Assembly (NCBI RefSeq): GCF_038725785.1
Contig: NZ_CP109796.1
Location: forward strand, 186,001 to 250,000
Direction of reading: 5' to 3'
Length of the DNA stretch: 64,000 nt
Source of the DNA: Termitidicoccus mucosus
GTDB lineage: Bacteria; Verrucomicrobiota; Verrucomicrobiia; Opitutales; Opitutaceae
The stretch's first letter is position 1. Each line of letters opens with the position of its first letter. Positions 1 through 64,000 of this stretch are shown piece after piece. The notes beneath the pieces are model-generated. The model did no database searches, had not been told where the DNA came from, and worked only from the letters and a program-made list of their open reading frames with translations. A program made the translations under genes and the position numbers.

Positions 1-757
1 CCCGCGCCTTGGAGGGTGCTGGCAAAGGTGTAGGCGCTGGCGAAGGCGCCGGTGAGGGTCGCGCCGCCGGCGATGTCCACCAGGCCTGCGCCGAGGGCGG
101 CGGTGTGCGTGACGCGCAGCTCGCCCGCCTGCACGCTGGTGCTGCCGGTGTAACTGTTGCTCGCGCTGAGGACGAGCAGGCCCGCGCCGGCCTTGGTCAG
201 CGAGCCGCCGTCCCAGCCGGAGGCGTTGGCGGGGGATTCGTCGGCGAGGGCAACGTCCACCTCGAAGGCGCCGCCCGGGCCGACGGTGAAGGTGCCGTGC
301 GCGAGGGCGGTGCCGCTCTGCCAAGTCAGTTGCGTGCCCAGCACGTAGTCGGTGCCGCCGGTGGCGACGAAGGCGTTGTGGGTGAGGTAATCGACGGGGC
401 TGGTGCCGCCGTTGATGGTCTTTGCCGCGAAATCGCCCGTGATGGTGCCGGTCGTGCGGATGAGCACCCGGGCGGGCGCGGCGAGCACCTCGCCGGCGCG
501 GGTGCCGCTGGTGGTGCCGGTGAAGCCGTCCACCACCAGGGCGCCGCCGAGCGCCGCCGTCCGCGCGGTCAGGTAGGCCGTCGTCCGGCCGGGCTCGAGG
601 GCGAGGGCGAGCGTGGATTGGGCGTTTTGGAAATACGTGCCGCCGACGGCCAGCGAGCCGCTTTCGCGGAGGGCGAGCGAGCCGGTGCCGGCGAGGCCGT
701 TATAAAAGTCGGCGCCGGCCGTCCACAACGCCGCGCCGCCGATCGCGCCGCGCCGGC
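1..757 (-). pseudogene. Giant repeat protein, fragment 5, partial at window edge
   Basis: Translating the minus strand in the frame whose codons begin at 332 gives a normal module of the same protein: GAIGGAALWTAGADFYN near 740-700, TDYVLGTQLTWQSGTALAHG near 360-300, GGAFEVDVALADES near 260, and LLVLSASNSYTGSTSVQAG near 180. The frame has no stop down to base 1, so the protein continues beyond the window. The break from fragment 4 lies between about 744 and 756, where one base appears to be missing in a GC-rich run. Confidence 0.7.
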
Positions 758-3754
758 GTTGTTGTTGTAGCCGAGGTAGGCGTCCTGGGCGGTGCCGATG
801 CTGCCGCTCCCGCCGAGCACGAGCGCGCCCGTGCCGCTGTAGCCGACGTAGAATGTCGTGGCGCTGCTCCAGAACCCGCCGCCGCCGACCGTGGCCGTGC
901 CCGTCGCGGTTGCCGAGTAGCCGAGGTAACCATGCCCGGCGGTGCTGACACTGCCGCTCTCGCTGATGAGCAGGCTGCCGGTGCCGTCGGTGCCGACGAA
1001 CAAGTCGCCCGCGACCTGCCAGAAGGCCGTGCCGCCGGTGGACACGCGGCCGCCGCCGGCGATGGCCAGGTAACCGGTGCCGCTGCCGCCGACGTGCAGG
1101 TCGCCCGCCGTGCCCCAGGACCCGCTGCCGCCGACGGTGACCCACGCCGTGGTGCCGGCGCCGGCGATGTAACCGGCCGCGCCGCCGACGTGGCCGGTGA
1201 TGGCCAGGGTGCCGCCGCCGGCGAAGGTCGTGCCGCTATAGCCGTTGCTGGCGCTGAGGATGAGCAGGCCGTCGCCGAGCTTGGCGAGCGATTGCCCGTC
1301 CCAGCCCGAGGCGTTGGGCGCGGCGGCGTCGGCCAGGGCAACGTCCACCTCGAACGTTTCGCCCGCGCCGAGCGTGAAGTTGCCGTGCGCGCCGCCCGTG
1401 CCGGTGTGCCACGCGAGCTGCGAGCCGAGCACGTAGTCGGTGCCGCCCACGATGAACGCGCTGTAGGCCAGGTAGTCCGCCACGCTGGTGCCGCCGGTGA
1501 CGGTCTTGCCGGCGAAGTCGCCGGTGAGGGTGCCCGTGCGGATGAGCACCTGCACGTGGTCGGCGAGCGTGCTGGCCTTGGTGCCGCTGGCGGTGCCGGT
1601 GGCGTGGACGACCAGCGTGCCGGCGAGGTTTGCCGCCGCCGCCGTGACGAACGCCCCGCGCCCGCCCAGCGTGCCGTCGAGCATGAGGGTGAGCGTGGAG
1701 CCGGCGTTCTGCGCATACGTGCCGCCGGCGCCGATGCTGCCGGACTGGCCGATCGTGAGCGCGCCGGCGCCGGTGTCGCCGTTATAAAAATTGCCCGCCG
1801 CGCTCACCAGGCCGCCGCCGGTGATGACGGCGCTGCCGCTGCCGGCGCCGGTGCCGGTGACGGGGGTGCCGCTGCCGGTGTCGGTGCCGCCGAGGGTGAT
1901 GTCCCCGCCGGCGGCGACGCGGCCCGCCGCGTCCACGCTCAACGCGCCGGTGCCGGCCACCCCGAGGGTGAGATTGCCCGCCGTGGCCAGCAGGCCGCTG
2001 CCGGTGACGGCGATGCTGCCGCTGCCGGCCAGGCCGCCGCCGGCATCGAAGCCGGCGAACAGTCCTCCGCCGACGGTGACGCTGCCGCTGTCGGTCACCG
2101 TCAGCGCGCCGTTGCCGAAATAGCCCGTGTAAAAGTCGCTGCCGCTGTCCCACCAGCCGCTGACCGTGGCGGTGCCGGTGCCGCTGAAGAGCCCGATCGC
2201 ACTGATCATGCCGCTGCTGACCAGGCCGCCCGCCGGGACGGCCAGCGCGCCGCTCCCCTCGTCGCCCACGATCATCATCCCTTCGCTGCGCCACGCCCCG
2301 CCGACGGTGGCGCTGCCGCTGCCGCCCGGCGCCCAGCCGACCTCACTGCCGCCTAGGCTGTGCACCGTGCCGCCCGCCGCGATGGCCAGCGCCCCCGCGC
2401 CGCCGCCGCCGACGAGGATGTCGTTTTGCGCCTGCCAATAACCGCCGTTGCCGACCGCGACGGCGCCGCTGTCGCCGGGAGTCGCGCCGACGACGCCCGC
2501 CGCCGTGCTGCCCGTCCAGCCGGTGATGGCGAGCGCGCCGCCGTTGACCGTGGTCGTGCCGGTGTAGGTGTTCGAGCCGCTGAGGATGAGCGTGCCGGAG
2601 TTGCTGGCGGTGACGGTCAGCGAACGGCCGTCCCAGCCGGAGGCGTAGGCGGGCGAACCGGCGAGGCCCACGGTGTCGCTGAGGGTGGTGTTGACGTCGA
2701 AGCTCGTGCCGCCGGCGACGGTGAAATTGCCGCGGCCGTCCTGCGCGCCGCCGAACCACGCGAGGTTCACGCCGGCGACGTATTTGGTGTCAGCGTCGGT
2801 CTTGTAGATGCCGCCGTAGAGGTAGTCGGGCAGGCTGCCGGCGGCTCCGGCCAGCGTGGCGCTGGCGAACACGCCGCTGATGGTGCCGCTGGTCGCGCTG
2901 ATGAGGACTTGATGGCCGCTGCCAAGCACGCTGCTCGCGCTGGCGAACACGCTGCCCGTCGCAAAGCCGCTGACGCTGATGGTGCCGCCCACCGTCGCCG
3001 ACGAGGCGTAAATGAACGCGTCGCCCGCGCCGCGGTTTTCCACCGTCAGCGCCAGCGTGGAGTTGGCGTTTTGCGCATACGTGCCGCCGGCGGTGACCAG
3101 GCCGCTGCCGGAGATGTTGAGCTGGCCGGTGCCGGTGCCGGCGCCGCTGTAGCCGAGGATGAAGTCGCCCGCCGCCGCGAGCGCGCCGCTGTCGCCGACG
3201 GCCAGCACGCCGAAGTCGGCGGCGTATTGCCCGAAGGAAACCGTGCCGCCGACCGCGACCGCGCCGCTGCCGCTGATGTTCATGTAGCTGCTGCCGCCGA
3301 AGGCGAGGTAGTCGGTGATGTCGAGGCGGCTCGTGCCACTGACGGTGACCAGGCCCGCGCCCGCGGTGCGCGTCGGGTTGACGCTCAGGCCGGTGAAGCG
3401 CGCGCTGCCGCTTTCGGAAAGGGCGAGCGTGCTGGTGCCGGTGTTGGAATAATAACCGATGAGGCCGCCGCCGGAGACATCGAGGAACGCGCTGCCGCTG
3501 ACGCCGGCCGTGCCGCTGGCGAGGGCGTCGCTGCTGACCCGGAAATCGGTGCTGGCGACGACGGCGCTGCCGGCGGCGTCCAACCGGCCGTTGACGCTGA
3601 ACTGCCCGCCGCCGAGGTGGCCGGCGCCGCCGACGGCGACCAGGCCGGTGGCGCCGATGCCGACGCCGCCGGCGGTGACCGTGCCGCTGTCAGTGATGGC
3701 CAGCGCGCCGGTGCCGGTGTTGTTGCCGATGTTGAGCGGTGCGGAGCCGTTCAT
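569..3754 (-). pseudogene. Giant repeat protein, fragment 4
   Basis: This is a fourth open segment of the same gene with three further spacer/beta-strand modules (FDVNTT near 2690, FEVDVAL near 1340) and many T5SS/PEP-CTERM-type repeats (GGSGSW, ESGSV, YAQNAGSTL). Real homology starts slightly upstream of its first Met, at about 3826. There a C4 run on the plus strand, where C3 would restore the frame, marks the third break. Below about 757 the frame turns to Arg/Pro-rich nonsense, so the coding sequence shifts again. Confidence 0.75.
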
Positions 3755-4550
3755 GCGCCACTGGCCGCTGCCGCTGAGGTTGACCGTGCCGTCGGTGCCG
3801 GAGCCGCTGCCGATGACACCGCCGTGCCCCGACGTAGCCGGTGATGGTCAGCGTGCCCCCGTTGACCAGCGTCGTGCCGCTGTAGCTGTTGCTGGCGCTG
3901 AGGATGAGGTCGCCCCGGTTCGACGAGGTCACGGTCAGCGACGCGCCATCCCACGAGTCGCTGAGGGCGAGGTTCGCGCCGTGCGGCGTGGTGTTGCCCA
4001 AGGCCACGTCCACGTTGAAAACCTCGCCCTCGCCCAGCGTGAAGTTGCCGTGGCTGCGGTCGGTGCCGCTGAGCCACGTCAGCTGCGTTCCGAGCACGTA
4101 GTCGGTGCCGCCGACGATGAACGCGCCGAAGGTCAGGAAGTCCTTCTGGCTGGTCCCGCCGCTGACGCTCTTCGCCGCGAAGTCGCCGCTGATGCCCCCG
4201 GTGTGGAGGAGTACTTGCGCGTTATTCGCCAAGGCCGACGCGCTGCCGCCGTTGACGAACGCCGCCGTGCCCGTGGCGTTGACGGTCAGCGTGCCGCTGA
4301 GTTGCGCGCTGCCGGCGGTGATGAACGCGCCGCGACTGCCGAGGCTGCCGCTGAGCGTCAGGTCGAGCGTGGAGCGGGTGTTTTGCGTAAGCGCCGCCGG
4401 CGGTGACGCTGCCGCTGCCGCCGACGGCCAGCGCGCCGGTGCCGCCCAGGTCGGAGCCGACGTAGAAATTGCTCGAGCCAGCGAGCACGCCGCCGACCGT
4501 GCCGCTGCCGACGCCGCCGAGGTAGCCAAAGCGGATCTCGCCGACGGCAC
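3690..4550 (-). pseudogene. Giant repeat protein, fragment 3
   Basis: This is the third reading frame of the same gene, meaningful from about 4388 down to about 3830. It holds the module spacer (LDLTLSGSLGSRGAF, then SALANNAQVLLHTGGISGDF) and a beta-strand repeat (LILSASNSYSGTTLVNGG). The upstream break is visible by comparison with paralogs: gttttgcgcgtaggcgcc at 5561 is gttttgcgtaagcgcc here, one CG dinucleotide short. The first part of this open frame, above 4388, is out-of-frame noise. Confidence 0.7.
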
Positions 4551-5445
4551 TGGCGGTGCCGCCCTGCGCGATGACCAGCGCGCCGGTGCCGCTGTTGCCG
4601 ACGGTGATATTGTTGCCGGAAGTCATCAGGCCGCCCGCGCCGACGCCAACAGTGCCAAGTCCGTTGCTCGAATCGCCGATGGAGATCCACGTGTTTGCCG
4701 CAACCACGCCGCCCGTGACGCTGAGCGAGCCGACGCCGCCTTCGCCGACGATAATCATGTTCGCCCCAAGCAGGCCGCCGCCGCCGACCGTGCCGGTGCC
4801 AACCGCGTCCGCGTCGTAGCCAAGATAAACAAAGCTGCCGGCGTTGACGGTGCCGCCGGTGATGGTCAGGCTGCCGGTGCCGGTTTTGCCGACGCGCAAG
4901 TCGCCGCCGTTGACGATGCCCCAATAGCCGCTGCCGCTGACGATGAGGTTCGCCGCGCCGCCCGCGCCGCCGTCAATCAAGCCCGCCGCGTTGCTGCCCG
5001 TCCAGCCGGTGATGGCGAGCGCGCCGCCGTTGACCGTGGTCGTGCCGGTGTGGGTGTTCGAGCCGCTGAGGATGAGCGTGCCGGAGTTGCTGGCGGTGAC
5101 GGTCAGCGAACGACCGTCCCAGCCGGAGGCGTAGGCGGGGGAACCGGCGAGGCCCATGGTGTCGCTGAGGGTGGTGTTGACGTCGAAGCTCGTGCCGCCG
5201 GCGACGGTGAAGTTGCCGTGGCCGCTGGCGGCATCGCCGAACCATGCGAGGTTCACACCGGCGACGTAGCTGCTGCCGCTGGTGGTCTTGTAGATGCCGC
5301 CGTAAAGGTAATCGGGCAGCGCGCTGACGCCGGCCAGCGTGGCGCTGGCGAACACGCCGCTGATGGTGCCGCTGGTCGCGCTGATGAGGACTTGATGGCC
5401 GCTGTTGACGACGCTTTGCGCGTCCGCGAACGCGCTGCCTGGCAA
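4222..5445 (-). pseudogene. Giant repeat protein, fragment 2 (after first frameshift)
   Basis: This is the continuation of the giant surface protein in a new frame. Its early residues (SGHQVLISATSGTISGVFAS) pick up where the previous frame turns into nonsense. The paralogous stretch at 2930-2965 of the same gene reads ctgcccgtcgcaaag where this copy reads ctgcctggcaaag, which is two bases fewer, so the break is at about 5438-5441. The fragment carries one beta-strand module (FDVNTT, then LILSGSNTHTGTTTVNGG) and several T5SS-type repeats. It ends in a nonsense tail below about 4388. Confidence 0.75.
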
Positions 5446-8400
5446 AGCCGCTGACGCTGATGGTGCCGCCGACCGTCGCCGACGAGGCGTAAATGAAGGC
5501 GTCGCCCGCGCCGCGCGCCGTCACGCCGTCGCCGGCCGCGTCCAGCGTCAGCGTGCTTTGGGCGTTTTGCGCGTAGGCGCCGCCCGCCGTGACCAGGCCG
5601 CTGCCGCTGACGGCCAGCGCGGCGGAGTTGGTGCCGTTGCCCAGGATGATATTGGTGGCGCTGGCGAGCAGCGCGTTGCCGCCGACGCTGGCGCTGCCGG
5701 TGGTGACGGCGCCGCCGCCCGCGCTGTTGGCGATGACGATGTTGCCGGCGGTGACGCTGCCGCTGTCGGTCAGCGTCACCGCGCCCTCGAGCGTGGCGCC
5801 CGTGCCGAAGCCTTGGTGGCCGATGCTCAACTCGCCGGCCTGGAACCAGCCGCTGCCGCTGACATTCAGTTCGCCGCGGGCCACCTCCTCGTAGGAATAA
5901 TAGCCGATGTAGGCGGTGGTGGCGGTGACGACGCCGGTGCCGCTGACGTTGACGACGCCGGTGCCACCCCAGTAGCCGACGTAGAGCCACCCGTTGCTCC
6001 ACGAGCCGCTGTCGGTGACGTTGACCGTGCCGAGGGCGCCGTTGTTGCCAATCCAGTCGGAATTGCCGAACAAGGCGCCGTTGCCGCTGACGTTGACCTC
6101 GCCGGTGCTGGCGGTGCCGCGACCGACATTGAGAGAGCCGGCGGCGGTGCCGGTGAGGTTCAGGATGCCGTGGGCGTTGGTGTCGCTGGCCTGCCAGCCG
6201 CCGACGTTAATGCCGGAATTTGCCGTGCCGAGATAGCCGCTGACGCTGACCGTGCCGCTGGAATTGGCGGCGCTGGCGATGTTGACTTGCGCCGTGCTGC
6301 CCGTCCAGCCGGTCACTTCAAGCACGCCGCCGTTGACGGTGGTCGTGCCGGAATAATTGTTCGAGGCGCTGAGGATGAGCGTGCCGCTGTTGCTCGCGGT
6401 CACGGTCAGCGACGCGCCGTCCCAGCCGCTGGTGTTCGGCGTGGCGGTGTTGTTCAGCGGCACGTCAACCGTGAAGGTCTCGCCCGCGCCGAGCGTGAAG
6501 TTGCCGTGCGCCGTCGCGGTGCCGGAATACCACGTGAGTTGCGAGCCGAGCACGTAGTCGGTCCCTCCGACGATGAACGCGCCGAGGGTCAGGAAGTCGT
6601 GCGTGCTGGTGCCGCCGGTGACGGTCACGGTGTCGAAGCCGCCGCTGATGGTGCCGGTGCGGATGAGCACTTGCGAGTTATTCGCCAAGGCCGACGCGCT
6701 GCCGCCGTTGACAAACGCGGCGGTGCCGCCGGCGTTGACGGTCAGCGTGCCGCTGAGCGTGCCGCTGGCCGCGGTGACGAACGCGCCACGCGAGCCGAGC
6801 GTGCCGGTGTGGGTGATGCTCAGCGTGCCGTTCGCGCCCTGCGCGTAGGTGCCGCCCGCACGGACGCTGCCGCTCTCGCTCATGAACAGAGTGGCGGGGC
6901 CGCTGGCGTTGCCGAGGGTGAAGTTGCTTCCTGTGCGGAACAGGCCGCTGCCGCTGACGTTGACGAAGGAGGTGTCCTCGTAGCTGCCAATGGTCGCGTC
7001 GGTGCCGACGGTCAGGCTGCCGCTCTGGGTGATGGCCAGCGAGCCGGTGCCCTCGTAGCCGCCCATGGTGAAGGTGGTGCCCACGTCCCACCAGCCGCTG
7101 CCGGTGAGGAGCGCGGTGCTGACGTGGCCGTTGCTGGCGTCGTCATTGATGCTGCCGTTGGCGGCGGTGAGCACCATGCCGGTGCCGCTGATGGTCAGCG
7201 CGGCGTCGCCGTAAATGCCAACGCGGAAGGTGGTGTTCGTCCAGACTCCCTCGACCAAGAGGGTGGCGTCGCCGTCTTGGTCCCCGATTCTGTCGTAATT
7301 ACCACGGGCGGTGCCGCCTGCCGCGATAATCAGCGTGCCGCTGCCATTGCCGCCGACATTGATGCCGCCGCTGCCGATGAGCAACGCGCCCGCGCCAACA
7401 CTGCCGGTGCCGACGCCAGTGCTGTTCCCGCCGATGATAATGGAATTGGCGCGAACAGTGCCGCCGCTCATTAATAACGCGCCGCTGCCGCTGCCGCCGA
7501 CGATGAGATTTCCCGCCGTGTTCCAATACCCGCTGACGCTGACCGTGCCGCTGGAATTGGCGGCGCTGGCGATGTTGACTTGCGCCGTGCTGCCCGTCCA
7601 GCCGGTCACTTCAAGCACGCCGCCGTTGACGGTGGTCGTGCCGGAGTAATTGTTCGAGGCGCTGAGGATGAGCGTGCCGCTGTTGCTCGCGGTCAGCGTC
7701 AGCGACGCGCCGTCCCACGCCGGCACGTTCGCGCCGGCGGCGTGCGGCGTGGTGTCGCCGAGGGGCACGTCCACCTCGAAGGTCTCATCCGCGCCGAGCG
7801 TGAAATTGCCGTGGCTGGCCGTCGTGTCGCTGAACCACGCCAACTGCGAACCCAGCACGTAGTCGGTGCCGCCGACAATGAACGCGCCGGAGACGAGGTA
7901 GTCGGCCGCGCCCGCGCCGTTGACACCGATGGTGCCGGTGAATCCGCCGGTGATGGTGTCGGTCGTGTGGATGAGCACCTGGTTGTTTTGCGCGAGCTCG
8001 CTGGCTTTCGTGCCGCCGGCGATGAGGGCGGAGGCGTTGAGGAGGTCGAGCGTGCCGGAAAGCTGCGCGGCGGTGGCGGTGATGAAGGAGGGCCGCGGCG
8101 CGCCGGAAAGATCGAGCGAGAGCGTGGCGCCGGCCTCCTGCTCGTAAACGCCGGTGGCCAGGCTGCCCTCGGCGGCCATGGCGAGGGTGCCGTCGAGGAG
8201 GAGCGAGGTGCCGGAGACAGTGTTGTTGGCCCAGAGCATGAGGAGCCCCGCGCCGGCCTTGACGAGGTTCACGTCCGCGCCGGTGGCGATGGAGTCGGCC
8301 TGCATGGCGCGGGAAAATTGGAAGCCGATTTGCGCGTCCGCGCCGGCGGCGATGTCGAAGAGGATGCTGCCGCTGTTCACGTAGAGGAACCCGCCGGAGG

Positions 8401-11400
8401 CTTCATCCGCGGCGAGGTTGCCGGTGGCCACGAGAGTGTCGCCCGAGGCGAGGCGGAGGGTGAAGTTGCCGCCGGAGTAAATCGCGCCGCCGGTCCCGGA
8501 GATGTTGTTGGTGATGGTGACGGTGCCGTAGTCGCCATCGATGATAACGGCGCCTGCGGCGCCGGCGAACCCGCCGGCGCCATTCCGCGCGGCGTTGTCC
8601 GTGGCGACGAGGCTGGCGGCGGTGGCGGTGAAGGCGAGGTCGCCTCCCGCCCAAAACGCGCCGCCGCCGCCGGTGAGCGCGGTGTTGCCAGCGATGGTGA
8701 TGACGCCGTGGGAGCCGGTGAGGGTGGTGTCGCCGCCGCTGTAAAATGCACCGCTGGAAAGGGAGGCGGTGTTGGAGCTGACCAGCAGGCTGCCGTAATG
8801 GCCGCCGATGGTGATGGCGCCGTCGGCGACAGCCACGCCGCCGACGCCGCCGGAGGCGGTGTTTTGCACGATCTCGAAACTGTCGGCGACGGCATCGATC
8901 ACGAGACTGGCGCCGTTGGCGGCGCGGAAGGCGCCCGCGCCGGACGCGGTGTTGGAGGAGATCGCAATCGCGCCGTAAGTGCCGCCGATGGTGATGGCGC
9001 TGGCCGCGCCGCCCGCCGTGAACGCGCCGCCGGTCAGCGCGGTGTAGTTGTCGCGGATGACCAGGCTGCCGCTGGTGAGCGTGTCCACGGCGATGCTGCC
9101 GAGGCTGGCGGCAAACGCCCCGCCGCCGGCGACGCGGGCGGTGTTGGAGGCGATCAGGATGTCGCCGTAGGAGCCGCCGATGGTGATGGAGGCGCCGGAG
9201 GTGAGCGCGCCGCCGCCGTTGCTGGCGTTGTTCGTGACAGACAGCGTGCCGGCGGCGGCGGAGTTGATCGTGATGGCACCGTTGCCGAACAGCGCGCCGC
9301 CGCTCGTGCCGGAGGTATTGCCGTCGATGTGGATGCCGCCGCCGGCGGTGGCATTGAGGGCAAGGGCGCCGCCGGAGTAAATCGCGCCGCCGTAGCCCGT
9401 GATGGCGCTGTTGCCCGTGATGAGGATGTCGCCGCCGACCGTGCCGCCGATGGCGGCGTCGCCCTCGGCGTAAACCGCGCCGCCGTGCGTGCCGGAAATG
9501 TTGCCTTCGATGAGGATGCCCTCGAAGGAGCCGGTGAGCGCGAAGTCGCTGCCGCTGTAAACCGCGCCGCCGTGGATGGCGGCGGTGTTGGACTGGATGA
9601 CGAGCGAGTCGGAGACGTTGATGCTCACGCCGCGCGCGCCGTAAATCGCGCCGCCGCTGCCGGCGGTGGCGGAGTTGCCCGCGACGCGAATGGCGTCGTA
9701 GAGGCCGGCGAGGGTGATGCCGCCGGCCCCCGCATAAGCGAAGCCGCCCGCCGCGGCGGTGTTGCCGGTGGCGGTGAAGACGCCGGCGGTGGCGGTGATG
9801 CTGATGCCGCCGCCATGGGAGTAGAGCGCGCCGCCGAAGGTCCCCGCCGTGTTGCCGGCGATGACGATGGCGCCGTAGGAGTCGGAGAGCCTGATGTCAC
9901 CCAAGGCATCAAACGCGCCGCCGGTGCTGCCGGCGCGGTTGTCCGTCGCGACCAGCGCGCCGCCGCCGCCGTTTATGACAAGGGCATCCCGCCCGGATAC
10001 CGCGCCGCCCGCGCCGGCGGTGTTGCCGGTGAAGGCGATGCCGCCCACGCCGAGGCCGAGCGTCGCGCCGGTGTCGAGGTAAATCGCGCCACCGCTGGCG
10101 GAGGAGGCGTTGTTGCCGGCAAAGGCAATGTCGCCGAGGAGATTGTAGGTGCCGCCGGCGTTGACATGGACGGCCCCGCCGTCGCCCGCATGGGCGGGAG
10201 CCGTCACGGTGAGGAGCGCGGCGGGGTTGGTGTTGGCGAGGGCGGCGGCGGAATCGACGTCAACGACCTGGCGCTGGGTCATCGTCGCGGTGGTGTCGAA
10301 GAGGAGCGTGCCGCTGGTAGTCGTGCTGTCGAAGAGGACGAGCGTGCCGGTGCCGAGCGCGGCGGCGGCGTTCGCGCCGGTGGCGGAGACAAGGAGGCCG
10401 CCTTCGCGGATGATGGTGGCGCCGCTGTAGGTGTTTACGGAGCTGAGGACGAGCGTGCCCGCGCCGAGCTTGGTGAGCGATTTGCCGTCCCATGCGCCGG
10501 TGGCGAAAGTGCCCTTGGAGTCTTCGTCGACGAGCGAGACGTCCACGTTGAAGGCGTGGCCCGCGTCGAGCGTGAAGCTGCCGTGTCCTTTCGTGGTGTC
10601 GCTGAACCAGGCGAGACCGAAGCCGACCACGTAGTCGGTGCCGGTGACTTCGTCCCGCACGCCATTACTGGCCCGGTAGGCGTCGGCGATGATGAAGTCG
10701 GGCAGGCCGCTGGTGGGGGTGATGACGAGCCTGGCCCCGAAATCCCCCGCGATGACGTTTCCCGTGCGGATGAGGAGAATGGAGTTGCCGCCCACGTCGC
10801 TGGCTTTCGTGCCGGTGACGGTGCCGCTGAAGCCGGAGACCGTGAGCGTGCCGCTGAGAGCGGCGCTGCCGGCGGTGATGAACGCGCCGCGCGTGCCCGT
10901 GAGGACAATTTGGAGAAGGGAGTCGGAGGATTGCTCGTAGAGGCCGCCGACGCTGAGGGAGCCGCTGTCCCGGATCTGCAACTCGCCGACACCGGCGCCG
11001 CCGTTGAGGAAATCGCCGTCGGCGCGCATGAGGGCCGAGTTTGAAATCAGGCCCGTGCCGGTGGCGCCCGCATTCAAGCCCAGGGTGATGCTGCCGGCGC
11101 GGATGCTGCCGCTCCCCTGCATCACCACCGCGCCGGTGGTCTCCCCTCCCACGGTGACATCGTTGCCGTTGGTGGTCCAATAGCCCGAGCCGGCAACCTG
11201 AAGGGCGCCGCCGAAGCCGGGATCATTGCCCCGGCCGAGGATCAGCGCGCCGCTGCTGACGCTGCCGCTGCCCTGAAGCGACAACACGCCGTCGCCGGCA
11301 TCGCCGATGACGAAAGCGGCGCCGTTGGTGTCCCAGAAGGCCGAGTTGGTGATGGTGACTTGGTTGGAGCTGCCCGTCTTCGCGCCGATGACGACGGTGC

Positions 11401-14400
11401 CGCTGTGGATGCGGGAGTTGTTGGTGAGCTCGAGCACGCCCGTGCCGGAATCGCCGATGATGAAGTCGCGCCCGTTGGTGTCCCAGGTGGCGGAGCCGCT
11501 GAGGACGGCGGTGCCGCGGCCGCCTCCGGTCCCGCCGAAGACAACGGTGCCGCTGCTGATGAGGGCGTTGCTGAAGAGTATCATGGAGCCGGTGCCGCTG
11601 TCGCCGACGGTGAACACGCCTGCGACATCGTTGTTCCACCGGGCGGAGCCGTTGACGATGAGTATGCCGGAGGCGCGGGAGTTGTGCCCCAGAATCGTGT
11701 TTGCGGCATGGACCTCGGCGGCGTTGTTGAGGGTGACGTTGCCGGAGCCGTTTTCGCCGAGGATGAAATCGCTGCCTGTCCACCGGCCGGAGCCGCTGAG
11801 GTTGGCAGCGCCCGTGGCGGTGCTGCCGCTGCCGATGACGGTCCTGACGGCGGTGCTGTCGATGCTGCCGCTGGCGGTGAGCTGGAGCGTGCTGTTGGTC
11901 GTGCCGCCGACGATGAACTGTCCGTCGCCGGAGGGGTTGCCCGTGGCAGTCCAGTAGCCGGTGCCGTTGACGATCGCCATGCCGCCGTTGATAAGGGCCG
12001 CGGCGCTGCCGGCGATTTGCCCGGTGCCGGTGAGGGTGAGCGTGCCGCCGTAAACGAAGGTCGTGCCGCTGTAACTGTGGCCGGCGCTGAGGATGAGATT
12101 GCCCCGGCCGCTCTTGGCGAGCGATTTGCCGTCCCACGATGTGGCGGGATTGGGGGCTTCGTCGCCGAGAGAGACGTTCACATCGAAACTCCGCCCTGCG
12201 TCGAGGGTGAAATTGCCGTGGGCGCGGGTGTCGCTGACGAGCCAGGCGAGGTTGAAGCCGATGTAGTAGTCGGTGCCGGAGTTGGAAGTGGTGTCGGCGA
12301 TGTTGTTGGCTTTGTAGCCGTCGAGAAGGATGAAGTCGAGGGGTGCGCTGGAGTCGGACGAGATGACGCTTATGGCATCGAAATCGCCTTGAATGTCGGT
12401 GTGGGTGCGGATGATGAGCTTGTTGCTGTTCGCGATGGCGCTGGCGGTGGTGCCGGTGGCGGCGCCGGTGAAGGCGAGGACATTGAGGGTGCCGGAAAGG
12501 CTGGCGTTCCCGGCATAGATGAAGGCGTCGCCCGGGCTGCGCAAGACGGAGTCGAAGATGATCCTGAGCAGGGAGGAACTGCTTTGCGCATACGTGCCGC
12601 CGACATCGAGCCGGCCGTCGTTGTCCACCCTGAGTATGCCGGAGCCGCCGACTCCGTTGATGAAGTCGCCGCCGACGTTCAGGCGGGAGTGGTCGTGTAT
12701 CCATGCCTGGCCGTTGGAGCCCGCCTGGTTGGCGAGGATGACATTATTGTCGACCTGCATGCTGCCGCTGGCCTTGAGCAGCAACTGGCCGAAGCCGGCG
12801 TCGCCGAGGACGAACTCGCCCGCATGATGCCAGAGCGTGGAGTCGGAACCGCTGATGACCGCCGTGCCCGTTGCGGCGGCGCCGACGGTGAGGGTGCCGC
12901 CGCTGAGGATGCTGCCGCTGCCCCTGAGTTCCACCGAGGCAAAGCCGGTGTTGCCGAGGACGATGTTGCCGGTGCCCGAATCCCAGAAGGCGGTGTCCTG
13001 GACGACCATGCCGACAAGGCTGTCGAGGGTGTTGCCGATGGAGACGCGGCTGTCGGTGAAAAGGCGTCCGGCCTCGGCGACGATGAGCGCGTCGGCGTTG
13101 TGGCTGTCGATGTCGAAGTCGCCGGTGGTGTGCCGCCAGACGCCGGTGACGGTGGCCTTGCTGTTGGCGGTGCCGGAGCCGCCGCCGATGGCGACGGGGC
13201 CGGCGGTGGCGAGGGAGCCGCCGGCCTGGACGGAGAGTTCGCCGGTCCCGGTGGCACCGATGGCGAGGCCGCCCGCGATTTGCCAGGACGCGCCGGAAGC
13301 GATCTCCACGAGGGCCCCGGTGCCGGACGCGCCGCCGATGACGCCGGCGGCGTTGCCGGCGGTGGTGCCGGTGATGCGGAGGACGCCGCCGTCAACGGTG
13401 GTGGTGCCGGTGTAGGTGTTGTTGGCGCTGAGGACAAGGGTGCCGCTGTTCGAAGAGGTGACGGTGAGCGATTTGCCGTCCCAGCCGGTGGTGAAGGCGC
13501 CTTTGTGGGTCTCATCGACAAGGGCGACATTGACATCGAAGGCGGCGGGGCCGGGGAGCGTGAAGTATCCATGCCCGCGGGAGGTGTCGGCAAACCAGGC
13601 GAGGTCGAAACCGAGGACGTAGTCCCTGTTGTCGGCGGACTTGTGCGCGCCGGCGATGACGAAGTCAGGGGCGTTGGCGGCGAGGCCGGCATTGACGTTT
13701 ACGTAGGTGAAGTCGTCCGTGATGCCGTTGGCGGTGTGGATGAGGACGTAGCTGGCGAGGTTTTGGACATCGGTGGCGGAGGCGCCGGAAAAAACGCCGC
13801 CGAAGCCGATGATATTGAGGGTGCCGGAGAGGCTGGCGGTCATGGCGTCGATGTAGGGGCCGCGCGGCTGGCCGCCGAGATCGAGGGAGAGGGTGGAGTC
13901 CTGGTTTTGGGCGTAGTTGCCCGTCAGGCGCAGGCTGCCGCTGTCGCGCATGGCGAGCGCGCCGATGCCGGAGCCGCCGAGTCTGAAATCGCCGAGGACG
14001 TTCCAGAGGGCCGCGCCGGCGATGGCGCCGGTGCCGGAGCCGCCGGTCTGCGCGCCAAAGGTGACACCGGCGCTGCTGATGCTGCCGCTGCCGGCGAGCG
14101 TGAGCGCGCCGGTGCCGGAGTTGCCGACGGTGAAGACGATGTTGTGGGTATCCCAGAAGCCCGAGCCGGCGATGGTGCCGGTGCCGAGCGCGCCGGCCTG
14201 GTCGCCAAAGATGACCGGGCCGCCGGTGATGTGGGCGGAGCCGGCGAGCGTGAGCGCGCCCGTGCCGGCGCCGCCGACGGTGAAGGCATTGTTGCCGCTG
14301 TCCCAGTAGGCGGAGCCGGCGAGCGTGCCGGTGCCGACGCCGGTGGCGAGGGCGCCGAAGGTAACACCGTTGTTGGTGGTGATGCTGCCGCTGTCGGCGA

Positions 14401-17008
14401 GAACGACCGCACCGGCGCCGGCGTTGCCGATGGTCAGGGCGTGGCCTTCGGTGAACCAGTAGGCCGAGCCGCCGACGGTGAGGACGCCGGCGGCGCCGGC
14501 CTGGTCGCCGATGAGACTTGCACCGTTGCTCGACCAGCGCGAGAGACCGGAGAGGGCCACGGTGCCGGTGGCGCCGGACTGGCCGCCGATGGTGACGGCG
14601 TTGCTGTTGACGCTGCCGCTGCCGGCGAGGGTGACCGAGGCCGCGGAGGAACGCCCGACGGTGAAGTCGCCGTATTGGGTGTTCCAGTAGCCGGAGGCGT
14701 CCACCACGCCCGCGGCGCCGTCAATGACAGCCCCGATGCTCGTGATACTGCCCGGAAGGTGGAGCGTGCCGCCGGTGACGATGGTCGTGCCGCCGGTGAT
14801 GGTGTTGTCGCCCCAAAGCTCGAGCAGGCCGCCGCCGGTTTTGTGGAGGTTCACGCCATAGCCGGTGGCGATGGAGTCGGCCTGGGCGGCGATGGAGGAA
14901 GCGTCGCCGATTCGCGCGGCCGCGTCGGCGCCGATGTTGAAGAGGATGCTGCCGGTGGTCATCATCGGCTGGACATAGAGGAAGCCGCCGTCGCCGGAGA
15001 GGGCGCGGTTGCCGGTGGCGAGGAAAGTGCCGGAGGCGAGATTGAGGTTAAAACTGTTGGCGACAAAAAACGCACCGCCGTTTTGCGCGGCGGTGTTGTT
15101 GGCAACGATGTAACTGCCGCCGGAACGGGCGTCCAAGGTGATGCTGCCGTAGCCGCCGGCGGCGAGCGCGCCGCCGTAACTGCCGGCGGTGTTGTTCGAG
15201 ATGGCGATGCTGCCATAGCTGCCGCTGATGATGATGTCGGTGCCGCTGGAAACGAGCGCGCCGCCGGCGCCGCCGGCGTAGTTGCCGGCAAGGACGAGCG
15301 AGCCGGCGGTGGCGCTGAGGACGATGCGGCCGTTCTGCGAGATCATGGCGCCGCCGTTTTGCGCGGCGGTGTTGGAGTCGAGGACGAGGCTGGCGTAGGC
15401 GCCGCGGAGGGTGAGCGCGCCGTCCGCGTAAATGGCCGCGCCGGAGGCGGCGCTGTTGCGCTGGAAGAGGACGCTGCCGGTGGTGCCGCCGAGGGTGAGG
15501 CTGCCGGATGAGTAGAGCGCGCCGCCGCCGGCGCCGCTGGCGGTGTTGCCGAGGAAAACGATGTTGGGGGAGGCGTTGGTGAAGGTGAGGGTGCCTCCGG
15601 CCCCGAGGCCGATCGCGCCGCCCGCGCCGGCGGTGTTGCCCGTGAAGGCGAGCGTGCCCCCCGCGCCAGTGGTGGCGGAGAGACGGACGGCGTTGCCGGC
15701 GTAGAGCGCGCCGCCCCTGCCGGCGGCGGTGTTGCTGGCAAAGAGGAGGGTGCCGGTGGCGGCGTAGGCGCCGCCGAGAGTGAGGCTGCCGGCGGCATTG
15801 AGCGCGCCTCCGTTGGCGGAGGCGGTGTTGCTCCGGAAGAGGGCGCTGCCGTAGGAGCCGGAGATGAACAGGTCGCCGCCGCTGTGGATGGCGCCGCCGG
15901 TGGCGGCGGTGTTGCCGCGGATGTCGAGGAGTCCGGCGATGGTGGCGGTTAGGAAGATGCTGCCTTGGTCGGTGGCGAGGGCGCCGCCGTTGCCCGTGGC
16001 GCGGTTGCCGGCGATGGTGGCGGCGGCGTAGCGCCCGCCGAAGACGAGGCTGCCGCTCACGCCAAGGCCGCGCCCGACGTAGAGCACGCCGCCGGAGGCG
16101 CCCGCGCTGTTGTTGGTGGCGGTGAAGGTGGCGGCGGTGGCGCCGACGATGAGGACGTTGTTGGCGTTGAGGCCGCCGCCCTCGGCACCGGCGCGGTTGG
16201 AGTCGATGAGGATGGCCGCGTGCGTGCCGCCGAGGGTGAGGGTCTGGTTGGAGTAGATGCCGCCGCCCGGGCCGCCCGCGGCGGTGTTGCTTTGGAAGAT
16301 GAGCGCGCCGCCGGTGTTGCCGGCGAGGGAGACGTTGCCCCAGGTGAGGATGCCGCCGCCGGCGTTGCTCGTGTAGTTGTTGGTGAAGGCGAGGTTGTTG
16401 GCGACGTTGGCGGCGAAGGAAACGCCGTTGGAGGCGAAAATGGCGCCGGCGTTGTCCCCGTTGGCGCGGTTGCCGGAGAAGAGGATGCCGCCGTAGCTGC
16501 CGCCGATGGCGACGGCGCCGCTGGTGGCGTGGAACGCGCCGCCGGCGCGGGCGATGTTGTTGGTGACGGCGAGGGTGCCGGTGACGGTGGAGCTGAAAGT
16601 GATGCTGGCGGCGGTGCGAAGCGCGCCGCCGGTGCCGGTGGTGTTGGTGTTGGCGGAGATGAGGATGTCGCCGTAGCTGCCGTTGATGAAGAGCGAGCCG
16701 GTGTTGGTGGCGCTGACGTTGATGGCGCCGCCCAAGCCGCCGGCGGCGGTGTTGATGTTGTTGGTGATCTTGAGCAGGGCGGCGGCGCCGCTGGTGTTGA
16801 AGGTAAGGCTGCCGTTGTTGACGGTAATGAGGGCGACATTATGGGATACGGCAGACGAGCCGGTGAAAGTGCCATCGGGCCCGAGCGTGTAGGCTTGGTT
16901 GCCGCCGAACGTGAGGGGGCTGCTGACTGTCTGCGCCCGCAGGCAGTCGGGGTCCACGAGACCGAACAGCATGATCGACCAATGCAGGGCGGAGGTATGA
17001 ATTTTCAT
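4973..17008 (-). CDS. Giant Pmp/autotransporter-type beta-strand repeat surface protein, N-terminal and largest fragment
   Basis: This is the 5' part of one enormous gene. I start at the ATG at 17008 because it opens a signal peptide (basic MKIH, a hydrophobic stretch, then LRA|QT as a likely cleavage site); an upstream ATG at 17086 in the same frame adds a non-signal-like leader. After the signal come chlamydial-Pmp-like repeats with GGAI/GGAL and FxxN-type motifs. Autotransporter-associated beta-strand repeats follow (the form LILSASNNYSGTTTVNGG) with T5SS/PEP-CTERM-type repeats (VGGSGSGAL, DSGSV). A second Pmp block lies near the middle. From about 5440 the frame becomes an Arg/His-rich nonsense tail, so the true sequence continues in other frames down to base 1. 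Such proteins are normally secreted and surface exposed. The C-terminal barrel or anchor is outside the window. The gene is either a real pseudogene or hit by assembly errors. Confidence 0.85.
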   Translation of the reverse strand: MKIHTSALHWSIMLFGLVDPDCLRAQTVSSPLTFGGNQAYTLGPDGTFTGSSAVSHNVALITVNNGSLTFNTSGAAALLKITNNINTAAGGLGGAINVSATNTGSLFINGSYGDILISANTNTTGTGGALRTAASITFSSTVTGTLAVTNNIARAGGAFHATSGAVAIGGSYGGILFSGNRANGDNAGAIFASNGVSFAANVANNLAFTNNYTSNAGGGILTWGNVSLAGNTGGALIFQSNTAAGGPGGGIYSNQTLTLGGTHAAILIDSNRAGAEGGGLNANNVLIVGATAATFTATNNSAGASGGVLYVGRGLGVSGSLVFGGRYAAATIAGNRATGNGGALATDQGSIFLTATIAGLLDIRGNTAATGGAIHSGGDLFISGSYGSALFRSNTASANGGALNAAGSLTLGGAYAATGTLLFASNTAAGRGGALYAGNAVRLSATTGAGGTLAFTGNTAGAGGAIGLGAGGTLTFTNASPNIVFLGNTASGAGGGALYSSGSLTLGGTTGSVLFQRNSAASGAAIYADGALTLRGAYASLVLDSNTAAQNGGAMISQNGRIVLSATAGSLVLAGNYAGGAGGALVSSGTDIIISGSYGSIAISNNTAGSYGGALAAGGYGSITLDARSGGSYIVANNTAAQNGGAFFVANSFNLNLASGTFLATGNRALSGDGGFLYVQPMMTTGSILFNIGADAAARIGDASSIAAQADSIATGYGVNLHKTGGGLLELWGDNTITGGTTIVTGGTLHLPGSITSIGAVIDGAAGVVDASGYWNTQYGDFTVGRSSAASVTLAGSGSVNSNAVTIGGQSGATGTVALSGLSRWSSNGASLIGDQAGAAGVLTVGGSAYWFTEGHALTIGNAGAGAVVLADSGSITTNNGVTFGALATGVGTGTLAGSAYWDSGNNAFTVGGAGTGALTLAGSAHITGGPVIFGDQAGALGTGTIAGSGFWDTHNIVFTVGNSGTGALTLAGSGSISSAGVTFGAQTGGSGTGAIAGAALWNVLGDFRLGGSGIGALAMRDSGSLRLTGNYAQNQDSTLSLDLGGQPRGPYIDAMTASLSGTLNIIGFGGVFSGASATDVQNLASYVLIHTANGITDDFTYVNVNAGLAANAPDFVIAGAHKSADNRDYVLGFDLAWFADTSRGHGYFTLPGPAAFDVNVALVDETHKGAFTTGWDGKSLTVTSSNSGTLVLSANNTYTGTTTVDGGVLRITGTTAGNAAGVIGGASGTGALVEIASGASWQIAGGLAIGATGTGELSVQAGGSLATAGPVAIGGGSGTANSKATVTGVWRHTTGDFDIDSHNADALIVAEAGRLFTDSRVSIGNTLDSLVGMVVQDTAFWDSGTGNIVLGNTGFASVELRGSGSILSGGTLTVGAAATGTAVISGSDSTLWHHAGEFVLGDAGFGQLLLKASGSMQVDNNVILANQAGSNGQAWIHDHSRLNVGGDFINGVGGSGILRVDNDGRLDVGGTYAQSSSSLLRIIFDSVLRSPGDAFIYAGNASLSGTLNVLAFTGAATGTTASAIANSNKLIIRTHTDIQGDFDAISVISSDSSAPLDFILLDGYKANNIADTTSNSGTDYYIGFNLAWLVSDTRAHGNFTLDAGRSFDVNVSLGDEAPNPATSWDGKSLAKSGRGNLILSAGHSYSGTTFVYGGTLTLTGTGQIAGSAAALINGGMAIVNGTGYWTATGNPSGDGQFIVGGTTNSTLQLTASGSIDSTAVRTVIGSGSTATGAANLSGSGRWTGSDFILGENGSGNVTLNNAAEVHAANTILGHNSRASGILIVNGSARWNNDVAGVFTVGDSGTGSMILFSNALISSGTVVFGGTGGGRGTAVLSGSATWDTNGRDFIIGDSGTGVLELTNNSRIHSGTVVIGAKTGSSNQVTITNSAFWDTNGAAFVIGDAGDGVLSLQGSGSVSSGALILGRGNDPGFGGALQVAGSGYWTTNGNDVTVGGETTGAVVMQGSGSIRAGSITLGLNAGATGTGLISNSALMRADGDFLNGGAGVGELQIRDSGSLSVGGLYEQSSDSLLQIVLTGTRGAFITAGSAALSGTLTVSGFSGTVTGTKASDVGGNSILLIRTGNVIAGDFGARLVITPTSGLPDFIIADAYRASNGVRDEVTGTDYVVGFGLAWFSDTTKGHGSFTLDAGHAFNVDVSLVDEDSKGTFATGAWDGKSLTKLGAGTLVLSSVNTYSGATIIREGGLLVSATGANAAAALGTGTLVLFDSTTTSGTLLFDTTATMTQRQVVDVDSAAALANTNPAALLTVTAPAHAGDGGAVHVNAGGTYNLLGDIAFAGNNASSASGGAIYLDTGATLGLGVGGIAFTGNTAGAGGAVSGRDALVINGGGGALVATDNRAGSTGGAFDALGDIRLSDSYGAIVIAGNTAGTFGGALYSHGGGISITATAGVFTATGNTAAAGGFAYAGAGGITLAGLYDAIRVAGNSATAGSGGAIYGARGVSINVSDSLVIQSNTAAIHGGAVYSGSDFALTGSFEGILIEGNISGTHGGAVYAEGDAAIGGTVGGDILITGNSAITGYGGAIYSGGALALNATAGGGIHIDGNTSGTSGGALFGNGAITINSAAAGTLSVTNNASNGGGALTSGASITIGGSYGDILIASNTARVAGGGAFAASLGSIAVDTLTSGSLVIRDNYTALTGGAFTAGGAASAITIGGTYGAIAISSNTASGAGAFRAANGASLVIDAVADSFEIVQNTASGGVGGVAVADGAITIGGHYGSLLVSSNTASLSSGAFYSGGDTTLTGSHGVITIAGNTALTGGGGAFWAGGDLAFTATAASLVATDNAARNGAGGFAGAAGAVIIDGDYGTVTITNNISGTGGAIYSGGNFTLRLASGDTLVATGNLAADEASGGFLYVNSGSILFDIAAGADAQIGFQFSRAMQADSIATGADVNLVKAGAGLLMLWANNTVSGTSLLLDGTLAMAAEGSLATGVYEQEAGATLSLDLSGAPRPSFITATAAQLSGTLDLLNASALIAGGTKASELAQNNQVLIHTTDTITGGFTGTIGVNGAGAADYLVSGAFIVGGTDYVLGSQLAWFSDTTASHGNFTLGADETFEVDVPLGDTTPHAAGANVPAWDGASLTLTASNSGTLILSASNNYSGTTTVNGGVLEVTGWTGSTAQVNIASAANSSGTVSVSGYWNTAGNLIVGGSGSGALLMSGGTVRANSIIIGGNSTGVGTGSVGAGALLIGSGGINVGGNGSGTLIIAAGGTARGNYDRIGDQDGDATLLVEGVWTNTTFRVGIYGDAALTISGTGMVLTAANGSINDDASNGHVSTALLTGSGWWDVGTTFTMGGYEGTGSLAITQSGSLTVGTDATIGSYEDTSFVNVSGSGLFRTGSNFTLGNASGPATLFMSESGSVRAGGTYAQGANGTLSITHTGTLGSRGAFVTAASGTLSGTLTVNAGGTAAFVNGGSASALANNSQVLIRTGTISGGFDTVTVTGGTSTHDFLTLGAFIVGGTDYVLGSQLTWYSGTATAHGNFTLGAGETFTVDVPLNNTATPNTSGWDGASLTVTASNSGTLILSASNNYSGTTTVNGGVLEVTGWTGSTAQVNIASAANSSGTVSVSGYLGTANSGINVGGWQASDTNAHGILNLTGTAAGSLNVGRGTASTGEVNVSGNGALFGNSDWIGNNGALGTVNVTDSGSWSNGWLYVGYWGGTGVVNVSGTGVVTATTAYIGYYSYEEVARGELNVSGSGWFQAGELSIGHQGFGTGATLEGAVTLTDSGSVTAGNIVIANSAGGGAVTTGSASVGGNALLASATNIILGNGTNSAALAVSGSGLVTAGGAYAQNAQSTLTLDAAGDGVTARGAGDAFIYASSATVGGTISVSGFARQRVRGRAKRRQQRPSSPHQRDQRHHQRRVRQRHAGRRQRAARLPLRRHLQDHQRQQLRRRCEPRMVRRCRQRPRQLHRRRRHELRRQHHPQRHHGPRRFPRLRLRLGRSFADRHRQQLRHAHPQRLEHPHRHDHGQRRRARHHRLDGQQRGGLD
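8340..10200 (-). repeat. Pmp-like repeat block 2 (protein level)
   Basis: This is a second run of the GGA(I/L/V) and (I/F/V)xxN repeats inside the same protein, beginning near GGAVHVNAGGTYNLLGDIAF. It ends with GGFLYVNSGSILFDIAAGADA, nearly the same cap as block 1. Its recurrence between two stretches of autotransporter-type modules suggests that the gene grew by duplicating a large composite unit. Confidence 0.65.
14960..16850 (-). repeat. Pmp-like repeat block 1 (protein level)
   Basis: About 630 residues of short repeats alternate GG-A-[ILF] turns with [FIV]xxN strands (for example SGNRANGD..GAIFASNG and FTGNTAGAGGA). This is the GGAI/FxxN pattern of chlamydial polymorphic membrane proteins, a beta-helix passenger repeat. 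The block ends in a GGFLYVQP and GSILFNIGADA capping segment that is paralogous to the end of block 2. The assignment rests on motif appearance only. Confidence 0.65.
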
Positions 17009-17861
17009 GGTGAGAGCCGGCTTAAATAAGATGTTAAATTGGCCGACGCTGCCGCCCGATATGCGACATCCCGTGCGCGTCTCCAAAGGGACACAGCAGC
17101 AAGTTAAAAAACATCACGGAGTGTTTGGTATTCGCGAAATGAAGTTCGGATTTATTTGTATAAGACCTTATATAAACGGAAGTCTTTTTGCCTATATGTC
17201 AACATTCTATTACAATTCCAAAATTCCGGTTCGGAAATCAGAATAGTCTGTAATATCCAGTGATGGGACATCGGAAAGCGATGGATATATAAAATTTGGC
17301 GCCAATGCACTTGTTTCGTTGGCAATATTGGCGCATTGATATTAATATAAAGTTTTTCGCGGTCCTGAATGATGAAAATATAACGGTATCTATTCACCGG
17401 TAGTCTAATAAAACACACCATGATTCGCCAATTAAGTTATTGTATATGTGTTGATTATTATTGGTAGGCCGCGATTGGTTGCCACCGTGCCTTTTCACGG
17501 CAGGGGTGCAAGAGCCCCCGGGAAATGAAGGCAGGGCAATGGCTTGGGCGGATTAGGAAAAACCCGGCCGTGGATTTTCCCGCGCTTCGCGGTTTTGCGT
17601 CTCGGTGCCTTCGCTGTTCAACCCGCCGCCGTTTCGGGGATCAACCTTCCCTCGCGATCATCAAAAACAGCGGCGAACATTGGGCTTTATAAGGGGAGGA
17701 GGGAGATCCCTCCGAGTCGTCCGCTTCCAAACAGATGGGCGGCACGGAGGCCGTCCCTCCTGCAAAAGTGCCATTTTGCCATTGTGAAGGGTGCCTTTGC
17801 AAAAATTCCTCAAACGGGCCTCACGCCCTTGCCCCATGGCCGGCTCCCGTCATCCTGCCCC
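17009..17861. other. AT-rich intergenic region upstream of the giant gene
   Basis: There is no convincing gene here. Bases about 17105-17460 are much richer in A/T than the flanks. On the minus strand they contain TTGACA-like and TATATA-like words, but with non-ideal spacing (about 22 bp), so I do not assign a promoter. A short inverted repeat (gcgccaat and attggcgc) lies near 17300-17335. Small hairpins occur near 17490-17520. The region probably holds the promoter of the giant surface-protein gene and the left boundary of the accessory region. Confidence 0.4.
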
Positions 17862-20582
17862 ATGCTTGAGGGAAAAACAGAGGGGGATGCAGCCCAACGC
17901 GTTGGGCCGGGGACGAAGATAACGGCCGATTTGTTCGCCGCTTTTCTGAAGTGCCCGGTCAAGTGCTGGCTGCGATTTCAGGCCATGGCGGTCGAGGACA
18001 ACCCTTACGCCCGGTGGTTTCAGGAAAGGGCGGCGGCTTACCGGGCCGGGGGAGCGGGCCGGCTGGCATCCGGGGCGGAGACGGAAGTGGTGGCGCAGGC
18101 CGTGGATGACCGCACTGGACTCATGCTCGCATCGCATCCCGACGCCGTGGAGCCCATTCCCTCCGCAGGCCGGGGCAGTCCGGCGCAGGCTGTGCCCGTC
18201 CGGTTTCATTTCCTCAACAAGCCGGGCAGGGACGAAAGCCTGCTGTTGGGATTCGATGCCCTGACCCTGGCCGGAAAGGGCAGGCGCGCGTCCGCGCATG
18301 GCAAACTGGTGTATGGTGACGATTACGCGGTGAAAAAGGTCAGGATCGCCGAACTGGCCGACGAAGTGCGCAGGCGCATCGGACAAATGGCGGTTTTGCT
18401 GTCCGGCACCGCTTCGCCCGAGTTGGTCCTGAATCGGCACTGCGCCGAGTGCGGATTCCAAAGGCATTGCCGGCAAAAGGCGGTGGAGCAGGACAGCCTC
18501 AGCTTGCTGGCCGGCATGGGCGAGCAGGAGCGCCAGCGACTGCGCGGCAAGGGCATTTTCACTGTCACCCAGCTTTCCCACACTTTTCAGCCCCGCCGCA
18601 AACCCCGGTGGTTGAAGGGCCGGGCGGAAAAATATCATCACGCGCTCAAGGCCCTGGCCATCCGGGAGCGGAAGATTCATCTGGTGGGCAGGCCGGAATT
18701 GAAGATCGAGGGCACGCCGGTCTATCTGGATGTCGAGGGTGTGCCGGACCGCGATTGTTACTATCTCATCGGTTTGCGCATCGGCAGCGGGGCGGCGGCG
18801 CGGCAGCACAGCCTGTGGGCGGACAGCGACCGGGACGAAGAAAAAATCTGGCGGGAATTTCTGGCCGTTTTGAATACCGTCGAGCGCCCGGTGCTGATCC
18901 ATTACGGGAGCTACGAAACCAGTTTTTTGAAACGGATGCGGGCGCGTCACGGAGAACCGGAGCCGGGCTCGCCGGCGGCCGGCGCCATGGAGTCGGCGCT
19001 GAACCTGGTCTCCGTGATCTTTGCCCGGATTTATTTCCCGACCTTTTCCAACGGCCTCAAGGAAATCGCCCAATACCTCGGTTTCAGTTGGTCGGTGCCG
19101 GCGGCTTCGGGCGTGCAGTCCGTGGTGTGGCGGGAAACGTGGTCCCGCGCCCCGGCTTCGTCCGAGCGCGAGCGGCGCAACCTGATCGCCTACAACGCGG
19201 ACGATTGCGCCGCGCTGGACGTAGTGACGCAGCGGATACTTGACCTGGCGGCGGCGCTGCCTCCCGACGTGGTCGATGCGGCGGGCCTGAAGCGGGAGAA
19301 TCCCTATGGGTTCAAGCGCAACCGATTTTTCTTCCCCGAACTGGCGACCATCAACCAGGCCGCCTACTGGGATTACCAGCGGGAAAAGGTTTATGTGAAA
19401 TCCGACCGCCGCCTGCGTCGCGCCCTAATAAAAGTCCCCGCCGGTTCCATAAGAGACGTGCCGGTGAACCGGCGTGTCCAATGCGCGGCGCCGACGCAGT
19501 GTCCGCATTGCGGGCTTTCCAGCCTGCGCAAATATGACCGGGCAAGCAGGACGGTTTACGATTTGAAATTCACCCGCGGCGGCTTGCGGCGCTGGGTGGT
19601 GCATTATCATTATCACCGCCATGAGTGCCGGCATTGCGGGCGGGTGTTTCGCCCGCCGGCGGCGGGCCTGCCGGACGGCAAGTTCGGCCCGGCGTTGATG
19701 GCCTATGCGGTTTACCAGAACATCGAGCTGCGCCTGTCGCAGGAAATGATCGACCGCAGCCTCGACGAACTGTTCGGCCTGCCGCTGGCGCAGGGGAGCG
19801 CGAGCCGTTTCAAGATCAAGGCCGCGCAGGTTTACGCCGCGACCTACGAATTGCTCCTGCGGCGCTTGCGGCACGGCGGCCTGTTGCACGTCGATGAAAC
19901 CAAGGTCAGCGTGGCGGGCTGCCAGGGCTGCGTCTGGGTTTTTGCCAGTCTCGACACGGTCGCCTATGTTTACACCCAAAACCGCGAAAGCGAATGGCTG
20001 CGGGATTTTCTTAAAAATTTTCAGGGCGTGCTGGTGACGGACTTTTATTCCGGCTACGACGCGCTTGAGTGTCCCAAGCAACGCTGCCTCATCCATTTTT
20101 TGCGCGACCTGAATGACGATTTATACAAGCACCCCTACGATGAGGAACTGAAGCGCGTGGGCCGGGATTTTGCGGACTTGGTCAGACCGATGATCGCGAC
20201 GGTCGAGCGCCGCGGGCTGAAGGTGCGTTTTCTTAAAAAACACCGGCGGGCGGTTGACCGCTTTTACCGGCGGCTGGACCTCGCGCCGCCGGGCTCCGCA
20301 GTTCTAAAAAAATACCGGGAACGCTTCGCGCGGGAGCGGGGGGAGTTGTTCACGTTTCTGCACCATGACGGCGTGCCTTGGAACAACAACAACGCGGAAC
20401 ACGCGATCAAAGCCTTTGCCCTGCTGCGGCAGGTCATCAACGGCGTGACCTCGGAAAAGGGCCTGCGGGAATACCTGATTTTGCTGAGCGTGTGCGAGAC
20501 CTGCAAATATCAGGGCGTAAAGTTTCTGGATTTCCTGCGTTCCGGCGATCAGGACATCCATCGCTTCGCCGCGCCACGCTAA
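17862..20582 (+). CDS. RecB-like (TM0106-type) nuclease fused to IS66-type transposase
   Basis: A predicted 906-residue protein. The N-terminal half resembles TM0106-family RecB-like nucleases: CPVKCWLRFQ near residue 28, a CAECGFQRHC cysteine cluster near 192, then a YprB-like RNase H fold segment with DVEGVPDRD near 290 and NADDCAALD near 445. The C-terminal half is an IS66-type DDE transposase: a zinc-finger-like CPHCG...CRHCG near 547-595, HVDETKVSV near 676, VTDFYSGYDA near 725 and NNNNAEHAIKAFA near 841. The ATG at 17862 is chosen because the open frame upstream (to 17544) has no family-like residues; no strong ribosome site is seen. The gene is uninterrupted and lies 57 bp from the convergent intI. 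A 3' remnant of a second copy lies at 30242. I saw no terminal inverted repeats. The fusion is read directly; its activity is inference. Confidence 0.75.
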   Translation: MLEGKTEGDAAQRVGPGTKITADLFAAFLKCPVKCWLRFQAMAVEDNPYARWFQERAAAYRAGGAGRLASGAETEVVAQAVDDRTGLMLASHPDAVEPIPSAGRGSPAQAVPVRFHFLNKPGRDESLLLGFDALTLAGKGRRASAHGKLVYGDDYAVKKVRIAELADEVRRRIGQMAVLLSGTASPELVLNRHCAECGFQRHCRQKAVEQDSLSLLAGMGEQERQRLRGKGIFTVTQLSHTFQPRRKPRWLKGRAEKYHHALKALAIRERKIHLVGRPELKIEGTPVYLDVEGVPDRDCYYLIGLRIGSGAAARQHSLWADSDRDEEKIWREFLAVLNTVERPVLIHYGSYETSFLKRMRARHGEPEPGSPAAGAMESALNLVSVIFARIYFPTFSNGLKEIAQYLGFSWSVPAASGVQSVVWRETWSRAPASSERERRNLIAYNADDCAALDVVTQRILDLAAALPPDVVDAAGLKRENPYGFKRNRFFFPELATINQAAYWDYQREKVYVKSDRRLRRALIKVPAGSIRDVPVNRRVQCAAPTQCPHCGLSSLRKYDRASRTVYDLKFTRGGLRRWVVHYHYHRHECRHCGRVFRPPAAGLPDGKFGPALMAYAVYQNIELRLSQEMIDRSLDELFGLPLAQGSASRFKIKAAQVYAATYELLLRRLRHGGLLHVDETKVSVAGCQGCVWVFASLDTVAYVYTQNRESEWLRDFLKNFQGVLVTDFYSGYDALECPKQRCLIHFLRDLNDDLYKHPYDEELKRVGRDFADLVRPMIATVERRGLKVRFLKKHRRAVDRFYRRLDLAPPGSAVLKKYRERFARERGELFTFLHHDGVPWNNNNAEHAIKAFALLRQVINGVTSEKGLREYLILLSVCETCKYQGVKFLDFLRSGDQDIHRFAAPR

Positions 20583-20639
20583 GTTGCTTCAGGGCAAATT
20601 ATATTATACGGCAGTCACGAAAAACCTGTCTTCACTGCA

Positions 20640-21935
20640 TCAACTCGTGTCCAACGGTGAGCGCACCCCAAGGCCCGGCCTGCGCATCACGTGCGTATAA
20701 ATCTGCGTCGTTTCCACCTTCGCGTGGCCCAGCAACTCCTGCACCGTCCGGATATCCGCGCCGCCCTCCAGCAAATGCGTCGCAAACGAGTGCCGCAGCA
20801 CATGCGGCGATACCCGTTTGTTCAAATCCGCCGCGTCCGCCGCCTTCTTCAACGCCAGTTGGAACGCGCTGTCCGTCACATGATGCCGCCGCCTCACACC
20901 GCTCACCGGGTCGCGGCTCAACCCGCGCGACGGAAACAGCCACTGCCACTCCCAGCGCTCGCCCGCCCCCGCATACTTGCGCCCCAGCCCCTCCGGCAGC
21001 CATACCCCCGGCGCCCCGTCGGCCCGATCCTCCCGCCACAGCCGCTTCAGCCTCTTCAAATGCTCCTCCAGCCGTTCCCTCAACACCGCCGGCAGCACCG
21101 TCACCCGGTCCTTGTCGCCCTTGCCCCCGTTCACGATCAACGCCCCGCGCTCCAAATCCACATGCTGCACCCGCAGGCGCAACAGCTCCATCAACCGCAC
21201 TCCCGTCCCATACATCAATTCCGCCATTAACGACCACGTCCCCTCCAACTGCCCGAACAGACGCCCGCACTCCTCCCTCGACAGCACCACCGGCGCCCGC
21301 CTTTTCGCCGCCGCCCGCTGAAAGCCTATCTTTCCCAGCACCCGCCCCAGTCCCTTTTCCAGAAAGAACACCAGCGCATTCAACGCCTGCTTCTGCGAAG
21401 CCGGACTCAGCCGCGACTCCACCGCCAGCCTCGATAAAAATTCCGCCACATCCTCCCCGCGCGCCTCCCGCGGCGGCCTCCCCTTCAAAAACGCTACGAA
21501 CCGCGCCGCCCACTCCCGGTAAGTCGTCTCTGTGCGCCACGCCAGATGCGCCCCCCTTGCGGCCACGATCAGATCCCTCTCCCAGTCCGCGCGCCCCAGG
21601 TCCGCCGCGCCCGGCGGAGGCTCCATCTGGGCGGCCGGAACCTCCCGCCGGTGAAAAGCGGGGACGAGAGTTCCCGTCTCACGACTGGGCCGATTGCGCG
21701 GCCTGTCCGCGTCGCCCAAGTCATTGCCGCCAGTCCGGGGTGCCACCCCGGCCGCCCTCCTGAAAAACCACCGCAACGCCTCCCTCTCAGTCTCCGCAAT
21801 GCGCGTCTCCGCCAAATATGCCCGCACCACGCGAACCGACGCCCCGCAACGCCGAGCCTTGCAAAAATGTAAAAACGACAGCACTGCCCGCTCGTAAAAA
21901 ACCATCATTTCGGGTGGCAATGCCTCTTCCCGCAA
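20640..21935 (-). CDS. intI: Integron integrase IntI (tyrosine recombinase) with N-terminal extension
   Basis: A site-specific recombinase that inserts and excises gene cassettes at attI and attC sites. Catalytic motifs are visible: Arg in MYGTGVRLMELLRLRV, H-x-x-R in SPHVLRHSFATHLL, and LLGHAKVETTQIYTHV with the nucleophilic Tyr. The integron-specific insert between the second and third motifs is present (RKYAGAGERWEWQWLFPSRG, then SRDPVSGVRRRHH), and the C-terminus GLGVRSPLD matches IntI proteins. At about 431 residues it is roughly 90 longer than typical IntI; the extra N-terminal part looks like another helical core-binding segment. The start at 21935 is TTG with GGAAGG a few bases upstream; ATG at 21908 is an alternative. 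It points away from the cassette array, as in a canonical integron. Confidence 0.9.
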   Translation of the reverse strand: MREEALPPEMMVFYERAVLSFLHFCKARRCGASVRVVRAYLAETRIAETEREALRWFFRRAAGVAPRTGGNDLGDADRPRNRPSRETGTLVPAFHRREVPAAQMEPPPGAADLGRADWERDLIVAARGAHLAWRTETTYREWAARFVAFLKGRPPREARGEDVAEFLSRLAVESRLSPASQKQALNALVFFLEKGLGRVLGKIGFQRAAAKRRAPVVLSREECGRLFGQLEGTWSLMAELMYGTGVRLMELLRLRVQHVDLERGALIVNGGKGDKDRVTVLPAVLRERLEEHLKRLKRLWREDRADGAPGVWLPEGLGRKYAGAGERWEWQWLFPSRGLSRDPVSGVRRRHHVTDSAFQLALKKAADAADLNKRVSPHVLRHSFATHLLEGGADIRTVQELLGHAKVETTQIYTHVMRRPGLGVRSPLDTS

Positions 21936-22099
21936 AACAGCCTTCCAATGTGGAAACGAAACCGCGCGCGACTCATCGCGGAAGAAACCGCCCGTTGCCG
22001 GATTGGATGGGATTGTTCATGAAAAAGCTTCCGGAAAAATGATTTTGACGAGATTGATCGCCGCATCCCAAAAAGCCAAATTCAAAAACCAAATTTCAA

Positions 22100-22203
22100 A
22101 GGCCCCGGTATTGACAATCAAAATGATAAGGCAAGCATCCCTGCCATGTTTTCCCTTCTACAACCCAAGGCCAGTTTGGCCTAATAACACTGATCGGCGA
22201 AGA
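22100..22203 (+). promoter_or_regulatory. Probable attI / cassette-promoter region
   Basis: Divergent spacer between intI and the first cassette gene. A perfect TTGACA sits at 22111-22116, pointing into the array, but no good -10 box follows at 16-18 bp, so the Pc-like promoter is only suggestive. The palindromic aggccagtttggcct at about 22164-22178 contains a GTTTGGCC word resembling the GTTGGCC core at the third cassette junction. This makes it a candidate attI crossover. Position and function are inferred. Confidence 0.35.
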
Positions 22204-22632
22204 ATGACAGAATTGACCCCAGTTTCTGAGTGGCAGGTGTGGCTGATGGATACAGCGCCAAAGTTCAGCCAGCTCTATTCATGGCTGCTGATGGCTTTCG
22301 GGTTCTCGGTCTCTATCTTGCTCGCTCGTTCGCTGAAGAATTCTGGATTCTATGCTGTTGCGGTGTTCTTCCTCTCCCCCGTGTTCTTCTGGGGCATGCG
22401 TGAAGTGAGGTATCAGATGCACCGGGAAGCTATCGAGGCCTACGCCGCCGAGCAGAATCGAAAGATCCAATCCGGTGAGATCATACCGCATATCGAGTCT
22501 TCAGTGAATTTCCCACTCTTCGAAACGTTTCTCGTGCTTGGCTTGGCCGTGGTGTATCGAAACTCAAAAAGAAGGCCGATCCAGTTGCCCGAGCCAACGT
22601 CCGGGCTGGCGCCCGGCCGTGGCTCATCGTAA
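22204..22632 (+). CDS. Cassette 1: small membrane protein, unknown function
   Basis: A 142-residue protein with two or three hydrophobic segments (LYSWLLMAFGFSVSILLA near residues 20-40, FYAVAVFFLSPVFFWGM near 48-65, and FETFLVLGLAVVY near 105-120) separated by a charged stretch (MHREAIEAYAAEQNRK). ATG 22204 is preferred over the far upstream 22003 start, which would cover the attI region. The last ~20 codons run into the attC site and the stop codon lies inside it. It is the first gene of the cassette array, next to the presumed promoter. I do not recognise the family. Confidence 0.6.
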   Translation: MTELTPVSEWQVWLMDTAPKFSQLYSWLLMAFGFSVSILLARSLKNSGFYAVAVFFLSPVFFWGMREVRYQMHREAIEAYAAEQNRKIQSGEIIPHIESSVNFPLFETFLVLGLAVVYRNSKRRPIQLPEPTSGLAPGRGSS

Positions 22633-22640
22633 ACGATGGG
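22574..22640 (+). other. attC site 1
   Basis: Imperfect palindrome with inner arms gagccaacgtccgggc and gcccggccgtggctc. The left arm has one extra A after gagcca, the extrahelical base expected of attC. The outer triplets are degenerate: AAC and GTT are replaced by ATC-like and GAT-like words. Confidence 0.65.
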
Positions 22641-22649
22641 CAAACACTG

Positions 22650-23123
22650 ATGGACCTGCCGCCGCCAATCGAAAGCCAGCCATTCAAGGCGTATGATGAG
22701 TTCTTCGCACCACTCAGAGCGGATATTCTGCGGCTGGTGGCCGAGCGCGGATTGCACCTTGAGAAATATTACCACGAAGCCCCTTGCTGGAGTCTGCTGT
22801 TTCGCCATCCCAAGGGCGGGGTCGCGAAAGTGGAGGTCACGAAGAAAGAAGATGGCCGGGTTGGAGTCAGCGGTGTCTGGTGGAAGGACGATTTTGATGA
22901 CGGCACCCGGTCATTGATGTGGTTCGAGGAAGAGGCTATCGGACATGATGGTCCCACCGTTTCACGTAGCGCGAAGATCATGCTTGAGCGCATCCTTGCT
23001 CATCCGCTTGGTGCGTGGTCGAAGGTTGCAGACGGCTACAAATCTCTATGGCACCCCTATGGCCGCAGCTTTATCGAGGACGACGAAAAGCGTTACCCAC
23101 TTCCGAAAGAAGAGAAGAAATGA
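22650..23123 (+). CDS. Cassette 2: unknown 157-residue protein
   Basis: A soluble, charged protein beginning MDLPPPIESQPFKAYDEFF. A central segment (LLFRHPKGGVAKVEVTK, then VSGVWWKDDFDDGTRSLMWF) looks like alternating beta strands, followed by a helical part (SAKIMLERILAHPL) and a polar tail. No signal peptide, membrane segment or recognised catalytic motif. ATG 22650 lies 10 bases after the first attC core, so the gene fills its cassette closely, as usual. Family not recognised. Confidence 0.7.
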   Translation: MDLPPPIESQPFKAYDEFFAPLRADILRLVAERGLHLEKYYHEAPCWSLLFRHPKGGVAKVEVTKKEDGRVGVSGVWWKDDFDDGTRSLMWFEEEAIGHDGPTVSRSAKIMLERILAHPLGAWSKVADGYKSLWHPYGRSFIEDDEKRYPLPKEEKK

Positions 23124-23124
23124 A

Positions 23125-23193
23125 GAGCCCATCCAGAGCATCACAAACAACGACGGGGCTGCGCCCCGTCGTGTCTGACTGCTGACGTTCGTC
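23125..23193 (+). other. attC site 2
   Basis: Inner stem acgacggggc / gccccgtcgt around a tgc loop, lying 3' of cassette 2. The right outer box is GACGTTCGTC; the left outer box is degenerate (catccagag). Spacing resembles the other sites, and the left arm carries extra bases near caaacaacg. Confidence 0.6.
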
Positions 23194-23199
23194 AAAAGC

Positions 23200-23523
23200 A
23201 TGCCTCTCGAAGCTCAAGTCTATCCGACAATGCCCTCCAGGCCCTGCCGTTTTTGTCTTAGCCTGCGAGAAGGCAGCGTATTCGCAGATTTCGATGTAGA
23301 TGAAGAGGGCCGGGTCTTCCTCTGCCGCATCTCGTTCGACGGTCACGGCTGCTGCGATGGCGAGTTTAAGAAGATGTCCTTCGAAGATTCGCAGCTTCTG
23401 CTTGAGGCGGTGGATCGAGAGGCCGTCGATAGTGCCGAAGTGGAAGCAACCCTGCGGACTTACTTCGGTCAAAATTCAGATGTGATTTGGAGCGATGCGC
23501 TCGCCGACCATGAACTCGTCTAA
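23200..23523 (+). CDS. Cassette 3: unknown 107-residue protein
   Basis: A small acidic protein with two cysteine pairs (PCRFCLS near residues 15-21 and HGCCDGEF near 49-56) that could bind metal, followed by an acidic helical C-terminus (LLLEAVDREAVDSAEVEATLRTYFG). There is no signal peptide. It occupies a cassette alone, between attC sites 2 and 3. Family not recognised. Confidence 0.65.
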   Translation: MPLEAQVYPTMPSRPCRFCLSLREGSVFADFDVDEEGRVFLCRISFDGHGCCDGEFKKMSFEDSQLLLEAVDREAVDSAEVEATLRTYFGQNSDVIWSDALADHELV

Positions 23524-23532
23524 AGAGAAGAC

Positions 23533-23598
23533 GCCGAACCAGCTTCCAGTGCCAATGTCTGGCCTGCGGCCAGCCATGGCACATCGTTAACGTTGGCC
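23533..23598 (+). other. attC site 3
   Basis: A clear attC. The outer left is gccgaac and the outer right gttggcc. AAC plus 12 bases then gtgcca on the left is mirrored by tggcac plus 12 bases ending in GTT on the right. The inner stem gtgccaatgtctggcc / ggccagccatggcac has one extra A on the left (extrahelical base) and a tgc loop. Confidence 0.8.
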
Positions 23599-23615
23599 GA
23601 AAAAGAATCTTCCCG

Positions 23616-24557
23616 ATGGCAACACCCAAGAAAAAAGCAACTCCTTCGCGAGCAGCAAAGTGTTCCTTCATGTTCCAAGCGGCGAATATTGAGGCGCTCT
23701 TCCCGGTGCTCGACGCTTTGGCATGGCTCGACTTCCCCGATACATCACAGGTAGCCCAGTTTGCAGGTATTGATCCAAGAACTGCCGGAAAACTCCTCAA
23801 GAATTGTCTGAGCATCGGCATAGCTCAGACGGCGGCTAAAGAAGGATTCGCGTTAACAACGCCATATCCCTACAAGGGTGATATCGAACAGAAGAAGACA
23901 GTAATCAGAGAAGCTCTGGTCAGGATGCCTCTACTCCAACACGTTCGGCAATTCCTGAACCTTGGAGATTCTCTAGATGATGCAGTCCGTAAGGCTGCGA
24001 CACTGGATGGGATTACGGATTATGACGCAAGCGCATTTGGCCCGCTATTGAAATGGTCCAAGCAAATGAATGTTCTCCAGCCCGATCTGTTAATCGAAGA
24101 TATTATTGAAGATGCGATCGAATCCAAAGAGGAACGGCACCGATCGACCGACAAGAAGATCGTCGCCTTCCTTTCACACAGCTCGCGAGATAAACCCTTT
24201 ATTCGACAACTTGCTTCAGACCTGACAAAAAATGGCATTTCTGTGTGGTTGGATGAGCGAGAGATTAGGGTTGGTGACTCAATACCTGATAAAGTCGGCC
24301 AGGGTCTCGCAGAGTCCGATTTTTTCTTGATCGCACTGAGTGAGAACTCTGTTGATTCAGCTTGGGTTAAGAAGGAGCTGAACCAAGCCTTGGTTGCCGA
24401 GATTGAGAAGCGGAAGACCCATATACTGCCGTTGAAACTATCAGAATGCCAGATTCCGCAGCTAATACGGGACAAGAAGTATGCAGATTTTTCCGCCAAT
24501 TATAAGGAAGGCCTCAAAGACCTTCTATCAACCATGCAACAGCAAACCACATTATGA
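23616..24557 (+). CDS. Cassette 4a: TIR-domain protein with N-terminal winged-helix-like domain
   Basis: 313 residues. The N-terminal ~150 residues look like a winged-helix or HTH domain (LDFPDTSQVAQFAGIDPRT then TAGKLLKNCLSIGIAQ). A TIR domain follows from about residue 178: VAFLSHSSRDKPFIRQLA (first strand and BB-loop region), ISVWLDEREIRVGDSI, SDFFLIALSENSVDSAWV and KKELNQAL. Glu254 in WVKKEL is placed like the catalytic glutamate of TIR NADases. Bacterial TIR proteins of this type often act in anti-phage defence by degrading NAD. The stop overlaps the start of the next gene (ATGA at 24554-24557), so the two are probably translationally coupled. The cassette is visibly less GC-rich than the host genes, fitting horizontal acquisition. 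Defence role is inferred. Confidence 0.8.
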   Translation: MATPKKKATPSRAAKCSFMFQAANIEALFPVLDALAWLDFPDTSQVAQFAGIDPRTAGKLLKNCLSIGIAQTAAKEGFALTTPYPYKGDIEQKKTVIREALVRMPLLQHVRQFLNLGDSLDDAVRKAATLDGITDYDASAFGPLLKWSKQMNVLQPDLLIEDIIEDAIESKEERHRSTDKKIVAFLSHSSRDKPFIRQLASDLTKNGISVWLDEREIRVGDSIPDKVGQGLAESDFFLIALSENSVDSAWVKKELNQALVAEIEKRKTHILPLKLSECQIPQLIRDKKYADFSANYKEGLKDLLSTMQQQTTL

Positions 24558-25315
24558 CAGAACCTAAAAAGATGCCCAAAGGAGGCAGAAAAGGCGGCAC
24601 CATGTTTCCTCGAGTCCGACTGAAGGACGCGGTTGTATTCGCTAGGAAGCTCGTCTCGAAAACTCACACCGGGCCTCAACCGGCAACAGTAATTTTATCC
24701 GGAGTGTTTGGTGCAGCCGGGCCGCAGGGTCAGGTTCGAGCGTCTGCATTGAAACAATACGATTTGCTTAGCGGAACGCCAAAAGCGTATACAGCAACTG
24801 ATCTCGCACGAAAAATCGTTGCTGCGCCGATCGAAGAACTAACACCCCACCTCGCTAAAGCTTTTTTCAAAGTAAAGCCGTTCAAGACACTCTTTGATAC
24901 GTTTTCTAATGATACGGTTTCGGTAGCTCGGGTCAGACAGCAGGCGTTAAACCTGAAAGTCCATCCGGAAGTTGTGGACGAATGTGTCGATCTTTTCCTT
25001 TTGTCAGCAGCTGATGCAGAATTGGCTAACCGGTCAGGGACCGATGTGACTTTTGGGACGGTTGCGTCTGGGATTGTTCGCGAGCCGATTGAATCTGAGG
25101 AAGAGCTTGATGAAACTAACCTGAATAACGTTGAGCAGGAGAATACTGAAGAGGCTGAGAACGAGACGGAATATAGGTTAGACGGGCGCAAAATGCGATC
25201 TCAACAACCTGCGCCGAAATCAAAAGCTAGTCTTGAGATCAAAATAGACCCATCTATGGATCCAGAGAAGCTTGATAAGCTGCTAGGAGTGTTAAAAAAA
25301 TACGGACAAATCTAA
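24554..25315 (+). CDS. Cassette 4b: unknown partner of the TIR protein
   Basis: 253 residues, starting inside the stop codon of the TIR gene. The N-terminal half looks like a compact helical or winged-helix domain (RLKDAVVFARKLVSKTHTGP, VRASALKQYDLL, AYTATDLARKIVAAP), followed by VRQQALNLKVHPEVVDEC. An acidic linker rich in E and N (residues ~180-212) leads to a C-terminal amphipathic segment (LEIKIDPSMDPEKLDKLLGV). There is no transmembrane segment or nuclease motif. Overlap and a shared attC put it in the same cassette as the TIR gene. It may sense a trigger or regulate the TIR effector; that is inference. Family not recognised. Confidence 0.7.
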   Translation: MTEPKKMPKGGRKGGTMFPRVRLKDAVVFARKLVSKTHTGPQPATVILSGVFGAAGPQGQVRASALKQYDLLSGTPKAYTATDLARKIVAAPIEELTPHLAKAFFKVKPFKTLFDTFSNDTVSVARVRQQALNLKVHPEVVDECVDLFLLSAADAELANRSGTDVTFGTVASGIVREPIESEEELDETNLNNVEQENTEEAENETEYRLDGRKMRSQQPAPKSKASLEIKIDPSMDPEKLDKLLGVLKKYGQI

Positions 25316-25317
25316 AA

Positions 25318-25381
25318 GGCCAACCAGTCGCCCGAGCCAACAGCGCCCTCCGGGCGCCGTGGCTCACCTTGAACGTTGATC
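25318..25381 (+). other. attC site 4
   Basis: The outer boxes are ggccaac and gttgatc. AAC plus 12 bases plus gagcca on the left mirrors tggctc plus 12 bases ending in GTT on the right. The inner stem gagccaacagcgccc / gggcgccgtggctc has one extra A on the left. It closes the TIR cassette three bases after its stop codon. Confidence 0.8.
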
Positions 25382-25571
25382 TAGCTGCGAATATACAAGC
25401 TCAAAAAAGCAAAGCCAGTCCCCGGTTTTCGCTTGGGATTTATGTTTATATAAACTGCCGTCGTTCGGAGGCACAGGACAGGGACCGGTCGATTATAGGA
25501 TAAACGCGTGCGTGGGTTGGGCGTGATCCCGGTTGAACCGTGATCGTGCTGATCTTCGCGGGTTGGTTACC
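25374..25571 (+). repeat. ORF-less repeated segment, copy 1
   Basis: It begins at the GTT core of attC site 4 and is nearly identical to 30066-30244, which begins at the core of the last attC. Shared words include gttgatctagctgcgaatat and cgattataggataaacgcgt. This copy has about 17 extra bases near 25520-25540. It contains an AT-rich gtttatataaac palindrome but no ORF. It could be a non-coding cassette or a copied array boundary. After it, about 30 bp lead to the IS110 element. Confidence 0.7.
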
Positions 25572-25602
25572 GACAGTGCATTGGTGCGTCTTGCCCGCAT
25601 GC

Positions 25603-26969
25603 TCTAGGCTCGTGCGTGGCGGGCGGATCGCTCCGTTCCCGCTGCTCCTAACGTCAACATGCATGGGCCGGCCGCCCGGTCCCTGGCTGGTGCCGCCAAA
25701 CGGCGGTTCTCAAAGAACATCCTGCCGCCCTCGCCCGCGCTCAGGCCGCCCTGGTCATCGCCGGCCAGTCCGCCGTCTGCAACATCGCCCAGGCAAAGCC
25801 GGCCATCTCCCGGGCCAGCGCGACGGTCACCTTTGGCTTCATCACCCCGCGCCAGCTCAGGTGCCAGGCCCGTTTGTGCAGCCTCACCTGAATCTTCCAC
25901 GACAGTTCCCTGCGTGCCGCCGGCTGCCCTTCCTGCCGTTTGGATAGCTGCGCGGATACTTTGGGCGGCAGCCAGGTGTGCTGCACCGTCTCGATCAAGA
26001 TCCATCGGGCGTGCGCGTTGCCCGCCTTGGTGATCGAGCCGAGCCTGTGGCTCTCTCCGGTGCTCTCCTCCTTGGGCACCAGCCCGAGGAACGCCATCAG
26101 CTCGCGTGGATGCGCGAACCTCCTCACGTCTCCCAACTCCGCCACCAGCACCGCCGCGGCCACCAGTTGGAAGCCCCGGATCGTCATGAGCGCCTCCACC
26201 GCCGGATACAGCCGCCACAACGGCGCCTGCAAGCCCAGCAACTGCTCGAGCCGCGACACCCGCTCCTCGCACTGGGTGACCGCCAGCAGATACTCCTCCA
26301 GCACCGCCTTCAATGAGGGCGCCGGCAGCTCCAGCTCCTGCAGGTAGCGGCGGTGCGCCTCGCTCCAGTTGGCCTTGCCCGAGTAACGGTAGCCGTGTCG
26401 CAACAGGAACGACTTGAGCCGCTGCCGCGCGCGCGTCAGGTCCCGCACCGCATCCGCCCGGGCTCGCGTGAGATCCCGGATGGCCTCATCCACCGCCTCC
26501 GGCACGTGCACCACGGTCAGCTCCCCGGCCCGGTGCAACCGGGCCAGCATCTGCGCGTCGCGCCGGTCGGTCTTGCGCCGGTTGCCCTTGTCCACCGGCG
26601 TCCTCAAGGGAGCCACCACCACGCAGTCGATCTCCAACTGCCGCAGCCGCCGGTGGAGCACGTAGCCGGTCGGCCCCACCTCATAGGCCACGTGCAACTC
26701 CCCGCCGTCGGCTCCGATCTTCCTCAACGCACGCTCCACCGCGTGCAGATCGCTGCTGACCTGTCCGTAGAGGCGAACCTCGCTCTCGCGGCCGCCGTCG
26801 GCCACCGCGATCATGATCGTATCCTTATGGACATCCAGCCCCACATAGTGTTGTGTCTTTTTCATGCGCTTGTCCTCGTTTCCAGGTTGTTATGGTTTGT
26901 CCTTCAGCCTTGTGGCCCGGCCCGCTCCTCACGGGCAACCCACGTCCAGGGGACAAGCGCCTTCTAGGC
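25603..26969 (-). mobile_element. IS110-family element A inserted at a cassette junction
   Basis: The element is bracketed by a 7-bp direct repeat TCTAGGC (25603-25609 and 26963-26969) and contains one transposase gene on the minus strand. About 95-130 bp of non-coding DNA lies on each side of the gene, which is where IS110 elements encode their guide (bridge/seek) RNA. The right repeat continues as taggcaaag, closely resembling the caggcaaag just after the cassette core at 29128. The insertion therefore seems to sit at an attC crossover point. Exact ends are inferred. Confidence 0.6.
25741..26865 (-). CDS. IS110-family transposase
   Basis: 374 residues with the DEDD RuvC-like N-terminal domain: GLDVHKDTI (first Asp), AYEVGPTGY (Glu) and NRRKTDRRDAQMLARL (Asp pair). 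The C-terminal Transposase_20 domain contains MTIRGFQLVAA and ELMAFLGLVPKEESTG, with the Ser region near GESHRLGSITKAGN. Length is normal and the frame is open, so the element is probably active. It is on the opposite strand to the cassettes. The start ATG at 26865 is followed directly by MKKTQHYVGLDVHKD, the usual N-terminus. Confidence 0.9.
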   Translation of the reverse strand: MKKTQHYVGLDVHKDTIMIAVADGGRESEVRLYGQVSSDLHAVERALRKIGADGGELHVAYEVGPTGYVLHRRLRQLEIDCVVVAPLRTPVDKGNRRKTDRRDAQMLARLHRAGELTVVHVPEAVDEAIRDLTRARADAVRDLTRARQRLKSFLLRHGYRYSGKANWSEAHRRYLQELELPAPSLKAVLEEYLLAVTQCEERVSRLEQLLGLQAPLWRLYPAVEALMTIRGFQLVAAAVLVAELGDVRRFAHPRELMAFLGLVPKEESTGESHRLGSITKAGNAHARWILIETVQHTWLPPKVSAQLSKRQEGQPAARRELSWKIQVRLHKRAWHLSWRGVMKPKVTVALAREMAGFAWAMLQTADWPAMTRAA

Positions 26970-26983
26970 AAAGAAAATAAACT

Positions 26984-27379
26984 ATGAGCGAAATCAATAT
27001 GTGGCCAAGGAATCAATACACGGGACCCGGCGGCGGGCGCTATACAGGCCCGGGCGGCGGCCTTTATACCGGGCCCGGAGGCGGTGCCTACACAGGCCCT
27101 GGCGGCGGCATGTATACTGGACCTGGCGGTGGGTGCTACACTGGGCCAGGCGGAGGATTATACACCGGCCCGGGTGGTGGGCTATACACTGGACCTGGCG
27201 GTGGCCTCTATACCGGGCCTGGCGGCGGTCTCTACACCGGCCCCAGCGGCGGCATGTATACGGGACCTGACAGTGAACCGTATTACAGCAATATCCCGCC
27301 TTGGGAAGTTTTGGCCCAGTATCTTGCTGAGAACGGCGACATCCAAACAGCGAGGCTGATCCTTTCCTACATTCGATGA
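26984..27379 (+). CDS. Cassette 5: YTGPGGGx tandem-repeat protein
   Basis: 131 residues. After MSEINMWPRNQ come about twelve tandem copies of an 8-residue unit YTGPGGGx (x = R, L, A, M or C; the last copies degrade to YTGPSGGM and YTGPDSEP). A short non-repeat C-terminus follows (IPPWEVLAQYLAENGDIQTARLILSYIR) that looks alpha-helical. There is no signal peptide. The nucleotide repeats vary at third positions while the residues stay fixed, which suggests selection on the protein rather than simple DNA slippage. The gene is followed by attC site 5. Function unknown; a repeat solenoid or multivalent binding surface is a guess. Confidence 0.7.
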   Translation: MSEINMWPRNQYTGPGGGRYTGPGGGLYTGPGGGAYTGPGGGMYTGPGGGCYTGPGGGLYTGPGGGLYTGPGGGLYTGPGGGLYTGPSGGMYTGPDSEPYYSNIPPWEVLAQYLAENGDIQTARLILSYIR

Positions 27380-27386
27380 AGAATAA

Positions 27387-27487
27387 GCCTAACAAGGCGA
27401 TGCAGCCAACTCCGGTAGCTGTCACGCCTCGTGCTGACGCACCAATCGCGCCATCTACCTCCGTGGCTGATCTTAGCTCTGAGGTCA
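27387..27487 (+). other. attC site 5
   Basis: The outer left box is gcctaac. AAC plus 9 bases plus cagcca on the left mirrors tggctg on the right, with an extra A after cagcca. The inner stem is cagccaactccggtag / ctacctccgtggctg, and the loop is longer (about 40 bases) than in the other sites. The right outer triplet is CTG rather than GTT. Confidence 0.65.
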
Positions 27488-27514
27488 TCCGTCGATAAAA
27501 AAGTGGAATGATTT

Positions 27515-28782
27515 TCATGCGGCAGAGGAGGGGGTGGGAGGCGATAGGTATTTGAGGAGTGGACTGTCTTTGGCGCGGAGTTGTACGAGGTATTGGGCTT
27601 CATGATACACGAGGTGGTCATGCCAGCATTTCCAGAGGATGCGGATCCACTTGTAGGCGAGGGAGCGCAGGGTGGCTTGGAAGTGGTGGCCGGCGGCTTT
27701 GCGTTGTTCGAAATAGGCCCTGGCCCAGGCGGAGTGCCTGATGGTTTCCTTGGCCCATTCGACGAAGGTCTGCCGGGTGTGGTTGTCGCAGCGCAGACGC
27801 CGGTGGACTTTGCGCATCCTGCCGCTTTGGTTGGTCACGGTGCGATGCCGACGGCGGAGGCGAAGGACTGGGCGTCTTTACAGCGGGAGGCGTAGCGGGC
27901 GAAGGCGACGTAGAGGCGCGGGGCGAAGTTGGGGCCGGCACCGGGAAGTGCCTGGATCAGGGCGGTGTCCCGGCAGGCGGCAAAGTGTTCGGCCACGGTC
28001 TGGTCGTAGCGGAGGATGGTTTTGTTGAGCGCTTCGAGTTGATCGGCCAAGGCGGAGACTTCCAAGCGCTCGGAGAGAGGCTCCTGACCGGAGAGGGGGA
28101 TGAGATTTTGCACCACGCTTTGGCGGGTTTGCCAGCGGGCTTCGCTTCGGGAGCCATGCTGATGGAAGAATGCCTTGAGGGTGGAGAGCCGGGTTTTCTC
28201 GAGGGCCTGGGGCGAGGGCCAGCGGCGAAGGAAGGCGAGGTTGATGGCGCGCCAGATGTCTTCGTGCATGAGCAGAAGTGCCTGGGGGTAGTAACGCTTG
28301 AGGACGGCTTGCAGGCGGTTGGTCAGGCCGGTGCGGGTGTCGACAAACTTGCGGCGGGCTTCGCAGAGCCGGTCGAGCTGCTCCACCTCCTCGGGCACGG
28401 GCACCCAGGGGGGCAGTTCGCCGCGGTGGTTGAGAATGTAGAGGGCCTGGTGATAGGCGTCGGATCGGTCGGTGCGGGCGTGGGAGACCACCAGCGACTG
28501 GCGGTAGGCCCAAGTGGCGGAGGGGTTGAGGGCGTAGATCGCCGCGGGTCCGCGGGCGGCGAAGAAGGCGAGCAGGTTGGGCGCGGGCTGTTCGAAGGCG
28601 ACGATGAGGCGCGCGGCGGAGTGGCCGGCTTGGAGCCGGGTACACCAGACCTCGAGGTCTTCGGGTTGAAGGCTGATGGAGTACTGGTCGACGGCGCCGG
28701 TCTGGACGTGGAGCAGGGCCACGGCGGCGGTTTTGTCGGAGCGATCGAGCGAGACGATCAGTTCGGGGATTGCGTCAATCAT
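27515..28782 (-). pseudogene. IS110-family transposase B, frameshifted near the C-terminus
   Basis: The start at 28782 (MIDAIPELIVSLDRSDKTA) is chosen because upstream residues do not fit the family. DEDD residues are visible: SLDRSDKT, VAFEQPAPN and ARTDRSDAYHQAL. The C-terminal domain has ALIQALPGAGPNFAPRLYVA and FASAVGIAP, then a stop. The expected continuation (TNQSGRMRKVHRRLRC..., with a YKWIRILWKCW C-terminus) is in the next frame from 27838 to 27515. One G is missing where GCACCGGTGACC is expected and GCACCGTGACC is read. It differs from element A in sequence and length (about 420 residues if repaired). It lies between attC site 5 and cassette 6; element ends were not located. Confidence 0.75.
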
Positions 28783-29150
28783 GGGATTTGGCTTTGGATT
28801 TTTGGCGATGGCTTTTGCGAAACAACCACCCGGCGACGGCAATAGGGAGAGTGCTGACAGGCATCGTTCTCTGAGTAGTCGTTTCGAGTGGCTGCAACCC
28901 GGGCTGGCGGAAACTAAGATCATAGCGCTCGAAGCGCATAACGTTGGGTTCCTGCCGGCCCGGGTCGCAAAGGCTCAGGCAGACTTGGCCGAAAGACGGC
29001 CAAGGGGAAGAGCGGGGAAAAGGCTGCGCCCTCTCCCCCGCACCCCTCTCCATCATTGTGATGGTTCGGGTACAAAGAACCGCACGCCCAAGTCGCCGGA
29101 CCGGGCGCACGGATGAGCCCTATTAACGTCAGGCAAAGGAAAATTCCATA
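28783..29150. other. Non-coding stretch: IS110 end and cassette-junction remnants
   Basis: No gene is visible. The part next to the transposase start is probably the non-coding left end of IS110 element B. The words cataacgttgggt (about 28938) and tattaacgtcaggcaaag (29121-29138) look like attC outer-core junctions. The second lies immediately before cassette 6, whose 5' leader resembles that of cassette 5. No complete attC palindrome could be drawn, so the upstream cassette end seems damaged by the insertion. Confidence 0.4.
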
Positions 29151-29372
29151 ATGAGTTCTGGCCAATTCTACATCCAAGACGGCTATATCTACGGTCCACG
29201 AATGTCCGGTCGGTTTTACGTCCAAGATGGCTATATCTACGGCCCGAAGAACAGCGGCCTCTACTATATCCAAGACGGCCACATTTACGGCCCCAAGAAG
29301 TCCGGACGTTTTTATGTTCAAGATGGCTACATCTATGGGCCAAACGAGGAGCTTCCGTGGCTCGAAGACTGA
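29151..29372 (+). CDS. Cassette 6: four-repeat FYVQDGYIYGP protein (beta-flower-like)
   Basis: 73 residues made almost wholly of four 16-residue repeats of the form SGRFYVQDGYIYGPK, with a short NEELPWLED tail. Four aromatic/Gly strand-turn-strand units of this size resemble the small four-fold 'beta-flower' proteins seen in predicted-structure surveys; that match is from memory and by appearance only. There is no signal peptide. The leader aggcaaaggaaaattccata contains an AAAGGA ribosome-binding-like word 11-12 bases before the ATG. It is a single-gene cassette followed by attC site 6. Confidence 0.7.
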   Translation: MSSGQFYIQDGYIYGPRMSGRFYVQDGYIYGPKNSGLYYIQDGHIYGPKKSGRFYVQDGYIYGPNEELPWLED

Positions 29373-29376
29373 AAAT

Positions 29377-29442
29377 GCCTAACTAGCGGCCAGAACCCAT
29401 ATCGGTGCTGCCATCGCCATGGCTCATCACTGAACATTATGC
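29377..29442 (+). other. attC site 6
   Basis: The outer left box is gcctaac and the outer right attatgc (ATT in place of GTT). The left arm gaacccatatcggt pairs imperfectly with the right arm atcgccatggctc. The left arm is one base longer. Overall size is 66 bp, similar to the others. Confidence 0.6.
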
Positions 29443-29449
29443 TAAGAAA

Positions 29450-30019
29450 ATGAAGCTACATAAAGACGCATTCCTGAAGAAATACAATCCTAATCGGACG
29501 CTCGACAAAGCGCTTGCAAGTGGAATTGCTGCGGCAGTGCAGCATAACTCCCTCTATCGGAAAGAGCTTCTCCCGGAGCGTAAGGAGACGGTGGTGTGTG
29601 TGTGGAGAGCTTACCTCAAAGAATTGATTAAGCGCTACAAACACCCGCAGTCCGTAGAAAGTTATAAAAACGACATCCAGCGCTTGAAGACAAACATGAA
29701 CAAGCAGTTCCCCAACGCATTCCTCTCAGAACCTCACAAAAGATACAAGACCGCCCCTGGATTTCGGATTTCGCATGCTCAGAAGAGTATTTCGGTATTT
29801 CTTAAGCATCTTTGGTGCATGGGAATAGTAGAGACTCCACCCCAATGCCCAGTAGACAGCATCATACTTAAAGCCGCTGGCAAACACTATCCGGACACAA
29901 AATGGGGTTGCGTGAACTCGATTGAGGAGCATCAGAGAAAAATCGCTTTTCTCGAAACAGCTAAGGGTGATTCCAAAGACTCTTTGGCGGAATGGGAGCT
30001 CAAGAAATTCAAAGCATAA
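29450..30019 (+). CDS. Cassette 7: unknown 189-residue protein
   Basis: A basic, mostly helical protein (MKLHKDAFLKKYNPNRTLDK; VCVWRAYLKELIKRYK; ISHAQKSISVFLKHLWCMG; CPVDSIILKAAGKHYPDTKW). The ATG at 29450 is preferred to the GTG at 29405, which would place the start inside attC site 6. There is no signal peptide or membrane segment. Low GC relative to the flanking host genes suggests recent acquisition. The stop codon lies inside the outer box of attC site 7. Family not recognised; a DNA-associated role is possible from charge and helices but not shown. Confidence 0.65.
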   Translation: MKLHKDAFLKKYNPNRTLDKALASGIAAAVQHNSLYRKELLPERKETVVCVWRAYLKELIKRYKHPQSVESYKNDIQRLKTNMNKQFPNAFLSEPHKRYKTAPGFRISHAQKSISVFLKHLWCMGIVETPPQCPVDSIILKAAGKHYPDTKWGCVNSIEEHQRKIAFLETAKGDSKDSLAEWELKKFKA

Positions 30020-30073
30020 CAAGCGGATGCAGGCAACCGGCGTTCCGTCGGTGCCTGATCCTTGGCGTTGATC
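30014..30073 (+). other. attC site 7 (last of array)
   Basis: The best-formed site. The outer boxes are gcataac and gttgatc. AAC plus 9 bases plus caggca on the left mirrors tgcctg plus 9 bases ending in GTT on the right. The inner stem caggcaaccggcg / cgtcggtgcctg has an extra A on the left and a short tcc loop. Confidence 0.8.
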
Positions 30074-30244
30074 TAGCTGCGAATATACAAGCTCAAAAAA
30101 GCAAAGCCAGTCCCAAATTTTCGCCTGGGATTTATGTTTATATAAACTGCCGCCGCCGGAGGCACAGGACAGAGACTGGTCGATTATAGGATAAACGCGT
30201 GCGTGGGTTGGATGTGATCGTGCTGATCTTCACGGGTTGTTTAC
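30066..30244 (+). repeat. ORF-less repeated segment, copy 2
   Basis: Near-identical to 25374-25571 and, like that copy, starting at the GTT core of an attC. It contains the same AT-rich gtttatataaac palindrome and no ORF. Its right end runs directly into the transposase remnant at 30242. Confidence 0.7.
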
Positions 30245-30357
30245 CTGATTTTGCTGAGCGTGGGCGAGACCTGCAAATACCAGGGGTGCAGTTTCTGGAT
30301 TTCCTGCGTTCCGGAGAATTGGACGTTCATCGCTTTGCCGCACGCTAAGTTGCTTCA
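30242..30357 (+). pseudogene. 3' remnant of the nuclease-IS66 transposase gene
   Basis: Bases 30242-30357 match 20474-20592, the last ~36 codons, stop and short 3' flank of the complete fusion gene. Examples are tacctgattttgctgagcgt, tttctggatttcctgcgttc and acgctaagttgcttca. It is in the same orientation as the full copy. The rest of the gene is absent. A few substitutions and small indels show it is an old fragment. Confidence 0.8.
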
Positions 30358-30377
30358 ACCTTTCCTATGTCATAATT

Positions 30378-31705
30378 GGTTCCTCGCTATTTCGAGTGGA
30401 AAGCGGGAATGGAAAGGTTGGCCGCGTGAAAGTAGAGCATGACGACAAGGTTGTCCACCGAGCGGAAGCCGCGCGCCTTGCGCTTCACCGCGCTGAACAC
30501 GCTGTTGAGCCCTTCCATGAAGGCGTTGGTGATGTGCCCCTCCCAATGCGCAAGGATGCCCTCCAGGTGCCTCTCCACCATCCCGGCGCACTTCACCATG
30601 TCGGCCAGGACCGGCGGGGGGTAGCGGCCCGCGCTCCAGCGCACCCACCGGCACCACGCACGCAGTTTGCGCCGCGCCCTTTGCACGCTGCCCATCTGGT
30701 AGATCCTCTGCAACGCAAGGCGCATCTGGTAGGCCTTCAGCGTCCCCAGCGTGCTCTTCAGCAGCCCTTGGTACTGCCGTTTCTGTCTGGCGCTGAGGTT
30801 GTTCTCGTTCTTCAGCAGCACCCAGCGCGCGTCCTTGAGCAACTCGCGCTGCCGCTCGTCGCAAAGCTTCTGCTCCTCCCTCCTCGCCTCGTCCACCGCC
30901 CCGTTGACCTTCGCGATCACATGAAACTTGTCGAAGATCACCTGCGCCTGCATGCCGATGCTCTGCGCGACTCCCTTCAGATAGGCCGGGCTCATGTCGA
31001 TGGACACTCGCGTGATCGCCCGGTAATGCCCGTTGTGCTCGCCGAGCGACTGCACGAACTTCTCCCACGCTCCCGCATCCCGACCGGCGCACGCAAAGAG
31101 CACCCGCCGGCCCACCAAGTCGCAAAACACGCTCACGTAACGCCGTCCCTTGCGCGCGCTCATCTCGTCGCAGCCCACGCAGGTCACCCCGCTGAAATCG
31201 AGCTTCGGATACGTCGCCGCCACGTGCGCGTGCAGCAGCCGCCACAGCCTCGTGTCATGCTCGCCGAGCCGCCGAGCCGTCGCCGCCACCGGCATCTCGC
31301 GCAACAGCAGCAGTGCCATCGCCTCGAACGCCTTCGTGAAGTGCTTGCACAGCCCCTGCCAGGGCGGTTGCACCCGGTAAACGCTCCCGTCGCGCCGCTG
31401 CCCGCGCGGCACCCGGCAGCGCAGCACGCAGCGATGCTCAAAGACGTTCAAGTGCCTCCACTCGATCTCCACGGTGTGATCGTAAGGCCGCACACCCTGC
31501 TTTTGCCGGGCATCCTCACCCTCCCAGAATTTTGGCAGCTCCTCGACCCACAGGCGCACTTCGCCTTCCGTGGCGTCAAACTCGCAGCGGCTCACTCGCC
31601 ACTCCTCCCCCAATCCCAGCAACTGATGAAATAATGCTTCGGGTGTCATTAGCCTTTACATCACCCCATCTCACCCCATGCTTCCACTGAAAATAGCGAA
31701 GAACC
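30378..31705 (-). mobile_element. ISL3-family insertion sequence
   Basis: Terminal inverted repeats are visible: left ggttcctcgctattt...agtggaa from 30378, and right ttccact...aaatagcgaagaacc ending at 31705. The element contains a single transposase gene on the minus strand and abuts the transposase remnant and the integron array. Flanking tcataa words continue the symmetry, so the exact ends and target duplication are uncertain. Confidence 0.7.
30387..31649 (-). CDS. ISL3-family transposase
   Basis: 420 residues. The N-terminus has the expected pattern of small beta-rich and HTH segments (TARRLGEHDTRLWRLLHAHV). DDE catalytic residues are seen in VGCDEMSARKGRRYVSV, VSIDMSPAYLKG and ITNAFMEGLNSVFSAVKRKA. 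GFRSVDNL near the C-terminus is typical of the family. The frame is intact and of normal length, so the element may still be active. Confidence 0.9.
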   Translation of the reverse strand: MTPEALFHQLLGLGEEWRVSRCEFDATEGEVRLWVEELPKFWEGEDARQKQGVRPYDHTVEIEWRHLNVFEHRCVLRCRVPRGQRRDGSVYRVQPPWQGLCKHFTKAFEAMALLLLREMPVAATARRLGEHDTRLWRLLHAHVAATYPKLDFSGVTCVGCDEMSARKGRRYVSVFCDLVGRRVLFACAGRDAGAWEKFVQSLGEHNGHYRAITRVSIDMSPAYLKGVAQSIGMQAQVIFDKFHVIAKVNGAVDEARREEQKLCDERQRELLKDARWVLLKNENNLSARQKRQYQGLLKSTLGTLKAYQMRLALQRIYQMGSVQRARRKLRAWCRWVRWSAGRYPPPVLADMVKCAGMVERHLEGILAHWEGHITNAFMEGLNSVFSAVKRKARGFRSVDNLVVMLYFHAANLSIPAFHSK

Positions 31706-32331
<626 letters not shown>

Positions 32332-32391
32332 GGGGCGAAAGGGAGGCACGCTAAGGAGCGCGCATCAAAACGGAAGCAGAAAGTTGCCGGA

Positions 32392-33798
32392 TCATTTTTT
32401 CGCGGGCTCCAGCTTGTAGCCGTCCTTGCCGTCGAGCATGGCCCAGCCGGAGGCGGCGAGCCGGGCGCGGAGTTGGTCGGCGGCGGCGAAGTCCTTCGCT
32501 TTTTTGGCCGCCCAGCGCTGTTCGGCGAGGGTGGCGACTTCGGCGGGGACTTCGGCTTTCGGCCCGGCGGGCGCATCGAGTTTCAGGCCGAGGGCGAAGA
32601 GAATGCGCGTGAAGGCGGGGGCGTCGATGCCCGCCGCATCGGCGCCGCGGTTGACGGCGGTGAAGAGCGCGCCGAGGGCGGCCGGGGTGTTGAGGTCGTC
32701 GCGGAGCGCCTCCAGGACGGGCTCGAGCGCGCCGGGGCGGACGCCGGGCGGAAGGGCAGGGGGGAGCGTGGCGGCGAAGGCGCGGAGCGCGGCGAGGTTT
32801 TTCTCGGCGGCGTGCAGCGAATCGAGGGTGAAGTTGAGTTGTTTGCGCGGGTGCCCGGCGAGAAGGGCGTAGCGCAGCGCCATCGGGCCGTGGCCCATGT
32901 CGCGAAGCTGGTCGAGCGTGTAGAGGTTGTTGAGCGACTTGCTCATTTTCCTCCCGTCCACGAGGAGGTGTTCGCTGTGATACCAGTGGCGGGAAAACTC
33001 GGCGCCGTTGCAGCACTGGCTTTGGGCGATTTCGTTTTCATGGTGCGGGAAGAGCAGATCGACTCCCCCGGTGTGGAGGTCGATGGTGGGGCCGAGAAGC
33101 GCCTTGCTCATGGCGCTGCACTCGATGTGCCAGCCGGGACGGCCCGCGGCGGCGCCGGCGGGGCCGGGCCATTGGACATCGCCGTCATCGGGCTTGTGGG
33201 CTTTCCAGAGGGCGAAGTCGGAGCCATCCTCCTTTTCGTCGGAGTCGTGCGCGGCGGCCTCGGGCTTGCCGGCGAGGGCGGTGCCGAGTTTGAGCTCGCG
33301 CTCCCGGACGCGCGAGAGCGCGCCGTAACCCGGGTAGGATGATACTTTGAAATAGACGGAGCCGTCGGCGGTGCGGTAGGCGTTTCCTTTTTCGAGGAGG
33401 ACGTTGATCATGTCCACCTGCTCGCGCATGAAACGCGGATCGGTGGCGCGGGGTTCCTCGTGGGGACGGAGGCAGTTGAGGGCGTCGCAGTCGGCGTGGA
33501 ATTTTTCCGTCCACTGGCGGGTGACGTCGGAGAGGGGGCGTTTCTCGTCGCGGGAGCGGCGGATGGTCTTGTCGTCAACGTCGGTGATATTGCGGACGTG
33601 GCGGACTTTTCCCGGGCCGAATTCGAGTTCGAGGAGGCGGCGGACGAGGTCGTTGACCACGAAGGTGCGGAAGTTGCCGATATGGGCGGGCGCGTAAACG
33701 GTGGGGCCGCAGTTGTAGAAACGGAAAACGCCGTCGGGCTGCGCGGGGGCGAGTTCGCGGGTCGTGCGGGTGAGCGAGTCGTGGAGGCGGATGGGCAT
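32392..33798 (-). CDS. cysS: Cysteinyl-tRNA synthetase
   Basis: 468 residues, normal length. It charges tRNA-Cys with cysteine. It shows the N-terminal FYNCGPTVYAPAHIGNFR segment (zinc-binding Cys and the HIGH motif), ITDVDDKTIRRSR, the central GRPGWHIECSAMS and DLLFPHHENEIAQS motifs that supply further zinc ligands, and the KMSKS loop in GRKMSKSLNNL. The C-terminal helical domain is present up to DGKDGYKLEPAKK. It lies downstream of no obvious operon partner and is divergent from proB. Confidence 0.97.
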   Translation of the reverse strand: MPIRLHDSLTRTTRELAPAQPDGVFRFYNCGPTVYAPAHIGNFRTFVVNDLVRRLLELEFGPGKVRHVRNITDVDDKTIRRSRDEKRPLSDVTRQWTEKFHADCDALNCLRPHEEPRATDPRFMREQVDMINVLLEKGNAYRTADGSVYFKVSSYPGYGALSRVRERELKLGTALAGKPEAAAHDSDEKEDGSDFALWKAHKPDDGDVQWPGPAGAAAGRPGWHIECSAMSKALLGPTIDLHTGGVDLLFPHHENEIAQSQCCNGAEFSRHWYHSEHLLVDGRKMSKSLNNLYTLDQLRDMGHGPMALRYALLAGHPRKQLNFTLDSLHAAEKNLAALRAFAATLPPALPPGVRPGALEPVLEALRDDLNTPAALGALFTAVNRGADAAGIDAPAFTRILFALGLKLDAPAGPKAEVPAEVATLAEQRWAAKKAKDFAAADQLRARLAASGWAMLDGKDGYKLEPAKK

Positions 33799-33928
33799 CG
33801 AGCGGGAATTAAGAATTAAAAATTAAGAATTAAGAAAGCGGAAATTGCGCGCGCGGGGCGGGGCCCCGTTTTTCCGCATTGGATTTTTTGCGGGATTTGG
33901 GATGCTGGTCCTTTTTCGCGAACCTCGC

Positions 33929-35032
33929 ATGAAACCTTCAACCCTTCCGAAGCGCATCGTCGTCAAGTTTGGCACCGGCGTCCTCACCTCCGGCATCGGA
34001 CAACTGAATGCGGAACGCATCGCCGCCATCTGCTCCCAGCTCGCCGCGCTTCGCGCCGCCGGCACCGAGATCATCGTGGTTTCCTCCGGCGCGGTCGGCC
34101 TCGGCATGGGGCGCCTCGGCCTCGCGAAAAAACCGCGCGACGTCTCGAAAAAGCAGGCCTGCGCCGCCGTCGGCCAGTCGCTGCTCATGCAGTATTGGCA
34201 GCGCGGATTCGACCCGCACGGGCTGACCGTCGCGCAAGTCCTCCTCACGCACGACGACCTGCGCCTGCGCGACCGCCATCTCGGCGTGAAGGATTGCCTG
34301 CACCAGCTCATCGACTACGGCTCCATCCCGGTCATCAACGAAAACGACACGGTTTCCGCCGCCGAGATCAAGTTCGGCGACAACGACACGCTCTCCGCCC
34401 TGGTCGCCAGTCTGGCCGGCGCGCAACACCTCGTCATCCTCTCCACCGCGCCCGGCCTCATCGACCTGCGCGGCACGGGGAAAATCGTGCCCGTGGTCGC
34501 GAAAATCACCCCCGAGATCGAGGCGATGGCCGGCGGCACCACGAGCGAAACCGCGACCGGCGGGATGATTTCGAAGATCTCCGCCGCGAAACTGGCCGTG
34601 CGCGCCGGCTGCGGCGTGTTCATCGCCAGCGGCGCGGAGCCGGATATCCTGCCCCGCCTGCTCGCCGGCACCGGGCCGGGCACGTTTTTTGTGCCCAGCG
34701 GCCTGCCGATGGACTCGCGCAAACGCTGGCTCGCGTATTTCCAGCGCCCGACCGGATCGCTGCACATCAACACCTGCGCCGTCCCGGTGCTTCGCGAGCA
34801 AGGCCGCAGCCTGCTCGCCGTGGGCGTGACCGGGGCGTCGGGCGCGTTTTCCGCCGGCGACATCGTCAACGTGGTCGCGCCCGACGGCGCCGTCGTCGCG
34901 CGCGGCGAGACCGCCTACGACAGCGGGGAGATCCCGCTCATCGCCGGCCTGCAAAGCCCCGCGCTGCGCAAGCGTTACCCGGCGCGCAAGCACCTGGAGG
35001 TCATCCATCGGGACGACCTCGCGCTGCTGTGA
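33929..35032 (+). CDS. proB: Glutamate 5-kinase
   Basis: 367 residues from ATG 33929 (MKPSTLPKRIVVKFGTG); a longer frame from 33845 adds unrelated residues. It phosphorylates glutamate in the first step of proline synthesis. The amino-acid kinase domain has VVKFGTGVLT, VSSGAVGLGMGRLGL, SIPVINENDTV, KFGDNDTLSALVA and GGMISKISAAKLA. The C-terminal ~75 residues form the PUA domain (VAPDGAVVARGETAY). Convergent with the phosphatase gene. proA is not in the window. Confidence 0.96.
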   Translation: MKPSTLPKRIVVKFGTGVLTSGIGQLNAERIAAICSQLAALRAAGTEIIVVSSGAVGLGMGRLGLAKKPRDVSKKQACAAVGQSLLMQYWQRGFDPHGLTVAQVLLTHDDLRLRDRHLGVKDCLHQLIDYGSIPVINENDTVSAAEIKFGDNDTLSALVASLAGAQHLVILSTAPGLIDLRGTGKIVPVVAKITPEIEAMAGGTTSETATGGMISKISAAKLAVRAGCGVFIASGAEPDILPRLLAGTGPGTFFVPSGLPMDSRKRWLAYFQRPTGSLHINTCAVPVLREQGRSLLAVGVTGASGAFSAGDIVNVVAPDGAVVARGETAYDSGEIPLIAGLQSPALRKRYPARKHLEVIHRDDLALL

Positions 35033-35084
35033 GAAACGGCGGCGGACGCGGCGGCGGCCTGCCTTCCGCGAAGCGGCCCGCGCG

Positions 35085-36569
35085 TCATGCGACGGCGGCG
35101 GGCGGGCCGGCCTGCGCGAGACCGAGCGCGCCGGTCATGACTCCAAACAAATCCGTGTTTTGCATCAGCCCGCGAACGGGTTCGCTGCCCGGTCCGATGG
35201 CGGCGAGTTCCACGTAATCGGTGGTGTGGGCGATGCCGGTCCAGCCGGTCGAAGTGTAGTTGGAGACCAACTGGCCCAGCGTGATGAGCGGGCGGTTGCG
35301 CACGCGGTAGCCCTCGCGCGGCGACGGGTCCTTTTTCAACGCCCGCTGGAGCAGGCTGATTTCGTCGTCGAGCATCTCGATGCCGGTCGCGGTTTTTATG
35401 CGGTCGCGAATCCGGGCCGGCGTGCTCTCGTCGGAAAGTCCGTCGATGACCCAGTCGTTGGTCTGGCGAAACCCCGCCACGCGTTCGAAGCACTTTTGGG
35501 TGTCCCCGTAGCTGCCGCCGCGGCTGTCGAAACTGCCGCCGCTGCCGTTCAGGCCGGGATTGGCGTTGCCGTGGTCGGTCGTGATGACGACCAGGGTGTC
35601 GTCGCGCCCGGCGGCGAAATCGAGCGCTACGCCCACGGCGGCGTCGAAGTCGATCTGCTCGTGGATCAATGCCGCGATGTCGTTGGCGTGCGCGGCCATG
35701 TCCACCTTCGCCCCTTCGATTTGCATCAGGAAGCCGCCGGGGTGCCCGGCCATGCGCGCGATGGCGGCGCGGGCCATCTCGGCGAGCGAGGGGACGGCGG
35801 CGTCGAGCGCGCCGTCGGCCCTGCGATCGAGGACGTAGGGCAGGTGGTCGGGGTCAAAGACGCCGAGCAGCCGTCCGCCGGACGGCACCGCCAGGAGCGC
35901 GCCGCGGTCGCGCGCCACATGGTATCCGGCTTTCGAATACTCGGCGAAAAGGTCGCGTTTGTCCTTGCGCTTCCCGGGCTCGAAAAAGCGCGCGCCGCCG
36001 CCGAGCAGCACGTCGTAGCGGGCGTCGAGGTATTGGAGCGCGATCTCCGGTTCGTCCACGCGGGATTCGACCATCGCGCCGAATCCGGCCGGCGTGGCGT
36101 GGGTGATGCGCGCCGAGGTGACCAGCGCGGTGCCGATGCCGGCCCCGGCGGCGAGCCGGAGGATGGGCGTGTGCAGGCGTCCGTCGGGAGTCTGGTTGAT
36201 CGCGCCGTTGTTGACCTTGAGGCCGCTGCCCCACGCCGACGAGGCGGCGGCGGAATCGGTCACGAGCGAATCGGCCGAGCAGGTGTCCATCGCCGCACGG
36301 CGCGCGCCGGGATGCTCCTGATACAGCCCGATCCAGCGCGTGCCCCGCCCCTCGAAGCAGCGCAGGTAGCGTTCGGTCATCGCGAGCGTTCCCATGCTCA
36401 TGCCGTCGGCGACGAGCACGATGACATTGCGGGCGCGGCGCCGTCCACCGGAACGGGCGGCGGCCGGGGCGCTTGTTGCGGCGGATGTCGCGGCATGCAG
36501 TCCGGTCGAAAACAAAACGGAACCGGCGATGCCGGCGCGAAGAAAGTCGCGACGATTGAGCGGAGACAT
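35085..36569 (-). CDS. Alkaline phosphatase, Tat-exported
   Basis: 494 residues. The N-terminus MSPLNRRDFLRAGIAGSVLF is a twin-arginine signal. The alkaline phosphatase domain shows VIVLVADGMSMG (metal-binding Asp), the nucleophile region SLVTDSAAASSAWG, the metal sites GGFLMQIEGAKVDMAAHAND and VVITTDHGNANPG, and the late histidine in IAHTTDYVELAAIG. It releases phosphate from organic esters in the periplasm. It stands alone, with a 27-bp palindrome upstream between it and trpA. I see no Pho box. Confidence 0.92.
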   Translation of the reverse strand: MSPLNRRDFLRAGIAGSVLFSTGLHAATSAATSAPAAARSGGRRRARNVIVLVADGMSMGTLAMTERYLRCFEGRGTRWIGLYQEHPGARRAAMDTCSADSLVTDSAAASSAWGSGLKVNNGAINQTPDGRLHTPILRLAAGAGIGTALVTSARITHATPAGFGAMVESRVDEPEIALQYLDARYDVLLGGGARFFEPGKRKDKRDLFAEYSKAGYHVARDRGALLAVPSGGRLLGVFDPDHLPYVLDRRADGALDAAVPSLAEMARAAIARMAGHPGGFLMQIEGAKVDMAAHANDIAALIHEQIDFDAAVGVALDFAAGRDDTLVVITTDHGNANPGLNGSGGSFDSRGGSYGDTQKCFERVAGFRQTNDWVIDGLSDESTPARIRDRIKTATGIEMLDDEISLLQRALKKDPSPREGYRVRNRPLITLGQLVSNYTSTGWTGIAHTTDYVELAAIGPGSEPVRGLMQNTDLFGVMTGALGLAQAGPPAAVA

Positions 36570-36690
36570 GAAACAACGTTCGGGCGGACAGGTGGCGGGA
36601 GCAACGCGCCTCTGTTAAGAACAGACAAATTTTGATTTGCCGCCGGAGTGGGAAAAAAGTCCTTCCGCAATAAATCGGACCGCGTCCGAT

Positions 36691-36717
36691 GCGATGCAAC
36701 CCAATGGGTTGCATCGC
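36691..36717. other. Perfect 13-bp-arm palindrome between trpA and phosphatase
   Basis: gcgatgcaaccca, one base, then tgggttgcatcgc. It lies downstream of trpA and upstream of the phosphatase gene, both on the minus strand. It has no T-run, so it is not a classical terminator. Function unknown. Confidence 0.6.
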
Positions 36718-36744
36718 CAGCACGCCGGGCTCCCGGCGCGCCCG

Positions 36745-37563
36745 TCACGCTGCGACACCGGCGCGGCTCACCCCGGAGGAAAGGTCGCGGCTTTTGGCGC
36801 CGATTGCCGCGGGGATTTTTTCGCGCCGGTCGAGATTGTCGCGGATGCAGTTGACCAGCGCGCTGCCGACCACGGCCCCGTCGGCGTGCGCGGCCACGCC
36901 GGCGACATGCGCGCGGGTGGAGATGCCAAACCCCACGACGACGGGCAGCGCGGTGCGGGCCTTGATGCGGGCCACGGCTTGCGGGATGTCGGCGGCGAGC
37001 TGGTCGCGCACGCCGGTCACGCCTTCGCGCGAGGCGTAGTAGATGAAGCCGGTCGCGGCCTTGCCGATGATTTCGATGCGCGCATCGGGCGTGGTGGGCG
37101 CGACGATCAGCACGGTTTTCATGCCGTGGCGCTCGCAGGCGGCGGCAAATTCACCGGATTCCTCGGGCGGCAGATCGAGCACCAGCATCGCATCCAGGCC
37201 GGCCTCGCGCGCGCGGCGCACGTAGGCGTCCACCCCATGCGTGAAGACGAGATTGTAATAGGTGTAGAAAACCAGCGGCGTGCCGGGAAACTCCGCTCGC
37301 AGGCGGCGGACGAGCTTGAGCACGTCCTCGGCGGTGATGCCGGAGGCGAGGGCGCGCTGCGCGGCGAGCTGGTTGGTGAGCCCGTCGGCGAGCGGGTCCG
37401 AGAACGGCACGCCGAGCTCAAGGATGTCCACGCCGTTTTGAAGCACCGCGCGGGAGGCGGCGAGGGAGGTGTCGAAATCGGGATCGCCGGCGCAGAGATA
37501 CGCGATGAAACATGCGCGATTTTCGGAACGGGCGCGGGCGAAGGTTTGTGCGATGCGATCCAT
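36745..37563 (-). CDS. trpA: Tryptophan synthase alpha chain
   Basis: 272 residues from ATG 37563 (MDRIAQTFARARSENRACF); the longer frame from 37626 reads through repeat DNA. It cleaves indole-3-glycerol phosphate to indole. Characteristic segments are AYLCAGDPDFDTS, the catalytic Glu in DILELGVPFSDPLADG, the Asp in LVLDLPPEES, and the phosphate-binding VVGFGISTRAHV and GAVVGSALVNCI. No other trp genes are adjacent, so it is separated from the usual trpB partner. Confidence 0.96.
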   Translation of the reverse strand: MDRIAQTFARARSENRACFIAYLCAGDPDFDTSLAASRAVLQNGVDILELGVPFSDPLADGLTNQLAAQRALASGITAEDVLKLVRRLRAEFPGTPLVFYTYYNLVFTHGVDAYVRRAREAGLDAMLVLDLPPEESGEFAAACERHGMKTVLIVAPTTPDARIEIIGKAATGFIYYASREGVTGVRDQLAADIPQAVARIKARTALPVVVGFGISTRAHVAGVAAHADGAVVGSALVNCIRDNLDRREKIPAAIGAKSRDLSSGVSRAGVAA

Positions 37564-37571
37564 GCCGCTGA

Positions 37572-37832
37572 TAGAAGAAGTAACAAGTGACAAGTGGCAA
37601 GTGACAAGAAGACAGGCACGATTCAAAGCGGTGTCATCCCATCTTTCCTCTTTATTCTTTCTCTTTCTCTTTCTCTTTCGTCAGGAACGGGCAGGGAGAA
37701 AGAGAAAGAGAAAGAATAAAGAGGAACGATTCCGGCGGTGGCACGACTTTGCATTGCACCCCAAGAAGACGCCGCGCGCTTTGCCTGCCTCTTGTCACTT
37801 GCCACTTGTTACCTGTCACTTTTTCTACTTCA
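37572..37832. repeat. Nested inverted repeat with purine/pyrimidine hairpin (family copy 1)
   Basis: The core arms tcctctttattctttctctt... (37646-37675) and their exact complement (37696-37725) are a 30-bp perfect stem, one strand all pyrimidine and the other all purine, with a gtcaggaacgggcagg-type loop. Around it, a second inverted repeat pairs aagtgacaagtggcaagtga (about 37580) with tcacttgccacttg (about 37800). The right end overlaps the last few codons of the downstream gene. Confidence 0.8.
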
Positions 37833-38709
37833 GCCTGCATTCCACCACGACGGGACGGTGGTCGGAGAGGAAGGAGCGCACCACGCGGCAGCTCGTGGCG
37901 GCGCAGCCGGGCGGAAGAAACACGAAATCGAGCAGCCGCTGCGGCAGCAGCGAGGGGTAGGTGCGGCCCGAGACCGGATAGAGCATGTAGCGGCCGTGTT
38001 GCAAAAAATACTGGAAAAGCGAGGCGGTGGCGTCGGTTTTGTGCGAGGGGTTGTTCAGGTCGCCGCACACGATGGGCGGCACGCGCCAGTCGGTGTGTCG
38101 CTCGAGGTGCTTGCGGTCGAGGTAATCCATCACCATGCCGACTTGCTTGAGCCGTCGGGCGCGGGAACGGTGGTGCAGGTGCATGTTCACAAAGGGCACG
38201 CGGCTGCCCTGCACGTCGATTTCCGCGTAAAGAAACCCTTTTTCGCCGATGGCTTTTTTCCCGAAAACGATGTTCTCGGAGTCCTCGATGGGGTGCCGGG
38301 ACAGGATGGCGTTTCCGTAGTTGAAACGCAGCAGCCCGTTGCGGCGGTTGTTCACGCCGAACACCGCGTAGGGAAAATGCGCGCAGCGCCGCAGGAATTC
38401 GAGCTGGTCGAAGTTGCCCGCCCACGACGAGTCCTCGTCGATTTCCTGGATCGCCACCACATCGGGCTCCAGGCTGCGCAGCAGGCGGCCGATTTTCATG
38501 ATCTGGGCGCGCATGCCGCGTCGCGAACCAAGCCCCTGGATCGGTTTCAGGCCGCGCCCGTGGGCGATGTTGTAGGTGACAATCCGCAACGGTTGAGGCA
38601 TGTCCTGGTGAAAATTAATGTCGAAATCATCGCCGGGAAAGGCGGTGCCATGCAACGGAAAACGGCTGGTCTCGGGACGCGGCAGGCCGTCGCAGGTGGA
38701 ACGCTTCAT
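37825..38709 (-). CDS. Endonuclease/exonuclease/phosphatase-family protein
   Basis: 294 residues; the domain proper starts at about residue 37 (MPQPLRIVTYNIAHGRG). EEP-fold motifs are in order: VVAIQEID (metal Glu), HLHHRSRARRLKQV, IVCGDLNNPSH (Asp/Asn) and FLSDHRPVVVEC (catalytic Asp-His). The substrate could be a nucleic acid, phosphoinositide or other phosphoester. I keep the start at 38709 because it overlaps the gluQ stop (ATGA), which suggests coupling; ATG 38601 right before the domain is an alternative. No signal peptide. Confidence 0.85.
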   Translation of the reverse strand: MKRSTCDGLPRPETSRFPLHGTAFPGDDFDINFHQDMPQPLRIVTYNIAHGRGLKPIQGLGSRRGMRAQIMKIGRLLRSLEPDVVAIQEIDEDSSWAGNFDQLEFLRRCAHFPYAVFGVNNRRNGLLRFNYGNAILSRHPIEDSENIVFGKKAIGEKGFLYAEIDVQGSRVPFVNMHLHHRSRARRLKQVGMVMDYLDRKHLERHTDWRVPPIVCGDLNNPSHKTDATASLFQYFLQHGRYMLYPVSGRTYPSLLPQRLLDFVFLPPGCAATSCRVVRSFLSDHRPVVVECRLK

Positions 38710-39557
38710 GGGGCGGGTTCGTTGCGGAATCGCTCGATGATCGACGCTGGCGAGAGTCCTTGGGTGCGCAGGGTGCGGAGGGCGAGCGCATCATGCCGTT
38801 TGGCGAGGCGCCGTCCGGCGGCGTCGGTGACAAGCGGGCAGTGGTAAAACGCCGGGGCGGTCGCGCCGAGCGCGCGAAGCAGGAGGAGCTGGCGAAAGGT
38901 GGATTTGATCAGGTCGGCCCCGCGCACGACCTCGGTGATGCCCATATCGGCATCGTCCACGGCGCAGGCCAGTTGATAGCTGGGCGTGTTGTCTTTCCGC
39001 CACACGAGGAAATCGCCGAAATCGCGTCCGGCGACGGCTTGCCGCGGCCCGGCGTGTCCGTCGGCGAACGAGACGAGTTCCCCGTCCGGCACGCGGAAAC
39101 GCCAGTTGATGGCGATGGGGACGTCGGGCGTGGGAAGCGGCGGTGTCGCGCCGGCGGGCGGGCGCCATGCGGGAGGGAAAACAGGTTCGTCATCGTCGCC
39201 TCCTTCGTGCGGTGCTCCGGCGGCCTCGGCGACGTCGCGGCGCGAGCGATGGCAGGGATAGATGAGATTCGCCGCATGCAGGCGGGCCAGCGCGGCGCGG
39301 TAGAGCGGCATGCGTTCGCTTTGCGAAAGCATGGGCGGCGTCCAGGCGAGTCCGAGCCATGCGATGTCTTCGAGCATGGCGGCGACAAACTCCGGGCGGC
39401 AGCGCGCGCGGTCGAGATCGTCGTTGCGCAGCCGCAACACCCCGCCTTCAGCCCGCGCGCGTTCGGCGGCGATCCAGAAGGTCCGCGCATGCCCGAGGTG
39501 GAGCAGTCCTGTCGGCGAAGGCGCGAGGCGTCCGGTGTAGGTTGTCGGCATGGTCAT
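38706..39557 (-). CDS. gluQ: Glutamyl-queuosine tRNA(Asp) synthetase-like protein
   Basis: 283 residues, the size of GluQ rather than full GltX. It has the class I catalytic core: TGRLAPSPTGLLHLGHARTF (HIGH), LRNDDLDRARCRPEF, a short insertion containing IYPCHRSRRDV in place of the usual zinc-cysteine cluster, FLVWRKDNTPSYQLACAVDD, ITEVVRGADL, and the KMSKS-like GRRLAKRHDAL. It lacks the anticodon-binding domain. The family attaches glutamate to queuosine in tRNA-Asp. Start alternatives are ATG 39557 and 39551. Overlaps the EEP gene downstream. Confidence 0.9.
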   Translation of the reverse strand: MTMPTTYTGRLAPSPTGLLHLGHARTFWIAAERARAEGGVLRLRNDDLDRARCRPEFVAAMLEDIAWLGLAWTPPMLSQSERMPLYRAALARLHAANLIYPCHRSRRDVAEAAGAPHEGGDDDEPVFPPAWRPPAGATPPLPTPDVPIAINWRFRVPDGELVSFADGHAGPRQAVAGRDFGDFLVWRKDNTPSYQLACAVDDADMGITEVVRGADLIKSTFRQLLLLRALGATAPAFYHCPLVTDAAGRRLAKRHDALALRTLRTQGLSPASIIERFRNEPAP

Positions 39558-39598
39558 GGTCGCCCCTGAAAAATCGTTCTCGTTCTCTTACTCGTTGT

Positions 39599-39690
39599 CC
39601 TCAACCGTTCTTTCCTCTTTCTTCTCGAAAGGCCAGCGCCCCAATGGAGAAAGAGAAAGATAAAGAAGAAAGAGGAAAGAACGGTTGAGG
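39599..39690. repeat. Purine/pyrimidine hairpin, family copy 2
   Basis: Arms cctcaaccgttctttcctct... (39599-39623) and their exact complement (39666-39690), 25 bp perfect. Inside the loop a second purine tract (gagaaagagaaagataaag) matches the sequence of the other copies. It lies between rpsT and gluQ. Confidence 0.8.
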
Positions 39691-39723
39691 AGATCGTGAG
39701 CGATTTTTTGGGGAAAACAGAAA

Positions 39724-39755
39724 CCCCCGTCTCGCAAGCCGTGCGAAACGGGGGT
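39724..39755 (-). terminator. Intrinsic terminator of rpsT
   Basis: On the minus strand the hairpin accccc-gt...ac-gggggt is followed by tttctgttttcccc. It lies about 50 bases downstream of the rpsT stop. Confidence 0.75.
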
Positions 39756-39807
39756 CCTTGGGTGAATAACGATGGAGAAAACCTGCTCGTCGGGGATGCG
39801 GGTTGTC

Positions 39808-40068
39808 TTATTTGGCCTGCGCGTATTTGGCGGCGTGCGACTTCGCGCGGGCGGCGGCGTTTTTATGGACGACACCGGACTTGGTGGCTTTGTCCATGGC
39901 CGAAGTGTAGGCGATGGCGGCGGCCTTGGCGGCGGCGGCATCACCGCTTTTGGCGGCGGCCTCAAACTTCTTGTGCAAAGTCTTCAGGCGGGTTTTGACG
40001 GTTTGGTTGCGCGTGGTGAAACGCTCGGTTTTGCGGGCTGCCTTGATGGCGGATTTGGTGTTGGCCAT
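39808..40068 (-). CDS. rpsT: 30S ribosomal protein S20
   Basis: 86 residues, typical size and composition: MANTKSAIKAARKTERFTTR start, KTRLKTLHKKFEAAAKSG, then the conserved KATKSGVVHKNAAARAKSH C-terminus. It binds 16S rRNA early in 30S assembly. Monocistronic, with its own terminator. Confidence 0.97.
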   Translation of the reverse strand: MANTKSAIKAARKTERFTTRNQTVKTRLKTLHKKFEAAAKSGDAAAAKAAAIAYTSAMDKATKSGVVHKNAAARAKSHAAKYAQAK

Positions 40069-40247
40069 GACGTTTGGTAAATTTGTAAGTTGGACAGAAA
40101 CCCAAACCCGTCGCCGGGAGTCAAGGGATTTTCGATTTTGATGACAAACTTCTCGCTTCGCCCGGGACGATTGGGGGCGCTACAAGGCGCTGCCACGCCA
40201 TTACGTCGTTCGCAATGCAGTTCATTATGCTTGGAATCCGCTTTCCG

Positions 40248-40330
40248 TTGGAGGGGCGAGCTCCCGCGAGGCCGTCGCCGAAAAACGGTGCGTCCAACCG
40301 CGACGGCCTCGCGGGAGCCCGGCCCTCCAA
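40248..40330. repeat. Long GC-rich inverted repeat
   Basis: Arms ttggaggggcgagctcccgc... (40248-40278) and their near-complement (40300-40330), 31 bp with two mismatches around a ~21-base loop. It lies between rpsT and ispH. It looks like a dispersed REP-type palindrome; no second copy of this sequence was seen in the window. Confidence 0.75.
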
Positions 40331-40392
40331 AAAGACAGGGGGCGCTAAAGTCCGAAACGGGCTCGGCAATGGTATAAGATTGGACAAATGCG

Positions 40393-42177
40393 CTATCCTT
40401 CGAGGTCGGCGAGGACGGCGGTTATGGGGCGGAGCTTGTCCGGGGGGAAGAAGGTGTTGATGCGGGTGATGACCTGCTGGATGATGCCGTCGGGACAGGA
40501 AGCGCCGCCGGTGAGGAGGATGCGGAGCGGGTTTTCCGGAGCGGCGGAGGCGAGGGCGGCGAGAGGCAGAAAGGGCCGGGGCTCGGTGGTCGCGATGTGC
40601 AGCGGAGCGGCCGTCTGGCCTTTCGCGGGGCCGTGCGCGGGGAAGCGGGTGTGCTGGATGACGCTGGCGGAATGGATGTCGGCTTCGCTTTGAACAAAGA
40701 AGGCCGCGGAGCCGAGGCGCTGCTCGCAGAGGCGGTGGAGCTGGTAGGTGTTGGAGGAGTTTTTCCCGCCGATGACGAGGGCGGCGTCGAGCGGCTCGGC
40801 GAGGGCGCGGGCAAGGGCGTCCTGGTTGACCTGGGTGGCGTAGCAGAGGGTGTCGCGTTTGCCGTCGCCGCCGACACGGGCGCGCGCCTCGGCGGGGCCG
40901 TGAAGGGCGGCGTAGGCGGCGCGCAGGTGCTCGATGATGTCGATGGTCTCGTTCATCAGGAGCGTGGTCTGGTTGACGACGGCGATGCGCTGAAGGTCGC
41001 GGACGGGATCGAAGCCCGGCGTGTGCTTGCCGGCAAAGGCGGCGGCGAAACGCGCGGGCGTGTCGGGGGCGTCCGGATGCGAGATGAGGCCGGCGAGCAC
41101 GCGGGCCTCGTCGAGGTTGCGGATGATGAGCGCGGGCGCGTGGCGGCGGGCGTTGGAGAAGGTGGCCTTGGTTTCCTCGTGTTCGTGCTTGCCGTGGATG
41201 ATGATGGTGTAGCCGCGGCGACCGAAGGCGCGGGCGGATTTCCAGACTTTTTCGACGAGCATGCACGTGGCGTCATACTGGCAGACGGGAACGCCTTTGC
41301 GGACGAGGCGGCGTTTGTCGTCGTCGGTGGCGCCGAAGGCGGGGATGATGACGATGTCGTCGGGCGTGAGCGTGTTCCAGAGGAGTTGTCCGGGCGGGGT
41401 GTCGGGGGCGGCCTTGCGGCCTTCGAGCGTGAGCGGGACGCCTTTGTCGGTCTGGAGGTAGCGGAGGCCACGGCGCAGGAGGTCCTCGTTGACAAAGGGA
41501 TTGTGGATGAGCTCGGAGAGCATGAAGACGCGCCGGCCGGAATTCTCGGCCAGCGTCTCGTAGGCGCGTTCGATGGCGTTTTTTACGCCGAGGCAGAAGC
41601 CGAAATGACTGGGGATCAGGTAGCGGACGGGGCCGAAATCGAGCGCGGTGGGCGCGGTGGCGCTGCGTTCGTTGGTGCGGGAGAGGGCTTTGATCGCGGC
41701 GCAGAGGCGGGATTGGTAGAGCGCGCGGGCGTGGTCGTCGAATTGGTAGATGTCGCGATTGCGCTCCTTGTCCGGGCGGAATTTGTAGATGAAATCGTGC
41801 TCGCTGAGGTGGAGGTAGGGAATTGCGATCAAATGCGGCTCGATGGCGGCGAGCACGGCGGCGAGCGCCGGGCTCTTCGGGGCGCCGTCAAGCGAATCGA
41901 GCGAGCGAAAATCGGAGGCGGGAGCGGATGCGATGCCGTGAGCGGAAGCCGGGCGGGCGGGCGAGGGGACTTGGGTGAAATAAACGTCGATGGTTTCGGG
42001 CGCATGATCGCGCACCGCATAGGCGAGGGCCGGTGAGGTATGCGCGGGGAATTCCGCCGCGAGGCGCGCTTCCGCCGAAGCGAGGTTCCCGCCGGCAAAC
42101 GCCAGATCGCAGATTCCGTCGCGGTGAAGCACGACGAGCTGGTTGCTGGTGTTGAAGGCGAGAATCGCGACAGACAT
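40393..42177 (-). CDS. ispH: 4-Hydroxy-3-methylbut-2-enyl diphosphate reductase, long form
   Basis: 594 residues from ATG 42177 (MSVAILAFNTSN). It makes IPP and DMAPP in the last step of the MEP pathway using a [4Fe-4S] cluster. Three cluster cysteines are visible: HFGFCLGVKNAIERA, YDATCMLVEKVW and GGASCPDGIIQQV. Also present are IHGKHEHEETKATFSN, VVNQTTLLMNETI and the KNSSNTYQLHRLC (SSNT) substrate motif. It is much longer than usual (~310-410): an N-terminal extension of ~180 residues precedes the IspH core, and there are inserted segments. Alone on the strand between two repeats. Confidence 0.9.
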   Translation of the reverse strand: MSVAILAFNTSNQLVVLHRDGICDLAFAGGNLASAEARLAAEFPAHTSPALAYAVRDHAPETIDVYFTQVPSPARPASAHGIASAPASDFRSLDSLDGAPKSPALAAVLAAIEPHLIAIPYLHLSEHDFIYKFRPDKERNRDIYQFDDHARALYQSRLCAAIKALSRTNERSATAPTALDFGPVRYLIPSHFGFCLGVKNAIERAYETLAENSGRRVFMLSELIHNPFVNEDLLRRGLRYLQTDKGVPLTLEGRKAAPDTPPGQLLWNTLTPDDIVIIPAFGATDDDKRRLVRKGVPVCQYDATCMLVEKVWKSARAFGRRGYTIIIHGKHEHEETKATFSNARRHAPALIIRNLDEARVLAGLISHPDAPDTPARFAAAFAGKHTPGFDPVRDLQRIAVVNQTTLLMNETIDIIEHLRAAYAALHGPAEARARVGGDGKRDTLCYATQVNQDALARALAEPLDAALVIGGKNSSNTYQLHRLCEQRLGSAAFFVQSEADIHSASVIQHTRFPAHGPAKGQTAAPLHIATTEPRPFLPLAALASAAPENPLRILLTGGASCPDGIIQQVITRINTFFPPDKLRPITAVLADLEG

Positions 42178-42271
42178 GACGGAAAGGTGGAGGATTGCAC
42201 GGAAAGCGTGAAGCAGATTTGACGATGTCTCCGCGCGGCGGGTGCAATTCAAAGTCGTGCCACTGCCGGAG

Positions 42272-42379
42272 TCTTTCCTCTTTATTCTTTATCTTTCTCT
42301 TTCGTCAGGAACGGGCAGCGAGTTCCATGCAAAGCGAAAAGCCTGACGAAAGAGAAAGATAAAGAATAAAGAGGAAAGA
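42272..42379. repeat. Purine/pyrimidine hairpin, family copy 3
   Basis: The longest perfect stem: 38-bp arms at 42272-42309 and 42342-42379, starting tctttcctctttattcttta and ending with cgtcagg / cctgacg. The loop contains cgggcagcgagttcc. The flanking gtgcaattcaaagtcgtgcc resembles the flank of copy 1 (cgactttgcattgcacc in reverse). Confidence 0.85.
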
Positions 42380-42686
42380 TAGAATGATACCACTTCCCCC
42401 GCCGTGCTGCGTGGACGCGAGCATGGATTCTTTCTGTTCATGGATATAATAATTTTATATTCATTGCTTTAAAATTTTCGAGATAAAGTCTCATAAAAGC
42501 CTTGACCTTTTATCTGTCGTGATAATGAGATTTGTTATCACGATGTTTTTTTCTATCTCCCAGTTTTTAGATACACAGCGACTTCTTAAAATCGGGGTGT
42601 GGTTTGGACGGACGGCATCGGAAAATCCCACGGCGACGACACCGGGCGCATCGGCGTTTCGGCCAACCCACAACGATTGATCCTCC
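42380..42686. other. AT-rich intergenic region upstream of the HemS-like gene
   Basis: No gene. Bases about 42430-42560 are strongly AT-rich and contain tataataattttatattc and ttgacc-like words, so a promoter for the plus-strand gene at 42687 is likely, but no confident -35/-10 pair with proper spacing was found. Confidence 0.35.
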
Positions 42687-43571
42687 ATGTTTTCACCTGA
42701 CAACGCCGGCGGTTTTTCTCGCGCGCTTTCCCATCCGACCGAGACGGTTTCGCGGGTGAGCCGGTGCTATCGCACCTCGGCGGAGGGGCGGATCGCCCTC
42801 CGGCCCGACTGGCCGCTGCTGCTCGAAACCGCCCGCGGCCTTGGTCGCGTGGTGGTGCAAACGCGGCATGTGTTTGCCCGGCTCATCGCGGTGACGGAGG
42901 TCCCCGGCTTTGTGGCGCGGGAAGACGGCGGGGCGGTTTGTGCGAAGGACGGAACGCTGGGCTTTCGTTTTTCCGAATGGTGGCGCGCGTGGGGCTGGCT
43001 CACGGCGTGCCCGTGCTGCGATTCCCCCGCCCGGGTGGAAGTGTGGAATGCCCGCGCGCTGCCATTTCTCCAGATTTGCGCGCCGGCCCAGGGCGGGCTT
43101 GAGGGCTGGGCGGGCGTGTTCGACGCGCTGGCCACCGGCACCGAGGACGACGACGCGCTGGCCGCGTCGGCGCCGACCGCCGGCGAATTTCTTCCGAAAA
43201 CGCCGCGCGACGCGCATGCGATGCGCTTCGACGAGGACCTGCTGCTGGAATTGCTTGCGTCGCTCGACAGCCACGATCTGCCCGTGCAATGGATTCTGCG
43301 CACGCCCGAGGCCTGCCACGTCCGGGAGTTCGCGCCGCGCCGGGCGGGCATCGCGCAACGCGCGCTGACCATCAAGGACGGCGGCGGCCACACCCTGCAA
43401 CTCGGCCTGCCCGCCGCGCGCTCTTTCGCCATCGGGACGGGCGCGAGTCGTTCGCTCTATATCGGAGGCCAGGACGATTCGCTCTTGGTCGAAATGGCGC
43501 CGCCCGCCGATCCCGCGTTCGAAACCATCTGGCGCGCCGTCGTGCACGGCGTGTTTTCCGAATGGCTGTGA
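42687..43571 (+). CDS. Possible HemS/ChuX-like haem-handling protein
   Basis: 294 residues, no signal peptide. The first half follows the pattern of HemS-type haem proteins: RPDWPLLLETARGLGRVVVQTRHVFARLIAV, then LGFRFSEWWRAWGWLTA and RALPFLQICAPAQGGLEGW. The second half is less clear. The match is by pattern only and weak. The adjacent flavodoxin gene is consistent with a redox or haem-degradation role. An alternative is an unrelated protein. Confidence 0.4.
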   Translation: MFSPDNAGGFSRALSHPTETVSRVSRCYRTSAEGRIALRPDWPLLLETARGLGRVVVQTRHVFARLIAVTEVPGFVAREDGGAVCAKDGTLGFRFSEWWRAWGWLTACPCCDSPARVEVWNARALPFLQICAPAQGGLEGWAGVFDALATGTEDDDALAASAPTAGEFLPKTPRDAHAMRFDEDLLLELLASLDSHDLPVQWILRTPEACHVREFAPRRAGIAQRALTIKDGGGHTLQLGLPAARSFAIGTGASRSLYIGGQDDSLLVEMAPPADPAFETIWRAVVHGVFSEWL

Positions 43572-43663
43572 GCCGCGCGCCATTGTTTCCCGGCAGGCAT
43601 CACCGCATTTCACGTCCCGCCCAAGAAAGAGAAAATTTTCCCTCCACCCAAACAACAAACCTT

Positions 43664-44122
43664 ATGGCCACACTGCACATCTACTATGGAACGATGACCG
43701 GCAACGCCGAGTCCCTCGCCACCCGCGCCAGCGAGCGCGCCGCGACCGAAGGCTGGGAGTCCCAGCTCCACAACCTCGCCGACGTGAAGCCCGCCGACCT
43801 CGCGTCCGCCGGTCTCGCGCTTTTCGTCGTGAGCACCTGGGGCGACGGCGAGCCGCCGGACGACGCCCGCGAATTTTTCGAGGAGCTTGCCGGCACCGAG
43901 ACCGATCTTTCCGGGCTGCGCTACGCGGTGCTCGGCCTTGGCGATCACGATTACCAGGATTTCAACGCCTTCGCCCGCAATCTCGACGAGCGGCTCGCCG
44001 CCCTCGGCGCGCAGCGCGTGAGCGAGCGCGTCGAGGCCGATCTCGACTTCGACGACACCTACGCGCAATGGGAAAACACCGTTTTCCCGCAACTCGGCGA
44101 ATTAAAGGCGACGCTCGCCTGA
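43664..44122 (+). CDS. Flavodoxin
   Basis: 152 residues. FMN-binding loop near the start: IYYGTMTGNAESLA (T/S-x-T-G-N). LFVVSTWGDGEPPDDAREFF supplies the first aromatic loop, and LGLGDHDYQDFNAFAR the second, with Tyr stacking on the flavin. This is a single-domain electron carrier of short-chain length. It is 92 bp after the HemS-like gene and on the same strand, so possibly co-transcribed with it. Could also serve IspH, a known flavodoxin-dependent enzyme encoded nearby. Confidence 0.93.
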   Translation: MATLHIYYGTMTGNAESLATRASERAATEGWESQLHNLADVKPADLASAGLALFVVSTWGDGEPPDDAREFFEELAGTETDLSGLRYAVLGLGDHDYQDFNAFARNLDERLAALGAQRVSERVEADLDFDDTYAQWENTVFPQLGELKATLA

Positions 44123-44181
44123 CTGCGCCGGCGTCCGATTGACACGGCCGATGCAGGCTCCGCCCGCGCTTTTTCCGGTTC

Positions 44182-44286
44182 ATGAGAGCAACACGGGACA
44201 ACGACACGCTGCGTTTCATCGGATGCGTCACCGTCGCGCTGCTGCTCCTCGCGGTGTTTTTGCTGGGGCTGCATGCCGCGTTCTGA
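44182..44286 (+). CDS. Small single-pass membrane protein (34 residues)
   Basis: MRATRDNDTLRFIGCVTVAL followed by a continuous hydrophobic run LLLAVFLLGLHAAF: a charged N-terminus and one transmembrane helix. It is 59 bp downstream of the flavodoxin gene, same strand. There is no family match from sight; it might be a small membrane subunit or a chance ORF. No strong ribosome-binding site is seen. Confidence 0.4.
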   Translation: MRATRDNDTLRFIGCVTVALLLLAVFLLGLHAAF

Positions 44287-44430
44287 AAATACCAGGAAAC
44301 AGAACGATTGAAAAATTTCCCGTCTGCTGCCGGCTGTTCCCCGGTGGTTTGGCTCAACAGGTCGCACGCAAGTGTGTTTGTTAAAAGCAGGGCACGGCTC
44401 CGGGCCGGCGCAGACGGGCAGCATTTATAA

Positions 44431-44536
44431 ATTACGAATGACGAATGACGAATGACGAATTGGGAGCTGCCGCTCCATGCGTGGACCCGGCGCGTCGGCG
44501 CCTCATTCGCAATTCGTAATTTGTCATTCGTAATTC
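44431..44536. repeat. Inverted repeat of acgaatg units
   Basis: attacgaatgacgaatgacg... at 44431 pairs with ...aattcgtaatttgtcattcgtaat ending near 44533. The left arm holds four tandem 7-bp tgacgaa units. It lies in the spacer before rnhC. Confidence 0.65.
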
Positions 44537-44578
44537 ATCGTTTGTCCCCAAGATTTTCCGTGCCTTCCGCGTTGAATT

Positions 44579-45607
44579 ATGGCCAATAGCCCCATGCCCA
44601 GAAAAACGGCCGGCGACGACGATTCCCCGCAAAAACTCAGCAGCTACACCATCAAGCTCGATGATGCGCAGATGGAGAAACTCCGCGCCATCTGCGAGGC
44701 GCGCGGCTGGATGCCGTTCGATGTCGCCTACACGCGTTTCGCCTACAAGGCCGACCACCTCAAAATCAACGTCACCGCCTACACCAGCGGCAAGCTCGTC
44801 GTCGCCGGCAAGGGCACCGAGGACTTTGTGCGCGACACGCTCGAAGTCGAGGTCACGGGAGCGCCGAAACTCGGCTATGACGAGGTGCTGCATCCGGACT
44901 GGTTCGAGCCGCACGCCGGCATGGACGAGAGCGGCAAGGGCGATTTATTCGGCCCCGTCACCACCGCGACCGTCATCGCGGACAAGCCCGCCATCGACGC
45001 CTGGATCAAGGCCGGCGTGAAGGACTCGAAAAAAATCGCCGACAACCAGATCGTCAAACTCGACGAACTCATCCGCAAAACCCCCGGCGTCGTCGTGGAG
45101 ATTTTCGCATGGGAGCACATGACAAAATACAACGAACTCATGTCGAAACCCCGCGCCAACCTGAACCTGCTGCTCGCCTGGCAGCACGCGAAGGGCCTCG
45201 TCGCCGCGCTCGACAAAAAATGGGTGCCGTGGGGTCTGCTCGACCAGTTCAGCGAACAGCCGCTCGTGCAGCGCGAGTTGAAAAAGAAGGACGTGAAGAA
45301 TTTTGAGTTGAGGATGCGCACCAAGGCCGAGGAAGACCCCGTGGTCGCGGCCGCGTCGGTCTGCGCCCGCGCCGAATACGTGCGGCAGATGGCGAAGCTT
45401 TCGAAAAAATTCGGTGCGAAACTCACCAAGGGCGCGGGTCCGCTGGTGAAGCAGCAGGCGTCCGAGATCATCCAAAAATTCGGCGCGCGCGCGCTGGGCG
45501 AGTTTGCCAAGCTGCATTTCCGCACCGCCTACGAAGTGGTTTCCGCCGCCGGCAAGCTCGACGAACTTCCCCTCCCGAAGCCGAAGGAGCGGATGGAGTG
45601 GCAATAA
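44579..45607 (+). CDS. rnhC: Ribonuclease HIII
   Basis: 342 residues. The N-terminal ~100 residues are the TBP-like substrate-binding domain of RNase HIII (SSYTIKLDDAQMEKLRAICE), followed by the RNase HII fold with GMDESGKGDLFGPVTTATV (catalytic Asp-Glu), GVKDSKKI (Asp/Ser) and DPVVAAASVCARAEYV with late acidic residues. It cleaves the RNA strand of RNA-DNA hybrids. The extra N-terminal domain separates it from the ~200-residue RnhB. Confidence 0.9.
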   Translation: MANSPMPRKTAGDDDSPQKLSSYTIKLDDAQMEKLRAICEARGWMPFDVAYTRFAYKADHLKINVTAYTSGKLVVAGKGTEDFVRDTLEVEVTGAPKLGYDEVLHPDWFEPHAGMDESGKGDLFGPVTTATVIADKPAIDAWIKAGVKDSKKIADNQIVKLDELIRKTPGVVVEIFAWEHMTKYNELMSKPRANLNLLLAWQHAKGLVAALDKKWVPWGLLDQFSEQPLVQRELKKKDVKNFELRMRTKAEEDPVVAAASVCARAEYVRQMAKLSKKFGAKLTKGAGPLVKQQASEIIQKFGARALGEFAKLHFRTAYEVVSAAGKLDELPLPKPKERMEWQ

Positions 45608-45636
45608 GCGGGGCGGCACGGGAAGCAGCCCCGTCC

Positions 45637-45738
45637 CTCTTTCTTCTTTCCTCTTTCTCTTTATCTTTCTCCTCAAACTATTTGGGACCCCGGTGCGGGA
45701 CGGAGAAAGAAGAAAGATAAAGAGGAAAGAAGAAAGAG
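45637..45738. repeat. Purine/pyrimidine hairpin, family copy 4
   Basis: The outer arms ctctttcttctttcctcttt (45637-45656) and their complement ending at 45738 are 20 bp perfect. The inner arm continues imperfectly with ctctttatctttctcc. The loop is caaactatttgggaccccgg. It lies between rnhC and waaA. Confidence 0.8.
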
Positions 45739-45827
45739 CAGTCGCCGTTTCGAATCTCTCCCGCGTGCGAAGGGAACGTTTTTTCGTTGCCAGCGGGCGG
45801 GGTTGGGCGGGGAAATGGCGCTTTTCC

Positions 45828-47165
45828 ATGGCGCTCTGGATCTACCGTCTGTTGTTTCTGCCCGTGTTGTGCTTCACGGCGCCCTATTATCTGTTTCGCA
45901 TGCGAAAGCGCGGCGGCTACCGGCGGGACTTTCAACAACGCTTCGGCGCGGTCGCGCCGCTGCCGCCCAAGCGCGCGGGCGCGCGGCGGGTGTGGCTTCA
46001 GGCGGTGAGCGTGGGCGAGATGCTCGCCATCGCGCCCATCCTCGAGGCGCTCAAGCGGCGCGGCGACACGGAGGTTTACCTGACCACGACCACGAGCACG
46101 GGGCGCAAGATCGCCGAGGAGCGTTATCGCGGTCTGGTCGCGGGGATCGGATATTTCCCGACGGATTGGTGGCTGTTTTCCGCCCGCGCATGGCGCGCGG
46201 TCGCGCCGGACCTGGTCATCCTCACCGAGGGCGAGCGCTGGCCCGAGCACATCGCGCAGGCGCGCAGGCGCGGCGTGCCGGTGCTGGCGGTCAACGCGCG
46301 TTTGTCCGACCGCAGTTTTGGGCGGATGCGCGCGTGGCGCCGACTCATGGGGCCGCTCATGCTGCGCGGCATTACACGCGTGCTGGCGTGCTCGGCGGAG
46401 GACGCGTCGCGTTTTCGCGAACTGGGCGTGGACGCGGAAAAAATCACCACCGTCGGCAACATGAAGTGGGACGTGACGATTCCGCTCATGGACGCCGCGG
46501 AGCGCGCGCGATTGCGCGAGGAGATCGGGCTGGGCGGCGCGGCGGCAAACGAGCTGGTGCTGCTGGGCTCGTCCACGTGGCCGGGCGAGGAGGAGGCGCT
46601 GGCAGGGGCGTTGGCGGCCTTGCGCAAGGCGGGCGTGGCGGCTCGGCTGCTGCTCGTGCCGCGCCACATGGAGCGGCGTGCGGAGGTCGAGGACGTGTTG
46701 CGCGGGACGGGTTTTTCGTGGCATTTGCGCTCGCGCGGCGCGGCGCCGGGCGTGGTCGATATCGCGGTGGGCGACACAACGGGCGAACTGCGGAAATTCG
46801 CGCAACTGGCGGACTTGGTGTTCGTCGGGAAAAGCCTGCCGCCGCACGCCGAGGGACAGACGCCGGTGGAGGCGGCGGCCCTCGGCAAGCCGATCCTGAT
46901 GGGACCGGGCATGTCGAACTTCCGCGACATCACGCGTTATCTGACCGAGGCCGGGGCGGCGCGCGTGGTGCGCGACGCGGACGAGTTGCGGGCGGTGGCG
47001 CTGAGTCTGCTGGCGACCGCGCCGGAAGAGCGTCGCGCGATGGCCGAGGCCGCGCGGGCGTGCCACAAGGCAAACCAGGGAGCCCTGGCCCGGACGGTGG
47101 AAATCGTGGCGGAGGAGCTGGCGCGGGCCAAGCCGTCCGCGCCGCGCGCCGGCACATTGTCGTGA
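45828..47165 (+). CDS. waaA: 3-Deoxy-D-manno-octulosonic acid (Kdo) transferase
   Basis: 445 residues from ATG 45828 (MALWIYRLLFLPVLCFTAPY, an N-terminal membrane anchor); upstream codons run through repeat DNA. It transfers Kdo from CMP-Kdo to the lipid A precursor at the inner membrane. Motifs: VWLQAVSVGEMLAIAPILEA, VYLTTTTSTGRKIAEE, ILTEGERWPEHIAQA (catalytic region), NARLSDRSF, VGNMKWDV and the C-terminal nucleotide-binding FVGKSLPPHAEGQTPVEAAA. The stop overlaps the next gene (TGATG). Shows the cell makes LPS. Confidence 0.95.
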   Translation: MALWIYRLLFLPVLCFTAPYYLFRMRKRGGYRRDFQQRFGAVAPLPPKRAGARRVWLQAVSVGEMLAIAPILEALKRRGDTEVYLTTTTSTGRKIAEERYRGLVAGIGYFPTDWWLFSARAWRAVAPDLVILTEGERWPEHIAQARRRGVPVLAVNARLSDRSFGRMRAWRRLMGPLMLRGITRVLACSAEDASRFRELGVDAEKITTVGNMKWDVTIPLMDAAERARLREEIGLGGAAANELVLLGSSTWPGEEEALAGALAALRKAGVAARLLLVPRHMERRAEVEDVLRGTGFSWHLRSRGAAPGVVDIAVGDTTGELRKFAQLADLVFVGKSLPPHAEGQTPVEAAALGKPILMGPGMSNFRDITRYLTEAGAARVVRDADELRAVALSLLATAPEERRAMAEAARACHKANQGALARTVEIVAEELARAKPSAPRAGTLS

Positions 47166-48001
47166 TGTCCGTAGCGCGCCCAACCGCTATGCGGCTTTCG
47201 AACGGCCTGCGAAAAATCTTTCGCGCCGTGGCCGACGTGGTCTTTCCGCGCGTATGCGTGGGCTGCGGGGACATCGTGGAGGATTTCGCTCCGGACGCTC
47301 CGGGCGATGCGGGCGGGGCGGGGGAGGCCGCTTCACCGCCGCCGCTCCGCCATGTCTGCGCGAAGTGCGCGGAGAAAATCGAGATCGTGCGCGAACCGTG
47401 CTGCACGACGTGCGGATATCCGTTCCACGGGATTTTCGCGGAGGAGGCGGCGCACGGGGCGATGCGGCTTTGTCCGCATTGCGACGGACTGGCCCCGGCC
47501 TATCGCGAGGGCCGCACGGTGGTGTTGATGAAGGCCGCGGCGCGCGCGCTCGTGCACGAGTTGAAATATCACAAGGGTCTCCACGTGCTCGACGACATGG
47601 CGGCGCTGGCGCGGCGGTCGGAGGGCGTGTTGCGTTTTGTGCGCGGCACGGTGCTGGTGCCGGTGCCGTTGCATCCGCGCAAGGAGCGCGAGCGCGGGTT
47701 CAACCAAAGCCGCGTGCTGGCGGACTGCCTGGCGCGCGATGCCGGCGGCGCGACGCGCGTGGAGGAGCTTCTGCGGCGCGAGGCGGACACCGTTTCGCAG
47801 ACGACTTTCGACAGGAAGACGCGGCGGGCGAACTTGAAAAATGCCTTTGCACTCGCCCCCGGCGCCGTCATAACTCCCGGCCAGCATTACATGCTTGTCG
47901 ATGATGTTTTCACCACGGGTTCAACGCTCAATAGCTGTGCTGGCGTGCTGCGGCGCGCCGGCTGCCTGACGCTGGATATCGTCACCTTCGGTCACGGTTA
48001 A
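47165..48001 (+). CDS. ComF-family amidophosphoribosyltransferase-like protein
   Basis: 278 residues (ATG 47165; ATG 47189 is equally possible). An N-terminal zinc-finger-like region has paired cysteines: [26 protein letters not shown] and LCPHCDG. A phosphoribosyltransferase domain follows with [18 protein letters not shown] and the PRPP-binding [12 protein letters not shown]. The ComF family is linked to DNA uptake in competence, but many members are of unproven role. The ATG overlaps the waaA stop, so translation is probably coupled. Confidence 0.9.
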
Positions 48002-48035
48002 AACAACCACGCCGCCGCCCAACGCATTTTTCTCC

Positions 48036-48911
48036 ATGTCGCTTTTCAGCAAGCCGAAATACTCGACTGTTGTCGTCAAAAAGAAGGACATCCCGAAGGG
48101 ATTGTGGACGAAGTGCCCCATCTCAGGGGAAATCGTTTTCAACAAGGAACTCGAGGACAACCTCATGGTGGTGCCGAAATCGGGCTACCATTTCCCCATC
48201 GGCGCGCGCGAGCGCATCAAGGCGCTGTTCGACGAGGGCTCGTTCAAGGAAAGCGCGGCCGACGTGCGCTCGGCCGATCCGCTGAAGTTTGTGGACTCGG
48301 TGCCGTATCCGGAGCGCATCAAGCGCTACGAAAAGGACAGCGGGCTGCCCGAGGCGGTGATTTCCGGGACGGGCGAAATCCACGGCGTCCGGATCGCGGT
48401 CGCGGTGATGGATTTTCGTTTTTGCGGCGGCGCGATGGGCGCGGCGGCGGGCGAGAAAATCACGCGCGCGATCGAGACCGCGCTTTCGAAAAAGATTCCC
48501 TGCGTCATTTTCAGCGCGTCGGGCGGGGCGCGCATGCAGGAGGGCATTTTTTCGCTCATGCAAATGGCCAAGACCAGCGCGGCGCTCGGCCGGCTGGCGG
48601 AGGCGCGGCTGCCGTTCATCTCGGTGCTCACGCATCCGACCATGGGCGGCGTGACCGCCAGCTTCGCCACGCTCGGCGACGTCATCATCGCGGAGCCCGG
48701 CGCGCTGGTCGGGTTCGCGGGCGCGCGCGTCATCAAGGACACCACGAAACAAACGCTGCCGCCGGGTTTCCAGACGGCGGAGTTTCTGCTCGAGCACGGT
48801 CTCATCGACCAGATCGTGAGCCGCCTCGAAATGCGCGACCGGCTGGGCGCGTTGCTGAAAGTGTTCCATCGGCGCGGAGGGGCGAAGGACCAAGTTGCAA
48901 ATGGCAAGTGA
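48036..48911 (+). CDS. accD: Acetyl-CoA carboxylase carboxyltransferase beta subunit, zinc ribbon degenerate
   Basis: 291 residues, normal length. It transfers the carboxyl group from biotin to acetyl-CoA to make malonyl-CoA. Core motifs: [48 protein letters not shown], and [17 protein letters not shown]. The N-terminal ribbon normally carries two CxxC pairs; here it reads WTKCPISGE (Cys27 kept, second replaced by Ser) and [10 protein letters not shown] (both lost), so the zinc site cannot form normally. Downstream of comF by 34 bp and overlapping folC. Confidence 0.95.
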
Positions 48912-50397
48912 CAAGATGAAGGCCGCGAACATGAGGGCCGCGGGCGTGGAAAACAAAGACGCTAAAAACGGGGACGCTGAAAACAGGAGCGCGGACATGG
49001 CGGACTGTCGGCCTTCGGCCTCGAAACCTGTCCGCGACGACGCGGGCAGGAATGCCCGCGCCCCTTTGGAGGCCATCGCTCCCGCGGCCGCCGCGCCGCC
49101 GTCGCCGTTCACGGACTACGCGGACGTGCAGGATTACCTGTTCAGCCTGAAGGCGCGCGGCGTGAAATACGGCATCGACCGCATGGGCTCATGGGTCGCC
49201 GCGCTCGGGCATCCGGAGCGCGCCGTGCCCGCCATTCACATCACCGGCACCAACGGCAAGGGCTCCACCGCCGCGATGCTCGAGGCGATTTTCCGCGAGG
49301 CCGGCTGGCGCACCGGGCTTTACACCTCGCCGCATCTCGTGCGCCTCGGCGAACGCGTGCAGGTGGACCGCGTGTCCCTCACCGAGGCGGAAATCATCGA
49401 CTACACCAACGCGCTCCGCCCCATCGCGGAGGATGTGTCGCGCGAGAGCCCCGACGATCATCCGAGTTTTTTCGAGTTCATGACCGCGATGGCGTTCTGG
49501 CAGTTTGAGCGCAAACGCTGCGACATCGGCATCATCGAGGTCGGCATGGGCGGGCGGCTCGACGCCACCAACATCGTCCTGCCCGAGGTGTCCGTGATCA
49601 CGAGCATCAGCCTCGACCATTGCGAGATGCTCGGCGACACGCCGGAAAAAATCGCCGCCGAGAAGGCCGGCATCATCAAGCCCGGCCGCCCCGTCGTCAT
49701 CGGCCACGTGCCGCCCGCCGCCGAGCGCGTCATACGCGAGGCCGCCGCGCGCGCCGGCTCGCAGGTGCACTCCATCGCGGAAGAGTTCGGCGCCGACTTC
49801 GCAGGGTATCCGCCGACGAATCTTGAGGGCGATTACCAGCGCTGGAATGCCGCCACCGCCGCGCTCACGGCACGCATGTTTCCGGCGCGCTGGCGGTTGA
49901 CGGGCGAAACCGTCGCGCGCGGCCTCATGAGGGTTGACTGGCCCGGACGCTGGGAGCGCGTGACGGTGGGCGGGCAGCCTTTCATCTTCGACGCCTCGCA
50001 TAATCCCGAGGGCGCGCAAGTGCTCGACGCAAACCTCGACCGCCTCCGCGCTGGATTGGGCGGACGCCGTCTCATCGTCATCACCGGCGCGCTCGGCGAG
50101 GCCCGGGCCCGCGCCCTGCTGGAGGTCGCCGCGAGGCACGCGCGCGAGCTCCATCTCGTCGTGCCCGCGCAATCCCGCGCCTGCACGCATGCGCAGTTGG
50201 AGTCATATCTGCCGGGCGCCTTTTCCGGTCGGATTCATCGCGCCGACATCGCAACGCTTTTCCCCGTCCCCAATCACTGCGTGCTGTCCGATCCTGACGC
50301 CCCGATCATCGTGACCGGCTCGCTTTATCTGATCGGCGAGATCTTCACGCGCCTGCAGGAAGGCGCGAAAGGGGAGGGGCGCTTGCAGGATTTCTGA
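48901..50397 (+). CDS. folC: Bifunctional dihydrofolate/folylpolyglutamate synthase
   Basis: 498 residues from ATG 48901, which overlaps the accD 3' end. The first ~70 residues are low complexity and not family-like; the domain begins at [20 protein letters not shown]. Mur-ligase-type motifs: [14 protein letters not shown] (P-loop), [42 protein letters not shown] and [13 protein letters not shown]. It adds glutamate to folates. A start further in is possible. accD-folC adjacency is common in bacteria. Confidence 0.94.
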
Positions 50398-50512
50398 TCG
50401 CCGCCACGAGAAACACGGGATGCCGTTCGGTTTTTCGGACAACAAAGCCGCGACACCGCCGCCGCGTCTTGCCATCGGAAGAATTTCACGGGTGGGGCAA
50501 CTTGTAACCTAG

Positions 50513-51899
50513 CACTACTCCGTTAAGTAAGAACTATGACGAGTCGAGGATGATTCCGGAGCGGGTGAAGCGGGTTTGGCAGCGCGGGCAGGTGCAAAGG
50601 GCCAGCGCCTCCATGAGCCAGCGGCGCACTTCAGGCAGCGAGGGGCGTTTTTTTTGACGACCGCAGTCTGGTCAGGAAACAGAACGCGAGGAAACACAGC
50701 GTAACATGATGGTGCAGCCCCCGCCAGGAACGACCCTCGAAGTGGTCGAGCCCGAGCTCCTCCTTCAATTGTTGGTAGCCCTGTTCGATGGCCCAGCGCT
50801 GGTGCGCCAGCCGGACCAGCTCCGCCAGCGGGGTGCCGGCCGGAAGGTTGGACAGATAATATTTGAAGGTCTCCTCGCCGAGTTGCTCGATCAGCAGCCA
50901 GCGGGCCGCGCCGGGCTGCCGCCAGCGACTGCCTCGTCGGGAGGCCTGAACCCGCACGGCCACAGCCTGGACGCTGGCACCGTCGGCCCGTGGCAATTGC
51001 ACCTGAACCCATCGCCCCGGTTCCTGTAAAAGTTTGTCCCGCCACCCAACCATGGAGAGGGGATGCATCGCCGGATCCTGCACGATGGCGTGCTGTCGCG
51101 GCCGGCCACGCCGTGCCGGCTTGAGGGTGGCCACGGCTGCGGCCGGCCACGCGGCGATATTGCCGGGAACCTGAGCCACGTAGGGCTCTGCCTGTTTTTC
51201 CAGTTCTGCCAGCAGGGACTGCACGACTCCGTAGCCGGCATCGAAGACGATGGCTTGATAGGCCGGCAACTGCGGCTTCATTTCGTCGAGCAGATCGAGC
51301 GCCAGGCGCCACTTCTCGCGGAAGCGTTGTTCGGCCGGCGGCACTCCCGCCCGGCTCATCCGCGGCTCATCTGCGGTCCACTCGGCCGGCAGGTAGAGTT
51401 GCGCGGCCAGCGGCCAGTGCAATCCTGTCGCGCCCAGCCAATGCCAGGTCACGATGCTCTGGCAGTTGGCGATCTTGCCCAGGGCTCCGCAATACTGGCG
51501 GGCGACTCCGACCGAGTGGCGGCCCTGCTTGGGCAGGCTGGTGTCGTCGAGCACCAGCACTCCGCCCGCCGACGCCGACGTCCGCATCTGCTGGCGCAGT
51601 CGGTGGAGCACGGCCCGGTGATCCCACGGGCTCTGGTTGACAAACTGCTGGAGTGCCTGGTCATCGCAGCCAACCCGGGCGGCCAGCGGCTCGATCGACT
51701 TGTGTTCCCCCTCTCGCAACAAGCCCTCCAGATACTTGCCGCACCAGTGGCGGCGTTCGCTCCGTCCCAAATCCTCGGCGAACTCCTCCACGAAACCCTG
51801 CAACTGCTGCCGTATCCTCGTCACATGCCCTGCGGTCATCATGCCTCGCATCCTGCCTGCGCGGGGAAAATAACCCAAGTATTACTTAACGGAGTAGTG
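50513..51899 (-). mobile_element. IS701-type (IS4-like) insertion sequence
   Basis: 18-bp perfect terminal inverted repeats: cactactccgttaagtaa at 50513-50530 and its complement at 51882-51899. Flanking ctag on the left and atag on the right may be an imperfect short target duplication. It has one transposase gene and is inserted in the spacer after folC, beside a MITE-like repeat. Confidence 0.85.
50631..51851 (-). CDS. IS701-family transposase
   Basis: About 406 residues from ATG 51851 (MRGMMTAGHVTRIRQQLQ); an in-frame TTG at 51878 would extend it to 415. DDE motifs of the IS701/DUF4338-like group: GVLVLDDTSLPKQGRHSVGV (first Asp), AIVFDAGYGVVQSLL (second Asp) and ERLAHQRWAIEQ-like LVRLAHQRWAIEQGYQQLK with the Glu near EELGLDHFEGRSWRG. 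The frame is intact, so the element is probably functional. Confidence 0.88.
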   Translation of the reverse strand: MRGMMTAGHVTRIRQQLQGFVEEFAEDLGRSERRHWCGKYLEGLLREGEHKSIEPLAARVGCDDQALQQFVNQSPWDHRAVLHRLRQQMRTSASAGGVLVLDDTSLPKQGRHSVGVARQYCGALGKIANCQSIVTWHWLGATGLHWPLAAQLYLPAEWTADEPRMSRAGVPPAEQRFREKWRLALDLLDEMKPQLPAYQAIVFDAGYGVVQSLLAELEKQAEPYVAQVPGNIAAWPAAAVATLKPARRGRPRQHAIVQDPAMHPLSMVGWRDKLLQEPGRWVQVQLPRADGASVQAVAVRVQASRRGSRWRQPGAARWLLIEQLGEETFKYYLSNLPAGTPLAELVRLAHQRWAIEQGYQQLKEELGLDHFEGRSWRGLHHHVTLCFLAFCFLTRLRSSKKTPLAA

Positions 51900-51903
51900 A
51901 TAG

Positions 51904-52037
51904 CACATTTCCTATTTATTCTGTCGTAAATAAACCATGTCCCCGTAGGGCCTGACCTTGTGTCAGGCCGGTTTAGTGCCCGCGGCGCGACGCAAGGTCG
52001 CGCCCTACATGCGACAGAATAAATAGGAAATGCTCTA
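51904..52037. repeat. MITE-like element with ~20-bp terminal inverted repeats
   Basis: atttcctatttattctgtcg near the left end and cgacagaataaataggaaat at the right end are exact complements. The ~90-bp interior has its own inverted words (gtagggcctgaccttg...caaggtcgcgccctac). It contains no ORF, and its right end overlaps the stop of the neighbouring gene. It directly follows the IS701 right end; whether the two are linked is unknown. Confidence 0.7.
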
Positions 52038-53654
52038 AAAATTTGCCGGAACTTCGTGCTGGTAGCCGGGGCGGAGCGTCTGCCGGCCCAGCGCCGCGCA
52101 CTCGATTTCGTCGTTTTTGTAGAGCTTGAAGGTAATCGGAGCATCGGCATCGGGACACTCCCAGCGCCATTTCCCAATGGAAATGAACTGGAGCGGGACA
52201 CCCTTGTCCCAGCTCAATCCCGGACCCTCGCCGCGAATATGGAGTTTGTTGCCGATGCCAATATACGCGGTGACGATGAGACGCGTGATGCCATCGGCGG
52301 AGATGGCGGTGGATAATTCCGGGGTTTCCGGCACGTCCTGATTAAAATCGTCAGACGGCGGCAAATCCAACCCGGGAAGCGCTTCGTCCGGCGGAAGATC
52401 GCGGTGGGCGGAACGGCGTTTTGCGGTGACCGGCTGGCGGGTCTTGGCGGGCGGGGGAGCCGGCGGTTGCGGAGTGCCAGGATTGGCGGCTGGTTCCGGT
52501 TCGGAGGCGGGCTCCGGCTTGTCCACGAAATCGTCGCCTGATGCAACCGCGGTGTCGGTCGATGAACCAGCAGCGACCTTGGCCGGGACAAGTTCTTCGT
52601 TTTTGGGCGGGGAGGGTGGCGGGACTGGTTTCCGGGGCGCGGGGGCGGGCTCCGGGGCCGTCTCTTGCGCGGGGGCTTCCGATTTGGCGGGCGGTTTGTC
52701 CGAAACAGGAAGGCTGGCCGGAGACGGACGTGAGATCGGTTCTGGGGAAATCGGGGTAGGAAAGGCGCCGTCCGCCGGTGCATGGGGTGCAGAAGATGCA
52801 TTGCCGGCGGGCTCAGGTTCGGACGGTTTGGCGGGCGGCGACGATGGTGTTTTGTTTGGGACAGCCTTCGCTGGCGGTTCGGAATTTGGCGCGGTGGCCG
52901 GCGGTTCGAATTTCAGCTTGGAGAACTTGGCCAGGCCGGCATCGAGACGGGCGAGGGCGCTGTTCACGGTTTGCTCGATAGCGGAAATGGCGGCGGACTG
53001 AGTCTCGGCGAATTTCTTTTCGGCCAGAGCCTGGCCGGCCGCGAGCGCGACGGCGCTTTCCCGCGCGGCGGCTGACGTGCCGGCCAGCGCATCCTTGGTG
53101 CTGATGGCGTGCTGGCGGGCGGCGGTCTCGAGCGTGGCAAGCTCGACCGCGGCGTCGCGAATGGCGGAGAGCGCCGTTTCCAGCCGCTCGGTCTCGGAGG
53201 CGCGAAGCGTGTTGATTTCCTGCGCGAGGGCTTCGTTTTCGACCACGGCGACTTCGTTGAGCTGGGTTTTGAATTCGTTGATTTTTTCCTGAAGACGCGC
53301 AGGGAGCTGGTCGGCGTGTTTGAGCAGGCGCGTGGCGGACTCGGCGATGCCATGCAGGCTGCCGGCGGCGATGCTGATCTGCTCGGCGGTGGCGGCGGTG
53401 TCGCGGGCAAGCGCGGCGATTTGATTCTGCCGCTCGATGAGCAGCATGTCCTGCCGCCGGGTATAATTGAGCAGAAAGGGTATGATCGCGACAAAGGCGC
53501 CGATTCCGACAAGAATGGCGATCGCGGCGAGCGTCGCGGTGTCGAGCGGGGAGGGAGCCTGGGTCGCGATGAGCCAGGCGGCGAGCAGGAGAATGGCATC
53601 GCTGGCGAGAAAAGGCCAGAGGGGGAGTCGGGGGGCCTCGTTGGGCAGATTCAT
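52035..53654 (-). CDS. Membrane-anchored coiled-coil protein with Pro-rich linker and C-terminal domain
   Basis: 539 residues from ATG 53654 (MNLPNEAPRLPLWPFLASDA). Two N-terminal membrane helices (AILLLAAWLIA and LAAIAILVGIGAFVAIIPFLL) are followed by a long Ala/Glu-rich helical coiled coil (to about residue 250). A ~180-residue Pro/Ala/Glu-rich disordered linker leads to a C-terminal ~85-residue beta-domain (ITRLIVTAYIGIGNKLHIRG, then GKWRWECPDADAPITFKLYK) that resembles a carbohydrate- or starch-binding-like beta-sandwich. No catalytic motif. A role in cell-envelope or division scaffolding is conceivable but unsupported. Confidence 0.75.
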   Translation of the reverse strand: MNLPNEAPRLPLWPFLASDAILLLAAWLIATQAPSPLDTATLAAIAILVGIGAFVAIIPFLLNYTRRQDMLLIERQNQIAALARDTAATAEQISIAAGSLHGIAESATRLLKHADQLPARLQEKINEFKTQLNEVAVVENEALAQEINTLRASETERLETALSAIRDAAVELATLETAARQHAISTKDALAGTSAAARESAVALAAGQALAEKKFAETQSAAISAIEQTVNSALARLDAGLAKFSKLKFEPPATAPNSEPPAKAVPNKTPSSPPAKPSEPEPAGNASSAPHAPADGAFPTPISPEPISRPSPASLPVSDKPPAKSEAPAQETAPEPAPAPRKPVPPPSPPKNEELVPAKVAAGSSTDTAVASGDDFVDKPEPASEPEPAANPGTPQPPAPPPAKTRQPVTAKRRSAHRDLPPDEALPGLDLPPSDDFNQDVPETPELSTAISADGITRLIVTAYIGIGNKLHIRGEGPGLSWDKGVPLQFISIGKWRWECPDADAPITFKLYKNDEIECAALGRQTLRPGYQHEVPANF

Positions 53655-53884
53655 GGCAAAGCAGGCATGGCGCCGTGTGTTGTGCCCTAGTGGTGACGAA
53701 GCCGGGGCATTTCTCAAGGGCATAAATCGCTTCCGGTCTGGTCTGCCTCTCGAACTGTCAACACGGACAGGTGTTTCATCATTCCAAGGAAGCGCGCATG
53801 ATCGGACATTGTGAAACCAGCCGCATCGCTTGCGTGCGGCGGCCCGGCTTTTTCTTAGTCCGCTCCTTTCCCATTACCACTACA

Positions 53885-55840
53885 ATGCACATCATGTCAT
53901 TCCTGCTCCGTTGTGTTTCCCGCCTGTCCGTTGTCCCGGCGTTCTGTCTTTGCGCGGCCGTCTGGGGAACATGGCCGGTCCACGCCGCGCCATCGCTCAT
54001 GGAAAATCTCGACCGCGGCATCGTCGCGGTGCGCGCGACCGAAACCGAGGTGTTTGTGAGCTGGCGCTTGCTCGGCACCGAGGCGCCCGACACCGCGTTC
54101 AACCTTTACCGTGCGACGGACGGAGCCGCGCCGGTCAGGCTCAACTCCGCCCCGCTTGCCGGCGCGACCTGCTTTACCGACAAAACCGCCGATCTGGCCC
54201 GGGCCAATACCTATTCCGTCCGCGCCATCGTGGCCGGGGCGGAGCAACCCGCCTCCGCATCCAAAAGCTGGATACTGCCGTCCGGGGCACCGGTCCGCCA
54301 ATACCTCGCCATCCCGCTTCAGCTCCCGGGCGGAGGCACGACGCCCGACGGCAAATCCTACACCTACGATGCCAACGATTGCTCGGTCGGCGACCTGGAT
54401 GGCGACGGTGAATACGAAATCGTCGTCAAGTGGTATCCCACCAACTCCAAGGACAACTCGCAGGGCGGATACACGGGCAGCACCTATCTCGACGCCTACA
54501 AACTCGACGGCACCCGCCTCTGGCGCATCGACCTCGGGCGCAACATCCGCTCCGGCGCCCACTACACCCAGTTCATCGTTTACGACCTCGACGGCGACGG
54601 CATCGCCGAGATCGCCTGCAAGACGGCGGACGGCACCGTGGACGGCGCGGGCCGGGTGATCGGGGATGCCAAGGCCGACTACCGCAACGAGCGCGGTGTC
54701 ATCCTCGACGGTCCCGAGTTTCTCACCATTTTCAACGGACGCACCGGCGCGGCTATGGCCACGACGGACTATGTCCCGGCGCGTGGCGGCGACGGCTCCG
54801 GCTGGGGCGATGCAAAGGGCAACCGCGTGGACCGCTTCCTCGCCTGTGTCGCTTATCTCGACGGACGCCGCCCGAGTCTCGTGATGTGCCGCGGCTATTA
54901 CACCCGCGCCGTGCTCGCCGCCTGGGACTGGCGCGACGGGAAACTCACCTCGCGCTGGGTTTTCGACAGCGAGGACGGCACGCCGGGCAACAAAGCCTAC
55001 AGCGGACAAGGCGCGCACAGCGTGCTCGTCGGCGACGTGAATGGCGATGGTCGCGACGAAATCATCTACGGCGCCGCCGTCATCGGCGCCGACGGCAAGG
55101 GCCTTTACTCGACCGGGCTGGGCCATGGTGACGCGCAACATATGAGCGTCATGGACCCCGCCCGCGGCGGACAGCAGGTTTTCATGGTCCACGAAAACAA
55201 ACGCTCGTATCGTAACGCCGGCATCGAGTTTCGCGACGCGCGCACCGGCGAATTGATTTTCGGCGTCAGCGGCAAGGGCGACGAATGGGGCAAGGGCGAC
55301 GTCGGGCGCGGCGTCGCCGCCGACATCGACCCGCGCACGCCCGGTTACGAAATGTGGGCCTCGTATGGCGAGTTTTACGACAACAAAGGCCGTGTCATTT
55401 CCTCCCGGAAACCGCGCCAGACAAACTTCCTCGCATGGTGGGACGGCGATTTGCTGCGCGAACTGCTCGATGGCGTGACCATCTCCAAATGGAACTGGGA
55501 AACGGGGGTGTCCGACGTGCTCCTTACCGATCCCGACTGCGCGTCGAATAACGGCACCAAGGCGACGCCTTGCCTGAGCGCGGACCTCTTTGGCGACTGG
55601 CGCGAGGAAGTCGTCTGGCGCGCCGCGGACAGCCGCGAGCTGCGCATCTACACCACGACGATCCCGACCGAACACCGGCTGCCCACGCTGATGCACGACC
55701 GTCAATACCGTCTTGCCATCGCGTGGCAGAATGTCGCTTACAACCAGCCTCCGCATCCAAGCTTTTTCCTCGGTCACGGCATGAAACTCCCGCGTCCGAA
55801 ACCGGATATCGTGACTTCGCTGAAGGAATTGGCCGAATAA
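53885..55840 (+). CDS. Rhamnogalacturonan lyase, PL11 family
   Basis: 651 residues from ATG 53885 with a signal peptide (MSFLLRCVSRLSVVPAF...ACVHA-type cleavage before APSLMENL). It cleaves the rhamnogalacturonan I backbone of pectin by beta-elimination. A beta-propeller with repeated calcium-binding DxDGDG-type loops is visible: DLDGDGEYEIVVKWYP, DLDGDGIAEIACKTADGT, DVNGDGRDEIIYGAAV and ADLFGDWREEVVWR. Other conserved segments are GRNIRSGAHYTQF and SYRNAGIEFRDARTGE, with N-terminal FNLYR fibronectin-like strands. Secreted or periplasmic. Partner of the KDG kinase-like gene at 60435 in pectin use. Confidence 0.92.
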   Translation: MHIMSFLLRCVSRLSVVPAFCLCAAVWGTWPVHAAPSLMENLDRGIVAVRATETEVFVSWRLLGTEAPDTAFNLYRATDGAAPVRLNSAPLAGATCFTDKTADLARANTYSVRAIVAGAEQPASASKSWILPSGAPVRQYLAIPLQLPGGGTTPDGKSYTYDANDCSVGDLDGDGEYEIVVKWYPTNSKDNSQGGYTGSTYLDAYKLDGTRLWRIDLGRNIRSGAHYTQFIVYDLDGDGIAEIACKTADGTVDGAGRVIGDAKADYRNERGVILDGPEFLTIFNGRTGAAMATTDYVPARGGDGSGWGDAKGNRVDRFLACVAYLDGRRPSLVMCRGYYTRAVLAAWDWRDGKLTSRWVFDSEDGTPGNKAYSGQGAHSVLVGDVNGDGRDEIIYGAAVIGADGKGLYSTGLGHGDAQHMSVMDPARGGQQVFMVHENKRSYRNAGIEFRDARTGELIFGVSGKGDEWGKGDVGRGVAADIDPRTPGYEMWASYGEFYDNKGRVISSRKPRQTNFLAWWDGDLLRELLDGVTISKWNWETGVSDVLLTDPDCASNNGTKATPCLSADLFGDWREEVVWRAADSRELRIYTTTIPTEHRLPTLMHDRQYRLAIAWQNVAYNQPPHPSFFLGHGMKLPRPKPDIVTSLKELAE

Positions 55841-55981
55841 TACGCGGCGTTTTTCAGGAAGAAAGGAAGAGGCCGGCGGCGCTTCCCGCCTTATTTTCGA
55901 CGGCAGGGCACTTCGGGGGGAATGCCCCGAAGCGTGCCTCGTTTGTCGGAGCAACGGAATTCGTTGCGAGTGTCTTCAATA

Positions 55982-56008
55982 CCTCGGGGCTTGCCCCGAG
56001 GATTTTTA
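55982..56008 (+). terminator. Terminator after the PL11 lyase gene
   Basis: cctcggggc ttg ccccgagg followed by atttttatt, about 140 bp downstream of the lyase stop. Another GC hairpin (cttcgggggaatgccccgaag) lies just before it. Confidence 0.65.
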
Positions 56009-56030
56009 TTATCGCGGCTTGGGCTGGTGC

Positions 56031-57125
56031 TCAGCCTGCCGCGGCGAGCACGGGCGTCTCGGCCAGCGCGGCGTCGAGGGACTTCAGGAGCGCGGCGATG
56101 GTCGCGTCGGTCTCGTCGCCCATGTTCGAAATGCGGAAGGTTTTTCCTTTCAGCTTGCCGTAGCCGCCGTCGATCACGAGAGCGTGCTTGGTTTTCAGTG
56201 TCTTGTTCAGCGCGGAAAGGTCGATGTTGAGCGTGTTGGCGAAGCAGTTGAGCGAGATGGAGCCGTAGCCCTCCTTCGGGAAGAGCTTGAAGCCTTTTGC
56301 GAACAGGAAGTCTCGGACGGTCTGGTTGAGCCTGGCGTGGCGCGCGAAGCGGGCGTCGATGCCTTCGGCCTTGATGTCCTCGAGTTTCGACTTGAGCGCG
56401 TAGATGAGGGCGATGCAGGGCGTGCTGGGCGTCATGCCTTTCTCGTGGTTCGCCTGGAATTCGAGGAAGTCGAAATAGTAGCCGCGGTCGGGAAGGGCGG
56501 CGGCGCGCTCGAGGGCACGTTTCGAGACGGAGAGGAGCGCGAGGCCGGGCGGGAGCGCGAGGGCTTTCTGCGAGCCGGTGATGAGCACGTCGATGCCGAG
56601 TTCGTCCTTTTTGATCGGCACGGCGCTGAAGGAGCTGACGGTGTCGACGATGGAGATGACTTCGGGGAACTCGCGGATGACGGCCATCAGCGCGGGCAGG
56701 TCGCTCATGCAGCCGCAGGAGGTTTCGTTGTGGATGAGCGTGATGGCGTCGTATTGGCCGGTGGCGAGCTCGGCGCGGACGGCGTCGGGATCGACGGGCT
56801 GGCCCCAGTCGAACTTGAGCGCCGTGGCGTCCTTGCCGCAGCGTTTGGAGACGTCGAACCATTTGTCCGAGAAGGCGCCGTTCATGCAGTTGAGCACCTT
56901 CTTTTTGACGACATTGCGGATCGCGCCTTCCATGCAGCCCCAGGCGCTGCTGGTGCTCAGGTAAACCGGGTCCTTGGTGAACATGAGCGCCTGCAGGTCG
57001 GGCTGGATGGAGTTGTACAGCGCGACGAAGTCAGGGCTGCGGTGGCCAATCATCGGTTGGGCCATGGCGCGCAGCGTCTTTTCGGAGACGGCAATGGGGC
57101 CGGGAATGAAGAGTTTGTAGCTCAT
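56031..57125 (-). CDS. Class V PLP aminotransferase (serine-pyruvate / alanine-glyoxylate type)
   Basis: 364 residues. Fold-type I features: MSYKLFIPGPIAVSEKTLRA and MIGHRSPDF at the N-terminus, LIHNETSCGCMSDL, SIVDTVSSFSAVPIK (Asp contacting the PLP ring), and GSQKALALPPGLAL with the PLP-binding Lys. The C-terminal domain ends ...RISNMGDETDATI. Likely substrates are serine/alanine with pyruvate/glyoxylate; a phosphoserine role cannot be excluded. Downstream of panD on the same strand, but 195 bp away. Confidence 0.85.
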   Translation of the reverse strand: MSYKLFIPGPIAVSEKTLRAMAQPMIGHRSPDFVALYNSIQPDLQALMFTKDPVYLSTSSAWGCMEGAIRNVVKKKVLNCMNGAFSDKWFDVSKRCGKDATALKFDWGQPVDPDAVRAELATGQYDAITLIHNETSCGCMSDLPALMAVIREFPEVISIVDTVSSFSAVPIKKDELGIDVLITGSQKALALPPGLALLSVSKRALERAAALPDRGYYFDFLEFQANHEKGMTPSTPCIALIYALKSKLEDIKAEGIDARFARHARLNQTVRDFLFAKGFKLFPKEGYGSISLNCFANTLNIDLSALNKTLKTKHALVIDGGYGKLKGKTFRISNMGDETDATIAALLKSLDAALAETPVLAAAG

Positions 57126-57187
57126 GTTCGGTGGTTTGGATGTGTGGGTTTGGGAAAAAAGGGAATGAGTGAGGTTACTTTTATCCG

Positions 57188-57300
57188 TATCTTTCTCTTT
57201 ATTCTTTATCTTTCCTCTTTCTCTTTTGCATTAAGCATATTTCAGGGCTCTGCGGCGAGTGGGCCTTGGGAGAAAGATAAAGAGGAAAGAATAAAGATAG
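57188..57300. repeat. Purine/pyrimidine hairpin, family copy 5
   Basis: Left arm tatctttctctttattcttt and right arm ...aaagaggaaagaataaagata. The stem is imperfect but built of the same ctttctcttt / attcttt modules as the other copies. The loop is about 45 bases (cattaagcatatttcagggc...). It lies between panD and the aminotransferase. Confidence 0.7.
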
Positions 57301-57319
57301 GTAAGGATATGGAGCGTGG

Positions 57320-57685
57320 CTATTTGCCCGAGACCTTGATGACCTTGCGGTTGGCGTCGCCGAGGACGAGGACGGTGGGTTTCCAGCCTTCGGCCTCCTT
57401 TTCATCGACGACGGCGAAGGACATGATGGTGACGAGGTCGCCGCGCTTGCCGAGGTGGGCGGTGCCGCCGTTCAGGCTGATGACCTTCGAGCCGGCGGGC
57501 GCGGGAATGGCGTAGGTCTCGAAGCGCTCGCCATTGGCCATGTTACCGACGAGGATGCGTTCGTAGGCGCGCATGTTGGCCAGCGCCATGAATTCGCTGT
57601 CGATGGCGAGGCTGCCTTCGTAGTTGAGGCTCGTATCGGTGACCTCGGCACGATGAATCTTGGACTTTACCAGATTGAGTTGCAT
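57320..57685 (-). CDS. panD: Aspartate 1-decarboxylase proenzyme
   Basis: 121 residues from ATG 57685 ([20 protein letters not shown]). It makes beta-alanine for pantothenate and CoA. The self-cleavage site is [12 protein letters not shown]: cleavage before Ser25 gives the pyruvoyl enzyme. The conserved [13 protein letters not shown] and [13 protein letters not shown] follow. Upstream in-frame codons (to 57745) are not family-like. Confidence 0.95.
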
Positions 57686-57804
57686 GGATTGAACAACGTC
57701 GTGATAGAAACTTGTTAACGAACTCCAGCCTGCCTTTAGCGTCAATCCTCAACTCCCGTTTGTCCTCCTTCCAAAGTCCGCGTTTTTCTCCGCAAAACCT
57801 CCCT

Positions 57805-59007
57805 ATGTCCTCTTGGTTCAATAAAAAAGCCCGCTCCGTCGAGCAATTCGCCATCGATGTGTTTTTTGGGCGCGCGGAGGGCACGGCGGCCATGGTGCTC
57901 ACGGCGGTGCTTCAGGTGTTTTCCTATTTGTTCAACGGCATCGTGCAGGCGCGCTGGTGGTTGTATCGCAACCGGATATTCCATGACCAGCCGCTCGGAT
58001 GCCTCGTCGTCGTGGTGGGCAATCTCACCGTGGGCGGGACCGGGAAAACCCCCGTGGTGGAAAAATTTGCCCGCGCGTTGCGCGACCGGGGCCGCAAGGT
58101 CGCCATCCTCAGCCGCGGCTACAAAAGCAAGTCGCCGCCGTTCTGGAAAAAATGGCTCAACTGGATCACGCACGCCGCCGAGCCGCCGCCGCGCATCGTG
58201 AGCGACGGGAAGCGCGTGCTGCTCGACTCCGAGCACGCCGGCGACGAGCCGTTCATGCTCGCGCGCAACCTTCCCGGCGTGCTCGTGCTCGTGGACAAGA
58301 ACCGCGTGAAGGCCGGCATGTATGCGATCAAGAAGTTCGGCTGCGACACGCTCGTGCTCGACGACGGTTTCCAATACCTCCCGCTCAAGGGGCGGCTGAA
58401 TCTGCTGCTCGTCGACAAGACGAATCCGTTTGGCAACGGCTTCATGCTCCCGCGCGGCATCCTGCGCGAGCCCGTCAAGCACCTGAAGCGCGCCAGCTAC
58501 GTCTTCCTCACCAAGTCCAACGGCCGGCGCGACCAGGACCTGGAGGACCTCATCCAGAAGCACAATCCGGGGGTGGACATCATTGAGTGCGCGCACCGTC
58601 CGCAATACCTGCGCCGTTTCGGCGGCGCCGACGACGCCCCCGGTGCGCGCGAACCGCTCGAACACCTGCGCGGCAGGCGCGTGGCGGCGTTTTCCGGCAT
58701 CGCCGTGCCGGAAAGTTTCGAGAAATTCCTGAAAGACTTCGGCGCGGACATCGTCCACACGCGGCGCTTTCTGGATCACTACCGTTTCACCCGTGCCGAC
58801 ATCGACTCGGTCTTCGCCGGCGCGCTGGAGCAGGGGGCCGATTTTGTGGTGACCACCGAGAAGGACGCCGTGCGCATCGACGAGGCCTGGCCGTGTCCGC
58901 TGCCGTTGTATTACCTGCGGCTGGAAATCGACATCCTGCGCGGCGCCGCCGACTTCAACGAGGCGGTCGAGCGCATCTGCTTCCCCGGCGCCGCGGCGCT
59001 GCCGTGA
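57805..59007 (+). CDS. lpxK: Tetraacyldisaccharide 4'-kinase
   Basis: 400 residues from ATG 57805 ([18 protein letters not shown]). It phosphorylates the 4' position of the lipid A disaccharide at the inner membrane. The P-loop is [16 protein letters not shown], then [48 protein letters not shown] and [10 protein letters not shown]. Together with waaA it shows a complete lipid A-type outer membrane is likely. Start is supported because the longer frame has no family-like residues. Confidence 0.95.
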
Positions 59008-59076
59008 GCGGCGAGGGGACGGGGTGCCCCCCGCTCTTGGCTTGCGCCGTGCGTGTTACCCCTCTCTTTTTTTCCC

Positions 59077-60201
59077 ATGCTCACCGATCCGCGTTTCGCG
59101 CAACTCGCCCAGGGACTCACCCGCTATTCCACGTCGCTCAAGAAAGGCGAGCGCGTGCTCATCGATGCGTTCGACATCCCCGACGCGATGGTCGTCGCGC
59201 TCATCCGCGCCGTCCGCGAATGCGGTGCGCACCCGATGGTCAACCTCCACCGCGCCCGCGTCACCCGCGAGCTCACCCTCGGCGCCACCGAGGAGCAATA
59301 CGCGCCGCACGCCGCCGTCGAACTCGCGCGCATGCAGAAGATGGACGCGTATATCGCGCTGCGCGGCTCCGAGAATATTTTCGAGGCATCCGATGTGCCC
59401 GCCGCCCGCGTGCAGCTCGTCAGCCGCCTCATGAAACCCGTGCTCGACCACCGCGTCGGCAAAACAAAATGGGTCGTGCTCCGCTGGCCGACGCCGTCGA
59501 TGGCGCAGCAGGCCGGCCTGAGCACCGAGAAATTCGAGGACTTCTATTTCCGCGTCTGCACGCTCGACTACTCGCGCATGAAGCCCGGCATGGCCGCGCT
59601 CTCCCGGCTCATGGACGCGACCGACCGCGTGCACATCAAGGGGCCCGGCACCGACCTGCGCTTCTCGATCAAGGGCATCGGCTCCGAAGTCTGCGGCGGC
59701 TTGCGCAACATTCCCGACGGCGAGGTGTTTTCCTGTCCCGTGCGCGACAGCGTCGAGGGCTGCGTGCAATACAACGCCCCGACCGTCTATCTCGGCCAGT
59801 CCTTCGACCACATCCGCCTCGTGTTCTCGAAAGGCCGCATCGTCGAGGCGACGGGCAGCAACACCAAGGCGCTCAACAAAATCCTCGATAGCGACGAAGG
59901 CGCGCGCTACATCGGCGAATTCGCGCTCGGTTTCAACCCGCACATCCTCGAACCGATGCGCGACATCCTTTTCGACGAGAAAATCGCCGGCTCCTTCCAC
60001 TTCACGCCCGGCCAGGCCTACGAACGCGCGGGCAACGGGAACAAATCCCAAGTCCACTGGGACATGGTCTGCATCCAGCGCCCCGAATACGGCGGCGGCG
60101 AAATCTGGTTCGACGGCAAACTCATCCGCAAGGACGGCCTTTTCGTGCCGAAGACGCTGCACAAGCTAAACCCGGATTATCTCCTGCCCGGAAAAGCCTG
60201 A
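59077..60201 (+). CDS. Aminopeptidase, peptidase family M29
   Basis: 374 residues from ATG 59077 ([20 protein letters not shown]). It removes N-terminal residues from peptides, using two metal ions. Metal-site motifs of the M29 family: [44 protein letters not shown] and [16 protein letters not shown] (the HxD pair). No signal peptide, so cytosolic. Follows lpxK by 69 bp. Confidence 0.9.
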
Positions 60202-60234
60202 GCCGCGCCAAATCCGAACCACTTTGGCACTTAT

Positions 60235-60303
60235 CAGGTAGGGCGAGGCGTCCCGCCGAGCCGTTGGCGACCCTCGGCTCGGCGGGACGCCTCGCCCTAC
60301 CTG
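60235..60303. repeat. Perfect 29-bp-arm GC-rich palindrome
   Basis: caggtagggcgaggcgtccc... (60235-60263) and its exact complement (60275-60303). It lies between the M29 peptidase and the sugar-kinase gene. REP-type appearance; no T-run, so not a standard terminator. Confidence 0.8.
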
Positions 60304-60434
60304 AAACGCTTCGCCTTATTAAAAATATAACTATTTTTAATTAATGGTATTACGGCATAAACGGACACGAGAACCTGAATAGGGATTGCACTGCGTCTTG
60401 TGCATCGTTTCAGTCCGTGCTCTTTTTTCCAACC

Positions 60435-61532
60435 ATGAGCCTCAAAATAAAATCAGCCAAAGACTGCACCTTCGACCAAATCTCGCTCGGCGAAATCATG
60501 CTCCGCCTGGACCCCGGCGAGGGCCGTGTCCGCACCGCCCGCCAGTTCAAAGTCTGGGAGGGCGGCGGCGAATACAACACCTCGCGCGGCCTGCGCAAAT
60601 GCTTCGGACTGCGCACGGCGGTCGCGACCGCGTTTGTGGACAACGAGGTCGGCCACCTGCTCGAGGACTTCGTCATGCAGGGCGGCGTCTGCACCGATTT
60701 CATCAAATGGCGCGAGGACGACGGCATGGGCCGCACCGTCCGCAACGGCCTCAACTTCACCGAGCGCGGCTTCGGCATCCGCGGCGCCGTGGGCGTGCCC
60801 GACCGCGGCAACACCGCCGCCTCGCAGCTCAAGCCAGGCGACTTCGACTGGGAGCACATTTTCGGCAAGCTGGGCGTGCGCTGGTTCCACACCGGCGGCA
60901 TCTTCGCCGCGCTCTCCGAGACGACCGCCGCGCTCACCATCGAGGCCGTGAAGGCCGCCGCGAAATACGGCACCATTGTCAGCTACGACCTCAACTACCG
61001 CCCCTCGCTCTGGAAATCCATCGGCGGCCTGAAAAAGGCCCAGGAAGTGAACCGCGAGATCGCGAGCTACGTCGATGTGATGATCGGCAACGAGGAGGAT
61101 TTCACCGCCTCGCTCGGCTTCGAGGTCAAGGGCGTCGATCACAACATCAGCACGATCCCGGTGGACGCGTTCAAGGCGATGATCGAGACCGCCGTGAAGG
61201 ATTTCCCGAACTTCAAGGTCGCGGCCACCACGCTGCGCCGCGTCATCACGGCGACGAAGAACGACTGGAGCGCGATTTGCTGGCACGACGGCAAATTCTT
61301 CGAGAGCCGCAAATACGCCGAACTCGAAATCCTCGACCGCGTCGGCGGCGGCGACGGCTTCGCGAGCGGCCTGAGCTTCGGCTTCCTCGAGCACAACGAC
61401 CCGCAAAAGGCGGTCGAATACGGCGCGGCCCACGGCGCGCTGGCCTCGACCACGCCCGGCGACACGTCGATGGCGACGCGCAAGGAAGTCGAAAAACAAA
61501 TCGCAGGCGGCGGCGCCCGCGTCGTGCGCTGA
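60435..61532 (+). CDS. PfkB-family sugar kinase, probably 2-keto-3-deoxygluconate kinase
   Basis: 365 residues from ATG 60435 (MSLKIKSAKDCTFDQISLGE). PfkB fold: GEIMLRLDPGEGRV and FKVWEGGGEYNTSRGL at the N-terminus (substrate region), RWFHTGGIFAAL, VSYDLNYRPSLWK, MIGNEEDFTASLG, and the catalytic LDRVGGGDGFASGL (G-G-G-D base). The DLNYRPSLW segment is typical of KDG kinases, which phosphorylate 2-keto-3-deoxygluconate in pectin and uronate breakdown. Other PfkB substrates are possible. A terminator follows. Confidence 0.8.
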   Translation: MSLKIKSAKDCTFDQISLGEIMLRLDPGEGRVRTARQFKVWEGGGEYNTSRGLRKCFGLRTAVATAFVDNEVGHLLEDFVMQGGVCTDFIKWREDDGMGRTVRNGLNFTERGFGIRGAVGVPDRGNTAASQLKPGDFDWEHIFGKLGVRWFHTGGIFAALSETTAALTIEAVKAAAKYGTIVSYDLNYRPSLWKSIGGLKKAQEVNREIASYVDVMIGNEEDFTASLGFEVKGVDHNISTIPVDAFKAMIETAVKDFPNFKVAATTLRRVITATKNDWSAICWHDGKFFESRKYAELEILDRVGGGDGFASGLSFGFLEHNDPQKAVEYGAAHGALASTTPGDTSMATRKEVEKQIAGGGARVVR

Positions 61533-61570
61533 AAAAAATCCCGCACGTTTCCCGGCATTCGTTTTGCAGG

Positions 61571-61597
61571 CCGGTCCGCGCAAGCGGACCGGTTTTT
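61571..61597 (+). terminator. Intrinsic terminator of the sugar-kinase gene
   Basis: ccggtccgc gcaa gcggaccgg followed by ttttta, 38 bases after the stop codon. Confidence 0.9.
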
Positions 61598-61604
61598 ATG
61601 CCGT

Positions 61605-61686
61605 GGGTTGAGTGGCACGGGCGTCCCGCCCGTGTTTCGTCGTAAAAATACCAGGCACACGGGCGAGTCGCCCGTGCCACTCGACC
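61605..61686. repeat. GC-rich inverted repeat
   Basis: gggttgagtggcacgggcgt (from 61605) pairs with cgcccgtgccactcgaccc (to 61686), with a few mismatches; the loop contains tttcgtcgtaaaaatacc. It lies upstream of the TonB-dependent receptor gene. Confidence 0.65.
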
Positions 61687-61789
61687 CGGCGAGGAACCCA
61701 ATGAGCGCATATTGTTAATCAAAAAACAAAATCATGAAACAATGTCTTGATTTCTGAGGATCGCCTGATTGTTAACTTGGTTTTCAATT

Positions 61790-63670
61790 ATGAAAACAAG
61801 TTTGTCTTTCAGGTTTTCCATTTTGGCGCCCGCGGTGCTGGCGGGCGTTGTGTGCGCGCAGGAGGCCGCGACGGGAGATGCGGCGGCGGATGCGGGCGCG
61901 GCGGTGGAAATGCCCGCGCTGTCGGTGTATTCGTCGCGGGTGGCGTTGCAGGAGCCGGTGTCGGCGTTTGCCATGCCGGTGTCGGCGCTGGCCTTCGAGC
62001 CGCTCGTCGATGTGCAGGCGCGCAACATGGGCGAGGCGCAGGCGGACGTGGCGATCCGCGGCGGGATTTTCGAGACGACCGGGTTTCGCGCGGGGGCGGT
62101 CGCGCTTTACGACCCGCAGACGGGGCATTACTCGGCGGAGATTCCCGCCGCGCCGGCGATGTTGTCGGCGCCGACGGTGCTCACCGGGGCGGACAACGCG
62201 CTCGGCGGCTGGAACGCGAACGCCGGCACCATCGCCTACGAGTGGCGGCGCGTGCGCACGGGCGGCATGGCCTCGGCGGGCGCGGGCGACAACCGTCTCT
62301 GGCGCGCGGAGGCTTACCAAGGCTGGGTGTCGCCGGTGGGCGCGGGCGGGCGGCGGCTCGCGGCGGATGTCGCCGGGGCGTGGTCGGATTCGGATGGCTC
62401 GCGGACGTTTGGCGAATCGCGTTTCCGCCGTTACAACGCGCGTCTGCAACTCGCGGGCGACGGCGGGCAGACGGATTTGTTTTATGGCTGGCAGTCGAAG
62501 TTCATCAGCTGGCCGAACCTCTATACGCCCTACAATGTGATCGAGTCGGACGACTTGCGCACGGAACTGCTCGTGCTCAACCACCGCGAGGAACTGGGCG
62601 GCGGCGACTTCGTGGCGGCGGGCGCCTACTGGCGGCGCAACGTGGACCACTACGTGTATAACCGCACGGGCGCGACGCCGGGCCCCTCGAACCACACCAC
62701 CTGGGTGCGCGGCGCGGGCGCGGAGGGGCGCCTGACCACCGGCACGTTCGCATGGAATTTCTCGGCCAATTTCATCGCCGACAAACTCGAGTCCGACACG
62801 CTCACTTGGGGGCGCTTCAACACCCGCAACCACACGCGCGCCTCGCTCGCTCCGGAAACCTCGTGGGCGCTGGCCGGCGCGCGCAAGCTCACGGTGCTGG
62901 CCGGCGCGGTCTTCGACGATACGAATCGCGACGCCTCGGCGGTCTCGCCCGTCGCGCGCCTCGCGCTCGCCAACGCCGCGCCCGGCGCGCTCGCCGACGA
63001 GCTTTATGTTTCCTACGCCGCCTCGTCGCAAGTGGCCACCTACACCGCGCTGAACTCGCGTCCGTCGGCGGGCCTGTTCCGCGGCGACCCGGATCTCGGG
63101 CGCGAAAAGGCGCGCAACACCGAACTGGGACTGAAAGGCGCGCGCGGCAACTGGGCCTGGACGGCGGCGGTGTTTCACCGCAGCGAGCGCGGCTTGGTGG
63201 ACTGGATTTACAGCACGAGCCTGCCCAACGCGCGCGTGGCGAGCGCGGTTGACATCGACACGACGGGCATCGAGCTGGTGGCGCGTTACACGGGCAGGCG
63301 GCTCGACCTCGTGCTCGGCTACACGGGGCTGCGGAAGGATGCCGATTACGGAAACGCGAGCGCCGACGCGAGTTTCTACGCGTTGAATTTTCCCGAGCAC
63401 CGGCTCACCGCCGCGGTCACGGTGCGCGCCGGTCGCGGCTGGGAGATCCGCCTCGACAACGAGGCACGCCGGCAGAAACCGAATGCGTTGCGCGTGACGG
63501 GTGACGACGCGGTGTTGAGCGCGGTCGAGGTGAGCTACACGCCGCCGCGCTGGTCCGCGCTGCGGCTGACGGCCGCGGTGGACAATCTATGGGATTCCGA
63601 TTTCCAGGATGTGCCGGCGGTGCCGGCCGCGCGCCGGCAGTGGGTGGCGGGCGCGACACTGGCGTGGTGA
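61790..63670 (+). CDS. TonB-dependent outer-membrane receptor
   Basis: 626 residues from ATG 61790 (MKTSLSFRFSILAPAVLAGV signal peptide, cleavage near VCA|QE). A plug domain follows (MPALSVYSSRVALQEPVSAF as TonB-box region, then VAIRGGIFETTGFRAGAVAL), and then a 22-strand-type barrel with alternating aromatic residues, ending in ...RRQWVAGATLAW with a terminal aromatic. The plug is of the BtuB-like small group. The ligand cannot be told; a vitamin B12 riboswitch was not seen upstream. Followed by pyrD on the other strand. Confidence 0.85.
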   Translation: MKTSLSFRFSILAPAVLAGVVCAQEAATGDAAADAGAAVEMPALSVYSSRVALQEPVSAFAMPVSALAFEPLVDVQARNMGEAQADVAIRGGIFETTGFRAGAVALYDPQTGHYSAEIPAAPAMLSAPTVLTGADNALGGWNANAGTIAYEWRRVRTGGMASAGAGDNRLWRAEAYQGWVSPVGAGGRRLAADVAGAWSDSDGSRTFGESRFRRYNARLQLAGDGGQTDLFYGWQSKFISWPNLYTPYNVIESDDLRTELLVLNHREELGGGDFVAAGAYWRRNVDHYVYNRTGATPGPSNHTTWVRGAGAEGRLTTGTFAWNFSANFIADKLESDTLTWGRFNTRNHTRASLAPETSWALAGARKLTVLAGAVFDDTNRDASAVSPVARLALANAAPGALADELYVSYAASSQVATYTALNSRPSAGLFRGDPDLGREKARNTELGLKGARGNWAWTAAVFHRSERGLVDWIYSTSLPNARVASAVDIDTTGIELVARYTGRRLDLVLGYTGLRKDADYGNASADASFYALNFPEHRLTAAVTVRAGRGWEIRLDNEARRQKPNALRVTGDDAVLSAVEVSYTPPRWSALRLTAAVDNLWDSDFQDVPAVPAARRQWVAGATLAW

Positions 63671-63866
63671 CAGGGAAAGACGCCGGCGCGGGAACGCGTC
63701 AGCGACTGGGAGCGCCGGCATCCCGCCGGCTTTGCCATCACCCCTCCCATTTGTCGCCGGCATCTCAGCCCGGATTGTAATCCATTCGGTTACTTTCCCG
63801 CGCCTTCACCGACGGTTCGGCTGAAGGCGCCGGCCGGGTTATGCGACAAATTGAACAGGACCAGTC

Positions 63867-64000
63867 TTAGTATCCCAGCACGGGGCGCATCTGCCGCGTG
63901 CTCAGGTGGCGGGCGAGGTCGCGGGCGAAAAACGGGCCGCGGTAAATCATGCCGGTGTAAATTTGCACCAGGGTCGCGCCGGCATCGAGTTTTTCACCCG
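63867..64000 (-). CDS. pyrD: Dihydroorotate dehydrogenase (quinone), C-terminal end, partial
   Basis: The minus strand from 63998 reads GEKLDAGATLVQIYTGMIYR then GPFFARDLARHLSTRQMRPVLGY and a TAA at 63869. The KLDAGATLVQIYTG segment is the FMN-phosphate-binding end of class 2 PyrD, from the pyrimidine pathway. The rest of the gene is beyond the window. Confidence 0.85.
   Translation of the reverse strand, partial: GEKLDAGATLVQIYTGMIYRGPFFARDLARHLSTRQMRPVLGY

Follow-up and report, generated by a model that had tools for sequence, protein, structure and literature searches.

The stretch of DNA analysed here, called the window below, comprises 64,000 nucleotides of the Termitidicoccus mucosus genome, and its features are collected in Table 1. 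The translation of its fusion gene scores above two NCBIfam cut-offs: TIGR03491 (TM0106 RecB-like nuclease) at aa 67-455 with 174.6 bits (cut-off 97.45), and NF033517 (IS66 transposase) at aa 534-893 with 213.8 bits (cut-off 180). The initial annotation had proposed one frame that unites a TM0106-type nuclease half with an IS66-type transposase half, and the two profiles bear this out. Pfam assigns aa 287-457 to RNase_H_2 and aa 607-868 to DDE_Tnp_IS66.

Table 1. Coordinates of the fusion gene, its domains and the neighbouring features in the window
Feature	Position	Strand	Remarks
Fusion gene	17862..20582	+	906 aa, single frame, final stop only
Cas4/RecB-like domain, aa 14-212	17901..18497	+	4 invariant Cys; catalytic acid absent
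3'-5' exonuclease-like domain, aa 283-466	18708..19259	+	D290, E292, Y444, D448 invariant; RNase_H_2 (Pfam)
Zinc-ribbon-like segment	19500..19637	+	C547, C550, C589, C592 invariant
IS66-type DDE domain	19680..20465	+	D678 (19893), D727 (20040), E846 (20397) invariant
Integron integrase	20640..21935	-	TIGR02249, 367 bits, cut-off 265
Stretch common to second copy	17794..22212		96.2% over 4420 columns
Cassette array	22574..25381	+	four attC-like sites, read by eye
attC-like sites	about 22574-22641, 23125-23193, 23533-23598, 25318-25381		read by eye
Solo 3' fragment of fusion gene	30242..30357	+	one of three found in genome

The genome holds a second copy of the fusion gene (G000:C1:4787145-4789862), in the same frame, 96% identical in amino acids and free of stops. 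Both copies stand tail-to-tail with an integron integrase gene, and these two integrases are the only ones found in this genome. The stretch common to the two copies consists of 68 bp upstream, the fusion gene and the integrase, and runs to the first cassette junction; the cassettes beyond differ. The window copy of the fusion gene lies behind the integrase and is not a cassette. Among the loci compared, a close relative of the window's integrase was found beside the fusion gene only in these two copies, with weak matches in L056 and L023. The nearness to an integron pointed out initially thus holds for both copies in this genome, but integrases are no commoner in fusion-bearing genomes: an integrase above the cut-off was present in 13/49 of them vs 64/240 sampled genomes of the window's phylum, two sets whose phyla differ. 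A general link between the fusion and integrons is therefore unsupported at the genome level.

Three further features of this region were noted. Directly past the last attC-like site, both integron copies have an IS110-family element (window 25318-26965; second copy in L012/L096; 93-97% identical), which suggests that it was inserted at attC. The cassette gene at 23616-24557 encodes a C-terminal TIR domain (NF042941, 90.5 bits, below the cut-off of 600) that resembles the TIR parts of anti-phage proteins. On the minus strand beside the fusion gene, one open frame of 4037 codons (4973-17086) perhaps encodes a giant repeat or surface protein.

Integrity and distribution of the fusion

A search for relatives in 57 genomes, the window's own included, revealed a one-frame copy (72-81%) in a genome of the same genus and weak partial matches only in two others. 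A scan of genome contigs gave 154 relatives, of which the best 80 were analysed. Both halves lie in one uninterrupted frame in 76 of these 80, and 59 span query residue ≤25 to ≥885 in such a frame. The exceptions are L026, L028 and L061, which are interrupted, and L081, which begins at query residue 305. Isolates among the best 80 include Polaromonas sp. P2-4, Pedobacter glucosidilyticus, Microvirga, Paraburkholderia and Cupriavidus. The second copy and the 76 one-frame relatives settle that there is no stop at the join (19300-19400), and they rule out a stop codon lost in this assembly. An assembly or sequencing error that united two separate genes is a negligible explanation in view of the intact second copy, the same-genus copy and the one-frame relatives, isolate genomes among them. 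The conserved nuclease-transposase fusion is genuine.

The fusion family is spread over about ten phyla. Ten phylum labels fall on 67 of 70 tree rows, and the labels change 31 times vs a minimum of 9, in a quickly built tree with many metagenome bins, where part of the mixing may be binning error. The tree suggests strong horizontal spread between phyla. Occurrence is patchy: in one genus 2/48 genomes carry the fusion gene, and in the window's phylum 2/240, the window's own included, the other being a 27% match. Within one Microvirga genome the fusion genes are unlike, being 36-67% identical to a Microvirga query. No relative of the fusion protein was found in viral contigs, and phage records gave a single partial match.

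Folds and conserved residues of the fusion protein

The structure was predicted from the 54-sequence alignment with a mean pLDDT of 85.9 and a pTM of 0.57; because of this pTM, the mutual placement of the parts of the fusion protein is not fixed by the model. ISCth4 and Cas4 chains took the top Foldseek ranks. VIA-align superposed residues 14-212 on Cas4 (7mi4_A, Z 17.1, rmsd 3.0, 183 aligned), residues 283-460 on the E. coli Pol II exonuclease region (3k5o_B, Z 14.7, rmsd 2.8, 153 aligned) and residues 537-885 on the ISCth4 transposase (6xg8_A, Z 14.3, rmsd 6.3, 308 aligned), and its best rows for the N-terminal part were Cas4-Cas1-Cas2 complexes. In the predicted model, the domain order is a Cas4 fold, a proofreading-type 3'-5' exonuclease and a DDE transposase. 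PADLOC returned weak Cas4 matches only, and a PDB sequence search with the fusion protein gave nothing meaningful.

In the alignment of 54 proteins, C31, C194, C197, C203, D290, E292, Y444 and D448 are invariant in 54/54, and so are C547, C550, C589, C592, D678, D727 and E846. The first four are predicted iron-sulphur cysteines and confirm the Cys cluster described for the nuclease half; the cysteines from C547 to C592 may bind zinc. With its D-D-E residues invariant, the transposase half is complete, as had been claimed.

Cas4/RecB-like nucleases have a PD-(D/E)xK motif with a catalytic acid. The position of this acid, 2 residues past the invariant P112 as set by one stand-alone nuclease homologue with D there (L123), is occupied by R in 36 fusions, L in 11, V in 3, I in 3 and S in 1, and is acidic in 0/54. 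The other Cas4-like acid (D94 in the window) is D in 18/54. The sequences suggest that the Cas4-like module has probably lost its catalytic activity and serves in DNA binding. Since its acid is missing in 54/54, the exonuclease domain is the more likely working nuclease, and it probably provides the nuclease activity of the fusion protein. The initial annotation, which called the nuclease half RecB-like, did not set this 3'-5' exonuclease domain apart.

Judged by their residues, both catalytic sites, that of the exonuclease and that of the DDE domain, appear functional. The dN/dS values, calculated by the Nei-Gojobori method on stop-to-stop frames, which also take in some codons ahead of the start, are 0.08-0.25 in 6/6 pairs and indicate purifying selection on the fusion gene. 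Given the invariant catalytic residues and the low dN/dS, the enzyme appears to be in use.

Element ends and traces of movement

IS66 elements have terminal inverted repeats with an 8-bp target duplication, and contain either tnpA/tnpB helper genes or a single gene (ISBst12 type). The fusion protein has an IS66 DDE transposase with an intact D-D-E. Its gene is single, with no helper genes among the 25 commonest neighbour families. A gapped inverted-repeat search near the gene gave p≤0.05 in 9/59 loci, where about 3 were expected; among these, L064 and L073 are repeat-type sequences, L070 contains runs of N, and the others have no common motif. Target duplications combined with terminal repeats were searched within 3.5 kb on each side in 69 loci and compared with the means of mononucleotide shuffles. 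The counts were 1 vs 0.3 for 9 bp, 2 (one a run of N) vs 1.7 for 8 bp, 3 vs 0.7 for 7 bp, 4 vs 0.7 for 5 bp and 4 vs 0.7 for 4 bp. Every size class includes one run of N, in L070, and the remaining loci do not resemble one another. The one 8-bp candidate, in L055, has a 13/20 repeat and would enclose the toxin-antitoxin (TA) pair of that locus.

As a control, we used 20 stretches with other matches from the same host genomes, two of which (L117, L122) gave no usable test, while L123 is the stand-alone nuclease. Among the 17 IS66-type genes, 8 scored p≤0.05, including each of the four single-gene copies (432 aa) in one Microvirga genome, which represent one element type, and two of these copies have exact 8-bp duplications (L107, L109). 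The control genes that did not score are mostly longer frames, and helper genes may separate these from the left end of their element. Although the control worked, the 59 and 69 fusion loci searched thus yielded no consistent IS66-type terminal repeats and no consistent target duplications. An ordinary IS66 element is unsupported, because such ends were not found while the single-gene IS66 control scored, and the unusual transposition mechanism proposed in the initial annotation is unproven.

Contig ends and related genomes were compared as well. Among 14 small contigs and 27 whole contigs, a terminal direct repeat was found in L027 only. This metagenome contig of 3549 bp contains little beyond the fusion gene and has an identical 44 bp at 1-44 and 3506-3549, a repeat that coincides in part with the 3' end of a tRNA-Glu gene; it could point to a circle, to integration or to an artefact of a tRNA array. 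Inverted matches between contig ends with p≤0.05 occurred in L087 (A+T-rich) and L071 and have no common motif. Two Microvirga contigs end in one common sequence, and another ends in an IS66-like end. The small contigs L065 and L079 of Microvirga tunisiensis contain unlike fusion genes and nearly the same 260-bp end sequence. No clean empty site was found in Paraburkholderia and Polaromonas. In Pedobacter, some 7 kb with the gene of L093 are missing from a close relative, a difference too large to define ends.

The window's genome contains three solo 3' fragments of the fusion gene, of 116-129 bp, at window 30242-30357, L014 4199-4327 and L015 3995-4112. They start at the window equivalent of 20465-20472 and end at that of 20587-20603, and pieces of IS110 or ISL3 adjoin them. 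In several contexts, identity ends about 11 nt past the stop codon of the fusion gene. In addition, 9/60 loci (L021, L023, L024, L027, L030, L033, L046, L062, L080) have tRNA genes no more than 1.5 kb from the fusion gene, and tRNA gene density is 9 per 146 kb near the gene vs 3 per 170 kb further out.

Carriage, neighbours and possible function

The start of an integron cassette is complementary to R'' of its own attC, and hairpins lie on both sides. In L092 and L087, the edges of the fusion gene unit are cassette edges: the cassette start, GTTACCT or GTTATGC, is complementary 7/7 to R'' of the downstream attC-like site, with hairpins on both sides. We scanned 70 loci for cassette boundaries against 12 mononucleotide shuffles each (840 in all; shuffle maximum 23.2). 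Three loci exceeded all 840 shuffles: L082 (28.2), L092 (27.9) and L087 (27.1), of which only L082 is independent because the scan was set up on the other two. L094 reached 22.7 with a left attC only and L093 reached 13.7; no other of the 70 loci passed. The fusion gene together with an AbiEi/AbiEii pair is common to L092 and L093 (95%) and to L087 and L094 (85.7%), and the flanks differ. A transposase-type gene is unusual cargo for an integron cassette.

In L093, the right attC of the fusion cassette is truncated and followed by a repeat of ~277 bp (8524-8800), which has many similar copies in Pedobacter relatives and matches no Rfam family; in L094 a similar sequence begins at the corresponding position. 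The sequence that interrupts the right attC of L093 and L094 resembles the end of a group II intron, an identity not claimed here because no such family reached the Rfam gathering threshold in 12 loci.

In at least 14 of the 60 scanned loci (62 loci with ≥1 kb downstream, L028 and L049 left out), TA or Abi genes occur within the first two frames downstream of the fusion gene. This count has no matched background; some of the loci were assigned through the relatedness of their proteins to scanned ones, and several are closely related to one another. The genes are of the AbiE type in L087, L092, L093 and L094, the Gp49 type in L055, L080, L066, L068 and L085, DUF433/DUF5615 in L050 and L052, MqsRA in L091, UPF0175 in L076 and Abi_2, barely over the cut-off, in L058. 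In L047 and L053, TA genes lie upstream of the fusion gene.

We tentatively read the fusion protein, at close to an even chance, as a horizontally mobile, IS66-derived, single-gene enzyme of DNA-end processing that is carried as cargo rather than as a self-moving standard IS. Its settings, as part of the same tentative reading, would be integron gene cassettes, integron neighbourhoods and TA-rich variable regions. The main competitor, a possibility that we weigh seriously, is an IS66-related element that moves by itself, with ends that are cryptic or unusual, or else as an integrating circle; in it, the exonuclease would process ends for a working transposase. The invariant DDE triad, the strong horizontal spread and the two near-identical copies in the window's genome fit such an element, but the stretch duplicated in that genome also holds the integron integrase, and fusion genes within one Microvirga genome are unlike. 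Its ends remain the weak point: the small excess of inverted repeats and the L055 candidate speak for it, but the matches share no motif, 8-bp duplications do not exceed the shuffle level, IS66 controls do score, and the clear boundaries in Bacteroidota are cassette boundaries. The 44-bp repeat is what a circular or integrated element would have, but it comes from one metagenome contig. The self-moving reading nevertheless keeps much weight, because the solo 3' fragments with their nearly constant starts and ends, the L027 repeat and the tRNA proximity are otherwise unexplained; the three disrupted copies also favour it.

Carriage as cargo fits somewhat better than self-movement because copies per genome are few and unlike in the one genus surveyed, occurrence is patchy, cassette carriage is found and TA genes keep company with the fusion gene. 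Against it, cassette carriage is clear in only 3/70 loci, two of which had served to develop it; the TA counts are subject to the limits given above, the upstream positions included; the integrase is not enriched; the paired copies and solo fragments look like past self-movement; and identical copies may be collapsed in draft genomes. For an enzyme carried as cargo, the domain order suggests a scheme in which the Cas4-fold module would hold a DNA end or flap, the exonuclease would then trim the 3' strand, and the DDE site would nick or join the trimmed DNA. As TA and Abi genes lie on the 3' side, the benefit to the carrier would probably be defence or element maintenance.

A more far-reaching version is improbable in our estimate. 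It sees a one-protein enzyme that captures DNA fragments as in CRISPR adaptation and inserts the trimmed DNA into the host genome, in line with three folds that match Cas4, a proofreading exonuclease and a DDE enzyme and with the Abi/TA neighbours; however, the Cas4-like acid is lost and the resemblance is one of parts only. A related and likewise improbable idea is a DDE-based counterpart of Cas4/exonuclease/Cas1 spacer acquisition, which would capture, trim and integrate ends and spread across phyla as cassette or island cargo with TA genes.

Compared with known systems, the fusion protein resembles IS66 TnpC in its DDE domain above the NF033517 cut-off, its invariant D-D-E and its cysteine pairs, but carries two nuclease-type folds in some 530 additional residues at its N-terminus and lacks consistent IS ends. 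It shares the Cas4-like domain, the RNase_H_2 exonuclease and the four cysteines with TM0106/COG2251 proteins (TIGR03491). According to passages in PMC3985635, COG2251 proteins contain PF13482 and DUF83 and frequently tandem AAA domains; the fusion has a transposase where these proteins often have AAA, and lacks the Cas4-like acid. Those passages on COG2251 do not mention an IS66 fusion. The likeness to Cas4 and Cas4-Cas1 of CRISPR adaptation lies in the N-terminal fold and the weak PADLOC matches, whereas the partners of this fold in the fusion protein are an exonuclease and a DDE enzyme instead of Cas1, with no Cas genes within the 25 commonest families of nearest neighbours. The main text of PMC5704561, which surveys Cas4 families and helicase fusions, does not mention IS66, TM0106, toxins or integrons. 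Tn3-family transposons with TA pairs, described in PMC7157771, whose section list names Gp49, likewise place a transposase gene beside TA genes; the fusion differs in having another transposase family, TA genes on either side and strand, and no defined element ends.

Listings of open-licence literature contained nothing evidently on this nuclease-IS66 fusion. With its exonuclease and DDE residues kept across phyla, the fusion makes the coupling of DNA-end trimming to strand transfer open to test outside CRISPR. Existing annotation is divided, one plasmid copy being named a nuclease and another plasmid copy a transposase, and this split makes the family easy to overlook.
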